DNA from: Conchocele bisecta
Taxonomy: Eukaryota; Mollusca; Bivalvia; Lucinida; Thyasiridae
Assembly: GCA_029237695.1 (NCBI GenBank)
Contig: CM055265.1
Coordinates: forward strand, 70,967,912 to 71,031,911
Length of the DNA: 64,000 nt
Reading direction: 5' to 3'
Each line of letters opens with the position of its first letter. The first letter of the stretch is position 1. Below, in pieces: positions 1 to 64,000 of this stretch. The translations under genes were made by a program, and so were the position numbers. The notes beneath the pieces are model-generated. The model did no database searches, was not told where the DNA came from, and was given only the letters and a program-made list of their open reading frames with translations.

Positions 1-613
1 ATCGTGGGAAAAGGGAACTAACTCCATATAGTCCCCTTATTCCACCGACACCTTCAATTGGGGAGAATGGTTCAAACCGTTTTACCACCCTGCCTGCTAC
101 GCGTTATTCGCATGTGAATGCATGGTACAGTCAAACCTGTGAATAAAGGCCAGACACGGGAAGATACAAATATGGCGTTTGTTCACAGGTGGTGAGCTAG
201 ATCTTTATTCGCGGTGTCATTTGTATGGTAATTTAGTAATTGGAAAAACATAAGCATGGCTGCTATAGACAGGTAATTGGTATTCGGAGGTGGCATTCAA
301 TACAGGTTCGACTGTATGTCTATGTTTGAATATTTGTGACACAGTGTATTCCGGCGTTACCATAGTCATTGCTGCAAGATACTATGAGAATAGTGAACAA
401 CGTTATAAATAATAGAGTAGAAGGTCGATGGCACGATCCGCATATTGATAAACAGTTCGCCGTCTATCCAGTACAGTATACGATCGACATACATTTTCCA
501 CAGAATATCGCTTCTCTGATGTTGTCATTAGTGCAAGAATAATTTGCATTTTACCAATTGTACGTGGCGTCGACAATTTTGAAATATAAATTGCATTACT
601 GTTCAGGGTATAT
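1..613. other. Intergenic, nothing recognised
   Basis: AT-rich sequence without a coding-looking frame, RNA gene or repeat that I recognise. It lies upstream of gene 1. Confidence 0.4.
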
Positions 614-821
614 GAGACAAGCCATGTGACTTTGTACCTATGAAAATGTGCGATATCTCATGTAATATATTTACAAACTTTATACAAACGAAATATTCAG
701 AACTATACTGCGGAATAGAATTCCAATTTTGAGGTCATTTATAGAAAATATCAGTTTTTGTAAATAGTTTTCATGAAAAATCGCACATCTTTTTATAGGT
801 ACAACATTACATGGCTTGTCA
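614..821. repeat. Palindromic MITE, GACAAGCCATGTGA family (family E)
   Basis: The ends GACAAGCCATGTGACTTTG and its inverted counterpart near 803-821 enclose a loosely palindromic AT-rich body with the motif TTTACAAA. Other copies in the window are at 37530-37775, 38806-38935 (half), 43812-44275 and 62190-62425; a half copy is at 4515-4605. There is no coding capacity, so it is taken as a non-autonomous DNA transposon. Confidence 0.75.
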
Positions 822-1000
822 CATTGGTCTTTAGAACGTCTGGTTGAAATTTGAGAACAATGCGGCTCCTACAGGGGCATCGGAACAGGTCCGGCAGGTC
901 CGGCAACTGCCGGATCAATAATTTTGACATATTTGTAATTCATGTATAAACAAAAACGAAATGTAAATATTTTTCTGATTTTTTTGCTCATTTCACATGA

Positions 1001-1076
1001 AAAGTGTATGTTGTTACCATTCAGTTGAACCGTCTCGGCGAGACGGTCCAACTGAGTGGTAACAACATACACTTTT
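1001..1076. repeat. Short hairpin element (family L)
   Basis: A near-perfect inverted repeat with arms of about 35 bp, centred on CCGTCTCGGCGAGACGG. Related hairpins occur at 10748-10802 and 12816-12884, both inside two-hairpin elements, and degenerate forms are at 9150-9230 and 24550-24655. Confidence 0.7.
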
Positions 1077-1164
1077 GGTGGGTAGCGGGGGCACCCAGTA
1101 GATTCGCCGGACCAATCATATGATGCTTCAGGCGCCCCTGTCCTATCAGATTGATGATGAGCAG

Positions 1165-1406
1165 GGGGCCGTTTCACTAAACTTCGTACGACTAAAATGT
1201 TCGTAAGTGCAAAAGTATGATAGTCTGTAAATGTCACATTAACAATGTTTTCTTGTAAACAATTATTGGATTTACATTTATTGAGAATATGCTGAATATG
1301 GAGCCTATGTTCAATAAATGTAAATCCATCAATTCCAATTTACAGACGATCCTAAAGAGGCACTTACGAACATTTTAGTCGTACGAAGTTTAGTGAAACG
1401 GGCCCC
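1165..1406. repeat. Palindromic MITE, GGGGCCGTTTCACTAAAC family (family C)
   Basis: Long inverted terminal repeats run from GGGGGCCGTTTCACTAAAC to GTTTAGTGAAACGGGCCCC, with an inner palindrome around TTGAGCATA and TGTAAATCCATCAATT. Further copies are at 4621-4857, 44627-44833, 45301-45512 and 46601-46905. It is a non-coding, hairpin-forming DNA transposon derivative. Confidence 0.8.
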
Positions 1407-1589
1407 AGGTTCGTAAATATTGGTCACAAAATTAAATAGGAAATCATTTCTTAGTCGCTGTCACATGTGTAGAACTACCAATGTGAAATGTGCTAACTGT
1501 GCATTTATTACACTTGTATTTGAAGGGTCAATGGAAAATGGGCTAAGTTATGGACTTAGCGCCATTTTCCACCGACCCTTCATATATAT
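1407..1589. other. Spacer with a small hairpin
   Basis: An imperfect inverted repeat (GAAGGGTCAATGGAAAATGG near 1524 and its partner ending near 1580) is the only structure seen between two MITEs. Confidence 0.4.
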
Positions 1590-1892
1590 TTATCCCGTCC
1601 ACACAGTGCGTATGTGCCGTGAAACACGGTGCCGTGAAACATTTTTGATATTCCGCCAATACGACCTAATCACTGCGTATGCATATGTGCGGTGGCTGGG
1701 GTTATTTAGTTTGCATTTTAAAGCCATTTGTAGGTGTTGACGGGATAAATAGAATAGTAGGTTAGTGCCGTGAATGGGAAAAATATCTGGCGCGACACGG
1801 AAACGGGATGTGCTCGGCAGAGCCTCGCCCATCCCGTTTCCTAAGCCTTGCCAGATATGTTTTCCCATTCACGGCACTAACCTACTATTCTC
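1590..1892 (+). mobile_element. Two-hairpin element (family AB), complete copy
   Basis: Hairpin 1 begins TTATCCCGTCCACAC and closes with GTTGACGGGATAA near 1737-1750. Hairpin 2 follows at once, from AGAATAGTAGGTTAGTGCCG to the inverted CACTAACCTACTATTCT. TAT flanks both sides (1587-1589 and 1893-1895), which suggests a 3-bp target duplication. No protein is encoded. Other copies are at 7921-8074, 10268-10523, 10653-11035, 12740-12812, 12913-13106, 14335-14637 and 25188-25462. Confidence 0.8.
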
Positions 1893-2704
1893 TATATACG
1901 ATATAGTTGCGCAACAGTTATAGACTACATTGCATTATACCGTTTAACACTCCTTTTGTTTTGAGAAAACATACTCGTTCACTACCAGTACATATGGTTG
2001 GCTTAGACAATTAAACAAAACACGACGGGGTAAACTTAATATACTTCTAAAGAATATAAAAACACAGTTCAGCAGAAACCATACATTCTGGCGTGTTTAT
2101 GCATACTAAGATCAGTTCATACAACGATCTAAAAGTGGTGGATTGGTCTATGCAGTTTACGCAATTTCCATTAGAAATGCATGTACAATTTTATAATAAA
2201 TTAGAAATGGGAACCGTCATAATTAACAATACTTAATTTGTCTAATTACAACAAAACATTCAACATATATAAAGATTTTCTAATATTCTATTGCCAGTAT
2301 AGTTTTCATGTTTATCGGGCTATGTAAAATACTCTTGTGTAATCTCTTAAACCTATATTAAAATCTCCAATAGGCAACAATAAAACTTGATTTATTTTAA
2401 TTATTTATAGCGGGTTAAGCAGGCTGTAAAATACACACATCCCGCTCAGGTATATACATACATGATAAAAGAGAAAGTGTCAGTATGTGCCTAAGTTGCT
2501 AAGCGTGCATGAATACATTGTCGATAAATTACCGTATCCAGGGCCATTCAGCCGTACGGTTAGGATAAAGGACATTTTACAATAGAGAAACAGCTAATAC
2601 GTTATACACAACTAACATACGTATTAAGACATAACATGTAACGAACTTGTGCAGTTGGCGATATTACTTAAGAGTTTTGGAAAGGGATTTATAATTATTT
2701 TAAT
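1893..2704. other. Upstream region of gene 1
   Basis: AT-rich sequence that must contain the promoter and 5' UTR of gene 1. I see no TATA box or RFX-type motif that I would defend. Confidence 0.35.
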
Positions 2705-2778
2705 ATGGCAGCCAAGGGACAACAGAATCCTTCTCAGGCGGCATCCAAGTGTAACTTTGTAGCGCAAGACCAAATTTG
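2705..2778 (+). CDS. CIMIP1: CIMIP1 exon 1
   Basis: ATG at 2705. It encodes residues 1-24 plus two bases of Trp25. The donor at 2779 reads TTTG|GTAAGT, a strong site. The VAQDQIW end is the conserved N-terminal box of the family. Confidence 0.87.
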
Positions 2779-5700
2779 GTAAGTATGTATAAATATCATT
2801 CTACAAATTAGTAGAAAAAAAACATTGTGTTTTATTGTTGTTTCATTCAAATATATATTGTATCGTGAGTGTATTGGAAATAATCATCCATGAGTGAATG
2901 TGTAAAATATATACAATTACATGTATCCAGAAAATAAAATAATGATATGGTATTTAATAATTCTTCACAACATTAAACTATGTATGTACCAGAAATAAGC
3001 AATAAGTGAAAGTGAAAACTTTATAACTTGAGTACATGCATGTACTCAATGCCATTGTGGTATTTAATTCAAAGCCACCTATGCGTAGCATGTAATCGAA
3101 TATAAATATTTATTTCTGTCTGGCATAGATTATATACATCGCAGTGGATGAACGTGAACTCAGTCAACTTTAATGTACATAAATATGTTAAATACTATCT
3201 TATGACGGCCATATTAAAGCATAATTTGCTCATAGGCCATTGTTTCAACTTGGTGGTTATAACATAATGGAATGGGTCAGTGAAAGAGGGAGTGGGAGTA
3301 GGTGCTAACTTCATGGTGGAGTTAGACCTCTTATTCCACTTACTCAATCAATAATTAGTGAAAACAAACAGAATATACATTACATATAATTACATTTGTG
3401 ACTGTGACTCGAGAAATGGGGCTTATGGGTTTTGCGACCGGTGTAGATCCAGATCAGCCTGTGCATCCGTACAGTCTGATCAGGATCTGCACCGTTCGCC
3501 ATTCCACCAATGAATCACCCGCCATGCTTCTAACAAGCAATATAGATTGTTATCAGTATATATGAGTGTGCTATATGATCAGGAGCTACGCTGGTCACAA
3601 ACCCATAAGCCCCGGTTCGAGCCCCGGTCTGACTGCATTTTATTTTTTCCCGTTCACGATTACAATACATATCGCTTTCTGCCCACAGCTGGGTTACTGT
3701 GCCTTTAAAAGTAAAAGGAGACGAAATATAAATATTTTCAGATTGTAATCAGGACAATTGACGTCAATATTCCCACTTTGAATTCTTATAAAGGTTCTCA
3801 AGTTAAATTATATACCATTGTCTCGGTGTATATCGATTTGGTACAACATGGTTGTAATGGAGTCACCGACTTAGAAAACGAACCTTACATCTTTTGCAAT
3901 AACTATGTACGGAGCCTCACAGGGGACATATATTTTTTTTATTAATTCGTTCATACGAACTAACAATTCGTTCCCTCAATTTCACAATTCGTTCCCACGA
4001 TATAACAATGGGAACGAATTGTTATTTCGTGGGAACGAATTGTTAAATTGAGGGAACGAATTGTTAATTCGTGGAAACGAATTGTTAATTCGTTGGAACG
4101 AATTGTTAAATTGAGGGAACGAATTGTTATTTCGAGGGAACGAATTAATACCAAAAAAAAGAATTCTACGTCCCCTGCGGGGCTCCGTAACTATGAGACA
4201 ACAAGACGTGTGGGATTTACAAAATTTACTGTATTTTCCGTATATGTGGCTGTGACTGGAGAAATCAGGCTTATGGGTTATGCGACCAGTGTAGCATCCG
4301 CACAGTCTGATCAGGATCCGCACTGTTCGCCATTCTATCAGTGAAACACCAGTCAGGCTTGCAATATAGAGCATTATGAGGCTACATGAGTGTGATATTT
4401 GACCAGGAGCTACACTGGTCACAAATCCCATAAGCCCCATTTCTCCAGTCACAGCCACAAATGATGTCGATCGTTGACGAACTGTTCAGAGCAATGTCAA
4501 CATCTTTCTACGACATTTACAGAAAACTTTACATCACAATTTTTGTAAATAGTTTTCACGAACAATATCACATTTCTTGGATACAAAAGCACATGGCTTT
4601 TCTCATGTCAGTCCTGGCGCTCGTTTCACTAAACTTCGTACGACTAAAATGTTCGCAAGTGCAAATTTAGGATCGTCTGTAAATTTCACATTAACACTGT
4701 TTTCTTGTAAACAATTATTGGATTTACATTTATTGAGCATAGTCTGCATATGTTCAATAACTGTAAATCCATCAATTGAAATTTCCAGACGATCCTAAAT
4801 TTTGCACTTACGAACATCTTAGTCGTACATGTACGACGTTTAGTGAAACGGCCCCCAGGTCTTTCACAAAACGTCCACGGCTGCGCCAGGGCTGAATCCT
4901 TCTGTTGACGACAAAACAATAAGCATGTCTGGGTGACTGAATGGCGAACAGCGTAGCCCCTGATCAGACTGCGCGGATGCGCAAGCTTATCTGGGACTAT
5001 GCTGGTCGCATTCGTCGTAAGATATATTTCTCAACCGTTAGCCCAATGTTGATACAAAACGTAGATGTTTGCGGTTTTTTCAACAACTCTATCAATGCGC
5101 ATTTAAATGTTTTAAATAAACTAATGTTTTATGGATGGATGGAAGGATGGATGAATGGATGGATGAATACACTAAGCTGGGTCTACGCCGATGACAGACG
5201 CATTAAGGACGTGTGGCATTTCCCATGATCTATCACATAATATAGTATTGTGCCTATACAGCGAACGGTGCGTTGGGTCAATTAAAACACAATTGTATTG
5301 CGAAATTACGAAAGTAAATCAATTGCAAATGCGCTTTGTAAACATAGACATTATACACTGCTTATCAGTGGGTTTACAAATTTCACATAAAATTGCGTAC
5401 TTTCACTGCCTCGAGTACAGTGTAAACATTCTAAGCCGGACACCCTGGGAGGTTCCCAGGGTGTCCGGTTTAGAATGGCTCCACTGTAATTCAAACATAC
5501 GAGTACTTCAAGACATGTTGGCCTGCTTTACAATCATGACCAGACATTATCACCAGAGGAAAATGCCCCTGATATTATTGAAGTCCATATAATGATACCC
5601 GCATACAGGTAGGTGATTTGGGGTTCGTGCATGATATGATAAGCAAAACTAACCGACGATTTGAGGAGGTGTTTGTTTCATCGACTATCACAATATTGGT

Positions 5701-8700
5701 TTACACACGAAAAAAAGTTCAATAAAACGACACTTGTTGTGTTGTTGTTTTTTTCTGATAGTCATGTTCCGCAATTACATGTACCAATGATCCCTTGAAT
5801 ATGTCTCCTGAATACAGTCGAACCTCCCCTAACGGCCACCTCGCTACAACAACACCCTCTCTATAACAGCCGCTAATTTATATCCTAAATGGATGATTTC
5901 CTATGTATCTAACCCTTAGACTGGTGAGCACGAAAATTGTTGCCTGCTGTTGCTTTGCCTTCTTTCTCAATAAAAACATGTTTTGACAATGGAAATGATT
6001 CTAAAATGTTGCCAAAGCATGTTTTTAATGAGAATTATCAAAGAAAATAAATAAACAGCGGACGACACAATTTAATTCAGCATTAACCTCCCTACAACAG
6101 CAACCTCTCTACAACAGCCAATTTTGCGTCTTCCCATGGGTGGCTGTTGTAGAGAGGTTGCTGTTGTAGAGAGGTTGCTGTTGTATATGTTGTAGAGAGG
6201 TTGCTGTTGTAGAGAGGTTGCTGTTGTAGAGAGGTTGCACTGTATTGTTAAGCTCACAACGTTCTGTTTCAATGTTGAATCTACAAGAAAAAGTATTCAT
6301 ATGCATCTCCCAGCGATATTATGACATATCCGCCGATTGTTGGTGATCGTTGAGCACGACAGTCATTTCGACAAATGTGAACATTTAGCCTCATACGGTG
6401 TTCATGTTCTTAGTGAGTTCCGTTTGAAGCCGGTGTATTTCTTGTTTTACTAGAAATTCCCATTAGTTTGCATACAAATGTAATTTCCCCCCTAAAATTA
6501 CCTCTAGACACTTATGATGACAACCAATTAACCATATTATTGCAGAAAACGGCTCTACGATGTGGCAGTCTTAACACATTCCTTCACACACATGATAATG
6601 CGCAATAAACACCGGATTTGATTTGATATTTTCTTTGTAAATTACAAATCTTCATGAATCAAAATGTCTCTGCCGGCATTTTCATTTGAAGAGTTCTGGT
6701 CGCCATGTGGTCTGCCACGTCGTGTCTAAGTACAGGTAAATTTATGACTATGCACAAGTGGCTTATATATTTATAAGCCGCCTGCCGTATACCAATAACC
6801 TGGAGTTATCAGCAATCAAGTAGTTTAATGTGTTCCTTACAGTCAGCATAAATTAATTGCAGCGCGGTGACAGGATCTTGGCTAAATAAGCGTATGGACT
6901 GTCAGCTGACGAAACATGTCTTACATTTGTTTACGACCAGCGTAACCCCTGATCAGTCTGCGCATCTGCGCAGTCTGATAAAGGTTTACGCTGTTCGCCA
7001 TACAACCAATGTACAGCAGTCTGCCAGAATAATACGCATGTGCGAAAGTGTACAATGATTGTGATTTACATGTTTGCAAACGCTTTGTTGTGTCCTTCTT
7101 AGCTAGCCAATGGCTGAAATATTGGTTCACAAGGCCCTAAAGGCATTATTTGATTCGGATTATCTTGTTTTGCTGTAAGACGACTGTAATGTTACTAGTA
7201 CTGTGACTTTTATTATTTTATTTAAATGCCATATAAATTGGTTAAAACATTATCACCTTCTCTAGACTTTCCGCGAGCTTGTGATATTATTTACGTAAAA
7301 TATCGCAAAGTTTCTGGCTGTTTTCGACAAAAATCGTCTTTGCGACATAATGGTAACAATGAAGAAACGCGATCTTGACAAATTGTGGCCAGTAGTAGGC
7401 CACAACCATTGTTTTTTTCACCACCCATTTAGCTATTCTCTGACTGCTATTTTCATTTTAGTATATATGTTGTGGAACCTATTTTCCCATAGCCTGCACC
7501 CATCCTGCTGTGGATATACATTCACTAATTAAAATATAAGTTTAATGATTGTTCAGAAAGATACATTCAATCTCCTGTGACCACCCAGGTGATGGCCCAA
7601 AAAGTTAGCGACTGGAATTCAAACTACGTCACATGACAAACATGTTCAGAATTAAAAAATCGAAGTACTGAACGTACTCAAATATGTTATCTTCACAACA
7701 ATTGACCGATGTGTGGGGTGTAACTTGCAGGGTCAGTACTGAAATATATAGAAAATCGTACACACCCTTTTACATGATAGCTCCGTACTGTCCCGTGAGA
7801 CCTGAAGATAATAGCTGCTGTATTCATACGCACGAAATGTCTTGATTCGTATCTTCCAGAATGTAACTGATAAACTGAGCATAACACTGTGACAACAATA
7901 GAGAATAGTTACTATATATATCCCGTTTCGGTGCCGCGCCAGATATTTTTCTCATTCACGGCACTAACCTACTATTATATTTATCCCGTCAACTCCAAAT
8001 TGTATTGACAGGATATCAAAAATGTTTCACGGCACCGTGTTTCACGGCACATACGCACTGTGTTAACGGGATAAATACAGAAACAATACTCGAAAATGTA
8101 TCAAAGATGCGATAAGTAGTGTGTGTCCATACATGAAACACGTTTCTAAACAATGTACAAAACAATTATGTTGAGTGTGTTAAATATATCAAGTCACTTG
8201 ATAAATGCATATTCAACACACCAGGGCGCATTTGAATTGTTTTGTACATACGTACAGTGGGGTCAGCGTGTAAGTGCACACACGAACGAACACGACAGGT
8301 TGGTTCCAACCTGTCGTGTTCGTTCGTGTGTGCACTTACACGCTGACCCCACTGTAATACTGAATACTTGACTTTTCTGAATGTATATACATGCAGTAAG
8401 GATGTCCAAGTGAACAGTGTATATTTTTAGCAGATTTCGCGAAAATCAATCATATATTTCTTAAATTATGTCAACAACTGAAGAAGAAAAAAACAACAGA
8501 ATTATTGACTTCATAACAGAAAGTATTAAAACATTTTCCCAATATGAGTCAGTACGACGGACAACGATGTTGCGATAAGGGAGGTAATACCAGATACGGA
8601 CATATTTAATTGTGGCGGTCACGTATTAGTAAAACTATTTTTAGCTGCGAGCCTCTCGCAGCTTATGTCGCCGGTTCTCAAAATACAGTCAGATATCACG

Positions 8701-11700
8701 GCGCTATTTTTTCTTGTGGCACGTATGTATACATCTTGTATCTAGGTATTGTTAACGACTCGTTTAATGCTATTTTACATTTCACATTTATTAGAATGTA
8801 TATCTTTGGTACATAATTAATTGAAGAAAAACCAATGGAACCTCAGATTTAGCCGTTCATTTTCCACAAATAAAACGGACTATTTTGGTCGCGCATTAAA
8901 GGTGTGTAAACCCGAGTCACACCTGTCTGTTTGTTTGTGTAAACCCGAATCACACCTGTCTGGATTTTTTCATTCACAACTACGGCGTGTACAAATTTGC
9001 ATAAAACAACACTATAACCACAGGTGTGAAGAGTGAATCCGGATATGGAATTACCACCCTTGTCGCATCGCCGTATTTCGCCGATATTGATTTCGAAAAT
9101 CAGTCATATTTTCCTTAAATGATGTCGAAAATTGATTAAAAATATACTGTTACCACTCATTTGAACCGTGTCGTCTAGATGGTTCACTCATTTGAATCGT
9201 CGCGTCGGCATGTTTCGAATGAGTGGTCACTTACAATAATTGAGCCCGGATATGAAATTACAACCCTTATCGCATCGTCGTATTTCGCCGATATTGATTT
9301 CGAAAATCAGTCATATTTTCCTTAAATGATAACATTTTCAGAGCTCATGCGGAATGAATATACGATGCTCTTGGTTGGGATAGGCTGGTCGTCATCTTTT
9401 GTAGGGACCTTTGTCACATCGTGGCATATTATCTTACGCTTAACACTCATGTTGATCCGTCTGTTCTTCTTACTGTATCAGTGCAAAGTGGTGCCATTTA
9501 TTAACACGTTTTGTTGCTGCACTTACTGTACTGGCTATAGTAATTTGCATCTTAATAGGCATCCATTTATCTCTGCTGCAAACACCGACTGAACAAATGA
9601 TTTGCTGATGATATATGTGTATCACACAAGTGGAACAATATTACATTACTCTAGTTAATTACATGTTATTACTTATGAAGATGTGTATGTAATGCATACA
9701 AAACAAATGCTAAGCCTTACTGGATTCTTGCTGTTTCTATACAGCTCCTTCCCCTCTCCGCATACACAATATGTCGAGTGTTATACAGTTTCCCATAACA
9801 TCATTTACTACAATTACTCTATTTTAAATATTTAAAGGAGAATATACTAAAACACGGTTTACCACCAATTTCAGGCTCGCAGCTCAGTACTTTCAGTACT
9901 TTGATTTTTATTAGCTACTGATCGTATTGTATTATGCGGTAGCTAATCTTAATATAACAAACGTTGGAAAAGTCGGGCTATTAATTTTCTCGTGAACTAA
10001 CAAACGGTATGTTGCCGATTTCGGTGCTGATAATAAATAATAGTACAGTTTTATTGTCCCAGTGCTGAAAATTTGGCATAACATATGCGGCCGAAACCCC
10101 CTCTAACCATATAAATACGTTTATTGCATATAAATTGAATGGGCTTTCACAATGTAATAAATAGAAACTAAAGTCAAGATAGCTATAAATTTCTTAAAGC
10201 GGCAGGAAGACGGTCAAATTACAAACTTTAGATCCGAAACAAACACAAAACGACTATTAAAACATATTTATCCCGTCAACACAGTGCGTATGTGAAACAC
10301 GGTGCCGTGAAACATTTTTGATATCCAGTCAATACAATTTTTGCATTTTACAGCCATTTTTAGGTGTTGACAGGATAAATAGAATAGTAGGTTAGTGCCG
10401 TGAATGGGAAAAAATATCTGGCGCGGCACGGAAACGGGATGTGCTCGGCAGAGCCTCGCCCATCCCGTTTCCTGAGCCTTGCCAGATATGTTTTCCCATT
10501 CACGGCACTAACCTACTATCCTCTATAACACTTATATCCTATGATCATCACGGGAAACTTCCAGTGTAAATGTTGCAGGAGAAAAATGCCATAAAATGTT
10601 GGATCTAGAACTATTATGTGTTGCATGTTTTACTTGGCTTGCATTTGTTATAGAGAATAGTAGGTTAGTGCCGTGAATGGGAAAAATATCTGGCAAGGCT
10701 CAGGAAACGGAAAATATAATTTCTTTATTTCTCATCAGAAGTATATGTAGTGACCACCATTTGAACCGTCTCGCCGAGACGGTTCAAATGAGTGGTCACA
10801 ACAATATCTGGCAAGGCTCAGGCTCTGCCGAGAACATCCCGTTTCCGTGCCGCGCCAGATATTTTTCCAATTCATGGCACTAACCTACTATTCTATTTAT
10901 CCCGTCAACATTACAAAATAGCTTTAAAATGCAAATTATAAAGCCAGCCGCATCTCCAAATCGTATCGACGGGATATCAAAAATATTTCACGGCACCGTG
11001 TTTCACGGCACATACGCACTGTGTTGACAGGATAAGTTAGAAACATATTTTTATTTTGAAAATGTCCGCCATAGTGATACACACACTATAATATAACGCC
11101 ATATCGGTATGCGCTAAAACAAATCACGGTTTTGACAATCACAATTTAGGTTTAAAGGTTATGTAATTAAGACAATTCTTATACACATACAATATTCATA
11201 CAGCGCATATTTATTTCTATGGAGCCTAACAGGGGACATGGATTGTTTTTATACTCCTTGCTATACTCTGAAATATACGGAGCTCTGCAGGGGACATGGA
11301 TTGTTTTTATACTCCTTGCTATACTCTGAAATATACAGAGCTCTGCAGGGGACATGGATTGTTTTTATACTCCTTGCTATACTCTGATACGGAGCTCTGC
11401 AGGGGACTGGATGTTTTTATACTCCTTCTATACGGTCCTATACGTTTTTATACTCTGCAGGGGACATGGCTTGTTTTTATACTCCTTGCTATACTCTGAA
11501 ATATACGGAGCTCTGCAGGGGACATGGATTGTTTTTATACTCCTTGCTATACTCTGAAAGATACGGAGCTCTGCAGGGGACATGGATTGTTTTTATACTC
11601 CTTGCTACTCTGAAAATACATCTGAAAGTATACAGAGCTCTGCAGGGGACATGGATTGTTTTTATACTCCTTGCTATACTCTGAAATATACAGAGCTCTG

Positions 11701-14700
11701 CAGGGGACATGGATTGTTTTTATACTCCTTGCTATACTCTGAAATATACAGAGCTCTGCAGGGGACATGGATTGTTTTTATACTCCTTGCTATACTCTGA
11801 AATATACAGAGCTCTGCAGGGGACATGGATTGTTTTTATACTCCTTGCTATACTCTGAAAGATACGGAGCTCTGCAGGGGACATGGATTGTTTTTATACT
11901 CCTTGCTATACTCTGAAATATACGGAGCTCTGCAGGGGACATGGATTGTTTTTATACTCCTTGCTATACTCTGAAATATACGGAGCCCAACAGGGGACAT
12001 GGATTGTTTTTATACTCCTTGCTATACTCTGAAAGATACGGAGCTCTGCAGGGGACATGGATTGTTTTTATACTCCTTGCTATTTTTTATACTCCTTGCT
12101 ATACTCTGAAATATACAGAGCTCTGCAGGGGACATGGATTGTTTTTATACTCCTTGCTATACTCTGAAAGATACAGAGCTCTGCAGGGGACATGGATTGT
12201 TTTTATACTCCTTGCTATACTCTGAAATATACAGAGCTCTGCAGGGGACATGGATTGTTTTTATACTCCTTGCTATACTCTGAAATATACGGAGCTCTGC
12301 AGGGGACATGGATTGTTTTTATACTCCTTGCTATACTCTTTTTTTTTTATCAATTCGTTCCCACGAAATAACAATTCGTTCCCTCAATTTAATAATTCGT
12401 TCCCTCAAATTAACAATTTGTTCCCACGATATAACAATTCGTTCCCACGATATAACAATTCGTTCCCTCGAATTCACAATTCGTCCCCTCGAATTAACAA
12501 TTCGTTCCCACGATATAACAATTCGTTCCCACTAATTAACAAAGTTCGTTCCCGTTGGAACGAATTGTTATTTCGTGGGAACGAATTGTTAATTCGTGGG
12601 AACGTGGTAATTGTTAATTTGTTAAATTAAGCGAAGGAATTGTTATTTCGTGGGAGCGAATTAATAAAAAAAAATTACGTCCCCTGTGGAGCTCCGTATA
12701 TTTCAGATTATAGCAAGGAGTATAAAAATAAAGTTAATAGAGAATAATAGGTTAGTGCCGTGAATGGGAAAAAATATCCGGCAAGGCTCAATAACTTCTT
12801 TAGTTCTCATCAGAAGTATATGTTGTGACCACTCATTTGAACCGTCTCGCCGAGACGGTTCAAATGAATTGTCACAACATATACTTTGGTTCAGAAATAA
12901 GGAAAATAGATAGAGAATAGTAGGTTAGTGCCGTGAATGGGAAAAAATATTTGGCAAGGCTCATGAAACGGGATGTGCGAGGCTCTGCTTATTATTCTAT
13001 TTATCCCGTCAACACCTACACATGGCTGTAAAATGCAAAAATAGTATTGACTGGATATCAAAAATGTTTCACGGCACCGTGTTTCACGGCACATACGCAC
13101 TGTGTAAACATCGATATTCATCACGGCTTCAATATGGACGTCACATAGGACTGACCACACAGTTTCTAAATATGCTGTGGAAAGTATAATAACTGATATA
13201 ATTCATTACTATGATCATTTTCAACCATACACTCTTAAGATCACATACATGTGACATGTCGTAAGGATGTCTCTCTCGTGGCGCCGTTTACCGTCGTGAC
13301 TTACACTTCCGTCGATTATAGCTTTAACAAATACTTAAATAATTTATACAATTCAATTTGGAATTCAATTCAGCCGTTGTGCGATAATCCACATAGACCA
13401 TTAAGTTAACATGACCAAGAACACCAGAAAATGGGAATGTTCATATGCATACACACGTTCCATTGTTAACCCTTTCAACTTACTCCACATACCATACAGC
13501 CAACATTTGCAAACACTGTATATCCAGGTGAGCTTGCTCTGTAGCCTATTTCATCAACATTGCAAAGTATACTTTAGTAGCAAAGTATACTTTGAGGGAG
13601 AAATTTTCAATTTTATGATAAATTTATTAATTTTTATTATACTGAATTTATTACATTATCACAGCCAATTTGGCTGTGGTAATGTAATAAATTCAGTATA
13701 ATAATTCTGCATACTTTTAATCATGAAATATATGCATTTGTTAGTTCTATATGAAATAATGCATTTCAGGAAAAATAAATTATTACTCCCTCAAAGTATA
13801 CTTTGCTAGTAAAGTATACTTTGCAATGTTGATGAAATAGGCTACTGAACGAGCTACCTTATTAACCCTTAGACCGCTATCTTATTTTTTTATCGTCTGC
13901 TGTTTATTTTTTATTTTCCATTTTTATCATCAAAAACATGCTTTGACAGTACTTTAAAATCATTTATAACATGGTTTGACAGCACTTCAGAATCATTTCC
14001 ATTGGAAATGATTCCGAAGCGCTGTCAAACCATGTTTTTATTGAGAAATAAGGCAAGATATAAAAGCAACAGCAGACGACAATTGTTGTGAGTATCTAAG
14101 GGTTAAGATATGTGCAGCGTTTGTCATTATTTTCAGCTTTTGAAACATTTTAGTCAATGCCCCTTTTAATGTTTTATTTATGGAATTTATAGTCCAAAAT
14201 TAACACATGGAGCAGAACACGTTATTGTGAAAGCGTAAACGTCCCCAAAATTAAATGCACAGTTGTTCACAATAGCCCAGAATATGCTTAGTTTAGTCGG
14301 CATTCTATTTTTTTAAGTACTAAGAGTTAGACATTTATCCCGTCAACACAGTGCGTATGTGCCGTGAAACACAGTGCCGTGAAACATTTTTGATATCCTG
14401 TCAATACGACCAAATCACTGTGCATGAATATGTGCGGTGGCTGGAGTTATTTTTATTGCATTTTAAAGCTATTTGTAGGTGTTGACGGGATAAATAGAAT
14501 AATAGGTTAGTGCAGTGAATGGGAAAAATATCTGGCGCGGCACGGAAACGGGATGTGCTCGGCAGAGCCTCGCCCATCCCGTTTCCTGAGCCTTGCCAGA
14601 TATTTTTCCCCATTCACGGCACTAACCTACTATTCTCTATTTATACGTTTCAATTTGGCATAATTCTTGCTTGCCAACTTTATTTGATGGACATAACAAA

Positions 14701-17700
14701 TATTATACATGGTAAACAAGTTTGTATATGCCTTCATTGCGAATGTGTCAGATTTTTTTTCAGAAATAGCTTACATAGTCGGCAGCATATCACAAGGCAT
14801 GGTCGAATTGCCCGCACCACACACCTTGTTTATGTCTGATCCTTATTCCCACTCGTCTGGATAAGTACGTTTTACAAGAGGGTTTTGCGGCGTCAGCCAG
14901 TTAGATATACAGATCAATTCAAGCTGATATGATAAACATACAATCTTAAGTAGTAAACGAAACTCGATTACTCCAATACATTTAAAAGTCCGTTTGAACT
15001 TTGATGACTTGAATATTCGTGAATATGTAGACTATTGATGGAATAGGGTACATGCTATGGGTTCTCTATTGATATATTCACTGGTGGAAGACTCGGACCT
15101 GCGACATAAACATGTGGATTACAAATAAACATTCCATTACCCCCAACCACTTGCTCTCGTGATGTACGCTGCGTTTTTATACAGAAACATAGCATTCAGT
15201 ACGACAACAGGTGGGTGGGGTAATGGATTTTGTTAATGTCCCAGGTCCGATTCCACCGATACATTCGGTTTGTGTTATATTTACAGGAAGGACCACGTCA
15301 GACACGAGGCGACGGCAGCAAAACATTGGCCCAATACCTGGGATTTCCTTACGCAAAGATATGAAGATGTAAGTGATACGTAGCGGTGACTGGAGAAATG
15401 GGACTTATTGGATTTGTGACTACTATAGCTCCTGGTCAAATAGCACTCATGTAGCCTGATAATGATCTATAGTGCTTGTTAGACGCAGAACAAATGTTTC
15501 ATTGATGGGATGGCAAACAATGTAGATCCTGATCAGACTGTGCGGATGCACAGGCTGATCTGGATATACACTGGTCGCAACGCCCATAAGTCTCATCTAC
15601 ATATTTGCATACCGGAAATACTAGTGCCGCCTGCTGTTGTTTTCTCTCATATTTATTATATTTTACAAGTTCTATCATGGAGAGTGAACAATCTGAAATA
15701 GTACAGCGGATGAGTAAATCTAGAGCTGCATCATTTTGGGAGCCCTCTGTTTTGATCGCCCAAAATACAAAAAAAAAAAGTATTTAGTGGAAGTTCTTGT
15801 TGCTCGTCCCCACTTCATGATCACCTACTTAATCTTTTAAAAAATAGACAGGATCCAGAGATGATCGAACTCTCCACCTCCTGTTTACTAGACAGGCGCT
15901 CTAACCACTGAGCTATGGAGCCGGCGTTGATAATCCAAGTATTGTCTGGAATTTTTTCCGTGACAAACGCAGAAAAACCCGAGTGAATGGCATGACAACC
16001 GAATTTAGTACTACACCAAATTTCCGAGGGCTGTGATTATCACAAGGGAAGGAAGTCGTGCTGGGACGAATCAGTCACACTAGGACAAAACACAAACTAT
16101 ACTTGCAGGAGCGATTTTGGTTTAAGGACCCGTTGGGCCCCTTATCATCTAATGATTCATGCATACTTGCTTCGTAAATGTGATGGGACATATGCATAAC
16201 ATACATGTGAGCATTCTCTTCTTACTATATCCTACACAGTGCATGGAGTTTCCATGTCGGTCCTCTTAGCGTGTACAAGACATCAGCCAGTTTTACCTCT
16301 TATTGCGTTTGACACATACCACTAATAAGATGACAATCACATGAATAAAATGTGTTGCAACATGATGGTGAGACATCTGACTACAGCAATATATGCCTTG
16401 TTTTCATCAAATCTATATACAAAGTCTGATATCTGAAGGGTGTGTTGACCCTTTGTTAAAATGTTTGAGAATTCAGTAAAGACTGTGTAACAGTAAGAAC
16501 AATACACAGTGCTGTATATATACATACATGCATTACCATAAATACTGTATCGAATCCAGTGACTTGTAAGCAGTTAACTGAGTGCGTTGTGACTACTGTC
16601 TACTTGCCTGTTATGCAAGTAAATACGGTTTTTACCTGTGGCAGATGCACTTCTGATAATAGACAGTGCATCAGTTTGACATTTTACACATTGAAAACGT
16701 GTCCATTGTATATTTTGTGAGTGATGGTAGAAATGCTCAGATATCTAGCTTTTTGTGTAGTCTGCTGGAATAATATTTATAGGACGTTGTCTCCCTATAT
16801 ATGTGGGACGTATTGCACCAACTTTTATTAGATTTTCTGCCATATTATTTGCCGTATCTGTCAAACCCTCCAAGTGGTGAAACTTTCCGATAACATGTAC
16901 AAACTAAAATGGCGGAGATGGCAACTCAATGCTCTGTATAATATACTCTAAGAAGAACAGGGTATAGTTTATATAGATATTCAGTTACAAGTATGATTCC
17001 ACTACATTTGAAACAAACGGTCATATTCTATATAGTCAGTCCTTACATACAAATGTTGATCATCTAACTTCATCTATTAAAAAGAAAGGCCCCAGATATA
17101 ATCGAAGTCTCGACCTCCTGTTTACTAGACAGGCGCTCTAACCACTGAGCTATGGAGCCGGTGTTGATAAACGAAATATTGTCGGATATTTCATCACGTT
17201 ATGGGATATAAACACACGGGGTGATTATCTAATAAGTTTGACATACAGATCAAATAAATGTTATCCCACTTGTCCCGTTTTGTCCCCGGCTTATTAAAAG
17301 ATAAAATACAGACGTGGTACATGCATGGACGGGTGTCCGCATGTACGGTCGCTGAAGCTCGCAGATTATCTCGTACATGCGGACGTACCGTGCGGACGAA
17401 CCGTGTTACATATACATTGCATTCGTTTTTATTACGCGATTTTGGCAGTGAGTTGTACACGCTTATGCCGATAACACTGTCACCATACACAAACGTTTAT
17501 GTCCCAATATTTACACCGTGGCAAACACAGAAACGAACGGGTGAATGGCATGCAAACCACATTTAGATACTACACCAAATATGTCGGATAGTCGAGGGCT
17601 GTGCTTATCACATGGGTCCGAAGTCGTGCTAGGACGAATCACTCGCCCTGTGACAAAACGCCACCTGCAACAACAATATCAAGATATTGTTGTTGCAGGT

Positions 17701-20700
17701 GCATGGCGTTTTGTCCAGTCCCAATACAAAGGTGTATGATCACGTGGTACTAACAACAACAACAAGTACTGAAACTTCCAGAATCCATCTGATTCAGAGT
17801 ATTGTCCTTATTACGTAACGGATTTTTATGAAATATGGCGCATCAAACGCGTCTTGTTAAGCTGCATTTGGTGGTCTCTGTATGTTCTGTCGTTTTTGCG
17901 AAGAATAGACCGACACGGAAATCGATTCTTCGCAAAAACGACATAAATCTGGGCCGAACTCCCTGGACCACCAAATACAGCTCTTGAAAACGCGCTTGCT
18001 ACGCCATATTTCATCAAAATTCGTTGCATATTAAGGAAAATATCAAATAATACTTACTTTGGAATGGGCTACGTTGTTGTTGTTGTTGTAACCACGTGAT
18101 CATGCACATTGAACACGACTTCGGCCCCTGTGGTGATTGTCTATTGAAACTTCATGACAAAGTTATTAGTGGTCCATGATAATCGTTGGCCACGACTAAT
18201 AGAAAACACATTTCCAATGCAATTGCGATTTTATTTGAACTTCACGTTTTGTTCATTTGTGTCAAGGAATGTCCCACTTGCAATGCCTTAGTGTCTCGCC
18301 GAGTACCTATCTGTTTGCCCAGTCAAGTCACAAGACATGAAGGGTAGTAGTAGAACGACACGTCCCGAAAAAATTGCATTAGGCTTATAATAAAAAATAC
18401 CAACCTAAGAAATATGGTTAATATGTACACAACGACCAGCTTGTTGGCACAAAGACAATCACCGTCCATGATACCCAACAAAATATAACGAGTGATTTCG
18501 GTTTGAAAATAAAGTAAATTGTTTCTCATTCCATTATAATAAAAAAATACCAACATCTATAAAAAGAAAGGCTCCAGAGAGAATCGAACTCACGACCTCC
18601 TGTTTACTAGACAGGCGCTCTAACCACTGAGCTATGGAGCCATTATTGAAATATTGTCAGATATTTTGTTATGTTATGATTTATAAACGCATAGGTCGAT
18701 CATTTAATCTAGCATGAAGACCCATTGCATAATATACACAATAACACATATTTGCATTTTTTTTGCTACATTCTTGTAACCAATGTTTTTTGTCATCTTT
18801 TGAGCACGAAGAACAAAAATGGGGTTGGTTCCATTTTTTTTTAACAATTCATTTGGCCGCCATCTTGTATTTCAAAATGGCCGCCCTGAAATGCTATATT
18901 CATTATATATACACTTCTAATACAGGTAGAATATTGATTCGTTTTTTGATGACAATACTCTTTTGACTACAAACAGCAACACCAGTGTTATTTTTATTTT
19001 TAACAACCCCCATAGCGGCCATCTTAGATTTAAAAATGGCCGCCCTGAAATTGTATACAATATATTGTAATATTCATATCTACATTTATAATGCAGATGG
19101 AATGGTGTTTTTTTCGGCTCTGCCATCTACATACTTCAAATAATAAAACTAGGGTAGGTTCCACTCTTTCTGATATGGCGGACATTTTGTTTTCAAAATG
19201 GCCTCTATGCAAATAATATATCTTATGTCTTCACTACGTACTGTCTTTAGTCTTTTGTTAAGTATATTTATAGTTAGGTTGTGTTGACTGCTTTGCTATG
19301 TTCAAACGTTCTTTATATCATCAATGAAAACATGAGTTGTTCCTACTGTATTCTAATTTTCAAAATGGCTGCCGTGAAAATAATGTAATTATTATAATCA
19401 TGCACAAACCATTTGGACTGATTTTTCCCAGACAATGATCTTTATTGAAAGTAAATTATATATGACTAAAGTCAATTTCAAGTCACTGTTTATGACAAAC
19501 ATGTTATATTTTAACATGGCCACTGTGTGTATGCAGGAATCTTCTTAATTATGGATACAGTGCTTTCAATCAATTTCATCACCATCTGCATTAGAGTCTC
19601 CATCTTGTTGGTGTTCCTGAAAGGCAGTGCTGGCACAATCACACTGTTGGAGAGGTTAAATACACTATATGCATAATACAGAATTGTATGCAGGAAATTG
19701 TAGAAAAAGGGCCACGTTGAAAAGGCAGTATTGTTCCATGGTCATTCTCATTATTTACGATTGCCATATGGTCTTAAGATATCACAACTCCTGTGTCAAT
19801 ATAACAGTGATCAGTGGCTTGATGGTCCAAATTGCGTTTCACTTCTCGAAATTGTCATATTATGACTTGACAAAGCCAGAGACACTGCATTATGGTGTGC
19901 CACAAAGGCAAGCCAATAGATAATGCTTACATATCATTGCTTCTCGCATAAAAACTAATATGCTCATGATGGAACATGAATAATGAGGTATATTATTTGG
20001 CCGCAAACGGTTCCGTTATGTGTACTGACTGACTGTTCAAGTTGAGTAAAATCTCTTGCCTCGCATATTCAAGAAATTTATACTCTGTTCATGTCTCACA
20101 GATTACAGAATATTTTACTGCCGCTGAAGCAATGTGGCCTGTCCATGGAACACGTTTCTGGCAAAAACATACTAGTTACTGATACGCTATCCCTCGAGTC
20201 AGTAACACACGTATATTCTAACTTTATTAAGGGTATGAATTCACAGGTACATGTAGTATTTGCGAACTAACCTGTCAGTGATCACGCGTGCAAAAAATTG
20301 CAAACTTGACTGAATAAAGTTCACAATTGATTCTGCTAGAAAATCAAGCCTAAATGGATAACTCAATTTCAGAATGCAATGTCCGCAGAAAACAGTGGCG
20401 TTATGGGATTACAGAGATAAACGGAAAGGATCGAAACACATAATTCTGACTCCTCTTGAGTCCAAAATGTAGCAACCCGTGCACAATGGCCATCTCGGCA
20501 TTCAGACGTGTCTAAAATGAGCGCAAGATATTATGTTCTTGTAACATGGAAGATTGAAGATAGAAACTGAAATGCCAAAGAAACTCTGATACCACACTAT
20601 GTACCAGGCCACCCATGACAAACTGTTGTTACAAACATTTCCACATGGAATGAAAATAATTTCTGGTAACTGTTAACAACAACAGACACACAGCATGAAA

Positions 20701-23508
20701 TCAAAAATGGCCATTGGACAGTTGAAAGGGATTTACAGTAAGCATTGTGTACCAAGTAACATGTGTCAGATGAAGTAGCCAATGTCTAGTGGGTTAGCTG
20801 TGCGAATAGTAATCATTGTGAAACACAGTTTCGTAAAAACAAAAGGAGAATGTACATACCTATATTTGGGTATACTGGAATATCAAAACTCACATAGCCG
20901 GAATGATCACATGCACAGTTATTGCACAGCGGCTTCTATCCAGTTTACTGAGCACTTGTGAGCAGGTATTTCCAATACATGTTTCGATTTGTGACAAGAT
21001 CAGATCCAGTCAACAATAATGCAAGAAAGACTATGATAAAATCGTAGTAGCTTTAAAATTAAACTAGCTAAACATTGGCGACTAAGCTGGACTCCATAAA
21101 GACAGCAAACTGTTGAAACCAGTTGCAGTCTGCTAGCACAATGCCAGATCTTACAGACTGCAGACGGTGCATCATATTGCCGTAACAGACACTTTCTCCT
21201 GAAGCAATGGAGAACATGAGTATATACCTTTGCAATGCAATATACAATACCATAATATACACTTTATTGGATAAAATGGATGGTTTGTCATATTTTCATC
21301 TTCTTATTTTAAAGGAAAACACATGTGCTGACAAGATATCATTTGAATAAACATAACTATAAGCCACATCAATACGCAATATATGTACATACGCAATTCA
21401 AGAATACATAATAGATGTAAATCATTGAAGTGGCAATGTATGTGACACACATATTTCCAGCGGCCATTTTGAAGATAATGGCGTCTGGTACCACAGTACT
21501 AGTTAGCAATAATCTCAACAGTTTGTGTTCATTGTATTATGAGTATAAGCAGAAGAAACACATATCTGCACTGCATTAAACATGTATAATAAATATTAGA
21601 TTGTCAAGTTTAAATGGTGGCCATTTTAAAAATAATATGGCAGCCATTTTAAAATATACTGAAATAATTATGCCAATATGTATTATTCATAATAAATAAT
21701 AATAAAAACACCACATATAATAACGTTGACGTTAAATATAAATTAATTTCAATGGTGGCATTTTGAAATTCAAAATTGCGACCATGCGGCTCGTAAAAAA
21801 TGGAATCAACTTCACTTGTGTTGTATATAGATATGTTTTCAAGCAGACACACACGTTCCAATCACAATATCATTTGAAAGAACATAACTATAGCCACAGA
21901 AATACTACAATGTTTTACAAATCTTCGATGTGGCGATGTACATAGTTTCGGTGGCCATTTTGAAAATTACGATTACTCGTAGCACAATACCAGTTAGCAA
22001 TAATCTCAGCAGAATGTGTTCAAAGAAATAGGAGCATAACCAGAAGGAAAAAACAAAATATTACCACGACATTCAAAAATGTAAAATAAATTCTGGATTT
22101 TCAATTTTGAAATGGCGGTATCTCAAAATGTATTGAACTCATCCTGCCAATATTCCATAATAATGTGTTTTTCGCCTCAAAAACATCACACATAATGACT
22201 TTGACCTCGAAATATAAAAGTCAATGATGGCCATTTTGAATTTCAAGATGGCGGCCATATGGCTTATAGAAAATAATGGAACCAACCCCAGTTTTGTTGT
22301 ATGTGGTCTATAGATGAAAAATAAACTTGGTTCAAACAATGGAGCAAAAAATTAAACAAAACCTAAAATAACGACATACCAGTATACACTACACTCTACA
22401 TAATTCCCCACCACCTTGTGTCACTTCGAACGTGCACAATAGCATGTTTGAGCTTTAATGCTATCATTATTACAATGAGTTACGTTTAATCCGGAGCTAA
22501 TATCAGATTAGTAATGGTGCCTAAAATAACACCACGGCGAACAATCCTCTTAGATCATCAATATGGCGTCTCTAGAGCTGTTATCGTCGGTAGAAAAGGG
22601 TCTTAATCTTAATTCCGCGGTACAACTTACAACCCAGCCTCTAGAAACTCGGAAGAAATTCCGTGGAAATCGGACAACTTTCCGAAGAAATTCGGAGTAT
22701 TGGTCAAAGGATTCCATGGAATAATCTTAGGAATTCCGACCATAAAAATCAGTAGCTTATTTAATGTTCGGGATATTTTCCGATATTAGAGCGGACAATT
22801 GTCCAAAATATGTCCGATGAAACCAATTTCCGATTTATTCCGACTCTGATGCCAGTAGCACGAACGCCACAACCCCAAGAAAAAAAGATAGTGTCACGGC
22901 TTGCTATGGCTGCCGTAGTGGTGTCTACGGCCGCGAATATAAAACAAGCTTGTATCACAATTGTGACAAACGCTGCAGCGACCGGATGTATGACTACGCC
23001 AGTTTTCTGATAGTCCTGTGCCATCTTTAATTTGGAGCACATATCTATGCAGACCGCCCCCCCCCCCCACCCCACCCCACACACACTCCTCCCCGTACCG
23101 CCTGATGTAGTCAACCACGTGTGAAGTGTGAACGTTGCAGTCATGACAAAATATGTACAATGTGCACAATGTGTTGAAAAACAAAACAGCATATACATTG
23201 AAACAAAAAGAAACATGACTTCCCACAGTTCTAACGACGACGGCTTGTTTCAGGTGGTTGCGGGCGAGGTTCCAAAAGGTGTACGGCGCCACAAAGACGT
23301 CGAGCCCATAGAAATGCACCCGGTTACGCCCATAGAAAAATACATCAAGGTGGAACCGTCGCCAAAACCCGTTCCCCAGACAACGGCAAGGCAGATTGGC
23401 TGGAGGTCAACAGAAAGGGCACTAGCCCTGGACAAATACGGGAAATACGCCAACCCCAAGGGCGGACTTATCAAACAGCTTAACTGGCCGCACGAGGCCA
23501 TATCTTAA
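2705..23508 (+). CDS. CIMIP1: Ciliary microtubule inner protein 1 (C20orf85-like), three-exon gene
   Basis: Joining 2705-2778, 15287-15368 and 23254-23508 gives a 136-residue protein, close to the 137 residues of the vertebrate protein. Seen in the sequence: the N-terminal block ends in VAQDQIW, followed by an Ala/His-rich stretch with WPNTWDFL, then HPVTPIEKYIKVEPSP, PVPQTT, IGWRS and the end LNWPHEAIS. This order of blocks matches C20orf85/CIMIP1 as I know it. The family is known as a small protein bound inside the lumen of axonemal doublet microtubules in motile cilia and sperm flagella, so a structural ciliary role is inferred. All junctions are GT-AG with compatible phase (2, then 0). 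The introns are 12.5 kb and 7.9 kb and full of MITEs. The start is the only ATG upstream of the conserved block within exon 1. A decoy ATG frame runs into exon 3 from the intron at 23128. Confidence 0.9.
3396..3614. repeat. MITE, TGTGGCTGTGACTGGAGA family (family D)
   Basis: It starts with TGTGACTGTGACTCGAGAAA and contains the hallmark inner palindrome GATCCAGATCAGCCTGTGC / CAGTCTGATCAGGATC. The right end is cut at CATAAGCCCC, where a tRNA B-box-like stretch GGTTCGAGCCCCGG begins (3611-3626), possibly another truncated element. Full ends are visible in the copy at 4240-4461. Confidence 0.75.
3908..4189. mobile_element. Foldback element with 21-bp repeats (FB21), copy 1
   Basis: Terminal inverted repeats TACGGAGCCTCACAGGGGAC and GTCCCCTGCGGGGCTCCGTA enclose tandem 21-bp units of the type AACAATTCGTTCCCACGAAT, in one orientation to about 4008 and inverted afterwards. 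The 6-bp sequence ACTATG is duplicated immediately outside both ends. The period of 21 leaves frames open on both strands, but nothing suggests coding. Confidence 0.8.
4240..4461. repeat. Family D MITE, full length
   Basis: Ends of about 30 bp are inverted copies: TGTGGCTGTGACTGGAGAAA on the left, TTTCTCCAGTCACAGCCACA on the right. The inner segment carries CGCACAGTCTGATCAGGATC. Other copies or parts in the window: 4936-5020, 6935-7010, 29965-30035, 46537-47257 (split), 61909-62145, 62660-62735 and 63170-63277. Confidence 0.8.
4515..4605. repeat. Half copy of family E MITE
   Basis: It matches the right half of the element at 614-821 (TTTTTGTAAATAGTTTTCA and a terminal ACATGGCTTTTCTCAT). The left half is missing. 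Confidence 0.6.
4621..4857. repeat. Family C MITE
   Basis: It runs from CGTTTCACTAAACTTCGTAC to TTTAGTGAAACGGCCCCC with the inner TTGAGCATA palindrome. It lies directly after the half family E copy. Confidence 0.8.
4936..5020. repeat. Family D MITE fragment
   Basis: Only the inner part is present: GAATGGCGAACAGCGTAGCC followed by GATCAGACTGCGCGGATGC. Confidence 0.6.
5132..5167. repeat. GGAT-type microsatellite
   Basis: Imperfect ATGG/GGAT tetranucleotide repeats. Confidence 0.7.
5415..5488. repeat. Short palindromic element, CCGGACACCCTGG family
   Basis: Inverted arms meet at CCGGACACCCTGGGAGG/TTCCCAGGGTGTCCGG, and the outer ends read TACAGTG and CACTGTA. A second copy with better arms is at 35103-35174. 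Confidence 0.75.
5814..6245. mobile_element. Inverted-repeat element with an expanded 17-bp arm and a nested MITE
   Basis: The left end ACAGTCGAACCTCCCCTAAC and the right end (CTCTACAACAG units read inverted, closing in TTGCACTGTA) are inverted copies. The right arm (6089-6243) is a tandem array of about 17 bp per unit (TTGCTGTTGTAGAGAGG). A fragment of the AACCCTTAGA MITE family (family G) occupies about 5915-6070. The end TACAGT suggests a Tc1/mariner-related MITE. Confidence 0.6.
6935..7010. repeat. Family D MITE fragment
   Basis: It contains GACCAGCGTAACCCCTGATC and GCATCTGCGCAGTCTGAT. Both ends are lost. Confidence 0.55.
7921..8074 (-). mobile_element. Two-hairpin element AB, truncated
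   Basis: Reverse orientation. Half of hairpin 2 (from TCCCGTTTCGGTGCCGCGCC) is followed by hairpin 1, which ends in GTTAACGGGATAA. The other half of hairpin 2 is missing. Confidence 0.75.
8253..8356. repeat. Perfect 104-bp palindrome, TACAGTGGGGTCAGCG family
   Basis: Two arms of 51 bp are exact reverse complements around a 2-nt loop (TT). The ends are TACAGTGGGGTCAGCG and CGCTGACCCCACTGTA. The terminal TA fits a Tc1/mariner-type target. A second copy is at 24147-24250 with one internal mismatch. Confidence 0.9.
9038..9328. repeat. Two direct 86-bp repeats flanking a 120-bp spacer
   Basis: The segments 9038-9123 and 9243-9328 both carry CGTATTTCGCCGATATTG and AATCAGTCATATTTTCCTT in the same orientation. 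The spacer contains degenerate family L motifs (CACTCATTTGAACCGT). Confidence 0.7.
10268..10523 (+). mobile_element. Two-hairpin element AB
   Basis: TTATCCCGTCAACACAGTGC begins hairpin 1, which is shortened inside. Hairpin 2 is complete. TAT flanks both sides (10265-10267 and 10524-10526). Confidence 0.8.
10653..11035 (-). mobile_element. Two-hairpin element AB with nested family L hairpin
   Basis: Reverse orientation. Hairpin 2 is interrupted at about 10713-10803 by a family L hairpin (CCGTCTCGCCGAGACGG) and an AT-rich leader, and the AATATCTGGCAAGGCTCAGG segment is repeated on both sides of it. Hairpin 1 follows to 11035. Confidence 0.75.
11218..12690. mobile_element. FB21-type foldback element with an amplified 58-bp left arm
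   Basis: The left end TATGGAGCCTAACAGGGGAC resembles the FB21 terminus, and the right end GTCCCCTGTGGAGCTCCGTA (12669-12688) is its inverted partner. The left arm is about 19 tandem units of 57-58 bp (11218-12340), each with GGAGCTCTGCAGGGGACATG and TATACTCCTTGCTATACTC. The core (12349-12660) holds 21-bp AACAATTCGTTCCCACG repeats in both orientations. Outside the right terminus, 12689-12730 holds one further unit in inverted orientation, so the arms are highly unequal. TATTTC stands next to both termini but also belongs to the unit. Confidence 0.75.
12740..12812 (-). mobile_element. Two-hairpin element AB, terminal fragment
   Basis: GAGAATAATAGGTTAGTGCC and the following segment match the hairpin 2 end. 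The remainder is replaced by a family L hairpin. Confidence 0.65.
12816..12884. repeat. Family L hairpin
   Basis: TATATGTTGTGACCACTC and its inverted partner flank CCGTCTCGCCGAGACGG. The arms are about 33 bp with few mismatches. Confidence 0.75.
12913..13106 (-). mobile_element. Two-hairpin element AB, shortened copy
   Basis: Hairpin 2 has lost most of its distal arm (from CTCTGCTTATTATTC it joins hairpin 1), and hairpin 1 stops before its terminal GGGATAA. Confidence 0.7.
13541..13846. repeat. Palindromic MITE, AAAGTATACTTTG family (family F)
   Basis: Ends TAGCCTATTTCATCAACATT and its inverse enclose paired AAAGTATACTTTG motifs and a central palindrome ATCACAGCCAATTTGGCTGT. Other copies are at 47866-48440 (interrupted) and a diverged one at 23757-24070. 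Confidence 0.8.
13862..14106. repeat. TTAA-flanked MITE, AACCCTTAGA family (family G)
   Basis: TTAACCCTTAGA on the left and TCTAAGGGTTAA on the right, with an inner palindrome TCATTTCCATTGGAAATGAT. TTAA at both ends is typical of piggyBac-type targeting (family knowledge). It is the same family as the copy on the CIMIP1 stop codon. Confidence 0.75.
14335..14637 (+). mobile_element. Two-hairpin element AB, complete copy
   Basis: The whole two-hairpin layout is present, about 303 bp like the copy at 1590. The flanks are CAT on the left and TAT on the right. Confidence 0.8.
15083..15257. repeat. MITE, GGTGGAAGACTCGGACC family (family M)
   Basis: The inverted ends GGTGGAAGACTCGGACCTG and CAGGTCCGATTCCACC and the inner pair CCATTACCCCCAACC / GGGTGGGGTAATGG form a foldback. 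It ends 29 bp before exon 2 of CIMIP1. A related copy is at 32334-32501. Confidence 0.7.
15287..15368 (+). CDS. CIMIP1: CIMIP1 exon 2
   Basis: The acceptor TTATATTTACAG ends at 15286 and the donor GAT|GTAAGT starts at 15369. The 82-nt exon completes Trp25 and encodes residues 26-52, including WPNTWDFL, which aligns with the Trp-rich segment of the family. Phase matches both neighbours. It would be missed by any open-frame length filter. Confidence 0.88.
15380..15600. repeat. Family D MITE
   Basis: GTAGCGGTGACTGGAGAAAT begins 12 bp after the exon 2 donor. The inner GTAGATCCTGATCAGACTG and the right end GCCCATAAGTCTCAT are present. Confidence 0.75.
15851..15922 (-). tRNA. tRNA-Thr(AGT)-like unit 1, degenerate
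   Basis: On the - strand it reads GGCTCCATAGCTCAGTGG and CCTGTCTAGTAAACAGG, an anticodon arm with loop CTAGTAA, so anticodon AGT (Thr). The acceptor stem has one mismatch (GGATCC at the 3' side) and the T stem is weakened. A run of T follows downstream (from AAAAAA at 15839-15844 on +). It is probably a decaying gene or a tRNA pseudogene. Confidence 0.65.
15955..16092. repeat. Duplicated tRNA-flanking segment, copy 1
   Basis: The segment with GTGAATGGCATG, ACTACACCAAAT and AAGTCGTGCTGGGACGAATC recurs in the same order at 17515-17659. It shows that tRNA units 1 and 2 belong to a duplicated block. Confidence 0.75.
17088..17159 (-). tRNA. tRNA-Thr(AGT)-like unit 2, degenerate
   Basis: Same D arm and anticodon arm (anticodon AGT) as the other units. 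The acceptor stem pairs with one G-U wobble. The T stem has several mismatches and the T loop is entered by C rather than G, so function is doubtful. A TTTCTTTTT terminator-like run follows on the - strand. Confidence 0.6.
17515..17659. repeat. Duplicated tRNA-flanking segment, copy 2
   Basis: Partner of 15955-16092. Shared blocks include GGTGAATGGCATG, CTACACCAAAT, GAGGGCTGTG and AAGTCGTGCTAGGACGAATC. Confidence 0.75.
17655..17712. repeat. Short palindrome
   Basis: CACCTGCAACAACAATATC and its inverse are separated by a few bases, with outer arms reading ACAAAACGCCA / TGGCGTTTTGT. Confidence 0.75.
17725..18105. repeat. Foldback element with AACAACAAC arms
   Basis: Outer ends GATCACGTGGTACTAACAAC and GTTGTAACCACGTGATC, middle arms ATATGGCGCATC / ACGCCATAT, and an inner palindrome around GTCGTTTTTGCGAAGAAT. 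Three nested levels of symmetry point to a MITE. Confidence 0.65.
18570..18641 (-). tRNA. tRNA-Thr(AGT), best-preserved unit
   Basis: A 72-nt cloverleaf on the - strand. The 7-bp acceptor stem GGCTCCA/TGGAGCC is perfect, the D arm carries AGCTCAGTGGTTAGAGC (A box), the anticodon stem is CCTGT/ACAGG with loop CTAGTAA (anticodon AGT, threonine), and the B box contains GAGTTCGATTC. One mismatch is seen in the T stem. Just downstream TTTCTTTTT can terminate RNA polymerase III. No intron. It could be functional, or the least decayed member of a repeated unit. Confidence 0.8.
18780..22360. mobile_element. Probable decayed foldback element with AAAATGGCCGCC arms
   Basis: The left arm (about 18800-19400) and right arm (about 21450-22330) carry related blocks in opposite orientation: GGGGTTGGTTCCATT with GCCGCCATCTTG on the left, AATGGAACCAACCCC with AAGATGGCGGCC on the right. 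Each arm holds several diverged repeats of the ATGGCCGCC motif. The middle (19.5-21.4 kb) has a short open stretch on the - strand ending QCDCAS...DGDEID and a stop at 19568, perhaps the tail of a lost ORF. I do not recognise a family. Confidence 0.5.
23254..23508 (+). CDS. CIMIP1: CIMIP1 exon 3 (terminal)
   Basis: The acceptor GCTTGTTTCAG ends at 23253. The 255-nt exon encodes residues 53-136 and the stop. It holds the most conserved block of the family (PVTPIEKYIKV, PVPQTT, IGWRS) and ends in NWPHEAIS. The base composition is much richer in G+C than the surrounding intron. The stop TAA (23506-23508) is part of the TTAA duplicated by a MITE insertion. Confidence 0.92.
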   Translation: MVAGEVPKGVRRHKDVEPIEMHPVTPIEKYIKVEPSPKPVPQTTARQIGWRSTERALALDKYGKYANPKGGLIKQLNWPHEAIS

Positions 23509-23746
23509 CCCTTAGAATACGGGACACGTAAATTATGGTCTGCTGTTGTTTTATATTCCTGCTCAATACAAACATGGTTTGACAGCACTTCAGAATCATT
23601 TCCATTGGAAATGATTCTTAAGTGTTGTCAATAATTTCAATTGAAAATGGTTCTTAAGTATTGTCAAAACATGTTGTTGTTTTCTTTTGGTGAAAAAAAA
23701 GGAAAATAAAAACAGCAGACGACAATTTAATTAAAAATCGTAAGGG
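23509..23746. mobile_element. TTAA-flanked MITE (family G) on the CIMIP1 stop codon
   Basis: CCCTTAGAA and its inverted partner AAGGG are flanked by TTAA on both sides (23505-23508 and 23747-23750). The inside has the palindrome TCATTTCCATTGGAAATGAT. The element therefore forms the beginning of the CIMIP1 3' UTR. Confidence 0.8.
23705..23710 (+). promoter_or_regulatory. Candidate polyadenylation signal AATAAA
   Basis: The first AATAAA after the CIMIP1 stop lies 195 bp downstream, inside the family G MITE. Its use is an inference. Confidence 0.45.
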
Positions 23747-23756
23747 TTAATCTATT

Positions 23757-24070
23757 GAATGTCAGTAGCGGATTTCACCAAAATCGCTAAGTGCACTGAT
23801 CTAGCGAAGTGCACTTTGAGAGAGCAATATTTATTTGTACTGAAAGCTATAATTCCACACAAAACAAGTACATTTGTACCTGTCTACATTTTGATGTATG
23901 TATCATGCAGATTTTTTATTACGTTATCACAGCCATTGTTTTTATTAATACACCAATTTAGTTCGTGAAGTAAAATTAATGTAATTAATGTATGCATGCA
24001 TGAGAATTTCTCCCTCAAAATGCACTTAGTTAGACTAGTGCACTTAGCTATTTTGGTGAAATCGACTACA
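23757..24070. repeat. Diverged family F palindromic MITE
   Basis: GATTTCACCAAAATCGCTAAG and its inverse enclose AAGTGCACTTTGAGAGAG / CTCCCTCAAAATGCACTT, the same layout as 13541-13846 with GTGCAC in place of GTATAC. Confidence 0.65.
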
Positions 24071-24146
24071 GATTCCTGATTTTTCTCATGTCTCCATACT
24101 GAAAAGTATAATTATGTTGTTATCATTCTAAGAAAGTATATGTTTT

Positions 24147-24561
24147 TACAGTGGGGTCAGCGTGTAAGTGCACACACGAACGAACACCACAGGTTGGTTC
24201 CAACCTGTCGTGTTCGTTCGTGTGTGCACTTACACGCTGACCCCACTGTTTCATGGGTATCTCTTGGAATTTCATTAGAATTGAGTCCGGAGGAACGTGG
24301 GAATTTTTAAAACATGGGGGCTAAAAATCGTTGTTTTTTTAATATTTTTTTATTTGTGGACCGATTTTCAAAATCTAACTTTTGTTTCCTTAGTTACATC
24401 ATTTTTAAGCTATCTCGCCAGGTTTCGGAGTCACTTTCCAAAAAAAATCGTGTTTTGATCCTTCAGACAATTTTCAAATTTTTTCGTTTTTTGATCCTTT
24501 AGGATCAAAAAAAATAAAAATTTGGAAATTGACTCCCCACTTACACGCTGACACCACTGTA
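24147..24561. mobile_element. TACAGTGGGGTCAGCG palindrome and possible larger parent element
   Basis: 24147-24250 is the second copy of the 104-bp palindrome. Another inverted end, CTTACACGCTGACACCACTGTA-like, closes at 24561, so the whole may be a 415-bp element with the palindrome at its left end. The interior is AT-rich with GATCCTTTAGGATC. Confidence 0.6.
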
Positions 24562-24710
24562 CCACTCGTTATAACCGTCTTGAGATTGGTTAAGCGAAAG
24601 TATATGTTGTTACCACTCGTTAGAACCGTCTTCAGGTTGGTTAAGCGAAAGTATATGCATCTTTTAAAGGCACTGTGTCTTAGGTGATGTCCCAAATATT
24701 CGATATGGTT

Positions 24711-24967
24711 TTAACGCTTTCATCCCTAAGCATGCTAAGTAACTGGAATAGATTTGTTACGTTACTTTTGAAACCAATCCAACCGTCACAAAATGGTTTT
24801 CAAACTAGTCCATTTATGAAAATGGGGTATTGTTTTGTTCTCAAAAATATGAAATTACATTAAACAAATGCAGATCCTGATGAGACGGCTCGTTACGAGC
24901 CGGCTCATCTGGATCTGCACTGTTTGCATAAACCGCTATAGCGGGCTTTCGGGTTCAAAGGATTAAG
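24711..24967. repeat. MITE, GATGAGACGGCTCGTTACG family (family H)
   Basis: It starts TTAACGCTTTCATCCCTAAG. The inner palindrome is CCTGATGAGACGGCTCG / CGAGCCGGCTCATCTGG, and it ends in GGGTTCAAAGGATTAA. Other copies: 26917-27158, 39332-39552 (inverted), 39595-39680 and 62516-62632. Confidence 0.7.
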
Positions 24968-25187
24968 ATTTATTGATTGCAAATGCATTTTTTTCTCACA
25001 AAAATGCACACTGTATTTGATTTACTTGAAAGTATTTGCATTGTAGTCAAGTAAGTATATATTTTCACAGACTGATAGCAGAGAATATTGTTTAGCAATT
25101 TCTTTACTGTAAACAATAGCTTGTTTCATTAGAATATGCACATGTACTATTTATACATGTAGGAGTGAAGGGATAGCAAACATGGTT

Positions 25188-25462
25188 TTATCCCGTCAAC
25201 ACAGTGCGTATGTGCCGTGAAACACGGTGCCGTTAAACATTTTTGATATCCTGTCAATACGACCTAATCACTGCGTATGAATATGTGCGGTTGCTAAGGT
25301 TATATTTTTGCATTTTACAGCTATTTGTAGGTGTTGACGGGATACATACAATAGTAGGTTAGTGCCGTGAATGGGAAAAAATATCGGCAGAGCCTCGCCC
25401 ATCCCGTTTCCTGAGCCTTGCCAGATATTTGTTCCCATTCACGGCACTAACCTACTATTCTC
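25188..25462 (+). mobile_element. Two-hairpin element AB
   Basis: TTATCCCGTCAACACAGTGC to CCTACTATTCTC. Hairpin 2 is internally shortened (ATATCGGCAGAGCCTCGCCC). No TAT duplication is visible. Confidence 0.75.
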
Positions 25463-25516
25463 CACAGTGGTCATACCAGTTATCCTGACAATCAATTTAT
25501 CGGACAAATGAAAATA

Positions 25517-25915
25517 CCCAGGCGCGGATCCAGGATTTCGGGTTAGGGTGGGTCGCGTAACTATTTTGCAATACTTGGCTATATTATCGAACGCGCTAGG
25601 GGGGTCAGTGGGCATTCACCCCCGGAATTTTTTTTTAATCTACATCGCATTTTCTGCGTTCTGGCGCATTTTGGAGAAAAAAACTACAATAAACAATAAA
25701 TTCACAACACGAACGTAGAAATAAACGTGCCTTGTAACTTGTAAAAAATCTTTACTCGGCGAATTGTAGGGGGGTGGGGGGGGGGGGGACGTAGAAACGT
25801 GCCTTGTAACTTGTAAAAAATCTTTACTCGGCGAATTGTAGGGGGGGGGGTGGTGGGGCACGCGCCGGGTCCGCCCCCCCCCCCCCCCCCCCCCCCCCCC
25901 TTGAATCCTCCCTTG
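25517..25915. repeat. CAGGCGCGGATCCAG element with homopolymer tracts (family J), degenerate
   Basis: It begins CAGGCGCGGATCCAGGATTT and contains two direct copies of CGTGCCTTGTAACTTG with ATCTTTACTCGGCGAATTG, poly-G stretches and a poly-C run near 25874-25900. It is related to 60050-60420. Confidence 0.55.
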
Positions 25916-26814
25916 ATACCTGTTAATTAAGCGCATTCATGTGATCCGATTTTGCAACAAACACCTGTAAGTCACTCAGGTACTTGCTGTTTCCATGCCA
26001 GTGTGAAGAATATATCGCCAAGGTAAACATTTTAGTAAAATTTGCTGAAAACATTCCTCAACTCTGTCCACAAATTGTTTACAACGTCAAAAGTCGCGCG
26101 GGGACTTCCAATCGAGTGCGCCCATTACATCATTTCAGAGGTGTTCTATAAATACAATAAATACGATACATTCTATAAATACGATGTTTTCCAAGAAGCG
26201 TATGGTGATTGTTTTTTCTGCAAACCTACAGAATGTACACTGATTTTCAGGCAATACAATTATGATTTTAAGGTGAGAATATACAAGTTATATAATAAGA
26301 CGATTATACATTTGTCCGGATAACTGATTGTTGATGTTAATGTTGGGGCAATCTTACGACTGATGATCTGACACAATTTTAAGTGAGAAAGATGGCACAG
26401 TTTGCTAAATAGTTTGCATGCTTTGAGAAAGCAAGAACCGACGATTGTTCTGTGAAAATCTTATGCCCGTAGCTGCTATTTTAAGAAAAATATGGTAAAA
26501 AAACTGCCATTTGTGTCCGATAATCGAGAGGATCCCTGTATATATAACGTGGTTCTGGAAACAGTTAATGCTTTTGAATATAATTATTCTCAAAGTGACA
26601 TATGTATGTTAGATGTATGTATAACAGTTTACACACGTCACTATAATAAATGATATCTTATCTCTCGTATTACCTACGTGCTTTCTCAATAGCATTGTGG
26701 TCTAATGTGCTTTATCAGTTGTTAAGAATATCTGAGACACAGTACCTTTAATACCAACAGCGCCCTGTCACATTTTATATTTATTGTTCGTATGATTATA
26801 TTATAAGGTTCATC

Positions 26815-27215
26815 TGCAGGCCCGTACGCAGGAATTATTTTAGGGGGGTGCGTTATCGACGGCGCGAAGGGCTAAACATTGTTTTTGCACATCCACGGAC
26901 AGACCTCCGCAGATTAACCCTTTCACCCCTAAGTAACTGGAATGGATTTTGATTTGTTAATTTTGCAACAAATCTAAATCATCACAAAATGATTTTCAGA
27001 TCAGTCCATTTATGAACATGGGGTGTTTTTGTTCTCAAAATTATGAAAATTAATTGCAAAAAACTGCAGATCCTGATGAGACGGCTCGTTACGAGCCGGC
27101 ACATCTGGATCTACACTGTTTGCCAATACCACTATACAGGCCTGCGGGTTAAGAGTAAAATGGTTAAGGGGGTGCGTACGCACCAGTCGCAACCCCTCTG
27201 CGTACGGGCCTGATA
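26815..27215. mobile_element. CAGGCCCGTACGCAG element with nested family H MITE
   Basis: The ends CAGGCCCGTACGCAG (26818) and CTGCGTACGGGCCTG (to 27213) are exact inverted copies of 15 bp. The inside carries GGGGGGTGCGTTATCG / GGGGGTGCGTACGCACC, and a family H MITE occupies about 26917-27158. Confidence 0.7.
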
Positions 27216-27551
27216 TGCATGTGAGCATGTTATGTCATTGCTAGCAGCATGTATGCTTTATAGTAACATGTTGACTTATAAATGCATCGGTTCGTTCCCT
27301 GCTCATAGGCGCGCGGACGGAAAATCAAGAAGAATAGCCATCTGTTGAAAAATCTACTGTCGAACACACAACCGTATGGATTAAATATGTCTAATTCCAG
27401 GGGCGGGAGCAGCGTTGTTCCATTTCATATTGTAGAACGTAATAACCTCTACCGATGACATCTTTTGGGCGATCTAATTCACGGCCCAGGATTTGTGCCG
27501 TCAAAATACATTTTCGTGCCCGCGACTACCCGTACAAGGAAGACACATATA

Positions 27552-28965
27552 CAGGGTGATTAAAAAAACTTGTCCCCACTTCAAATGAACATCTTAAGCC
27601 ATACTCAAATTATATACGCTTACTCTATATATCAAAATAACAAACAATTATTCACCTTTTCAGTCAATACACAAATCCTCGGAATCAATTATGTTTTTCT
27701 TATTTAAATGACATGTTCTATATGTCCGCCCTTCTGCCGGATAACCAGTCCAAGCCTTTTTCTGAAGTGGCCGATGACCGCATTGCAAGTCTCCGAGCTT
27801 ATCTTCTTCGTCTCTCGCGCAATGGCTGTCTTCAACCCTTTATATTTGTTGGTCTGGGAGAATATACTCTCTCCTTAAGGTGACCCCAGAGAAAGAAGTC
27901 CAATGGGCTGAGGTCTGGTGAGCGTGGGGGCCATTCAATAAGTGTTTTGAGCGATATTACTTTGTTGTCAAACGAATTTTCAATCCAACTGATCGCGTCA
28001 GACGCGGTATGTGGTGCAGCGCCGTCTTGCTGAAACCATACATCAGATGTATCGTATCCTCTTCTGGTCAATTCTGGAACAAATTTTCCATTCAGAATAT
28101 GAAGCTACCTGTCTGTTGACACAGTTTGGGTTTCGCCTTGCTCTTCGAAGAAATAAGGTCCAATAACGCTCTTGCTGCTCAGTGCGGCCCATGCGGTTAC
28201 CTTCGCGCTGCGAAGTGACTTCTCCTCATAAATGTCTGGTTTATTTGCACTCCAAAAACGTTGATTATGTGTGTTGACTGCGGCATCAATGTAGAAGTGT
28301 GCTTCATCGGAAACCAAGTATTGTCAATGATTTCTGGATTTTCAATAGCTCAGTTAGCAAATTCCATTCTCCTGTCAATGTCTTCTTCCTTTAAGTGCTG
28401 CATGACTGAGATTTTATATGGTTTGAGTTGCAAGTCGTACTTCAATATTCTTTGGACTGATGAATAATTTGGAGTGTTTGTGAGATCCCTCAATACAATC
28501 CTCATTGACTTTCTCGGTGTCTCTTCTATTACTTTCCTCACGTTTTCAATGTTTTCATTTGAACGTCCATTTCTTTCTTTACCACTGTTTCCCTTCCATC
28601 TGCCGTGAACACTTCCCGATTCTTCAAATCTCTTGACTATTCTATATATCTGCTTCCGTGACAAGTATTCTCTGTCTGGATACTTCTTCTTCATCATCTT
28701 TCTCACAATATTAGGTGAGTTTCCGCATTCATAATACAACTTTACAACTTCTGCTGAGAAATCCATTTTCAAATGTTGATGACATCATACACTAAACTTG
28801 ATGACGTCATACACATGAAATGATGACGTCATCAGTTGTTGTTCATAATATTAGCAACATGGTGTTGAGTTGCATTAATTAATAAGCCATATTTTGATTC
28901 TCTATCACTCTTAGAAAGCAAAATATGATTATTTGAAGTGGGGACTAGTTTTTTGAATCACCCTG
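27552..28965 (-). mobile_element. Tc1/mariner-superfamily element with intact ends
   Basis: Terminal inverted repeats of about 35 bp (CAGGGTGATTAAAAAAAC on the left, GTTTTTTGAATCACCCTG on the right, two mismatches over the full length) flank a 1.41-kb element, and TA is duplicated at both outer edges. The transposase reading frame is on the - strand and broken. The intact ends mean it could still be mobilised in trans (inference). Confidence 0.9.
27704..28772 (-). pseudogene. Mariner-like transposase, disabled
   Basis: The N-terminal part has the helix-turn-helix region typical of this group: FSAEVVKLYYECGN, SRKQIYRIVKRFEESGS. The catalytic region follows with SDEAHF (first Asp), QQDGAAPHTA (second Asp) and WPPRSPDLSPLDFFLWG (third Asp), about 36 residues between the last two, a DDD triad of the Tc1/mariner superfamily. 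The total of about 355 codons fits a full-length transposase. Breaks seen: an in-frame stop after RMEFAN near 28350, a one-base loss just before SDEAHF, a stop near 28105, and a one-base loss near 27832. The tail after that reads to a stop at 27704. It cannot make active protein as it stands. Confidence 0.9.
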
Positions 28966-29159
28966 TACCGTACAGTACTATAATCGGTTACCGAACTGGG
29001 AAAATCACGAGTAACTTCCCTTAGAACAACTTCCGCGACATCATGAACGTTATATGTGACAAACTCCGGCAATTAGTGTGCCGTTGGTGCCCTGAAAGTA
29101 GTTCCAAGGAAAGTTGCTGGTGGTTTTATAAATTCCGTAACCAATTTATACGACTGGGT

Positions 29160-29278
29160 CACGTTTCACTAAACTTCATTTGACTAAGAAGATCGTCAGT
29201 GCAAACTTTCTAAAATTGGCTGTCTGTTGTAATGGTATTATATACCATTACAACAGACAGCCACTTATAGAAAGTCAT
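29160..29278. repeat. Palindrome with family C-like left edge
   Basis: CGTTTCACTAAACTTC resembles the family C end. It is followed by a near-perfect palindrome GGCTGTCTGTTGTAATGG / CCATTACAACAGACAGCC. Confidence 0.6.
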
Positions 29279-29562
29279 TAATGGATGTGTACACTGGTCC
29301 TGGTCAATATGTGCATTTAGTATCATTTTGACGTTTTGAGTTTTAGCCAAGTCAGATATGTGCTTTTCATTTGTGATTATCGTTTATCAGTATTTATTTA
29401 AATCTACGGTTTATTTTAGCTCATATACATAGTTTGTAATAATTTCCTATATTATTCATGTTTGAAAGTTAAATATTATTTGATTTACTTGTGATGCACA
29501 CTGTAGTTGAATTATTAAAATGGTGAGCGGCGTTATTCTCTTACATTATGTTTTTGAACCTG

Positions 29563-29940
29563 TAGCGTTCGATTCCCCGAATATCACTACCCAGTGTATG
29601 GGATCATGTGGTCTATTGTTTACACTGGATTAATGGCGACGCCCATGGGGTCTAGGGTAAATCTTATTTTTCATCAATACGGCTGCAGTTTTTAATGATG
29701 GAATTGTCCAGCCGTTAACACTACGAGCCCGCAACTACCGCAATTTAGCGGAATTAGTAATATAGTTAGTCTGAACATTCTGCAGATACATTTGAATTGG
29801 ACGGAATCGAACGTTGTTTAAACTTGGTGAAAAATGAGATTTACCTGAGACCTCATGGGCGCCGCCATTAATCGAGTGTAAACAATAGACCACGTAATCC
29901 TATACCCTGCAACCACCGTCGTAGTGTTCCGATGTCAACG
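29563..29940. repeat. Long-arm foldback MITE
   Basis: Arms of about 85-100 bp: GGTCTATTGTTTACACTGG with ATTAATGGCGACGCCCATG on the left, inverted as CATGGGCGCCGCCATTAAT and GTGTAAACAATAGACC on the right. The loop is AT-rich. Confidence 0.7.
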
Positions 29941-29964
29941 CACAAGTGAGCAGCTTTTTCATAA

Positions 29965-30035
29965 TATGTGGCGGTGACTGTAGTAAATGGGCTTATGGGT
30001 TTTGCAACCAGTGTAGATCCAGATCAGCCTGTGGC
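29965..30035. repeat. Family D MITE fragment
   Basis: GTGGCGGTGACTGTAGTAAA with the following GTGTAGATCCAGATCAGCC. Only the left third is present. Confidence 0.6.
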
Positions 30036-30418
30036 TGAATCCGCATATATTCTGCTCTGATTTTGAGATTTTCCTTCTTCCCTACACAAGAAATATGGGA
30101 TTTGACCCTGTTAATCGACGTAAATTGACTTTAGCTGACGATAAGCCATTAAACAATATTATATAAATAAATAATACTTAATAGTAATCTTGTGGAGCTA
30201 ACCTAGTTTCAGTACTTTCAGTACTTTGATTCATTTTGACATTGGCAAAACTGCCATTTTATAAGCAGAAACTATTTCTGTTTGGGGGTTCCACTTATAG
30301 GGTCATAAACACTTAAAACCAAGACTTATAAATAGCTATAATGCGGAAATGATATGCTGGGATATATACCTTTCAAGAAAATGTAGTGGCAATTTTCCCC
30401 CCTCTCCACCCCACACGT

Positions 30419-30925
30419 AGCATCTCGTTACCACGACTTAGCTATGTCGTTCCCTCGAGATAGCACATCGTTTCCTCGAGAGAGCATCTCGTTCCCACGA
30501 GATAGGATCTTGTTCCCACGAGATAGAATCTCGTTACCACGTGTTAGCTATGTCGTTCCCACGAAATAGCATCTCGTTAACATGACATAGCATCTCGTTC
30601 CCTCGAGACAGCATCTCGTTCAAACAACAAAATAAGCCAATAGAAGAGCAGATATTACTCCACCATCTTGGATGACAATGGTGCTGCATTTTGATTGGCT
30701 AACTACATGTATGTCGTGGGAACGAGATAGAAAATAATTCGTGGGAACGAGATGCTATCTCGAAGGAACGAGATGCTATGTCGTGCGAACGAGATAGCTA
30801 CCTCGTGGGAACGATATCCTATCTCGTGGGATCGAGATTCTATCTCGTGAGAACGAGATTCTATCTTGAGGAAAGGAGATGCTATGTCGTGGAAACGACA
30901 TAGCTGTCGTGGGAACGAAAACAAT
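30419..30925. mobile_element. Foldback element with CATCTCGTTCCCACGAGAT repeats
   Basis: The left arm (30419-30621) is a tandem series of 19-21-bp units such as ATCTCGTTCCCACGAGATAG. The right arm (30711-30925) carries the same units inverted. The 90-bp loop contains CACCATCTTGGATGACAATG. The units share TCGTTCCCACGA with the FB21 family but no CAGGGGAC terminus is present. Confidence 0.7.
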
Positions 30926-31074
30926 TGCGCATGTTCCTTTTAAGCTGCCGCAAATTTAACATCATTCATAAAATAAAAATAAATGCCCCCACCCACTCTA
31001 TTAATCAAAAAACTTGAAAACTTATGAGAGTCTCATAATTAATTTATTTCTCTATGGCAATTACACAGTAGGGG

Positions 31075-31130
31075 GGCAAGCACATATTCAAGATGGTCGC
31101 CGAGCATCAATATTTAGCCTGGAATATGTA
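31075..31130. repeat. Fragment of AAGATGGTCGCC-type arm
   Basis: GGGGGGCAAGCACATATTCAA followed by GATGGTCGCCGAGCATCAAT matches the arm at 56040-56905 (inverted). Confidence 0.55.
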
Positions 31131-31709
31131 TGTATGTTTAAGCTTAATTAATACATGGTACTGTTGTAGCAGTTCTTAAGACTCACCATACGGCAAATAT
31201 ATCGTACAAGTGGGCCTTTCTGAGATACATACAATTGGATAGAGGAAACAGACACCCATTTGCAGTTTGATACGTATCTAAAGTGTTAGCTAGATGAACC
31301 ATGAACCAAACGCCCCCCAGCGAACATTGTAGACCCTGACAGATTGTATGTTCGGCTGCATAGGCTGTTCAGAGATTGTGCAGGTTGTCAGGGCCGTAAC
31401 TACACTGAGTAGTTGCCTCCTTGTTTGTTTGGACTCTTCATTTTTTTAGGATTTAATCTTCAAATATTGGCCTAGTTTAATTCCTAGCTCCGCTCAGTCG
31501 ATTGTTTTGCCTTCTCGTTTTTGGCTTCCTGGTTACGGCACTGGTTGTATGCTTTATACCCGTTTTGGATGCTTACGCGAATTCGACGTTGAAGTCAATT
31601 ACAATGTTTTCTAATGCATACTCCACATTTCTCCAGCCACGGCCACCATTTCAATACTCCCGGGAAAATCTTTCCGGGACGAACCATCAATGCGACGAAC
31701 GTAGTTACC

Positions 31710-31820
31710 CTTGACCGGTTACATTATGCGCAGACACACTTCCGGTACAAAAATGGCGCCAAATCGACGCTGACGTTACTATGGCGTCACGACGTCGTTG
31801 TTATTGTCGCCATCTTGTTT
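31710..31820 (+). promoter_or_regulatory. Promoter-like motif cluster in copy A
   Basis: In about 110 bp are found TATGCGCAGAC (NRF1-like half site), CTGACGTTACT, GCGTCACGACGTC (CRE-like) and CGCCATCTTG (YY1-like). The same cluster is kept in copy B (34380-34482). Function is inferred from motif look only. Confidence 0.4.
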
Positions 31821-32040
31821 ACCAAGAGACAGACAGCTTTCCAAAATATCTCACTATTTTTGCGAATATCACGGATTTCAGCCCCAGAGTTTCAACAATT
31901 CCTGTTCATATAGCCACCATAGAGATCTACGTATACAGAGGTAAGACAGAATAAGGCGCTCCGTGATGTTCCTTACGTTTATTAGAAATAATTGTTAGTA
32001 TTTTATTCCTAACATACCCCACCCACTACTGACACTACAG

Positions 32041-32104
32041 TTCCACGTTTTGCTGCCGAGAAAATGTTGTATATTAAACGCATTAAATCTAAAATTATTT
32101 AATC
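32041..32104 (+). pseudogene. Exon-like segment, copy A (frame broken)
   Basis: Bounded by an acceptor-like ACACTACAG and donor-like ATC|GTAAGT. The ATG frame hits TAA just before the donor because of a one-base loss relative to copy B. Confidence 0.4.
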
Positions 32105-32333
32105 GTAAGTACTTTTTCATCAATAACAAAAAAGCCACCGTCCCTCAAGCTCTAGTTGATGACATTCCATCAAATATTGTCTTTGAAGCTAATGCACGAG
32201 TACAAGAACATGCACTGAAAAACTTACTAAATGCTGGATTTGTTATAATACATGTATATAATACTGATGAGTACCAGAATAGTTTGGACGTATGTTGGCG
32301 TATGTAAGCTAGGACAGATAGGGTGGAATCAAA

Positions 32334-32501
32334 TGTGGAAGACTCGGACCTCGGACCCACTAAATGGCTCGTTCGAAAATCTTTACCCCACTCACCCATT
32401 TCTGTATCGTTAACACTATATATAGTCTAACAGAAATTGGTGTGTGGGTAATATTTTTCTAATGTGTCATTTACCGGGTCTAAGGTCCGAGTATTCTACC
32501 C
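32334..32501. repeat. Family M MITE
   Basis: GTGGAAGACTCGGACC and GGTCCGAGTATTCTACC are inverted ends, with CCCCACTCACCC / GGTGTGTGGGTAA inside. Confidence 0.6.
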
Positions 32502-32844
32502 GTGGGTAAAATGGGTACCTACGTATACGAAAACTTAATAGTGAAATTAATATATGGTAAAGGAAGCGAAAAAGTAGATGAATATGATAGAAAGGTCGCA
32601 TATGTATTTTAGCCTGGTTCTTGAATTGATTCCATTATCTCATCGCCGCTTTACGACGATATTGATTTCGAAAAATACAACAGCTTCGATAAATGACGTG
32701 GAAATTGGACACAAAATTCGAAATCAATATCGGCCATCGACACGGGATCATCATAGAGTCAGTCTCAGAAATATAATTGTGTTCATTGCTTAGCATAAGG
32801 CAACGTTGATTTAGAAGTAGGTTGGATCACAGGCGATTGAACAC

Positions 32845-32945
32845 TCTCCACCCCACCCCACCGCCCACCACTACCACCACCCCACCTCTCTACCACAACC
32901 CCCGTACCACCCCCACAACCACACCCACACCCCACACCACCACCG
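32845..32945. repeat. CCACC-rich low-complexity tract
   Basis: About 100 bp of CCACC, CCACACC and CACCAC repeats. Confidence 0.8.
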
Positions 32946-33065
32946 ACAATAATATCCATTACACCATTACAATTCTTGATTTATTGATTTTGATATATTG
33001 ATCGTAGTAAAGTCGAACCAGATAGATATGTGTAATAGCAGAATGAGGGTTGGGGAGCTCAATTG

Positions 33066-33577
33066 TACGGAGCCCCGCAGGGGACATGGATTATTTTGTT
33101 ATTAATTCTTTCCCGCGAAATAAAAATTCGTTCCCTCAATTTGACAATTCGTTCCCACGAATTAACAATTCATTCCCACGATATAACAATTCGTTCCATG
33201 AAAAAACAATTCGTTCCCTCGAATTAACAATTCGTTCACACGAAGTAACAATTCGTTCCCTCAATTTAACAATTGGTTCCCTCGAATTAACAATTTATTT
33301 TCACGATATAACAATTCGTTCCCACGAATTAACAATTCGTTCCCACGAAATAACAATTCGTTCCCTGGAATTAACAATTCGTTCACACGAAGTAACAATT
33401 CGTTCCCTCAATTTAACAATTCGTTCCCTCGAATTAACAATTCGTTCTCACGAATTAACAATTCGTTCCCACGAATTGTCGTTCCCACGAATTGTTAAAT
33501 TGAGGGAACGAATTGTTAGTTCGTGGATTGTTAATTAATAAAAAAAAAAAATGCTACGTCCCCTGCGGGGCTCTGTA
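33066..33577. mobile_element. FB21 foldback element, copy 3
   Basis: TACGGAGCCCCGCAGGGGAC and GTCCCCTGCGGGGCTCTGTA are the inverted ends, and CAATTG is duplicated outside (33060-33065 and 33578-33583). The inside is about 18 units of 21 bp, AACAATTCGTTCCCACGAAT type, nearly all in one orientation, turning only at the far right near 33475. Confidence 0.85.
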
Positions 33578-33611
33578 CAATTGCCACCGTACAGCAGGAT
33601 ATAGGTATGAT

Positions 33612-33690
33612 AGATGATAGTTACGAGCAGTAACTCTGCAAGACTTCCATACCGACGGTATGGGAGTTTTGCCGAGTTACTGCCCGCAAC
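33612..33690. repeat. Imperfect palindrome
   Basis: AGTTACGAGCAGTAACTC and GAGTTACTGCCCGCAACT flank CTTCCATACCGACGGTATGG. Confidence 0.6.
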
Positions 33691-33805
33691 TAGATTTATA
33701 GGACGAAACGGATAAACACACGAAGCATGAACATATTGAACTGTTAAAAGTACAAAACATATCGAAAGATAACAAGATCGGTAAAATCATAGAAAGGTCA
33801 TTTTT

Positions 33806-34920
33806 AGCAGTTCTTAAGACTCACCATACGGCAAATATATCGTGCAAGTGGGCCTTTCTGAGATAAATACAATTGGATAGAGGAAACAGACACCCATTTG
33901 CAGTTTGATACGTATCTAAAGTGTTAGCTAGATGAACCAGGAATGTTTCCCAAACGCCCCCCAGCGAAAATTGTAGACCCTGACAGATTTTATGTTCAGC
34001 TGCATAGTCTGTTCAGAGATTGTGCAGGTTGTCAGGGCCGTAACTACACTGAGGCACGAGGAGGCAGTTGCCTCCTTGTTTGTTTGGCCTCTTCATTTTT
34101 TTAGGATTTAATCTTCAAATATTGGCCTAGCTTAATTCCTAGCTCCGCTCAGTCGATTGCATGTTTTGCCTCCTCGTTATTGGCTTGCTGGTTACGGCAC
34201 TGGTTGTATGCTTTATACCCGTTTTGGATGCTTACGCGAATTCGACGTTAATGTCAATTATAATGTTTTCTAATGCGATACTCCACATTTCTCCAGCCAG
34301 GTGCCACCATTTCAATACTCCCGGGAAAATCTTTCTGTGGCGAACCATCACTGGGACGAACATAGTTACCCGTGACCGGTTACATTATGCGCAGACACAC
34401 TTCCGGTACAAAAATGGCGCCAAATCGACGTTGACGTTACTATGGCGTCACGACGTCGTTGTTATTGTCGCCATCTTGTTTACCAAGAGACAGACAGCTT
34501 TCCAAAATATCTCACTATTTTTGCGGATATCACGGATTTCAGCCCCAGAGTTTCAACAATTCCTGTTCATATAGCCACCATAGAGATCTACGTATACAGA
34601 GGTAAGACAGAATAAGGCGCTCCGTGATGTTCCTTACGTTTATCGGAAATAATTGTTATTGTTTTATTACTAACATACCCCACCCACTACTGACACTACA
34701 GTTCCACGTTTTGCTGCCGAGAAAATGTTGTCTGTTAAACGCATTAAATCTAAAAATTATTTAATCGTAAGTACTTTTTCATCAATAACAAAAAAGCCAC
34801 CGTCCGTCAAGCTCTAGTTGACGACATTCCATCAAATATTGTCTTGAAGCTAATTATGCAAGATTACAAGAACATGCACTGAAAAACTTACCAAATGCTG
34901 GATTTGTTATGTATATCTAT
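33806..34920 (+). repeat. Dispersed 1.1-kb duplication, copy B
   Basis: Partner of 31168-32275, with small differences such as an extra GGCACGAGGAGGCAG at 34053-34067. The transposon-like edge CAGGGCCGTAACTACACTG is at 34033. Both copies may be the truncated 5' end of one hAT-like element (CAGGG edge) together with genomic flank. Confidence 0.85.
34702..34766 (+). other. Exon-like segment with ATG, copy B
   Basis: The acceptor ACACTACAG, an ATG at 34725 with 14 open codons (MLSVKRIKSKNYLI), then a GTAAGT donor. It follows a 100-bp intron-like spacer whose donor is at 34602. No downstream exon was found, so this is probably an orphaned gene or transposon start. Confidence 0.4.
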
Positions 34921-35102
34921 GTAATTCTGATATGAAAAATGACCAGCATCGCACACGCTAATGAACATTGAGGGAATTAGATTCTGTCTAATTCTAGTGG
35001 GACCCCATTGTACTTACTTTATATGGGTTTCAATGCAATTTATTTCATTGTACTGTCTGTTCATGACTGAAAATTACAAACATTGGTCATCAAGTTCTTA
35101 TA

Positions 35103-35174
35103 ACAGTGGAACCCCTCTAAACCGGACACCCTGGGGACCTCCCAGGGTGTCCGGTTTAGAGAGGTTCCACTGTA
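35103..35174. repeat. Short palindromic element, CCGGACACCCTGG family
   Basis: ACAGTGGAACCCCTCTAAACC and its exact-length inverse GGTTCCACTGT enclose CCGGACACCCTGG / CCAGGGTGTCCGG. Second copy of 5415-5488. Confidence 0.8.
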
Positions 35175-35934
35175 TGTAGAAAATGACCAAGACCTCTATT
35201 ATACTAATGTAGTACCGCAATCGTATTTACAAGAGAACATGATGAATCTGAATTAAATATGTGTCTAATACACGAGGGTAGTGAGATGCATGACGTCTTT
35301 TTATACCAACGCCAGTACAGACACCACCGGAAATGTTCATTGTCTACTTCCTGATCGTGCGATTTCGTTGACTGTCTAATTCCCGATGTGAGCACACCGT
35401 CCCCTTGTTACCAATCCACCCTACGGAGATCACTAGATATTGGTCGGCCAATAAGTGTTGTGCAATTTCACAACACGCTTCCCATTTCCATCACCGGATG
35501 TAGATCTAATGTTTGGCATTAAATTGCATTTTTTATAAGTTTATTGCTTACCCTTGTTTCTTGACCAATGAAAGCATAGCATTTCATGTCAAGTAATCAC
35601 ACATTGCGGCAACGTCAATTAAATTTATTCATTAAATGTACCAATGTGTAAACGTTATATTTCGAACCAGACGTCACGGCTTGTCAGAAATGCATGTGGC
35701 ATGCATTCTCTTGTCCGCTTCTGTGTCAAACGGCCAAACAGGTGATAGTATCGCAGGTCGAAATCGAAAGTTGGGCTAAATTCGAACAGACATATGTACG
35801 CGAAAGGGCGGGAAAAACAATAAGAACGTAATGGTTCACATATTGAATTTTTAAGAAACTCACTCGCTCAAAATTATTTATTAAAAATTAAATATACATG
35901 TATGAAGTATTGCTAATCACCCTCCTTGGGTAAT
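35175..35934. other. Intergenic, nothing recognised
   Basis: Mixed-composition sequence between repeats with no exon, RNA or repeat signature that I recognise. Confidence 0.35.
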
Positions 35935-36360
35935 TCATTATAATGGTAAAGGAACACGATTTATTATATGCCTACCAATGAAATACATAATTATACGATG
36001 TAAATAAAAGTCATATGTTCTTATCGATGAAATAAACAACTTCCGGTGAAAAATACGACTTCTTCCGCTATCTATATTCATAACGCGCATCGGCAGTAAA
36101 AACAGCGCAACTAGGCTGAAATACACATTCATTACCGTATACAGTCTAAAAAAACTGCTAATTTCCATGGCGCGGTATATAATAAATAGAATATTCATAT
36201 TTTTGCAACGAATATGACATATATGTTCATCTCGTGGTGTGAAATGTCCATATGTCACTCGTTCCTGACGGCACTCGTGAACTATAGACATCTCACACCA
36301 CTCGATGAACATATATATGTCACATTCGTTGCAAAAATATGAATATCCTCTATATATTAA
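35935..36360. repeat. Foldback MITE upstream of gene 2 exon 1 (copy 1)
   Basis: It contains TCATATTTTTGCAACGAATA and its inverse around GTGTGAAATGTCCATAT, plus an upstream block with AACTTCCGGTGAAAAATACG. The same two blocks recur at 37070-37445. The 162-codon open frame across it on the - strand is a repeat artefact. Confidence 0.7.
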
Positions 36361-36446
36361 CTTTTTTAACGTTTTTGTTATATCCAAGTACATGTACGAG
36401 TATACTAAGCGACTAATTATGTACAATTGGGGTTCCTAAACGATGC

Positions 36447-36575
36447 AATAGTTTTTTACTAATCTGGGCCCCGTTGCTGAAAACTTCTGATAGCTTAACA
36501 TACTGTTAAATCCTTAACAGTGTTAAGGATTTAACAGTCTGTTAAGCTAACAGAAGTTTTAAACAACCGGACCCT
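36447..36575. repeat. Palindromic MITE just upstream of gene 2
   Basis: AACTTCTGATAGCTTAACA and its inverse enclose CCTTAACAGTGTTAAGG. The outer ends read GGGCCCCGTTGCTGAAA and TTTAAACAACCGGACCC. Confidence 0.75.
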
Positions 36576-36660
36576 GTTTCATCATTGTTTGTGCATATCT
36601 AAAAAATAACAGGCCATATCTGTAGCATTTTTAAGTGTATCCAATGAATGTGTTTCAGCC

Positions 36661-36816
36661 ATGGAAAGACTAGACGTGATGTTCAGAGCCTGCCGCACCG
36701 TACCCGTTGACTACGTCCCCTGGCGCGAGAGAGTGGACGAGTTTATGGAGGCCGAGTTACTCGATTTCGAGTTTTATGAGAACGAAGAGTGGAGGCAGCT
36801 ATACATAGTGCCAATA
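36661..36816 (+). CDS. Gene 2 exon 1
   Basis: It encodes residues 1-52 (MERLDVMF...LYIVPI) with a CAGCCATGG start and the donor ATA|GTGAGT at 36817. It is richer in G+C than its neighbourhood and too short for usual open-frame filters. Confidence 0.78.
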
Positions 36817-39800
36817 GTGAGTTAATCTTGAGGGGGTGGGGCATGGGATAAAACCGTTAGTCTGTTATTGACATTTGTTTGTTGACAAAATACTTACTGT
36901 CCTGTGAAGTGTCAATTGTAACTTATTTTGATATAAGTGTGTATTTATATTTCTCGTAAACTGTATCATATTATTCGACTCCATCCCCAGCATGCATGCA
37001 TTACCGAATATAATACCACCACTGATTTGATTTAACCATATGTCAAATATCCAATAAAAATATAAATAATATTTATTATATACCTACCCATGAAATACAG
37101 TTATACGATGTAAATAAAAGTCATATGTTCTCATCGATGAAATAAACAACGTCCGGTGAAAATAGGACTACTTCCGCTATCTATATTCATAACGCGCATC
37201 TGCAGTGCCGGAATGCAAATAGGCTGCAAATACACATTCATTACCGTATACAGTCTAAAAAACTGCTAATTTCCATGGAGCGGTATATAATAAATAGAAT
37301 ATTCATATTTTTGCAACGAATATGACACATGTTCATCTCGTGGTGTGAAATGTCCATATTTCACGAGTGAAATATGGACATTTCACACCACTCAATGAAC
37401 ATATATGTCATATACGTTGCAAAAATATGAATATCCTCTATGTATCCCTACTTAACAAGAAATACATGACATACACTAGGACAGTGATAGGTGAAAATGA
37501 ATTCGGCGTGCCGTAGTGGTCTAATATCATTTGAGACACGCCATGTGATTTTGTACCTTCGGACATCTGCGTAATTTCATGAAATACGTTTACAAAATTT
37601 ACAATGTTTTCCGTGAATTTCGTGAAAAGTTGACAACATTTTCAGAGTACATGCCAAATCCTACATTCTCCATGTACTCTGAAAATGTTGTCAACTTTTG
37701 ACTGTATTTATGTAAACGGATTATATGAAATTGCGCAGTTGTCCGAAGGTACAAAATAACATAGCGTGTCTCGTTTGTAAACATGTAGACCAACTTTCTC
37801 AACAATATGAAATGTTGGATATTGTGGAGACCATTAATTGTGACATATGTCACTCCATATTCGTTTGCGATTCAATAAACTGAAGTTCAAATAAAAGTTC
37901 TACACTTTGGACGCTTATTGTAAAGTTGTTAAACAGCTTTCCTTATGTTCAACAATACTTCAGTAACCAAGAACCCACTCTTCCAACGTTTCTGCACAGG
38001 GCCTTTATCAAGCAATTAGTTTCTACTAAAAGCTAAGTAGTACCTATTTCGAAAATAGATACCACTTAGCGTTTAGTAGAAACCAATTCCTTGATATTTT
38101 CCTAGTGCTGATACGTTGGACGAGTGGGTTCTTGGTTACTGCAGTATTGTTCAATATATAACAACTGTTATTGAGTTTGTTTAATGTGTGTGATCCGTCG
38201 GCATTATACACGCCATACCGAGCTCCGGCTACCGGTCTGGTACCACAGTTATACACCACAGTTTCCACGATGTATGCATGGTCGTGTGGTCCATGTATGT
38301 ATGGTTGTGTGTGTGTTTGCAGGAATATCTGAACCCGCTGATCGACCCACACCCCGCTAGTAGTATCGGTGAGTGAGAGGATGAGTGACATTTTATTGTA
38401 GATTGCAAGTATCCCGTATGCGTGTGTATCTGCGTGGAAATGTTTAGTACGGGTGAATATATATAACGCGAATGTTCTGTCTGTAACACAGGGCGGCTTA
38501 CTGTAAGCCGCCCTGCGTTACAGACAGAATGTTATGGTATATAGTGAGTTACATTTTCGCAAACTATATGACTGATTGAGAAGATAAGTGGAAGTTTATT
38601 TCAGTGCAGTGAGCGCCTATATACTTGCAATTGAGAGGTTGAATACCATTTTATGTTTAGTGTCAAAAGCACGTGTACATTTGCATACATGTGAATGTTT
38701 GGTGATTGAGAGCACGGGTGACATTTTATTCTGGAATTATGGGCGCCAGTGTCAGTGTACATATGCATGTATATAAGAGATTGAGTGGCAGCGAGACGCT
38801 ATATATGAGACACGCCATGTGACTTTGTACCTTCGGACGTCTGCGTAATTTCATTAAATACGTTTACAAAATTTACAATATCTTTCATAAATAAGTCAAA
38901 AGTTGACAACATTTTATATTCCGCATGCACTGTGAACAATAGTTGGAATGTGTCTAATATAACGAGGATGATGGTACTGTTATGACGATATACGTTTTAT
39001 TGAGTGAGAGAAAAGAAAGAAAATAATGTCGTGTAATAATATTTGTTTCCAATCCCCAGATTCGTCCGGTCACGTGCCCGGCCCGGGAGGAAGTTTGGAC
39101 CCCCACCTAGTACTGCAAGCCCGCCCTCCGAAACGGAAGGCGGAGGATCAGCTCTTCGGCCGCGCCAACAAGATAGCCCGTTCTTCACAGTCCGTCGAGA
39201 TCGATTACCGCATCCACCATCGCGACGGCTTCTTCAGACCCACCATGCGTAAGTGAAAGTAAACCGGTATTAACCCTTACAACCCTGGATATTCTACATT
39301 GGCTGTTTCATACCGATGTTCGGACTATACTATTAACCCTTGGAACCCGAAAGCCCGCTATAACGGTTTCTGCAAACAGTGCAGATCGTAACGAGCCGTC
39401 TCATCAGGATCCGCACTTTTTCATATTTCTGAGAACAAAAACAACTCGTTTTCATAAATGGACTAGTCTGAAAACCATTTTGTGACTATTGGATTGGTTG
39501 CAAAATTAACATATCAAAATCCATTTCAGTTACTTAGGGGGTGACAGTGTTAATGACAAAATGTGTTTTTTAGAGGTGAATAACAGTGACAAATCCTGCA
39601 GATCCTGATGAGCCGGCTCATCGGGATATGCCGTGTTTGCACATGTTGGCTTTCTGGCCTTATGGGTTTAAAGAGTTAATGCGTATACATGTATTTAGTT
39701 TATACACCACCCTGTGTTCATCATTAGTGGTGCCAGCATTCATGCCCACCACGGGCCGATCATAGCCGAAAATATGAGAGCCCCGAGACTTACTATCGAT

Positions 39801-42800
39801 GGTGTCTCACTGCCGGGTCGAAACTCTACCACACGTGCACACCAGAGTACGTTTTTACAACTTTGCGGACGGTATGTTGTATCCGCCGACATCAGTATTA
39901 TTGAGCTGTACATCAACATAGGCTATCACATACTCTCCAATAGGCAAAAAATATGAAAACGTATTAACACCAAAAACAATGAATATGTATGTAAGACCCA
40001 GATCGGGGGTCAATCTCAGAACGGGGGTTATTCCTGGCTATTAGCCCCCGTTCTGGGATTTGGTCGCCATTCTGGGGCTGATCCCCGATCTGAGTCTTAC
40101 ATATGAACAGCGTGAAACAGTGTTTTAGGATCGGAACTTTCTTTATTCATTCACGATTCGACGTTACTGCGAACATAGTACGGTTCCGTCCGTCAATCGA
40201 ATGCCCAATGTGTGTATGCGATTCGCCCATTCATGTCTAACTGTCAAGCATGTCGTTTTCCAGGCGCCGTCCGCAGGTCGACAGCCGAATACCACTGCTA
40301 TGGCAAGTCCGACGCCCTGGACCCGGGATCATTCGCCTCCGTCGCCGCCCGCGACGACTGGGCCATCGAGCCCTGGCTTCGGCGTGACCGGGCCCGCAGG
40401 CTCCGGCGCTGGGCCCTTAATGTGCAGGTGAGTCAACATTCTGAGACCTACTGGTATTGAGATGTGCCCACCATACTACTCATGGTGGATGTACTGAGGT
40501 AGTGACGGAGTTACGTACTGGGCCCTCAATGTGCATGTGAGTCAACATGAGGAGACATTAGCGGGTGTTGAACTAAGAACACCATACTACTCATGGTGCA
40601 TGTATTGGTGTAGTCACGGAGATTCATGCCCGATGTGCGATGCATTGATGCTATTCTTGCAGTTATTTGAAAATGATTGTTTTTTGGAATTCGCCTGTTT
40701 GTTTGGCAACAGTATGTCACAACGATCCACGGTACACGGATATTCATATATAAGACGGTACTTATGTCAGTCAAAAAGACATTTAGTGTCCACATCAATA
40801 CTGATGCAACTTTGTTAGAAAGAAATAGTTCCAGTGACCATTTGTCCCTATGTCTTTCCTGCACTGGGTGACGAGTGGTGAGGCACGTAAAATATCTGCC
40901 AGGTTTGGATATTAGATATCCACGAACCTGTTCATGACGTGTACTCTATATGCAAACTGATGACAAATGTAAGTCGTACTCCGACAGCGTCTACTGTCAT
41001 CAACAACGATATATAAGCCCTTAAAGAGCGAGAGAATACTATGGTAGCATGATGTTTTCTTCTTCTTCCTAAATTGTCTTATTTCTTTGGGAAAACAACT
41101 GTTTTGGCAGATGCCAATGATATGGAATGGAAACTAACTTCAAGCGCTGCCAATGTATGTTTTTGTTCATAGCTGTTGCAAATAGGACATGTATGTGTCT
41201 ATTCATTATAAGCATCAACATCCTTGGTAGTATTGTCTGTATGTGTCCATTCATTATAAGCATCAACACAATTGGTAGCACATCCAACCCCCTTACTAGC
41301 AATGTCTGTATGTGTCTATTCATTGTAATCTTCAACCCCTTGGTATAATTATCTGTACGTGTCCATTCATTGTGATCGTCAAACCCCTTGGGATCATTGT
41401 ATGTATGTGTCCATTTTTTGTAATCGTCAACACCCTTGGTATCATTACCTGTATGTTTCTATGCATTGTAATCGTCAACCCCTTGGTATCATGGTCTGTA
41501 TGTGTATATTCATTGTAAGCGTTAACCCCTTGTTAACATGGTCTGTATGTGTATATTTGCTGTAAGCGTCAACCGCTTGGTATCATTGTCTGTATGTGTC
41601 TATTCATTGTAACCATCAACCCCCTTTGTACTATGGTCTGTATGTGTCTATTCATTATAATCGTCAACACTCTTACTAGCATTGTATGTATGTGTCTATT
41701 CATTGTAACCGTCAAGCCCCTTGGTGCCATTGTCTGTATGTGTCTATTCATTGTCACCGTCAACCCTCTTGATACAATTGTCCGTATGTGTCTATTCATT
41801 TCATTGTAACCGTCAACCCGCTTTGTGCCATTGTCTGTATGTGTCTATTCATTGTAACCATCAACCCCTTTGTACCAATGTATGTATGTGTCTATTCATT
41901 GTAACCGTCAACTCCCTTGGTATTATTGTATGTATGTGTATATTTATTGTAACCGTCAACCCCTTTGTAGCATTGCCTGTATGTGTCTATTCATTATAAT
42001 CGTCAACACTCGTATTACCATTGTATGTATGTGTCTATTCAGTGTAACCGTCTACCTCCTTGGTATCGTGTTCTGTATGTTTCTATTCTTTATAAGTGTC
42101 AACCCCCTATGAATCATTGTCAGTATGTGTCTATTCATTGCAAGTGTCAACCCCCTTGGTAGCATTGCCTGTATGTTTCTATTCATTGCAAGTGTCAACA
42201 CCCTTGGTACCATTGCCTGTATGTGTCTATACATTTCAAGTGACAACCCCCTTGGTAGCATTGCCTGTATGTGTCTATTCATTGCAAGTGTCAACCCCTA
42301 GGTATCATTGTATGTATGTGCATATTCATTGCAAGTGTCAACCCCCTTCGTACCATTGCATGTATGTGTCTATTCATTATAAGTGTCAACCCCCTAGGTA
42401 TCATTGCATGTATGTGTCTATTCATGGCAAGTGTCAAGCCCTTGGTACCATTGTATGTATGTGTCTATTCATTGCAAGTGTCAACCCCCTAGGTGTCATT
42501 GTATGTATGTGTATATTCATTGCAAGTGTCAACCCCCTTCGTACCATTGCATGTATGTGTCTATTCATTATAAGTGTCAACCCCCTAGGTATCATTGTAT
42601 GTATGTGTCTATTCATGGCAAGTTTCAAGCCCTTGGTACCATTGTATGTATGTGTCTATTCATTGCAAGTGTCAACCCCCTTGGTAGCATTGCCTGTATG
42701 TGTCTATTCATTGCAAGTGTCATCCCCTAGGTATCATTGTATGTATGTGTCTATTCATTGCAACTGTCAACCCCCTTGGTACCATTGCCTGTATGTGTCT

Positions 42801-43739
42801 ATACATTTCAAGTGTCAACCCCCTTGGTATCATTGCCTGTATTTATCAGGTAACCTGCCCTGTATTGGCCGAATACGTACTGACTGATAACATATTGTTG
42901 TATCAGGCATTGACCTGATACAAACATCCGGGTTACAATGAAGTGAATATTGACGTTCCATTGGTCGGATGACGTCACGTGACGTTACCGAATGACGTCA
43001 GTGTAATGACGCAATGTAAACAAGTCCGCGTTCTGTCCACAGATAACAACGTCATATGTGGTCATTTTCGAGCATAAAAAGTTACCTGATAAACAGAATA
43101 CCAGGCTTGTGTCTTTTGATATCAAGTTTATCAGGCTCGGCTCGGAAACGGTAGGGATTCCTCGGCAAGCCTCGGAATTCCTACGCGTTTCCTAGCCTTG
43201 CCTGATAAACTTAATATCAAAAGACACTAGCCTGGTATTCTCTATGTGTCTATTCATTGCAAGTGTCAACCCCCTACGTATCATTGTATGTATGTGTCTA
43301 TTCATTATAATCGTCTACCCCCTTGGTACCATTGTCTGCATGTGTCTATTTAGTGTAACCACCAATCCCCTTGTTACCATTGTCTGTATGTATCTGTTCA
43401 TTGTAATCGTAAATCCCCTTGTTACCATTGTCTGTATGTATCTGTACATTGTAATCGTAAATCCCCTTGCTACCATTGTCTGTATGAATCTGTCCATTGT
43501 AATCGACACTCCAAATTGGTAATATGGTCTGTATATGTTCATTACAGTACACCAAGGCAAAGCGGCAGGTGAACGAGGCATACAAAGTCTCCCACCCGGC
43601 CGAGTACAGGGCCTACATGGTCGAATACAAGGCCTACATGGCGCACTACCGGGCGAGCATGGCCGAATACAAGGCGGCATACAGGGAGGCGGGCCGGGCG
43701 GCATACAGAGAGGCACTGAGTGACGTCGACCTCACATAA
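36661..43739 (+). CDS. Unrecognised five-exon gene, 248-residue basic protein with heptad-repeat tail
   Basis: Joining 36661-36816, 38323-38368, 39060-39248, 40264-40427 and 43548-43739 gives one uninterrupted 248-residue frame. All four introns are GT-AG, with phases 0, 1, 1, 0 matching across every junction, which is unlikely by chance. Residues 1-67 are acidic (MEAELLDFEFYENEEW). Residues about 68-130 are Gly/Pro-rich, then basic, with PPKRKAED near 90-97, which looks like a nuclear localisation signal. Residues about 131-185 hold an Arg-rich segment (WLRRDRARRLRRW). Residues 203-230 are four seven-residue repeats: AEYRAYM, VEYKAYM, AHYRASM, AEYKAAY. Only two cysteines; no signal peptide or membrane segment. 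I do not recognise a family and propose no function. The start ATG has context CAGCCATGG, and an acceptor-like TTTCAG ends at 36658, so an upstream non-coding exon is possible. Confidence 0.8.
37070..37445. repeat. Foldback MITE, copy 2
   Basis: Same blocks as 35935-36360 (AACGTCCGGTGAAAATAGG; TCATATTTTTGCAACGAATA and its inverse). The hairpin centre is GTCCATATTTCACGAGTG. Confidence 0.7.
37530..37775. repeat. Family E MITE
   Basis: GAGACACGCCATGTGATTTTG and its inverse, with an inner palindrome GACAACATTTTCAGAGTAC / GTACTCTGAAAATGTTGTC. A half copy is at 38806-38935. Confidence 0.75.
37945..38155. repeat. Palindromic element in intron 1
   Basis: CAGTAACCAAGAACCCACTC and its inverse near 38122-38141 enclose TTTCTACTAAAAGCTAAGT / CACTTAGCGTTTAGTAGAAA. 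Confidence 0.7.
38323..38368 (+). CDS. Gene 2 exon 2
   Basis: A 46-nt micro-exon between GTGTTTGCAG and ATCG|GTGAGT. It encodes EYLNPLIDPHPASSI plus the first base of Asp68. The phase fits both neighbours. Confidence 0.72.
38369..39059 (+). other. Gene 2 intron 2
   Basis: 691 bp. It contains a short near-perfect palindrome at 38465-38536 (ATTCTGTCTGTAACGCAGGG type arms) and half of a family E MITE at 38806-38935. Confidence 0.7.
39060..39248 (+). CDS. Gene 2 exon 3
   Basis: The acceptor TTTCCAATCCCCAG ends at 39059 and the donor ATGC|GTAAGT starts at 39249. It encodes the Gly/Pro-rich linker, the PPKRKAED basic motif and IDYRIHHRDGFFRPTM. G+C is high for the region. The other two frames over it are shadows. 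Confidence 0.8.
39332..39552. repeat. Family H MITE, inverted
   Basis: TTAACCCTTGGAACCCG, then TAACGAGCCGTCTCATCAGG, and the tail TTCAGTTACTTAGGGGGTGA, the reverse of 24711-24967. Confidence 0.7.
39989..40102. repeat. Palindromic element with CCCGTTCTGGGAT motifs (family K)
   Basis: GTAAGACCCAGATCGGGGG and its inverse enclose paired AGAACGGGGG / CCCCCGTTCTGGG. A related segment with three to four CCCGTTCTGGGATT units lies at 44112-44222. Confidence 0.7.
40264..40427 (+). CDS. Gene 2 exon 4
   Basis: The acceptor GTCGTTTTCCAG ends at 40263 and the donor CAG|GTGAGT at 40428 is the consensus. It encodes AVRRSTAEYHCYGKSDA, then the acidic-aromatic DDWAIEPW and the basic RRDRARRLRRW. G+C is clearly above that of the flanking introns. 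Confidence 0.82.
41185..43530 (+). repeat. 48-bp minisatellite in gene 2 intron 4
   Basis: About 40 diverged units of 48 bp, each with TCTGTATGTGTCTATTCATTG and TCAACCCCCTTGGTA (read in parts), interrupted at 42843-43242 by a two-hairpin element. The period is a multiple of three, so frames stay open on both strands, up to 263 codons on +. These are not genes. The last unit runs into the splice acceptor of exon 5. Confidence 0.9.
42843..43242 (+). mobile_element. Two-hairpin element, sister family of AB
   Basis: It is inserted cleanly into the minisatellite, with TAT duplicated on both sides (42840-42842 and 43243-43245), giving an exact length of 400 bp. Hairpin 1 runs from TTATCAGGTAAC to GTTACCTGATAA (43085-43096). 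Hairpin 2 runs from AGAATACCAGGCT to AGCCTGGTATTCT. Its loop (GGCTCGGCTCGGAAACGG and CGTTTCCTAGCCTTGCC) resembles the AB loop, while the arms differ. Confidence 0.88.
43548..43739 (+). CDS. Gene 2 exon 5 (terminal)
   Basis: The acceptor TGTTCATTACAG ends at 43547. It encodes 63 residues: YTKAKRQVNEAYKVSHP, the four heptads AEYRAYM to AEYKAAY, an Ala/Arg tail and SDVDLT, then TAA at 43737. The regular Tyr/Met/Ala spacing suggests a helical or coiled segment. Confidence 0.85.
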   Translation, partial: YTKAKRQVNEAYKVSHPAEYRAYMVEYKAYMAHYRASMAEYKAAYREAGRAAYREALSDVDLT

Positions 43740-43811
43740 ACACGACCACACTTGCTCTACTGTACCAGACTTCCAATGCACCAGATAGCAATGCTTTTTG
43801 TTCGCGTTATA

Positions 43812-44275
43812 ATTGCGACATGTCGTGTCAGTTTGTACATAAGAAGATGTGCGATATCTCGTGAAATATATTTACACAATTTACGATATATGAAGTAAAT
43901 TACTTCGAAATTTGACGAATTCTACAGTGCAAATGTGGAATAGAATTCCGCAGAAAATATGTCGCGTTTGTCACAGAGGTCAAACGTACGTTACCCACCG
44001 TGAAGTGATTAGTAATGGAGTGAATGGAACGTATACCTTTCCTGTTTCTAATGAAAGTCGTGTTTTGTAAATGGCCCATGTGTACAATGTTCCTACCTTT
44101 TCCGGTCATTGTCAGATTGGCCCCCGTTCTGGGATTGTCGTCGCGTTGTTCGGCCCCCGTTCTGGGATTAGCCCTCGTTCTTGGATTGGTCCCCGTTCTG
44201 GGACTGACCCCTGGGTCTATATTTCACGAAAAATCGCACATCTTCTTAGGTACAAAATCACATGGCTTGTCTCAT
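43812..44275. repeat. Family E MITE with nested family K insertion
   Basis: GACATGTCGTGTCAGTTTGTAC and TACAAAATCACATGGCTTGTC are the ends. At about 44112-44222 several CCCGTTCTGGGATT units ending in TGACCCCTGGGTCTA are inserted. Confidence 0.7.
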
Positions 44276-44626
44276 ATTTGTGAAGACAACTAATGTACGT
44301 CAACACCCGCCATTTAGGCCAGCTCCGCCCTACAAATATCTCTGAAACTACTGGATCAATTTTGTTTTGGTTCAGTATGGCGAAAGTATATAGCATTTCA
44401 TACTGGGGACGCCGTCCTCATAGCTGTAATCTTGTGAGAAAACATGGTATCAGCGATACTATATCATGTCTCATATAATTCATAGCCTGTGCTAAACAGA
44501 GGATGAAATAATTGTTAAATAATTTCTGTTAAACCGCTGTAACTGTAAAATTAAGCACTAATTGTGAAACACAATTATTTTGTGAACTGATCATACTACA
44601 CCACATTTAGAAAGAAAGGGTTCTGG
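44276..44626. other. Intergenic, nothing recognised
   Basis: AT-rich sequence after gene 2. No clear polyadenylation signal close to the stop codon was found here. Confidence 0.35.
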
Positions 44627-44833
44627 GGGCCGTTTCACGAAATTTCATACGACTGAAATGTTCACATTAACTATGTTTCCTCGTAAACAATAGATAGATT
44701 ATATTTATTGAGCATACGCTGCATATGCAGCCTATTCTCAATAAATGTAAATCCATCAATTGAAATTTCCAGACGATCATAAATTTTCACTTACGAACAT
44801 TTCAGTCGTACGAAGTTTAGTGAAACGGGTCCC
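44627..44833. repeat. Family C MITE
   Basis: GGGGGCCGTTTCACGAAATTTC to TAGTGAAACGGGTCCC, with the inner AGCATACGCTGCATATGC palindrome region. Confidence 0.8.
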
Positions 44834-45300
44834 TGTTTTAGATACTAGTTTACTTCATGTAGTTAATGTTAAGATGCAAGTACTCGTAGTCACAGACAAT
44901 AGCAAAAAATAAGAAACCAAATAAATTAGTGTTCGGAACGCTAGTTACTTTTCAGTATTCATGATAAACAATTTTATTTTTAACAAATCAAAATATTTGT
45001 TTAGTTTTCTGTTTAACTGCGCATATTTGAGACACATTGCCTTTAATATTTAATATTTAAAATAGAAGTTGGTGCATTGGAAATCTGGTTACGTAGTGTA
45101 AATTGGTTAAACCCATGGAAGACAATGGGTGGGATTGTGCAATAGAAGTGTAAAAACTGTGTACTAATAGCCAGACACTTGATGGGAAATGTGCAATATA
45201 CCGTATTTATTACACGTCTCTTCTCTAAAACCTGTACAGTAGCGTTTGTGTGTGTGTTCCCATTGGAAACCAGGTAAAATTGTCCAAACGTACGTTTCCA
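44834..45300. other. Intergenic, nothing recognised
   Basis: AT-rich spacer between two family C MITEs; an AATAAA at 44920-44925 is 1.2 kb after gene 2 and may or may not serve it. Confidence 0.35.
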
Positions 45301-45512
45301 GGGGCCGTTTCACTAAACTTCCTACGACTAAAATGTTCGTAAGTGCAAAATTATGATAGTCTGTACATTTCAAATTAACAATATTTTCTTGTAAAGACTT
45401 ATTGGATTTACATTTATTGAGCATAGGCTGCAAAATGCAGCCTATGCTCAATATATGTAGGCTAAATCCATCAATCGATTTTAGTCGTACGAAGTTTAGT
45501 GAAACGGCCGCC
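45301..45512. repeat. Family C MITE
   Basis: GGGGCCGTTTCACTAAACTT to AGTTTAGTGAAACGGCCGCC. The central palindrome GCATAGGCTGCAAAATGCAG is intact; one arm is shortened. Confidence 0.8.
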
Positions 45513-46536
45513 TGTATTCCTATTAGCCAGTCTAATACCTCTATTCCCGTTTTCTATCGAGTTCAAATCGTTTTCGTTTTCTGGTTTTATTATTCAATGA
45601 CAATGACGTGTTTCCATGATGTAGCCTTTCCACTATAAACCATGCCATGCTCATTACAAGAAAAACGCAAAACGAATTTTCCTGAAACCCTGCACATGCG
45701 CAGTGATACGCAAACGGATAAACACATTTCCATCGGAAACGGTGCACCATTTGTTGTGTCACTGAGCATGTGCAGGGTTTCATGAACATCCATTGTGCGT
45801 TTTTGTTTTAATGCGCATAACATGGAGAAATGCACAGACACAACAACAACTGGTTTTCTGGCAATCGTAGCACACACGTGAGCGAAACGTGGGTCAAACC
45901 AAAACGAGACGTGTAAACTCGGAACGGAACAAAAACCCTGTAGTGCAATAAGAACATCAAAATAGCGGCGTGTCTAGTTTGCATAATGCCAGATGGCATG
46001 AGATTAAGATACAACAATTACCTATAAATCTAAGTTAAGCTATTATCCATCAATGATTATGTTTGGGACTAATTCGTGTTTTAATGAACGTGAAACAAGC
46101 CATAGATAACGTAAAACAGTTCTCAGCAACTATACGCAAGCATTATCATCTGGCATTATCGACGATTAATTTAAAATTGCCATCCCGAAATTTCAACAAG
46201 TTTACCATTGTGTTTATTTGAAAATAGTTTTACAATGTATATTATTTTAATATTTACTTTGCTTTTTTATAATTTATATATTTATATAAATACCAACATA
46301 TTCCAAATGATGAATGTTCCATAAATATACTGCTATTATTGTATTGCGACATTGTATACGAATTTGGCAGCCATCTTAAATTTGTGCAAAGTGGACACGT
46401 TTTTACTATCTTTATTTTCCTAGGTTTTGATTATGTTTTCAGTTTGCGGTTGTGAGTTGCATGGCGATAAATAAAGTTTGTTACGATCAGTGGTGAGCTA
46501 TTTGTATTTTCACTTGACTATGGCCAGGAATATATG
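45513..46536. other. Intergenic with an imperfect inverted repeat
   Basis: An inverted pair GAAACCCTGCACATGCGCAG (45682) and CATGTGCAGGGTTTCATG (45767) lies here. The rest is AT-rich with no recognised gene. Confidence 0.4.
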
Positions 46537-47257
46537 TGTCTGTGACTGGAGAAATGTGGCTTATTGGTGTTACCAGTGTCTATCCGCACAGTCTGGATCT
46601 GGGGGCCGTTTCACTAAACTTCGTACGACTCAAATGATCGTAATTGCAAAATTAGTATAGTCTGTACATTTCACATTAACAATGTTTTCTTGTAAACAAT
46701 TATTGGATTTACATTTATTGAGCATAGGCTGCATAAGCAGCCTATGCTCAATCTTAAATTTGTGATGGATTTACATTTATTGAGCATAGGGTGCATAAGC
46801 AGCCTATGCTCAATAAATGTAAATCCATCAGTTGAAATTTCCAGGCGATCCTAAATTTGCACTTACGAACATTTTAGTCGTACGAAGTATAGTGAAACGG
46901 CCCCCTGGAGTTCGTAAGTGCAAAACTAAAATGCGCAACAAAGTTCGCATTAGCAGCCGATTTTGGTAAATATTATGTGGGTTTGTTCAGATTTAATAAC
47001 ACCTACATGTACATGGAAACTGGTTGCATTAAAGAACCTCGTTAATATGTGAAGTGAATTTATAGAAATCATTTTTTGTCGTAAAAGGTGTAGTGAAACG
47101 GGCCCCTGCATTGTTCATCATTCAACCAATGAAACACCCACCATGCTTTTAACAAGCAATACATATCGTTATCAGGCTATACTGGTGTGCTATTTGATCA
47201 GGTGCTACGCTAGTAACAGATGTCATACGCCCCATTTCCCCAGTCACAACCGCATAT
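46537..47257. repeat. Family D MITE split by family C insertion
   Basis: The left part (46537-46597: TGTCTGTGACTGGAGAAATG) and right part (47105-47257, ending CCCCAGTCACAACCGC) belong to one family D copy. The family C sequence sits between them, in the inner palindrome after CAGTCTGGATCT. Confidence 0.75.
46598..47104. repeat. Family C MITE with duplicated core, plus a diverged second copy
   Basis: 46601-46905 is family C with the TTGAGCATAGG/TGCATAAGCAGCC core present twice. 46906-47104 is a related, more diverged segment from GGAGTTCGTAAGTGCAAAAC to TAGTGAAACGGGCCCC. Confidence 0.7.
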
Positions 47258-47865
47258 AGATTATATCCCAAACTGACAGTTGCCTCTATAGGAAACAGAC
47301 AACCAATTGATTTCTCATAGACCCACATTCACACAAACATGACAATCGCAAATTATCTGAGACAAAATCAATTTGGTTACTTCCATTCCTGGAGTCAGTG
47401 ACCTAAGCCGGTTCTAGCTCCATGCCAAACACGGGGTCATGCGGGTTGATTTCCAAAGTTATTTCCCCTTTTTTGACGGAGCCGTCTACTTTCACTTTCG
47501 AAATCTCTATCTCACCCCCACATCAAGTCGCACACAGAAAAAAATTAACCTGCATGTGTAGAGCATGCAAATAATATAATAAAATGTTTGGCACAGACAT
47601 ACCTTTCCTGCAGCATCTATTTTATTTATCTCTCTGTCATAATAATAACAATCAATGCCGTTGTCCTGAGAATTCCATGTCAAAATATGTCCATGTCCCC
47701 TATGTGCCACCGTATTCATCGGCTTCTGAAATCAATAAACATATTTGATACGAGGAGACATTTATTATTAATAGAATCCCCAATGCTGTGGTATAATGTA
47801 ATGTATTGTCACGTGCAGTGTAACTATTCGTGCTCCTCCCAGATGAGTATGTTACCTGTAGCCTA
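47258..47865. other. Intergenic, nothing recognised
   Basis: No repeat or exon seen. Confidence 0.3.
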
Positions 47866-48440
47866 AGTATACTTTGATGGAGAAATTGTCAATTTAAGGA
47901 TAAATTTATTAATTTTTATTATAATAGTGAATTTATTACATTATCACAGCCAAAATGGCTGTGATAATGTAATGAATTCAGTATAATACAGTGCCGTAGC
48001 CAGAGGTTCGAAATAGCCGAGGCCAACATAAGCGGCGGAAGACGATAATTATTGGGGGTGGAAGTGTGGAGGGCCCGAAGGGCCCGAGTTTGCTAGGCGG
48101 GTCCGGGGGCATGCCCACCCTGAAAATTTTGAAATCAAAGTGGTCTGAAACGCCATTTCCTGCATTCTCAGCAAAGTCTGAGCACATACTATGACTCCCA
48201 TTTTTCCTATATTGGAATAAAACAAAAAAAAAAAAAAACAAAAACATCGTGAAAAAACGGACGAGGCCATGGCCTCGTCTGGCCTCAACGTGGCTACGGC
48301 ACTGTAATAATTCTGCATAATTTTAATCATCACATATATGCAGTCGTTAGTTCTGTATGAAATAATGCATTTCCGGAAAAATAAATGATTACTCCCTCAA
48401 AGTATACTTTGCTAGTAAAGTATACTTTGCAATGTTTAGT
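47866..48440. repeat. Family F MITE with a nested element
   Basis: AAGTATACTTTGATGGAG and the inverted CTCCCTCAAAGTATACTTTG mark the family F copy. The central palindrome ATCACAGCCAAAATGGCTGT is intact, and a foreign 316-bp element interrupts the right arm at 47989-48304. Confidence 0.8.
47989..48304. mobile_element. CAGTGCCGTAGCC element, TAATA duplication
   Basis: Inverted ends CAGTGCCGTAGCCAG and TGGCTACGGCACTG. TAATA occurs at both edges (47984-47988 and 48305-48309), and removing the element with one TAATA restores the sequence of the intact family F copy at 13690. The inside has GGCCCGAAGGGCCCG and GGGGGCATGCCCACCC. Confidence 0.85.
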
Positions 48441-48521
48441 CTTTTACTCAATGTTACTCACATATTAGTTTCCACATGATGTACAATTGCGCACTATCTT
48501 TAAACAATCACTCGCATATGA

Positions 48522-48924
48522 CATAGGCGGCGGAACTGGTAAAAGTTTGGCGGGGGTGTTGGGGGTGGGAGGCAATATTGAGAGCCCAAAGGGCCCGATG
48601 TTGATAGGGGGTCTGGCGGCATGCTTCCCCGGACATTTTTGAAATCTAAGAGGCGCAAAACGCCATTTCCTGCATTCTCAGAGTCCAGTCTTGAAGGCCC
48701 AAAGGAGCCGATGATGCTAGGGGGTCCGGGGTCAGGCTCATCCGGAAATTTTTGAAATATAAGAGGCGTGAAACGCAATTTCCTGCAACCTCAGCAAGTC
48801 TGAGTCTGAGGATGAGAAAAAAAATGTTCTTTATTACAGATTTATTGAGGGGGCCAGGAGCCCCCCCCCCCAACACAAGTATTCCCCCCCCCCCCACACA
48901 CACACACACTTCCGCCGCCCCTGT
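48522..48924. mobile_element. ATAGGCGGCGGAA element
   Basis: ATAGGCGGCGGAAC on the left and TTCCGCCGCCCCTGT on the right are inverted. The inside has the same GGCCCGATG and GGGGGTCCGGGG motifs as 47989-48304, in repeated form. Confidence 0.6.
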
Positions 48925-49129
48925 AGTAAAGCATTAACTTTTTTACATTCATAAAATGAGTTGGATTTCCGAATTATGATCAGTCAAAGCAATTCTATTT
49001 TATTATAACAAAATGGCGTTGGAAGAGAAACATGTTGTGTTTTTTTTTGTAAAATTTATTAGAAACGTTTGAAGTCTAAGATGATGCTGAGATGAGTGCA
49101 GTGGAGGGGCACTTTGAAGAGGAGTGGCT

Positions 49130-49346
49130 TAACAACGACTTATGTTCAACCCAAGAGAGCAATAGCAACGACTATGCTAGATTGATACATCATACCTTCC
49201 TGAACATGAATCCGGTGCCGGTCAATCAAATTAGGTGGGACAATGTCACTTTTGGGGTCATTAGGTGCAAAGAGGTCAAACGAGTTCAATGACGGATTAT
49301 ATATCGGTTGATAGACATGTACGTGCATATCATGCTTGAAATATCG
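49130..49346. repeat. Left arm (outer part) of a long foldback element
   Basis: TTATGTTCAACCCAAGAGAG and GTGGGACAATGTCACTTTTG recur inverted at 56740-56890. The arm is then cut by the element at 49353-52810 and resumes at 52817. Confidence 0.65.
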
Positions 49347-49977
49347 GATAAATATGGAACGCCTTTACTGCCTCGTCATACTTCCAGTGGTGATGTCCTG
49401 TATTGTCAGCGTTGTATTTTATATAAACATCTTTATAGTATTTGCCGACTTTGTGCTATTATTTGCTAACGTCTTTATATTGTGTACGAACGTCTTTGTA
49501 TTCTTTACGAACGTCTTTATATTATATACACGCATCGTTATATTATTTGCTCACATTGTGTTATTATTTGCTAACGTCTTTATATTATGTACGAACTTAG
49601 TTGTATTGTTTACGAACGTCTTTATATTATATACACACACCTTTATGTTATATGCCGACTTTGTGGCATTATTTGCTAACGTCTTTGTATTGTGTACAAA
49701 CGTCTTTATGTCGTTTCGTTTCGTCGTTATGTCAGTCATCGTTATTATGGGTTTTATTCAGCGGGGAGAATTTGTCTGTACACCGGCTACTTCAGGTGGG
49801 CCACCACCATTCCTTTTTCCTATAGGTTAGAGAATACTAAATGGTGCGAAATCGCCAAGGGGGTATGCACAAGTAGTTCGGTAACTGGTCTGTACTGGTT
49901 CTGCATTAATTAAACTATTGGTTCCCTTACTGCTAATAAAGAAAAATCCAACCTTGTCATGTACCCCAATATTGGTC

Positions 49978-50012
49978 CGTCCGTCCGTCCGTCCGTCCGT
50001 CCGCCCGTCCGT
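49978..50012. repeat. TCCG microsatellite
   Basis: About eight tandem CCGT units with one change. Confidence 0.9.
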
Positions 50013-51199
50013 GTACATTTACGGCAACAGTAGAAAACTTTGTAAGAGTTTCTTCACCATGTAATATCTTCAGAATAACTTGAAGGATTACTTTAATATT
50101 TGGACAGTTTGTTCACCTGAACATGAGTGATGCAATTTCACCACCAATGACATGACCTGGACCCTTGTAACCTTCAAAATGGTGCTGAAAGCAATTTGTT
50201 ACGTCACAATGTTTGTAAGACTTTCTCAAATAACTTTGAATTTTGTGTAAATTTAACTTTTTCAGTTTTACACACACTCTCTAGTTAAAGTCCAGTCCAG
50301 TATGCCAAGGAGGCATATCCATGTTTTAAAAACATAATTTTTAGTTTCCATTATTTCGCCACGGAAACTCTGTTTACATCACGTGACCAACAGGCTCAGT
50401 GTTTTCTTTTAAATGCTACAACTATGCTGAAACCCCAACATGTTCCTCAAGTGACACTGGGTAGTAATTAATGGTTCACGATTTACAAGCAAACTGTGTC
50501 TGTGACCTCAACACATCCGAACTATTTTGTTTATACCGGACTACTTTTGTATAGGTTACCGAATATTAATGGTGCGAAATCGGCAAGGGGTTATGCAAAA
50601 AAATAGACCCCGGTATAAAAAAACACAGTGCGGGTGTTTTGAGGTCACATACACAGTTGATCACGTGATGTAAACATAGTTTCCATGGCCAAAACATGTA
50701 AACAATTTTGGGGGACATGGCGAGGTCGGATTTTTGTATGGACATATGTGATTATTGTTTAATTCATGCTGAACCAGTACATACTGGCTGCTGGTCATTA
50801 GCAAGTAGGTCCCACACCATCCATACGAATAGTGAAAGTTGGATGGGATTCTGTATATAGTACCAGATGGCCGTGGCCTGCATGTCGAGCCCGCCTAGGT
50901 ATCTGGTGATATCAGGGTAAGATATATATATAATGTAGCAACATATACATTGAAAAACAAGAACTGGCATCGTTAAACGAAGCTAACCCCCTCGCTGATA
51001 GCCTTGATAAAAAAAGAAACAAGTCCTCCTTGACCTTGGGCGGTCGGACGTGAGTCGTATGCAAAACAAAGCACGATCCATTGACGCACATTGTGGCCAA
51101 ATATAATCACAATCGGTGAAGTGGTTGATGAGTTATGGTAAAAAGAAAAACAAATTTTTTTTTTAAATGTTTGTCTTACAAACACGGTGAACTTCTAAA

Positions 51200-51720
51200 T
51201 CAGTTGACAGTGACATTGGGCACAGTGGCTGCATGCATGGGACAGAGAATGAATATATGGATGATGACTAAGAAGCATGCATGTACAGTTTCAAGCCAAC
51301 CCGACTTACGGTTACAGAGAAAGTAGGTACCTGAAAACGTTAATGCAAATTTTGACAAAAACATTAATGCAAATTTTGACAACAAATTTAATGCAAACTT
51401 CTAAGTCTTTTATCCTTGACCTTGGGCACATGGGCCGCATGATGACCAATAAGCATACGAAGTCTCAAACAAATCTGACTTACGGTTACAGAGATAGTAG
51501 GTATGTGAAAAGTTTAACGCAACTTTGGACAAAGACTTTGGACGCAAACTTCTAAGTCATTTGACATTGACCTTGGGGCACATGTGCTGCATGAGTGGAA
51601 CACAGAATAAATATATGGATGATGACCAATACTCATTCGAAGTTTCAAGAAAATCTGCCTTACGGTTACAGAGATATAAGGTGTGTGGTTGGTCGGGCGA
51701 ACGCGATGGTGTAAATTAAC
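51200..51720. repeat. Diverged tandem repeats, about 150 bp
   Basis: Three units, each with GACTTACGGTTACAGAGA-like, TTGACCTTGGGCACA-like and ATATATGGATGATGACCAA-like motifs. Confidence 0.6.
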
Positions 51721-52816
51721 GGTGGGGTTCCTCCTTATAGGAATCACAATTTGCCTGGTTTGGCCCTCATGTACGTTTCTATCTTTGGCTCTTTTGTTAC
51801 CTGGGAGTTGAATTGGGTTATTGCCCATTATAAAAGTAGTACGATTATTACTGATCATACTGCTTTTGGGAGGGGGCCAAGTGATTCTGGTGTGGCGAGG
51901 ACCTGGCATCAGATCAGGATTATTCTGATTTCACGGCTGAATATATAGTTTTGTTATTGTATATATTCAGTTCTGGTTTTGGGATTTTCCACCCATTTGT
52001 ATATGTACTTGAACATGTATATGTACATGTACAGGTAATATATGGGATTTAGTACTAAACCCATTGACCCGGCCTTAAATGACCTTAGCTGTTGATATGC
52101 CGTTAGACCCCAAGAAACAAAACAGAGATATACGGTATTTAAATACTTTAACACAGCTTTTGGGCGGACGCACGCACGGACGCACGGACACCCGGACGTC
52201 ATTGTGATCACTATGGCTCGACACAAATTATTTGGTGTGTTCTAACCTATAGCCCCTGGGCGATTTCGCACCATTTAGTGTTTCCTTACCTTGACGTAGC
52301 CGGTGTACAGACAAATTCTCCCCGCTGAATATGACCCATAATAACGATGATTGACATAACGACGCAACGAAACAACATAAAGACGTTTGTACACAATATA
52401 AAGATGTTAGCAAATAATAACACAAAGCATGCAAAGTCGGCATATAATACAAAGGTGTGTGTATATAATATAAACTAATATATAATATAAACTAATAACA
52501 CAATGTGACAAATAATATAAACGTGTGTGTATATAATATGAAGACGTTTGTACATAATACAATGGCGTTCGTACACAATATAAAGACGTTAGTAAATAAT
52601 AACACAAAGTCGGCAAATAATATAAAGGTGTGGGTATATAATATAAAGATGTTTGTAAACAATACAAAGACGTTCGTACACAATATAAATACGGTAGCAA
52701 ATGCTAACACAAAGTCCACAAATAATATATAGATGTTTGTATAAAATATCACGCTGACAATACAGGACATCACCGCTGGAAGCATGACGAGGCAGTAAAG
52801 GCGTTCCATAGATAAA

Positions 52817-53560
52817 GCTGTTTAAATTGTTGAGTATTCTTCTTTAGGACATATATGAAACGATTCGGTTTTATGATGGTTCAAATCGTTATGTATTTTG
52901 CGATTATCAAGATGGCCGCCAGGTATCAATATTCTGTCTTAAATATATTCCGACTTGATTATTATATGGCGTTTGGTACTTACATTATGCGTTTACATAC
53001 ATTTAAATACGTTTAGATAACTTATAATAAAAAAATTCACCACTGACACATTCATACAAATACAAGATGGGCGCCAAATATGCACACAGAAATGTGTTTG
53101 TAACATAAATAAATAAATCGCTACACTTTCATGCACTTTTATAGTTCACATGAATGAGTCCATGTAATATACTTATAATTTGACCATGTTGGTATATTCA
53201 AAAGGCCGCTAAGTATCGCTTAATCGCATAGGCGCTGTTGGTCGACAAAATAGAAAAGAAATGGAACATAATTGGAAATCATATTTGTAATATTTTAAAA
53301 ATGCGAGGTTTGTGTTCCAAACTGTACCGAATGATCTTTGGCCACAAACAAAGGTAAATCAAAGATGGCCGCCAACATGGATACAATTCTGACACGTCTA
53401 TATTATGTAGGGTAGACATAGCATATGCTACATCCTAAAATCAATGTTTCAGTGTTTAGGATGACAACATAAATAATAATATTTTATGACTGCCATTTTG
53501 GTTATCAAGATGGCTACTATATTGCGTAGTTTTATAATATGAGATATCAACAAAAAATAT
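52817..53560. repeat. Left arm (inner part) of the long foldback element
   Basis: TCAAGATGGCCGCCAGGTATC, AAAGATGGCCGCCAAC and ATCAAGATGGCTACTATATT occur in series. The same motifs occur inverted at 56040-56620. AT-rich otherwise. Confidence 0.6.
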
Positions 53561-56039
53561 ATTTTTTGCTCATGGATAACAATAATTTCTAGCTGCAACA
53601 TGATAATGGATAGTAAACGACTACATAGTCACGATCTTGGATTTCAAGTGGAACAACATTTTGAATACATGTTGATAATGTCAAAGGAAACGGGAACACA
53701 TTTACAATTACAGCTAGGTATTCATGCATTCGAGTGAATCCACATAATGTCCGTGTATAATAGCTGTATTCTGATAGAAATAAAATACAGTAGCAGGTTG
53801 GGAGCAAGTGAATGGTCATTTAACGGTGGGGTTAATTGTTGTTGGAGAGCGCGATATCCCTGGCTTGGCCCTTATGGCATTTCCTACCACCTGGATTTCG
53901 CAATTTTCCGAGGCCACCTAGCTGCCTCGGGCCATTCAAGCCCTCGAAAAGACTTTCTGCTTCAACAATTCTGGTTACGGGCATGTTGCATATATCGACA
54001 CCATCAGATACCGGTACAGTCCATGCGAATATTGTGTCATTTTCCATTATGACGAAGCCATTTATACTTGAAAAGCATTTATGGACACATTTATTAGTAT
54101 ACAAAAGTCGTAATATTGACGACAATAACAGGAACATGGAATATCAATAACTTGGAAACACTGCATATGGACAGTGCGAGTGTGCTTGTCGGTGTAGCAA
54201 GAGACAAAATCAATTACTTGAAAATTGGGGAATGATATAACATATACATATCGTATATAAGTAGAGTCAATTTGTGATCATGGTCATCGAATTTCAGTTT
54301 ATATACGACATACGATGTGATTGCCAAAAATAAAATAACTTTTGGATGACGTATCATTTAAGTAGTCATATGCCGGTAGCCATGTACTAGGACATGTAAG
54401 TACATGTAGGAGTAAGTTATCAACCAGTATGTGTGGGCCATATTCACACTACTCTATATATCTAGGAATTCAATACATGGTGTCATCAAGGCCATTGAAT
54501 CTCAGTCCATAAACGGCATATGCTGTGTTTATAAACAATAAAATCGGGCTTGGATGACCTATACTATCAAGAAGTCATATACAGGTAGGCATGGACTATG
54601 TAAATATGAATGATTTAATGTTTCAGTATTTGTGAGTCACATATGTATGATATTAAACTATAATGCGATAGAGATCAGTATGTTGTGAGTTCATGATGGA
54701 ACATATGTTGAAGTCATTCATGAGATTGTTTGGTACATAGAAAGAATAAAAGTTATACAAATGTATTGTGCGGTCATAATGCAGTATATCTTCAATGCAT
54801 ATATATGTATATGTATTACAGTTATGAAGGGCGCTGTTTCTGGGGAATACCATACACTGAAATCATATATGTTTGTCGTCATAACTGTGTATTATAATAT
54901 AACAACCATATGTGTAATATAATATATAGTAGTTTACATACATTAATATGTTACTTTGTTTCAAATGGTCATGGTTGATTATTCTATGCTAATCTAGAAT
55001 TATATCAGAACGTTCCATCGCCCGTGTTTCTATACACACCAACACACGACCCATAAATAAGAGCATAAGAGACCAAACAGAGACACTTATTTTCACATAC
55101 ACGTATTTTGGGTAGTGCTTTGTTAAATATATAGAGCATATGCTTGTACCCATAACTCTTATATGACGAAATTACGATTCATGGAAAATGAATGTACACA
55201 ACTCAACAAAACAACCGCTGTGCACAACAACAATTCCCATGACTGGATTTTCGAGCTAACCTGGAAGCAAAACGTGTAAAGGTAAACATTCACACATACC
55301 TGATCTGAGGCATCTAAATCATCATCATACGTTTAAACACATGTTTTATATATATGTGGCTCCCATAGACGCTGTCAATATTGATTTCAGTGCAGGGGAC
55401 GGGATTTTTATAGATGAGAATATAGTTAATTGAGAATATATTTCCATTCATCAGCGAAGATTAAACATGCACTCATGCGGAATGTTTTGGTGAAATAGAA
55501 TATGCTGATCTGCCGGAGACAGATCTATGGTTATATGGAACAATTATTACATAGTTCAGTGTAATTGAAATGTATGTATATGGGTATATCCACTCGTGAA
55601 TGTATGGATATTCACGGAAACAGAAACTGTAATAAATACTATTTGACAATTGTTGTATTTTACATGAATTGTTTAATGGCATGTTCTATCTTGGTTATAA
55701 TTAAGTATAAAGTGATTGAAATACCATGGTACTTAGCCGCACACCGGCATATAACAGTTCAATATCCGACTGTAATGCGCACAATGCCGATCTATAGCAT
55801 ATGTACCAATTACAATACATAGTGTATACGTTTATGACATTATAGTGTTATTTACAACGTATATGATAACGTAAGGCTCAATACAATAAAATATCTGTAA
55901 AACAAACAGTAAATATATTTTAAAATTCTGACTTTACAACGAGTGTAACCTAATTCGATCATCACCAAGTGTATTATCAGCGAACTATTAGTCTGAACAC
56001 ATTTGTCCTATAAAGAAATTTAAAAGTAAATGAAAAGAA
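53561..56039. other. Interior of the long foldback element, no gene recognised
   Basis: AT-rich, with many short open frames but none with family features. 53820-53970 has a segment (AACGGTGGGGTTAATTG, then CCTGGCTTGGCCCTTATGG) echoing 51719-51770. Confidence 0.4.
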
Positions 56040-56905
56040 ACGCGCAATTACCAGTGCCACAATATATTAAAATAGCCAGAAATGAGGCGACCATTTTGAA
56101 TAAACAAAATTGCAAATGACTTCAAAATCAAGTGTATCCAACTTACTGATTTAACCGCCTAACAGAATGAAGAAGTATAAATAAGTAAAGCAAAAGTAAA
56201 CAATATATCCAATAACTTTCGAGTTTTTTTGGAAAATATGGCGGCCATTTTTAATTAAACACTCTTTAAGAATAGCGTAAATATTGATCTATGTTTTTAA
56301 TATCATATCTCAGATGAAAATCAAACTAATATGTTCATATCTAGCTTTGTTCCAAGATATGGTCCATCACAGTGTAGCTAATGCTGTCTGTTCTTGATGA
56401 ATAGTTGGCGTCCATCTTGGATTCATATGGATTTGATACCCTCCAGCTATGTTTAAAATTAATACATGGTATCCAACGGTTTTTCTGCGTCCGTCCGATC
56501 AAGATCCAAGTGCCTATTTGTTTTCATTCATCAAATAAGTACACATTTCAGGCTAAATATTGATGCTTCGCGGCCATCTTGAATATGTTGATACACTCAA
56601 CGATAGAGACGTCCCAGCAAACCGAATCGTATATGCATCATAAAACAATAATCGCCAATAAAACATACTTTATCGGGTTGTTCTGTAATGTTATGCAAGT
56701 ACATAATGTATGATCAAAATGGAGAGTTTTGCACTCATTTGACCCGTTTGCACTTAATGACCCCAAAAATGACCTTGTCCCACCTGATTTAATTGACCGA
56801 CACCGGATACGTGTTCATGATGATATAATGCATTGATTTAAAGCAGTCGTTGCTTTTGCTCTCTCGTCTTGAACATAATTCATTTGTATGTGTGCTTGCC
56901 CCCTT
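56040..56905. repeat. Right arm of the long foldback element
   Basis: It carries GCGACCATTTTGAAT, GGCGGCCATTTTTAAT, GGCGTCCATCTTGG and GCGGCCATCTTGAATATG, then at 56740-56830 the inverse of 49190-49300, and near 56895 a possible terminus GTGCTTGCCCCC, which also occurs (inverted) at 31076. Confidence 0.6.
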
Positions 56906-57789
56906 ATTACGTAGTGGGTAGTGGTGGGTATTTACAATTAATGGTGTGCAACAGGTTTCCCGTGGCATTCAATGTAAGAAGAACCGACCTGTGTATTGCT
57001 ATAATGTAAACGATTGTCTTAAAATGTAAATCTATAAAAAAAAAAAAAAGTGAGGGGGTGGATGAAAAAAGAGTACAGGTAGGTCTGTTTTAGAAACACA
57101 GCATCTAGCATGAAAATAGCAGTATTGAAAATCACGCGCGTCCCATGAAGACTGTGTGTGGTCTGCACAACTACGGGACGATTTAGGGGGAAATACTATA
57201 CGTATGTATATTCCATTTACCATAACCATGATAACAGCAGGCAGTGATTATAGTTAACCGTGCGAATAGTTCCATATGAATATGTTTTGAGGATATGGTC
57301 TACTCGCCTATTTCAGTTTGCACCTTTTTTTGACGAAAGTTGTTTAATTGTTAATTTTATTGCGAAAGAAAACAAAACACACAAGACGTGTGTGTTCGCT
57401 TTATATAGACTGCAAATGGCCGATGCTACTAAATGCCCCATTTTATTTGATCGAATTCAATGAGTTTGTGTTGTATTCCTTAGTGGAACACGGTCAAATG
57501 ATTAATTCAATGCCCATGGCAGAGCTTGACTTTTTTAACTACAGCTACTGATAAACTCGCACAGTCATTTAGTGATAGTGTGTCTAAATAGCGTGTTAAA
57601 TGAATTATGTTATGTATGTGCACAACGTAATAGCGAACAGTGAAGACCCTGATCAGAATGCACGGATTCGCAGGCCGAACTAGGTATCTCCTTCTTCCAG
57701 TGAAGGTCAAGATTCTTTTCAGAATGAATGTAAATGTGACCTCGGGAGAGTGAGTGAGACAGTTTTGGGTGTTTGTACAGTTGAAAGTC
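56906..57789. other. Intergenic, family D trace only
   Basis: No gene seen. A family D-like trace is at 57635-57680 (GCGAACAGTGAAGACCCTG then ATGCACGGATTCGCAGG). Confidence 0.35.
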
Positions 57790-58625
57790 TGGTATGGCAC
57801 ATCTAAAACTACACAGTATACATTGGCGAGTGCAGATTACTCGCTGTAACTGACGCTTACCAGACAGTGATTCATGACAACCATGAACGCCTCGTATATC
57901 TTTGAAACACATCCTGCATGGTGTCTTGCCTCTGTAATAGTCTGCGGCAAACCGTGTGGAACGCATTTGCACAGTATCGAACCTGTTGTTGTCTTCGGCA
58001 AAGTAATGGTATTAAGCCGAAAAACTTATTCCATGGTAGGTCTCACTAACGACGTGTATGCAGCCTTCCTCACATTTGAATTGCACTCGCGTAGATTTGG
58101 CAGAAGCAAGTCTACTGTACATGAAACATTAGCCGCAGTAGTCTCAACATGTTGCTGATAGTCACTCCCAAGTATTTGTCACTGTCAACTGCTTCCAGTA
58201 TGTGACCCTGAACGTGTATGGAGTTTCTGTGATAAAGTTTAATTTAGTAGACTTTGTAGCACAGTACATTTAGATGGGTGTAACTTCATCTTCCATTGTT
58301 ATTCACAGTTTCCAGGGCGGTGAGATGATGTTGCAACTTTACTGCATCATCTTCATTCTTAATGCGTCTGTACAGCAGACAGTCATCGGCAAAGAGTCGT
58401 GCATCTGATGAGAAAACTGGTTCTGGTAAGTCATTTATATATGCCAAGAACAACACTGGCCCAATAACTGTGCTTTGTGGGAATCCGGATAGAACGTCTG
58501 CTTGGATAGATTTGCAACCATCGAGGAGTACTTGCTGTTTCCGTTGGCCCAGTAAATATTCAATCCATTGTATCCTAGTATAACCACAGGTTCTTGAAGA
58601 ACGGTTCATATTTCGGTGTTTTATT
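57790..58625 (-). pseudogene. Non-LTR retrotransposon reverse transcriptase, 3' portion
   Basis: Read on the - strand: CGYTRIQWIEYLLGQRKQQV, then SGFPQSTVIGPVLFLAYINDL and LFADDCLLYRRI, the fingers and FADD catalytic core of a Jockey/CR1-type reverse transcriptase. After a frame change near 58300 come WKMKLHPSKC and GHILEAVDSDKYLGV, and near 57950 an MRSTRFAADYYRG tail segment. Several frameshifts and stops disable it. The canonical VPQG has become FPQS. Confidence 0.85.
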
Positions 58626-59589
58626 GATTATATTTGCGATTGGTGCATTGTTATCAACATACAATTGACGCCACATCGCGCGAATTACACATATACACTT
58701 TAACGGTAATTTACAAGGTGCGAAACGGAGCTTCTACCCGCGTACGTTTTTAACCAATACAACCATTATTTGTTAACCGATAACAATACAACGGGTCCCA
58801 AACTGTTTGTTGAGATTAATCTATCGGGACCTGAACCCCCAATGCAAGTCAAACATTTATATATCGTCTGAAAAAACGTCAAATATTCTCGGATCTATAA
58901 GATGGCCGAGCTCTCTGAGCGGGGAAATTTTGTTACACAGCCGTGTAATCCTCATTACAGCCCAATATAGCTCATTGGCTGACACACATGTGGCATCCAA
59001 TAATAGCGTGACGGGGGGTGTCGTAGTTGATTTTGACACATCGCGGGGAAAATGGCTATCATATCAAATACGCGTTACAAAACCGCCACGCGTGTAATCT
59101 CCGCACAGAGGGCTCGACAGAAAATCTCGCAATCGTATGGATTTTAATGTATTAAATGTAGGAACAGATAAATGCAGTTCACGTATTCTATCGGTATCAG
59201 CAGATTGATATATGTCTCCTGAATTGATAGAATCCGAATTTGGAGTTTGTGGAAATTCAGTTGATCATATAATTGGTCTGAAAGCAAGCAACGAATGTTG
59301 GAAATTTTAATGGCCAAATATTGAAAAGCTTTCATTCCTTGAGTGTTTTGACAGTATAACAGGGATCCGAAAGTTCGAAACGGTGAATGTGTTTATAGTT
59401 TATTATTTATGTTGTGTGTAATGCTCATGATTGAGCATTAGTAGTTGCACAAAACTATGCATATTACCCCCAAACCAACGAAATCCACACAAATCCACAA
59501 AAATACCCACATGGCATCAAAATAATGACCATCTGTTCAAACACCTGTGAGTATAACACAGAGGGACTCCGTAGTAGTGTGGTTTATAT
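58626..59589. other. Sequence separating the two reverse transcriptase pieces
   Basis: About 960 bp of unrelated sequence, AT-rich with a G+C-richer stretch at 58880-59110. No inverted ends or gene recognised. It may be an insertion or part of a rearrangement. Confidence 0.5.
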
Positions 59590-59800
59590 ATTAGTCGCTT
59601 ATGCGGGTCTTTATAAAAGTTTTAGCGAAGTCAAGAAGAAAAAATTAACATCCACCTGATCCCGCCCTCACCTAAGTTGGCTTGCAATTCCCCGGATTGT
59701 GGTGATGAGCTGTGTCTCACAAGATCGATGACGTCTAAATCCATGCTGGTTATCACACACTATTTGACAGTTTACAAAATAGTTCATGATGCTGTTGCAT
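59590..59800 (-). pseudogene. Non-LTR reverse transcriptase, 5' piece
   Basis: On the - strand DNQHGFRRHRSCETQLITT is followed by LDFAKTF-like residues, the motif order that precedes the segment at 58625 in Jockey/CR1-type enzymes. Same orientation and order, so both pieces probably come from one element. Confidence 0.78.
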
Positions 59801-60049
59801 GTGAATTATATGTCTCCACTGTGCCTAAGGTGAATAAGAGTAATTGTGACGTGGCAAGTTTTGCTACCGACAAAATGCTTGCACTGTATATATTGAAATT
59901 ATAGCTGCTACAAACAAGCACCTTACATCCGCATAGTTTCAGAAATGTGCGAATTTATAAATTATACAACTAGTATAGTTGACGTCAAATTAAAATGGTC
60001 GTATCTTGGAAACCAAATGGAGTAAAACAGAAGTAAAATCAGTACATGT

Positions 60050-60350
60050 TCAGGCGCGGATACAGGGGGGGGGGGGGGGGGGGAAGGGGGGGGGGGGGGG
60101 GGGGGGAGGGGGGTGGGGGGGGGGATCCAGGGGGTCCGGACTCCCCCCTGCTCCCGGCCAAAAAAAAAAAAAAAAGAAAATCTACAATACTCGAATAGTT
60201 GGATGACTTTTTTCGTGGCCTAGGTGTCAGAAAATCGCATCTGCGGCGATCTGGCATCTAAAATTTTCCTGGGGGAGAACACCCACACCCCCCTACTTTA
60301 CGATTTCGCGCTCGCGGAGGTCGGCTATGCCGAATTTTAATTACAGACCC

Positions 60351-60392
<42 letters not shown>

Positions 60393-60420
60393 TGCAATTA
60401 TTTCTGTATCCGCACCTGAT
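60050..60420. mobile_element. CAGGCGCGGATACAG element with poly-G and poly-C tracts (family J)
   Basis: The inverted ends CAGGCGCGGATACAG (60051) and CTGTATCCGCACCTG (to about 60419) enclose a 60-bp poly-G tract (60066-60125) and a 40-bp poly-C tract (60351-60392). The middle includes CGCGCTCGCGGAGGTCGGC. Confidence 0.7.
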
Positions 60421-61430
60421 GTTATATCAATCAACTGTCACGATGATGAAATCATAAAGTTTCAAGATATTATGTTTAATGGTATGGTCGCCAAGCAGTA
60501 TTTCAATAGAAAATGTGAAACTGTGTGTACAGTCTACAGTCTACAGTTGAGTCTATGGGCTTTTTTGAAAAGTTGACTTTTGGCACGGTGCTGTACATAG
60601 TTCTACCGGACACCACCTTATAACAAATAGGTAGCCAGGCAGAAACTTCAACACTAATATTCATTTCACAGAAACAGAAATGTGGTTAGCTTATTAGGTT
60701 GTACAGTAAACATCAATGGTAGTTGCCAACCTTTATTTGTATCCTGAAAATCGAGCACAGCGGTCACGCTTCTTCATTTCGTCTATCAAGTCAGTTCTAG
60801 TTGTACATAAACGATTGGATGAAGTAAGCAAGTGGTGTGGTAAAAAAAAGTTCTGCAACATCGAGGATAAACGGTTATTTATTGTTCAGTTCGTTACTGA
60901 TCATGCGTGAAGTTAATAATTTACATATAATGTCATTTATAATAAAGCAATCACGTGTTGTCATTATATAATAATTAATAATTCAGTTGTTAATCGCACG
61001 TCGTCTGCTCTCCTGCACTGCTGGCCCGCCCGTGTTTACCAATACCAATGCTATTCATGAATCAGCTGATTGGTGTAAACAACAGCACTACCGGTATGTC
61101 AAATACATGCTAGAGTCTTTGGCATTTCGGTTACTTCTCATAGTAGAGTGTGAATGATATATTATAGTGCATTGGAAATTTGTTCATATAGATCTATTAC
61201 TATTACTTTTAATGGAATTTTAAAGTTTTACTTTGGTTCATACTCGTATATAGTGTTTCTGCCATTTACGGATGTTTTGTATGGGGAAATTATACATTTG
61301 TTACACCAGAAGGATTAACTAAATGGTCATCTGTAAATTGGTATCTTTTTGTGCAATACTGTATTGAGTCTGCTCAGGGCCTGTTCTCTATTCAGCCACT
61401 GAAATATTCATGCTGCCATCAGGAAAATGA
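60421..61430. other. Intergenic, nothing recognised
   Basis: AT-rich; no exon, repeat or RNA seen. Confidence 0.35.
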
Positions 61431-61439
61431 TAATAACCC

Positions 61440-61820
61440 CAGTGCTCCAGATAAGCTGCGTATTTGCTTAAATACCCAATTAAAATTGCCAAAACCCCAA
61501 TTGAAATCAGAAGTAGCGGGTATCAAAAAGCAATACAAAATTTGTGGTACCTTTATCATGCTGCAGAAAACAATAAACAGACAGCAAATATAGTATAATT
61601 TTCTTATTTTCCATGAAAACACATCTTGGTATTTCATTAGAATTGTCTCCAAGGAGACAATTCTAATGAAATGCCAAGACATGTTTTCATTTTGAAGCAA
61701 ACTATTAAATAATTGCTGTCTGTTGATGTATAAACAGTAGTGTGATTTTTTTTTACCCAATTAAAATTGCTTCCGACATGATGGAGTGACAATACTCAAT
61801 TACTAATTCCTTATCTGGAC
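61440..61820. mobile_element. CAGTGCTCCAGATAAG MITE, copy 1 (hAT-like ends)
   Basis: CAGTGCTCCAGATAAG on the left and CCTTATCTGGACCCTG on the right, with an inner palindrome TTAGAATTGTCTCCAAGGAG / ACAATTCTAATG. The CAGTG edge resembles hAT elements. Copy 2 is at 63518-63990 in reverse orientation. Confidence 0.7.
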
Positions 61821-61908
61821 CCTGAACCCTAAATATTCAGACACAACTTATTGCAGGATGCAGTTTTTGACTAATTTTGTAATGTCCCTTTTCTCAGTGA
61901 TCGGCCTA

Positions 61909-62145
61909 TATGTGGCTGTGACTGGAGAAATGTGGCTTATGGGATTTCTTACGAGTGTAGTTCCTGATCAAATAGCACACATCTGTAAGCCTGATAATGA
62001 TCTATATTACATGACAGGTGTTTCATTGACAGAATGGTGAACAGTGCAGATCTTGACCAGACTGTGTGGATGCACAGGCTGATTTGGATCTACACTGGTC
62101 ACAAAATCCATAAGCCCCATTTCTCCAGTCACAGCCACAAATTAT
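61909..62145. repeat. Family D MITE, full length
   Basis: TATGTGGCTGTGACTGGAG to TTTCTCCAGTCACAGCCACA, with the inner TCCTGATCAAATAGCACAC and GCACAGGCTGATTTGGATC. Confidence 0.8.
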
Positions 62146-62189
62146 GATGAGTTGCCAATAACGAGTTGCCAATAATTGTCATTACTTGA

Positions 62190-62425
62190 GACAAGCCATG
62201 TGATTTTGTACCTAAGAAGATGTGTGATTTTTCATGAAAAATGTTTACAGAAACTGATATTTTACGTAAGTGATGTCAAAAGTTGACGAAATGTACAGAG
62301 TAAATAAGAACTGATTTACTCTATTCTACATTTGCTCTGATTATTTCATCAACTTTCAACATCAATACGGACAATATCTTAAATTTTGTGAATATTTCCT
62401 CGGGTACAAAATCACACGGATTGTC
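62190..62425. repeat. Family E MITE
   Basis: GAGACAAGCCATGTGATTTTG to AAAATCACACGGATTGTC, with AAAGTTGACGAAATGTAC and an inverse in the centre. Confidence 0.75.
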
Positions 62426-62515
62426 CTTTCTTCCCTAAACATCGACTGCTCAATTCTAATTTTTGACTATTTTGTTAATCAAAAAAGGGATATTTTGTTT
62501 GGCAAAATTTGGAAA

Positions 62516-62632
62516 ATGATGACAAACATTGTGGATCCTGATGAGACAGCTTGACACAAGCTGGCTCATCTGGGTCTGCAGTGTTTGCAAATGTTGATGT
62601 TATGGTCTCTAGGGTTGAAAGGGTTAATTGTT
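62516..62632. repeat. Family H MITE, partial
   Basis: GGATCCTGATGAGACAGC / GCTGGCTCATCTGGGTC palindrome and the terminal GGGTTGAAAGGGTTAA. Confidence 0.65.
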
Positions 62633-62849
62633 AGTAGCATCACGTGAGACTGACATATGAAATGTGGCTTTGTGAACAGATAGATCCAGATCAGACAGGG
62701 CATTCACAATCTGATCAGGATCTGTTTGCCTTTCCCTCATTGAAAAAAACAATGACACATCTAACATGCAGTATTGATCCCTAATCTGGCTGCAGGCCAG
62801 CAGACCTTGTAGTGTGAGATGAGCTGATGAAAACACAAACATCCATTTT

Positions 62850-63045
62850 CCCCCACTTCTTCTTCCCCCCCCCCCCACCCCACCCCAACCTCACTACTCC
62901 TCTCTTTTCTGCTCTCTCTATCCCTCCCCTTCTTCTACCTCATCCTCTGTCCCCCCTCTTTTTCTATCTACCTTCATCTCTTCATCCTCTTCCTCTCCCT
63001 CCTTCCCTCCCTACCACTCTCTCTTGTTCTCTCTATCTTCAAGCA
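62850..63045. repeat. Polypyrimidine tract
   Basis: About 195 bp of C/T-rich sequence (CCCC, CTCT and TTCCTC blocks). Confidence 0.85.
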
Positions 63046-63164
63046 CACACCGTCAGCCTTAAGTAAAGATCTATATATTTGTCAAGATATGTGTTTCAAC
63101 CTTCTAGCACACTCCTACGGCCAGATAAGGACACATATTTTTGTCAGAAATGACATGTTTCAAC

Positions 63165-63280
63165 AATTGGAATAGCGAACAGTGGAGATACAGATAAGAT
63201 ACAAATGTGCAGGCTGGTCTGGACCTACACTGGTCACAAGTGTCATCTAGCCCCATTTTCTCCAGTAACAGCCACAGATA
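63165..63280. repeat. Family D MITE, right half
   Basis: AATAGCGAACAGTGGAGATAC followed by CTGGTCTGGACCTACACTGG and the terminal TTTTCTCCAGTAACAGCCAC. Confidence 0.65.
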
Positions 63281-63517
63281 ACTCCTGGGACCAAATTGTT
63301 AGCTGCTTATGGACTGATATTGATATGTAGCCTATTTCGCGAACATTCCATTAGTAGACTATGTTCTTGGTCGACTAACCCACACTCGGTCTAGAAATTG
63401 CCGCAATGCTGATTTGTGCACAGGCAGCCAATATATTTTGCAGCAGGAGACTGTACTAGTTTGGCTGACAGTTGTTATCAGTGGTTGATAACAGGGACAC
63501 TTATTACATACACATAC

Positions 63518-63990
63518 AGTGCTCCAGATAAGGAATTAGTAACTGAGTATTGTCACTCCATCATTTCTGAAGCAATTGTGTATTTCAAAATGTTAATTGT
63601 GTAAAATAGAATTACACCACTGTTTACACATCAGCAGATCGCACTTATTGAATAGTTTGCTTCTAAATGAAAACACATCTTGGTATTTCATTAGAATTGT
63701 CTCCTTGGAAAACACATCTTGGTATTTCATTAGAATTGTCTCCTTGGAGACAATTCTAATGAAATACCAAGATGTGTTTTCATTTAGAAGCAAACTATTC
63801 AATAAGATGTGTTTTCATGGAAAAATAAGAAAATATGCTATATTTGTGGTCTATTTATTGTTTTCTGTAGCATGATAAAGATACCACAATTATTTTATTG
63901 CTTTTTGATACTCACTATTTCTGATTTCAATTGGGTTTTTAGCAATTTTAATTGGGTATTTACGCAAATACGCACCTTATCTGGAGCTCT
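63518..63990. mobile_element. CAGTGCTCCAGATAAG MITE, copy 2
   Basis: CAGTGCTCCAGATAAGGAAT to the far end CTTATCTGGAGCTC near 63989. The central TGGTATTTCATTAGAATTG unit is present twice before the palindrome centre. Reverse orientation relative to copy 1. Confidence 0.75.
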
Positions 63991-64000
63991 ACACATATAT

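Follow-up and report, generated by a model that had tools for sequence, protein, structure and literature searches.

A candidate five-exon gene of no recognised family in the bivalve Conchocele bisecta

The closest described counterparts of the gene analysed here are the lineage-restricted (orphan) genes of animals. It shares with them an intact spliced structure, a short and partly repetitive product and the lack of a detected homologue, in this case in a collection that contains mollusc proteins. It departs from them in its exon number, since a count of five is high for a newborn gene. Among protein families, the lowest E-value is that of the Alanine zipper (PF11839), whose Ala-rich pattern extends across exon 5 (E 0.054, 14.2 bits, below the cut-off of 23.1). 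According to its Pfam description, this family is a major outer-membrane lipoprotein, whereas the tail of the candidate carries Tyr and Met at heptad positions. The mitochondrial ORFans of mussels (PMC4979158) represent a different phenomenon.

The locus lies in a window of 64,000 nucleotides, the whole stretch of DNA that was analysed. Its best-supported reading, as far as the nucleotide sequence indicates, is a protein-coding gene that is spliced and belongs to no recognised family, because its frame is unbroken, a coding pattern appears in each of the five exons, a gene finder returns the model and no family matches emerge.

Gene structure and coding signal

On conceptual splicing, the five exons (156, 46, 189, 164 and 192 nt, from first to last) yield 747 nt, which correspond to 248 residues plus a TAA stop and contain no internal stop codon. 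The proposal of the sequence-only reading that five segments join through four GT-AG introns (phases 0, 1, 1, 0) into a single 248-residue frame was thus reproduced in every detail. The predicted product is a mildly basic protein of 29 kDa (pI 8.4). The features of the model are as follows:

36661-36816, plus strand: coding exon 1, 52 residues, acidic (net charge -7), in the genomic context TTTCAG, then CCATGG
36817-38322, plus strand: intron 1, phase 0, GT-AG, carrying MITE-like inverted repeats
38323-38368, plus strand: coding exon 2, small (46 nt)
38369-39059, plus strand: intron 2, phase 1, GT-AG
39060-39248, plus strand: coding exon 3, 63 residues, with the NLS-like PPKRKAED; symmetric (phase 1-1)
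39249-40263, plus strand: intron 3, phase 1, GT-AG
40264-40427, plus strand: coding exon 4, with the Arg-rich WLRRDRARRLRRW, net charge +5, G+C content 0.71
40428-43547, plus strand: intron 4, phase 0, GT-AG, 3.1 kb
43548-43739, plus strand: coding exon 5, 63 residues plus TAA, Tyr/Met tail
44740-44745, plus strand: possible poly(A) signal (motif only), the first AATAAA/ATTAAA past the stop, about 1 kb downstream

The frame set by splicing is open in all five exons, and G+C content is lowest at the second and highest at the third codon position (.58/.29/.67 for positions 1 to 3 in exon 1), except in exon 2, where positions 3 and 1 are equal. Exons 3 and 4 each contain one further open frame on the same strand. 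GC3 amounts to 0.75 in the candidate gene, compared with 0.61 in the neighbouring gene CIMIP1 (84 codons of its last exon). The description of the segments as G+C-rich is a fair one for exons 3, 4 and 5, whose G+C contents of 0.62, 0.71 and 0.60 exceed those of 99.3% of the same-length stretches in the window, but it applies less well to exons 1 and 2 (0.51 and 0.54), which only reach the 96th and 93rd percentile. Exon 2 is needed, because its 46 nt preserve the reading frame between exons 1 and 3.

The splice sites were ranked against all 4068 GT and 2872 AG dinucleotides in the window. The donor and acceptor of intron 1 take ranks 114 and 28, those of intron 2 ranks 20 and 43. Intron 3 combines the weakest donor of the model (score 0.01, rank 363) with an acceptor of rank 14, and intron 4 has the top-ranking donor of the window and a weak acceptor (rank 330). 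The weakness of two sites, the donor of intron 3 and the acceptor of exon 5, would fit a recently silenced gene or a non-coding RNA whose frame happens to be still open. No damage is seen in any of the five frames, in the eight splice dinucleotides or at the start and stop codons, and we regard this explanation as very unlikely.

Recovery of the model by a generic gene finder

A generic gene finder, written for this analysis and untrained on the species, returned exactly the five-exon model as the top gene on either strand, with a score of 66.1, as opposed to 11.4 for the best gene on the minus strand. The concern that automated calls could miss a gene with exons of 46 nt (exon 2) and 156 nt (exon 1) was therefore not borne out by the one simple finder applied here, which recovered it. 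The same model emerged at intron penalties of 8 and 11, two values that were picked only after the outcome of a run at a low penalty was known. That run had produced a meaningless chain of 44 exons, which was discarded as implausible; it retained exons 2-4, lost exon 1 and reduced exon 5 to its first 21 nt.

For comparison, we determined the best plus-strand gene in block-wise dinucleotide shuffles that preserve composition. None of 600 shuffles reached 66.1, the top score being 29.4. Compared with the highest plus-strand score among 100 shuffles, the real sequence reached 66.1 versus 24.9 and 54.1 versus 24.3 with a global background, and 22.5 versus 8.5 and 10.5 versus 4.8 with a local background; in the last of these settings, a lone open frame containing the last CIMIP1 exon nearly equals the candidate (9.3). 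A chance chain of G+C-rich open patches is conceivable in a region whose repeat structure generates long open frames elsewhere, such as one of 263 residues in a minisatellite, but with no composition-preserving shuffle matching the score and only 11.4 attained on the reverse strand, it appears extremely improbable.

The contribution of individual exons was gauged by masking. Without the start of exon 1, the best overlapping chain scored 57.3 instead of 66.1, and masking of the exon 2 splice sites, exon 3 or exon 4 left best chains of 57.7, 51.9 and 43.9, respectively. With exon 5 masked, a long senseless chain still scored 54.2. Exons 1 and 2 thus account for roughly 8-9 score units apiece, and substitute chains exist.

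The neighbouring gene CIMIP1 (C20orf85), a true gene, served as a control and was recovered once long introns were allowed. With introns of up to 15 kb, it was found whole at a penalty of 8, and at 11 it was represented only by its last exon, as a single open frame. Since its exon joins agree with those of its relatives, the finder can work on this DNA. Its score of 19.8 lies within the range of the best genes in shuffles (up to 29.4), so that CIMIP1 serves to calibrate the structure of a predicted gene but not its score.

Family searches and the age of the gene

Two protein searches with the candidate (808 and 195 candidates) produced no match at E<=10. These searches require shared 5-residue words, which limits their sensitivity, and their E-values are scaled to 5.8 billion sequences. 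The control search with CIMIP1, by contrast, retrieved 49 proteins. Its best named relative came from a clam, Mactra antiquata, in line with the bivalve origin of the DNA. Molluscs supplied 16 of the 20 proteins with an organism name, which indicates that the searched collection does contain mollusc proteins.

No Pfam family reached its cut-off for the whole protein or for exons 1, 3, 4 and 5 taken separately, the best rows having E-values of 0.054-0.15. All rows were at chance level (SEN1_barrel, E 0.15 and 0.064; UBA_At5g58720, 0.81 and 0.21; Alanine_zipper, 0.054). The same holds for PDB sequences, against which the entire product and exons 4-5 were run, and for PHROGs, where each search gave either nothing or a chance-level row (a carboxypeptidase, E 0.65; one PHROG, E 0.77), and a scan of viral contigs yielded three pattern matches and no relative. 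The initial impression that the product belongs to no recognised family therefore stands, the more so as CIMIP1 finds mollusc relatives easily. A likeness of the tail to the last helix of the HMG box, which is rich in Lys, Ala and Tyr with Tyr residues spaced by 3-4, was considered; it was not supported, as no HMG row appeared in Pfam at E<=10 for the whole protein or for exons 1, 3, 4 and 5 apart.

An empty search may also reflect an old and widespread animal gene whose fast divergence has moved its existing homologues below detection. The word requirement, the size of the database and the work of Weisman et al. favour this explanation. So does the finding that no CIMIP1 in the collection is more than 81% identical, so that very close species may be absent from it, and a structure of five exons, one of them small, would be more typical of an established gene than of a newborn one. 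The failure of every Pfam family to reach its cut-off speaks against it, and we consider an old gene a serious but less probable explanation. We lean, if only slightly, towards an intact five-exon gene for a 29-kDa protein that is confined to a narrow clade or diverges too fast for its relatives to be detectable.

Repeats, the helical tail and possible function

Repeats pervade the gene and its surroundings:

40409-40621, plus strand: 111-bp tandem duplication, 1.9 copies, 79% matches
41285-42842, plus strand: 48-bp minisatellite, 32.6 copies, 82% matches, inside intron 4
43239-43534: second 48-bp array
43598-43675, plus strand: 21-bp tandem repeat, 3.7 copies, 70% matches, encoding the seven-residue units of exon 5

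The 111-bp duplication takes in the final 19 nt of exon 4 plus the donor. Further 21-bp arrays are common within the window, MITE-like inverted repeats are found in the flanks and introns of the gene, and a fragment resembling a transposase helix-turn-helix is located elsewhere in the window (28353-28784, minus strand).

A repeat-rich locus encoding a protein with basic stretches and an NLS-like motif could in principle house a domesticated transposon or virus gene, and the inverted repeats and the transposase-like fragment would fit such an origin. Pfam, PHROGs and viral contigs, however, provide no match, none of the exons has a significant second copy within the window (best other match, E 0.12), and the codon-position pattern resembles that of the host gene CIMIP1. 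We therefore judge this origin improbable and continue to prefer a host gene without recognised family.

All sequence features that had been pointed out in the protein are present: the acidic N-terminus, the NLS-like motif, the Arg-rich stretch and the Tyr/Met units. The four Tyr/Met heptads initially described, however, comprise three regular units (AEYRAYM, VEYKAYM and AHYRASM) and a degenerate fourth one (AEYKAAY), making for a short seven-residue repeat that decays past three units. Across these units, pS exceeds pN in the coding frame (0.56 and 0.33), compared with 0.46/0.37 and 0.38/0.43 in the other two frames. Single-sequence structure prediction places helices at residues 3-15 and 17-61 of exon 5, which encodes the last 63 residues (mean pLDDT 89.1); the model of exon 1 is of poor confidence (pLDDT 59.6). 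The second helix, spanning 45 residues, has the length called for by a coiled coil. In hydrophobic moment, the 40-residue tail does not rise above shuffles (p 0.20 at 100 degrees and 0.61 at 102.9 degrees), so that by this measure neither a hydrophobic a/d seam nor a classical amphipathic coiled coil is supported.

Our best guess at the product is a nuclear protein, either fast-evolving or limited to one clade, with a tail that binds to itself or to a partner. Judging by likeness of motifs, PPKRKAED in exon 3 may direct the protein to the nucleus, and the acidic N-terminus together with the Arg-rich exon 4 might mediate interactions with nucleic acid or nuclear proteins. The tail would form a long helix that owes part of its length to 21-bp duplications and has Tyr residues at an alternating spacing of 3 and 4 through the first two to three heptads; it could promote self-association or partner binding. 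A more specific scenario, in which the gene is restricted to one bivalve clade and the Tyr/Met helical tail of its nuclear product arose by in-frame expansion of the 21-bp unit, strikes us as rather doubtful.

The general lesson is modest, because orphan genes are common. The candidate would represent a well-delimited orphan gene of a mollusc, with exon borders exact enough for primers and read mapping. Its tail offers a small example of how a protein helix may have arisen from minisatellite-like duplication and, if the gene is indeed confined to one clade, would constitute a new oligomerisation or chromatin-binding module.

Structure and coding pattern of the candidate gene

The sequence-only reading proposed a spliced gene with a 248-residue product at 36661..43739. 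Its five segments are present and join into a frame of 747 nt and 248 residues with a TAA stop, and all four introns, read from the sequence, are of the GT-AG type with the claimed phases 0, 1, 1, 0.

Features of the window (coordinates, strand, description)
36661-36816, 38323-38368, 39060-39248, 40264-40427, 43548-43739, plus: exons 1-5 of the candidate
2705-2778, 15287-15368, 23254-23508, plus: CIMIP1/C20orf85 (Pfam LLC1), apparently complete, from the gene finder and protein matches
15850-15922, 17087-17159, 18569-18641, minus: three consecutive tRNA-Thr(AGT) genes within the second CIMIP1 intron, opposite strand
28353-28784, minus: open frame of 144 residues, helix-turn-helix, DUF4817 match (1.2e-10), which we take to be probably a transposase fragment
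41285-42842: 48-bp minisatellite in intron 4, about 33 copies
43239-43534: further 48-bp minisatellite in intron 4, from tandem-repeat analysis

All five exons are open in the frame that splicing dictates, with one further open frame on the same strand in each of exons 3 and 4. In every exon, G+C is lowest at codon position 2 and highest at position 3 (tied with position 1 in exon 2), the usual pattern of coding DNA. GC3 reaches 0.75 over the whole frame, and the 1-kb blocks of the window range from 0.31 to 0.49 G+C. The start codon lies in the context TTTCAG/CCATGG, and an upstream untranslated exon could possibly join at this TTTCAG, an acceptor below the threshold of the splice weight matrix used. 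Judged by splice scores, the weak points are the donor of intron 3 and the acceptor before exon 5; exons 1 and 2 are each of modest weight.

Recovery by a gene finder

A small, purpose-written gene finder used general parameters (generic splice matrices, average amino-acid frequencies, GC3 0.55), untrained on this genome. At intron penalties of 8 and 11, its top gene over both strands coincided with the candidate at every base, scoring 66.1 and 54.1; the top gene of the minus strand scored 11.4 and 10.3. Recovery depends on a sensible penalty, since an earlier, too low value produced a senseless 44-exon chain, in which exons 2-4 survived along with 21 nt from the start of exon 5. Shuffled sequences preserving dinucleotides within blocks of 100 (n=250), 200 (n=100) or 500 bases (n=250) gave plus-strand maxima of 29.4, 24.9 and 26.0 at penalty 8, none reaching 66.1. 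Against a local-composition background, the candidate scored 22.5 at penalty 8 and 10.5 at penalty 11, where 100 shuffles peaked at 8.5 and 4.8, respectively.

The neighbouring CIMIP1, whose introns span 12.5 and 7.9 kb, was the second-best plus-strand gene (19.8, introns up to 15 kb, penalty 8); at penalty 11, its last exon alone was recovered, as a single open frame. Its three exons align piece after piece with bivalve relatives, so the finder is able to get a known gene's structure right in this window. The CIMIP1 score is not distinct from the best genes of the shuffles, whereas that of the candidate is more than twice as high as any of them.

Repeats and the heptad-repeat tail

Many MITE-like inverted repeats occupy the introns and flanks of the candidate (scan of 35500-44500). 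Because 48 is a multiple of 3, the larger minisatellite contains long open frames, the longest of 263 residues, and these should not be taken as a sign of coding. A 111-bp tandem duplication repeats the end of exon 4 together with its donor, and the exon 4 frame, extended past the donor, soon runs into a stop. Within the window, none of the exons has a significant second copy; the next best match has E 0.12. Elsewhere, tandem arrays of 21-bp units that resemble one another (AATTCGTTCCCACGAATTAAC type) recur, some oppositely oriented (33104-33477, 4009-4146, 12347-12553, 30418-30918). The open frames at 31593-31913 and 34143-34574, separated by roughly 2.6 kb and both lacking a Pfam match, have translated ends that look nearly identical by eye and likely represent a dispersed repeat.

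Part of exon 5 is itself a 21-bp tandem repeat (3.7 copies). In the encoded tail, units 1 and 2 carry tyrosine at positions 3 and 6 of the heptad, and from there on the pattern decays. In the coding frame, pS exceeds pN across the four units (0.56 > 0.33), compared with 0.46/0.37 and 0.38/0.43 in the other two frames; units 3 and 4 show no synonymous excess (0.50/0.53). Drawn from only 84 bases, these values hint weakly at selection acting on the protein. Modelled by itself from the single sequence, exon 5 forms a predicted helix at residues 3-15 and a second at 17-61 (mean pLDDT 89.1); the corresponding model of exon 1 is poor (pLDDT 59.6). The hydrophobic moment of the tail helix does not rise above that of shuffles, which leaves a classical coiled coil unsupported.

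The acidic start, the Arg-rich stretch of exon 4 and the motif PPKRKAED, which in our view resembles an NLS, suggest that the product may be nuclear and bind partners or nucleic acid there. We give the nuclear assignment roughly even odds of being correct, and a binding role of the tail a smaller chance.

Homologue searches and the status of the gene

Searches of Pfam, PDB sequences, PHROGs and viral contigs yielded nothing above chance. Against a protein collection that includes molluscs, neither the whole product (808 candidates) nor residues 118-248 (195 candidates), a query chosen to bring single-exon calls nearer the length limits of the search, matched anything at E<=10. The open frame holding the last CIMIP1 exon, which matches Pfam LLC1 (1.6e-18), retrieved 49 proteins among 50 candidates, and 16 of the 20 with an organism name were from molluscs. 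By E-value, the best named match came from Mactra antiquata, with 75% identity across 87% of the query; those from Dreissena polymorpha and the snail Batillaria were 75% identical across 63% and 77% identical across 67%, respectively. The highest identity, 81%, occurred among entries without an organism name. These matches make a bivalve the most probable origin of the DNA, in line with the sequence-only reading. Mollusc proteins are thus present and findable in this collection. A fast-evolving relative could nevertheless be missed, since the search relies on shared 5-residue words and scales E-values to 5.8 billion sequences.

The candidate may be either young or simply undetectable in relatives; Weisman et al. 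(PMC7660931) found that undetectable homologues account for many cases among fungi and insects. The intact frame, the recovery by the finder and the lack of family matches bear out the proposal of a spliced gene of no recognised family, and we consider it very probable that the gene is real. Collectively, the results support a real-looking, intact gene of the orphan type, ordinary in kind and of modest novelty.
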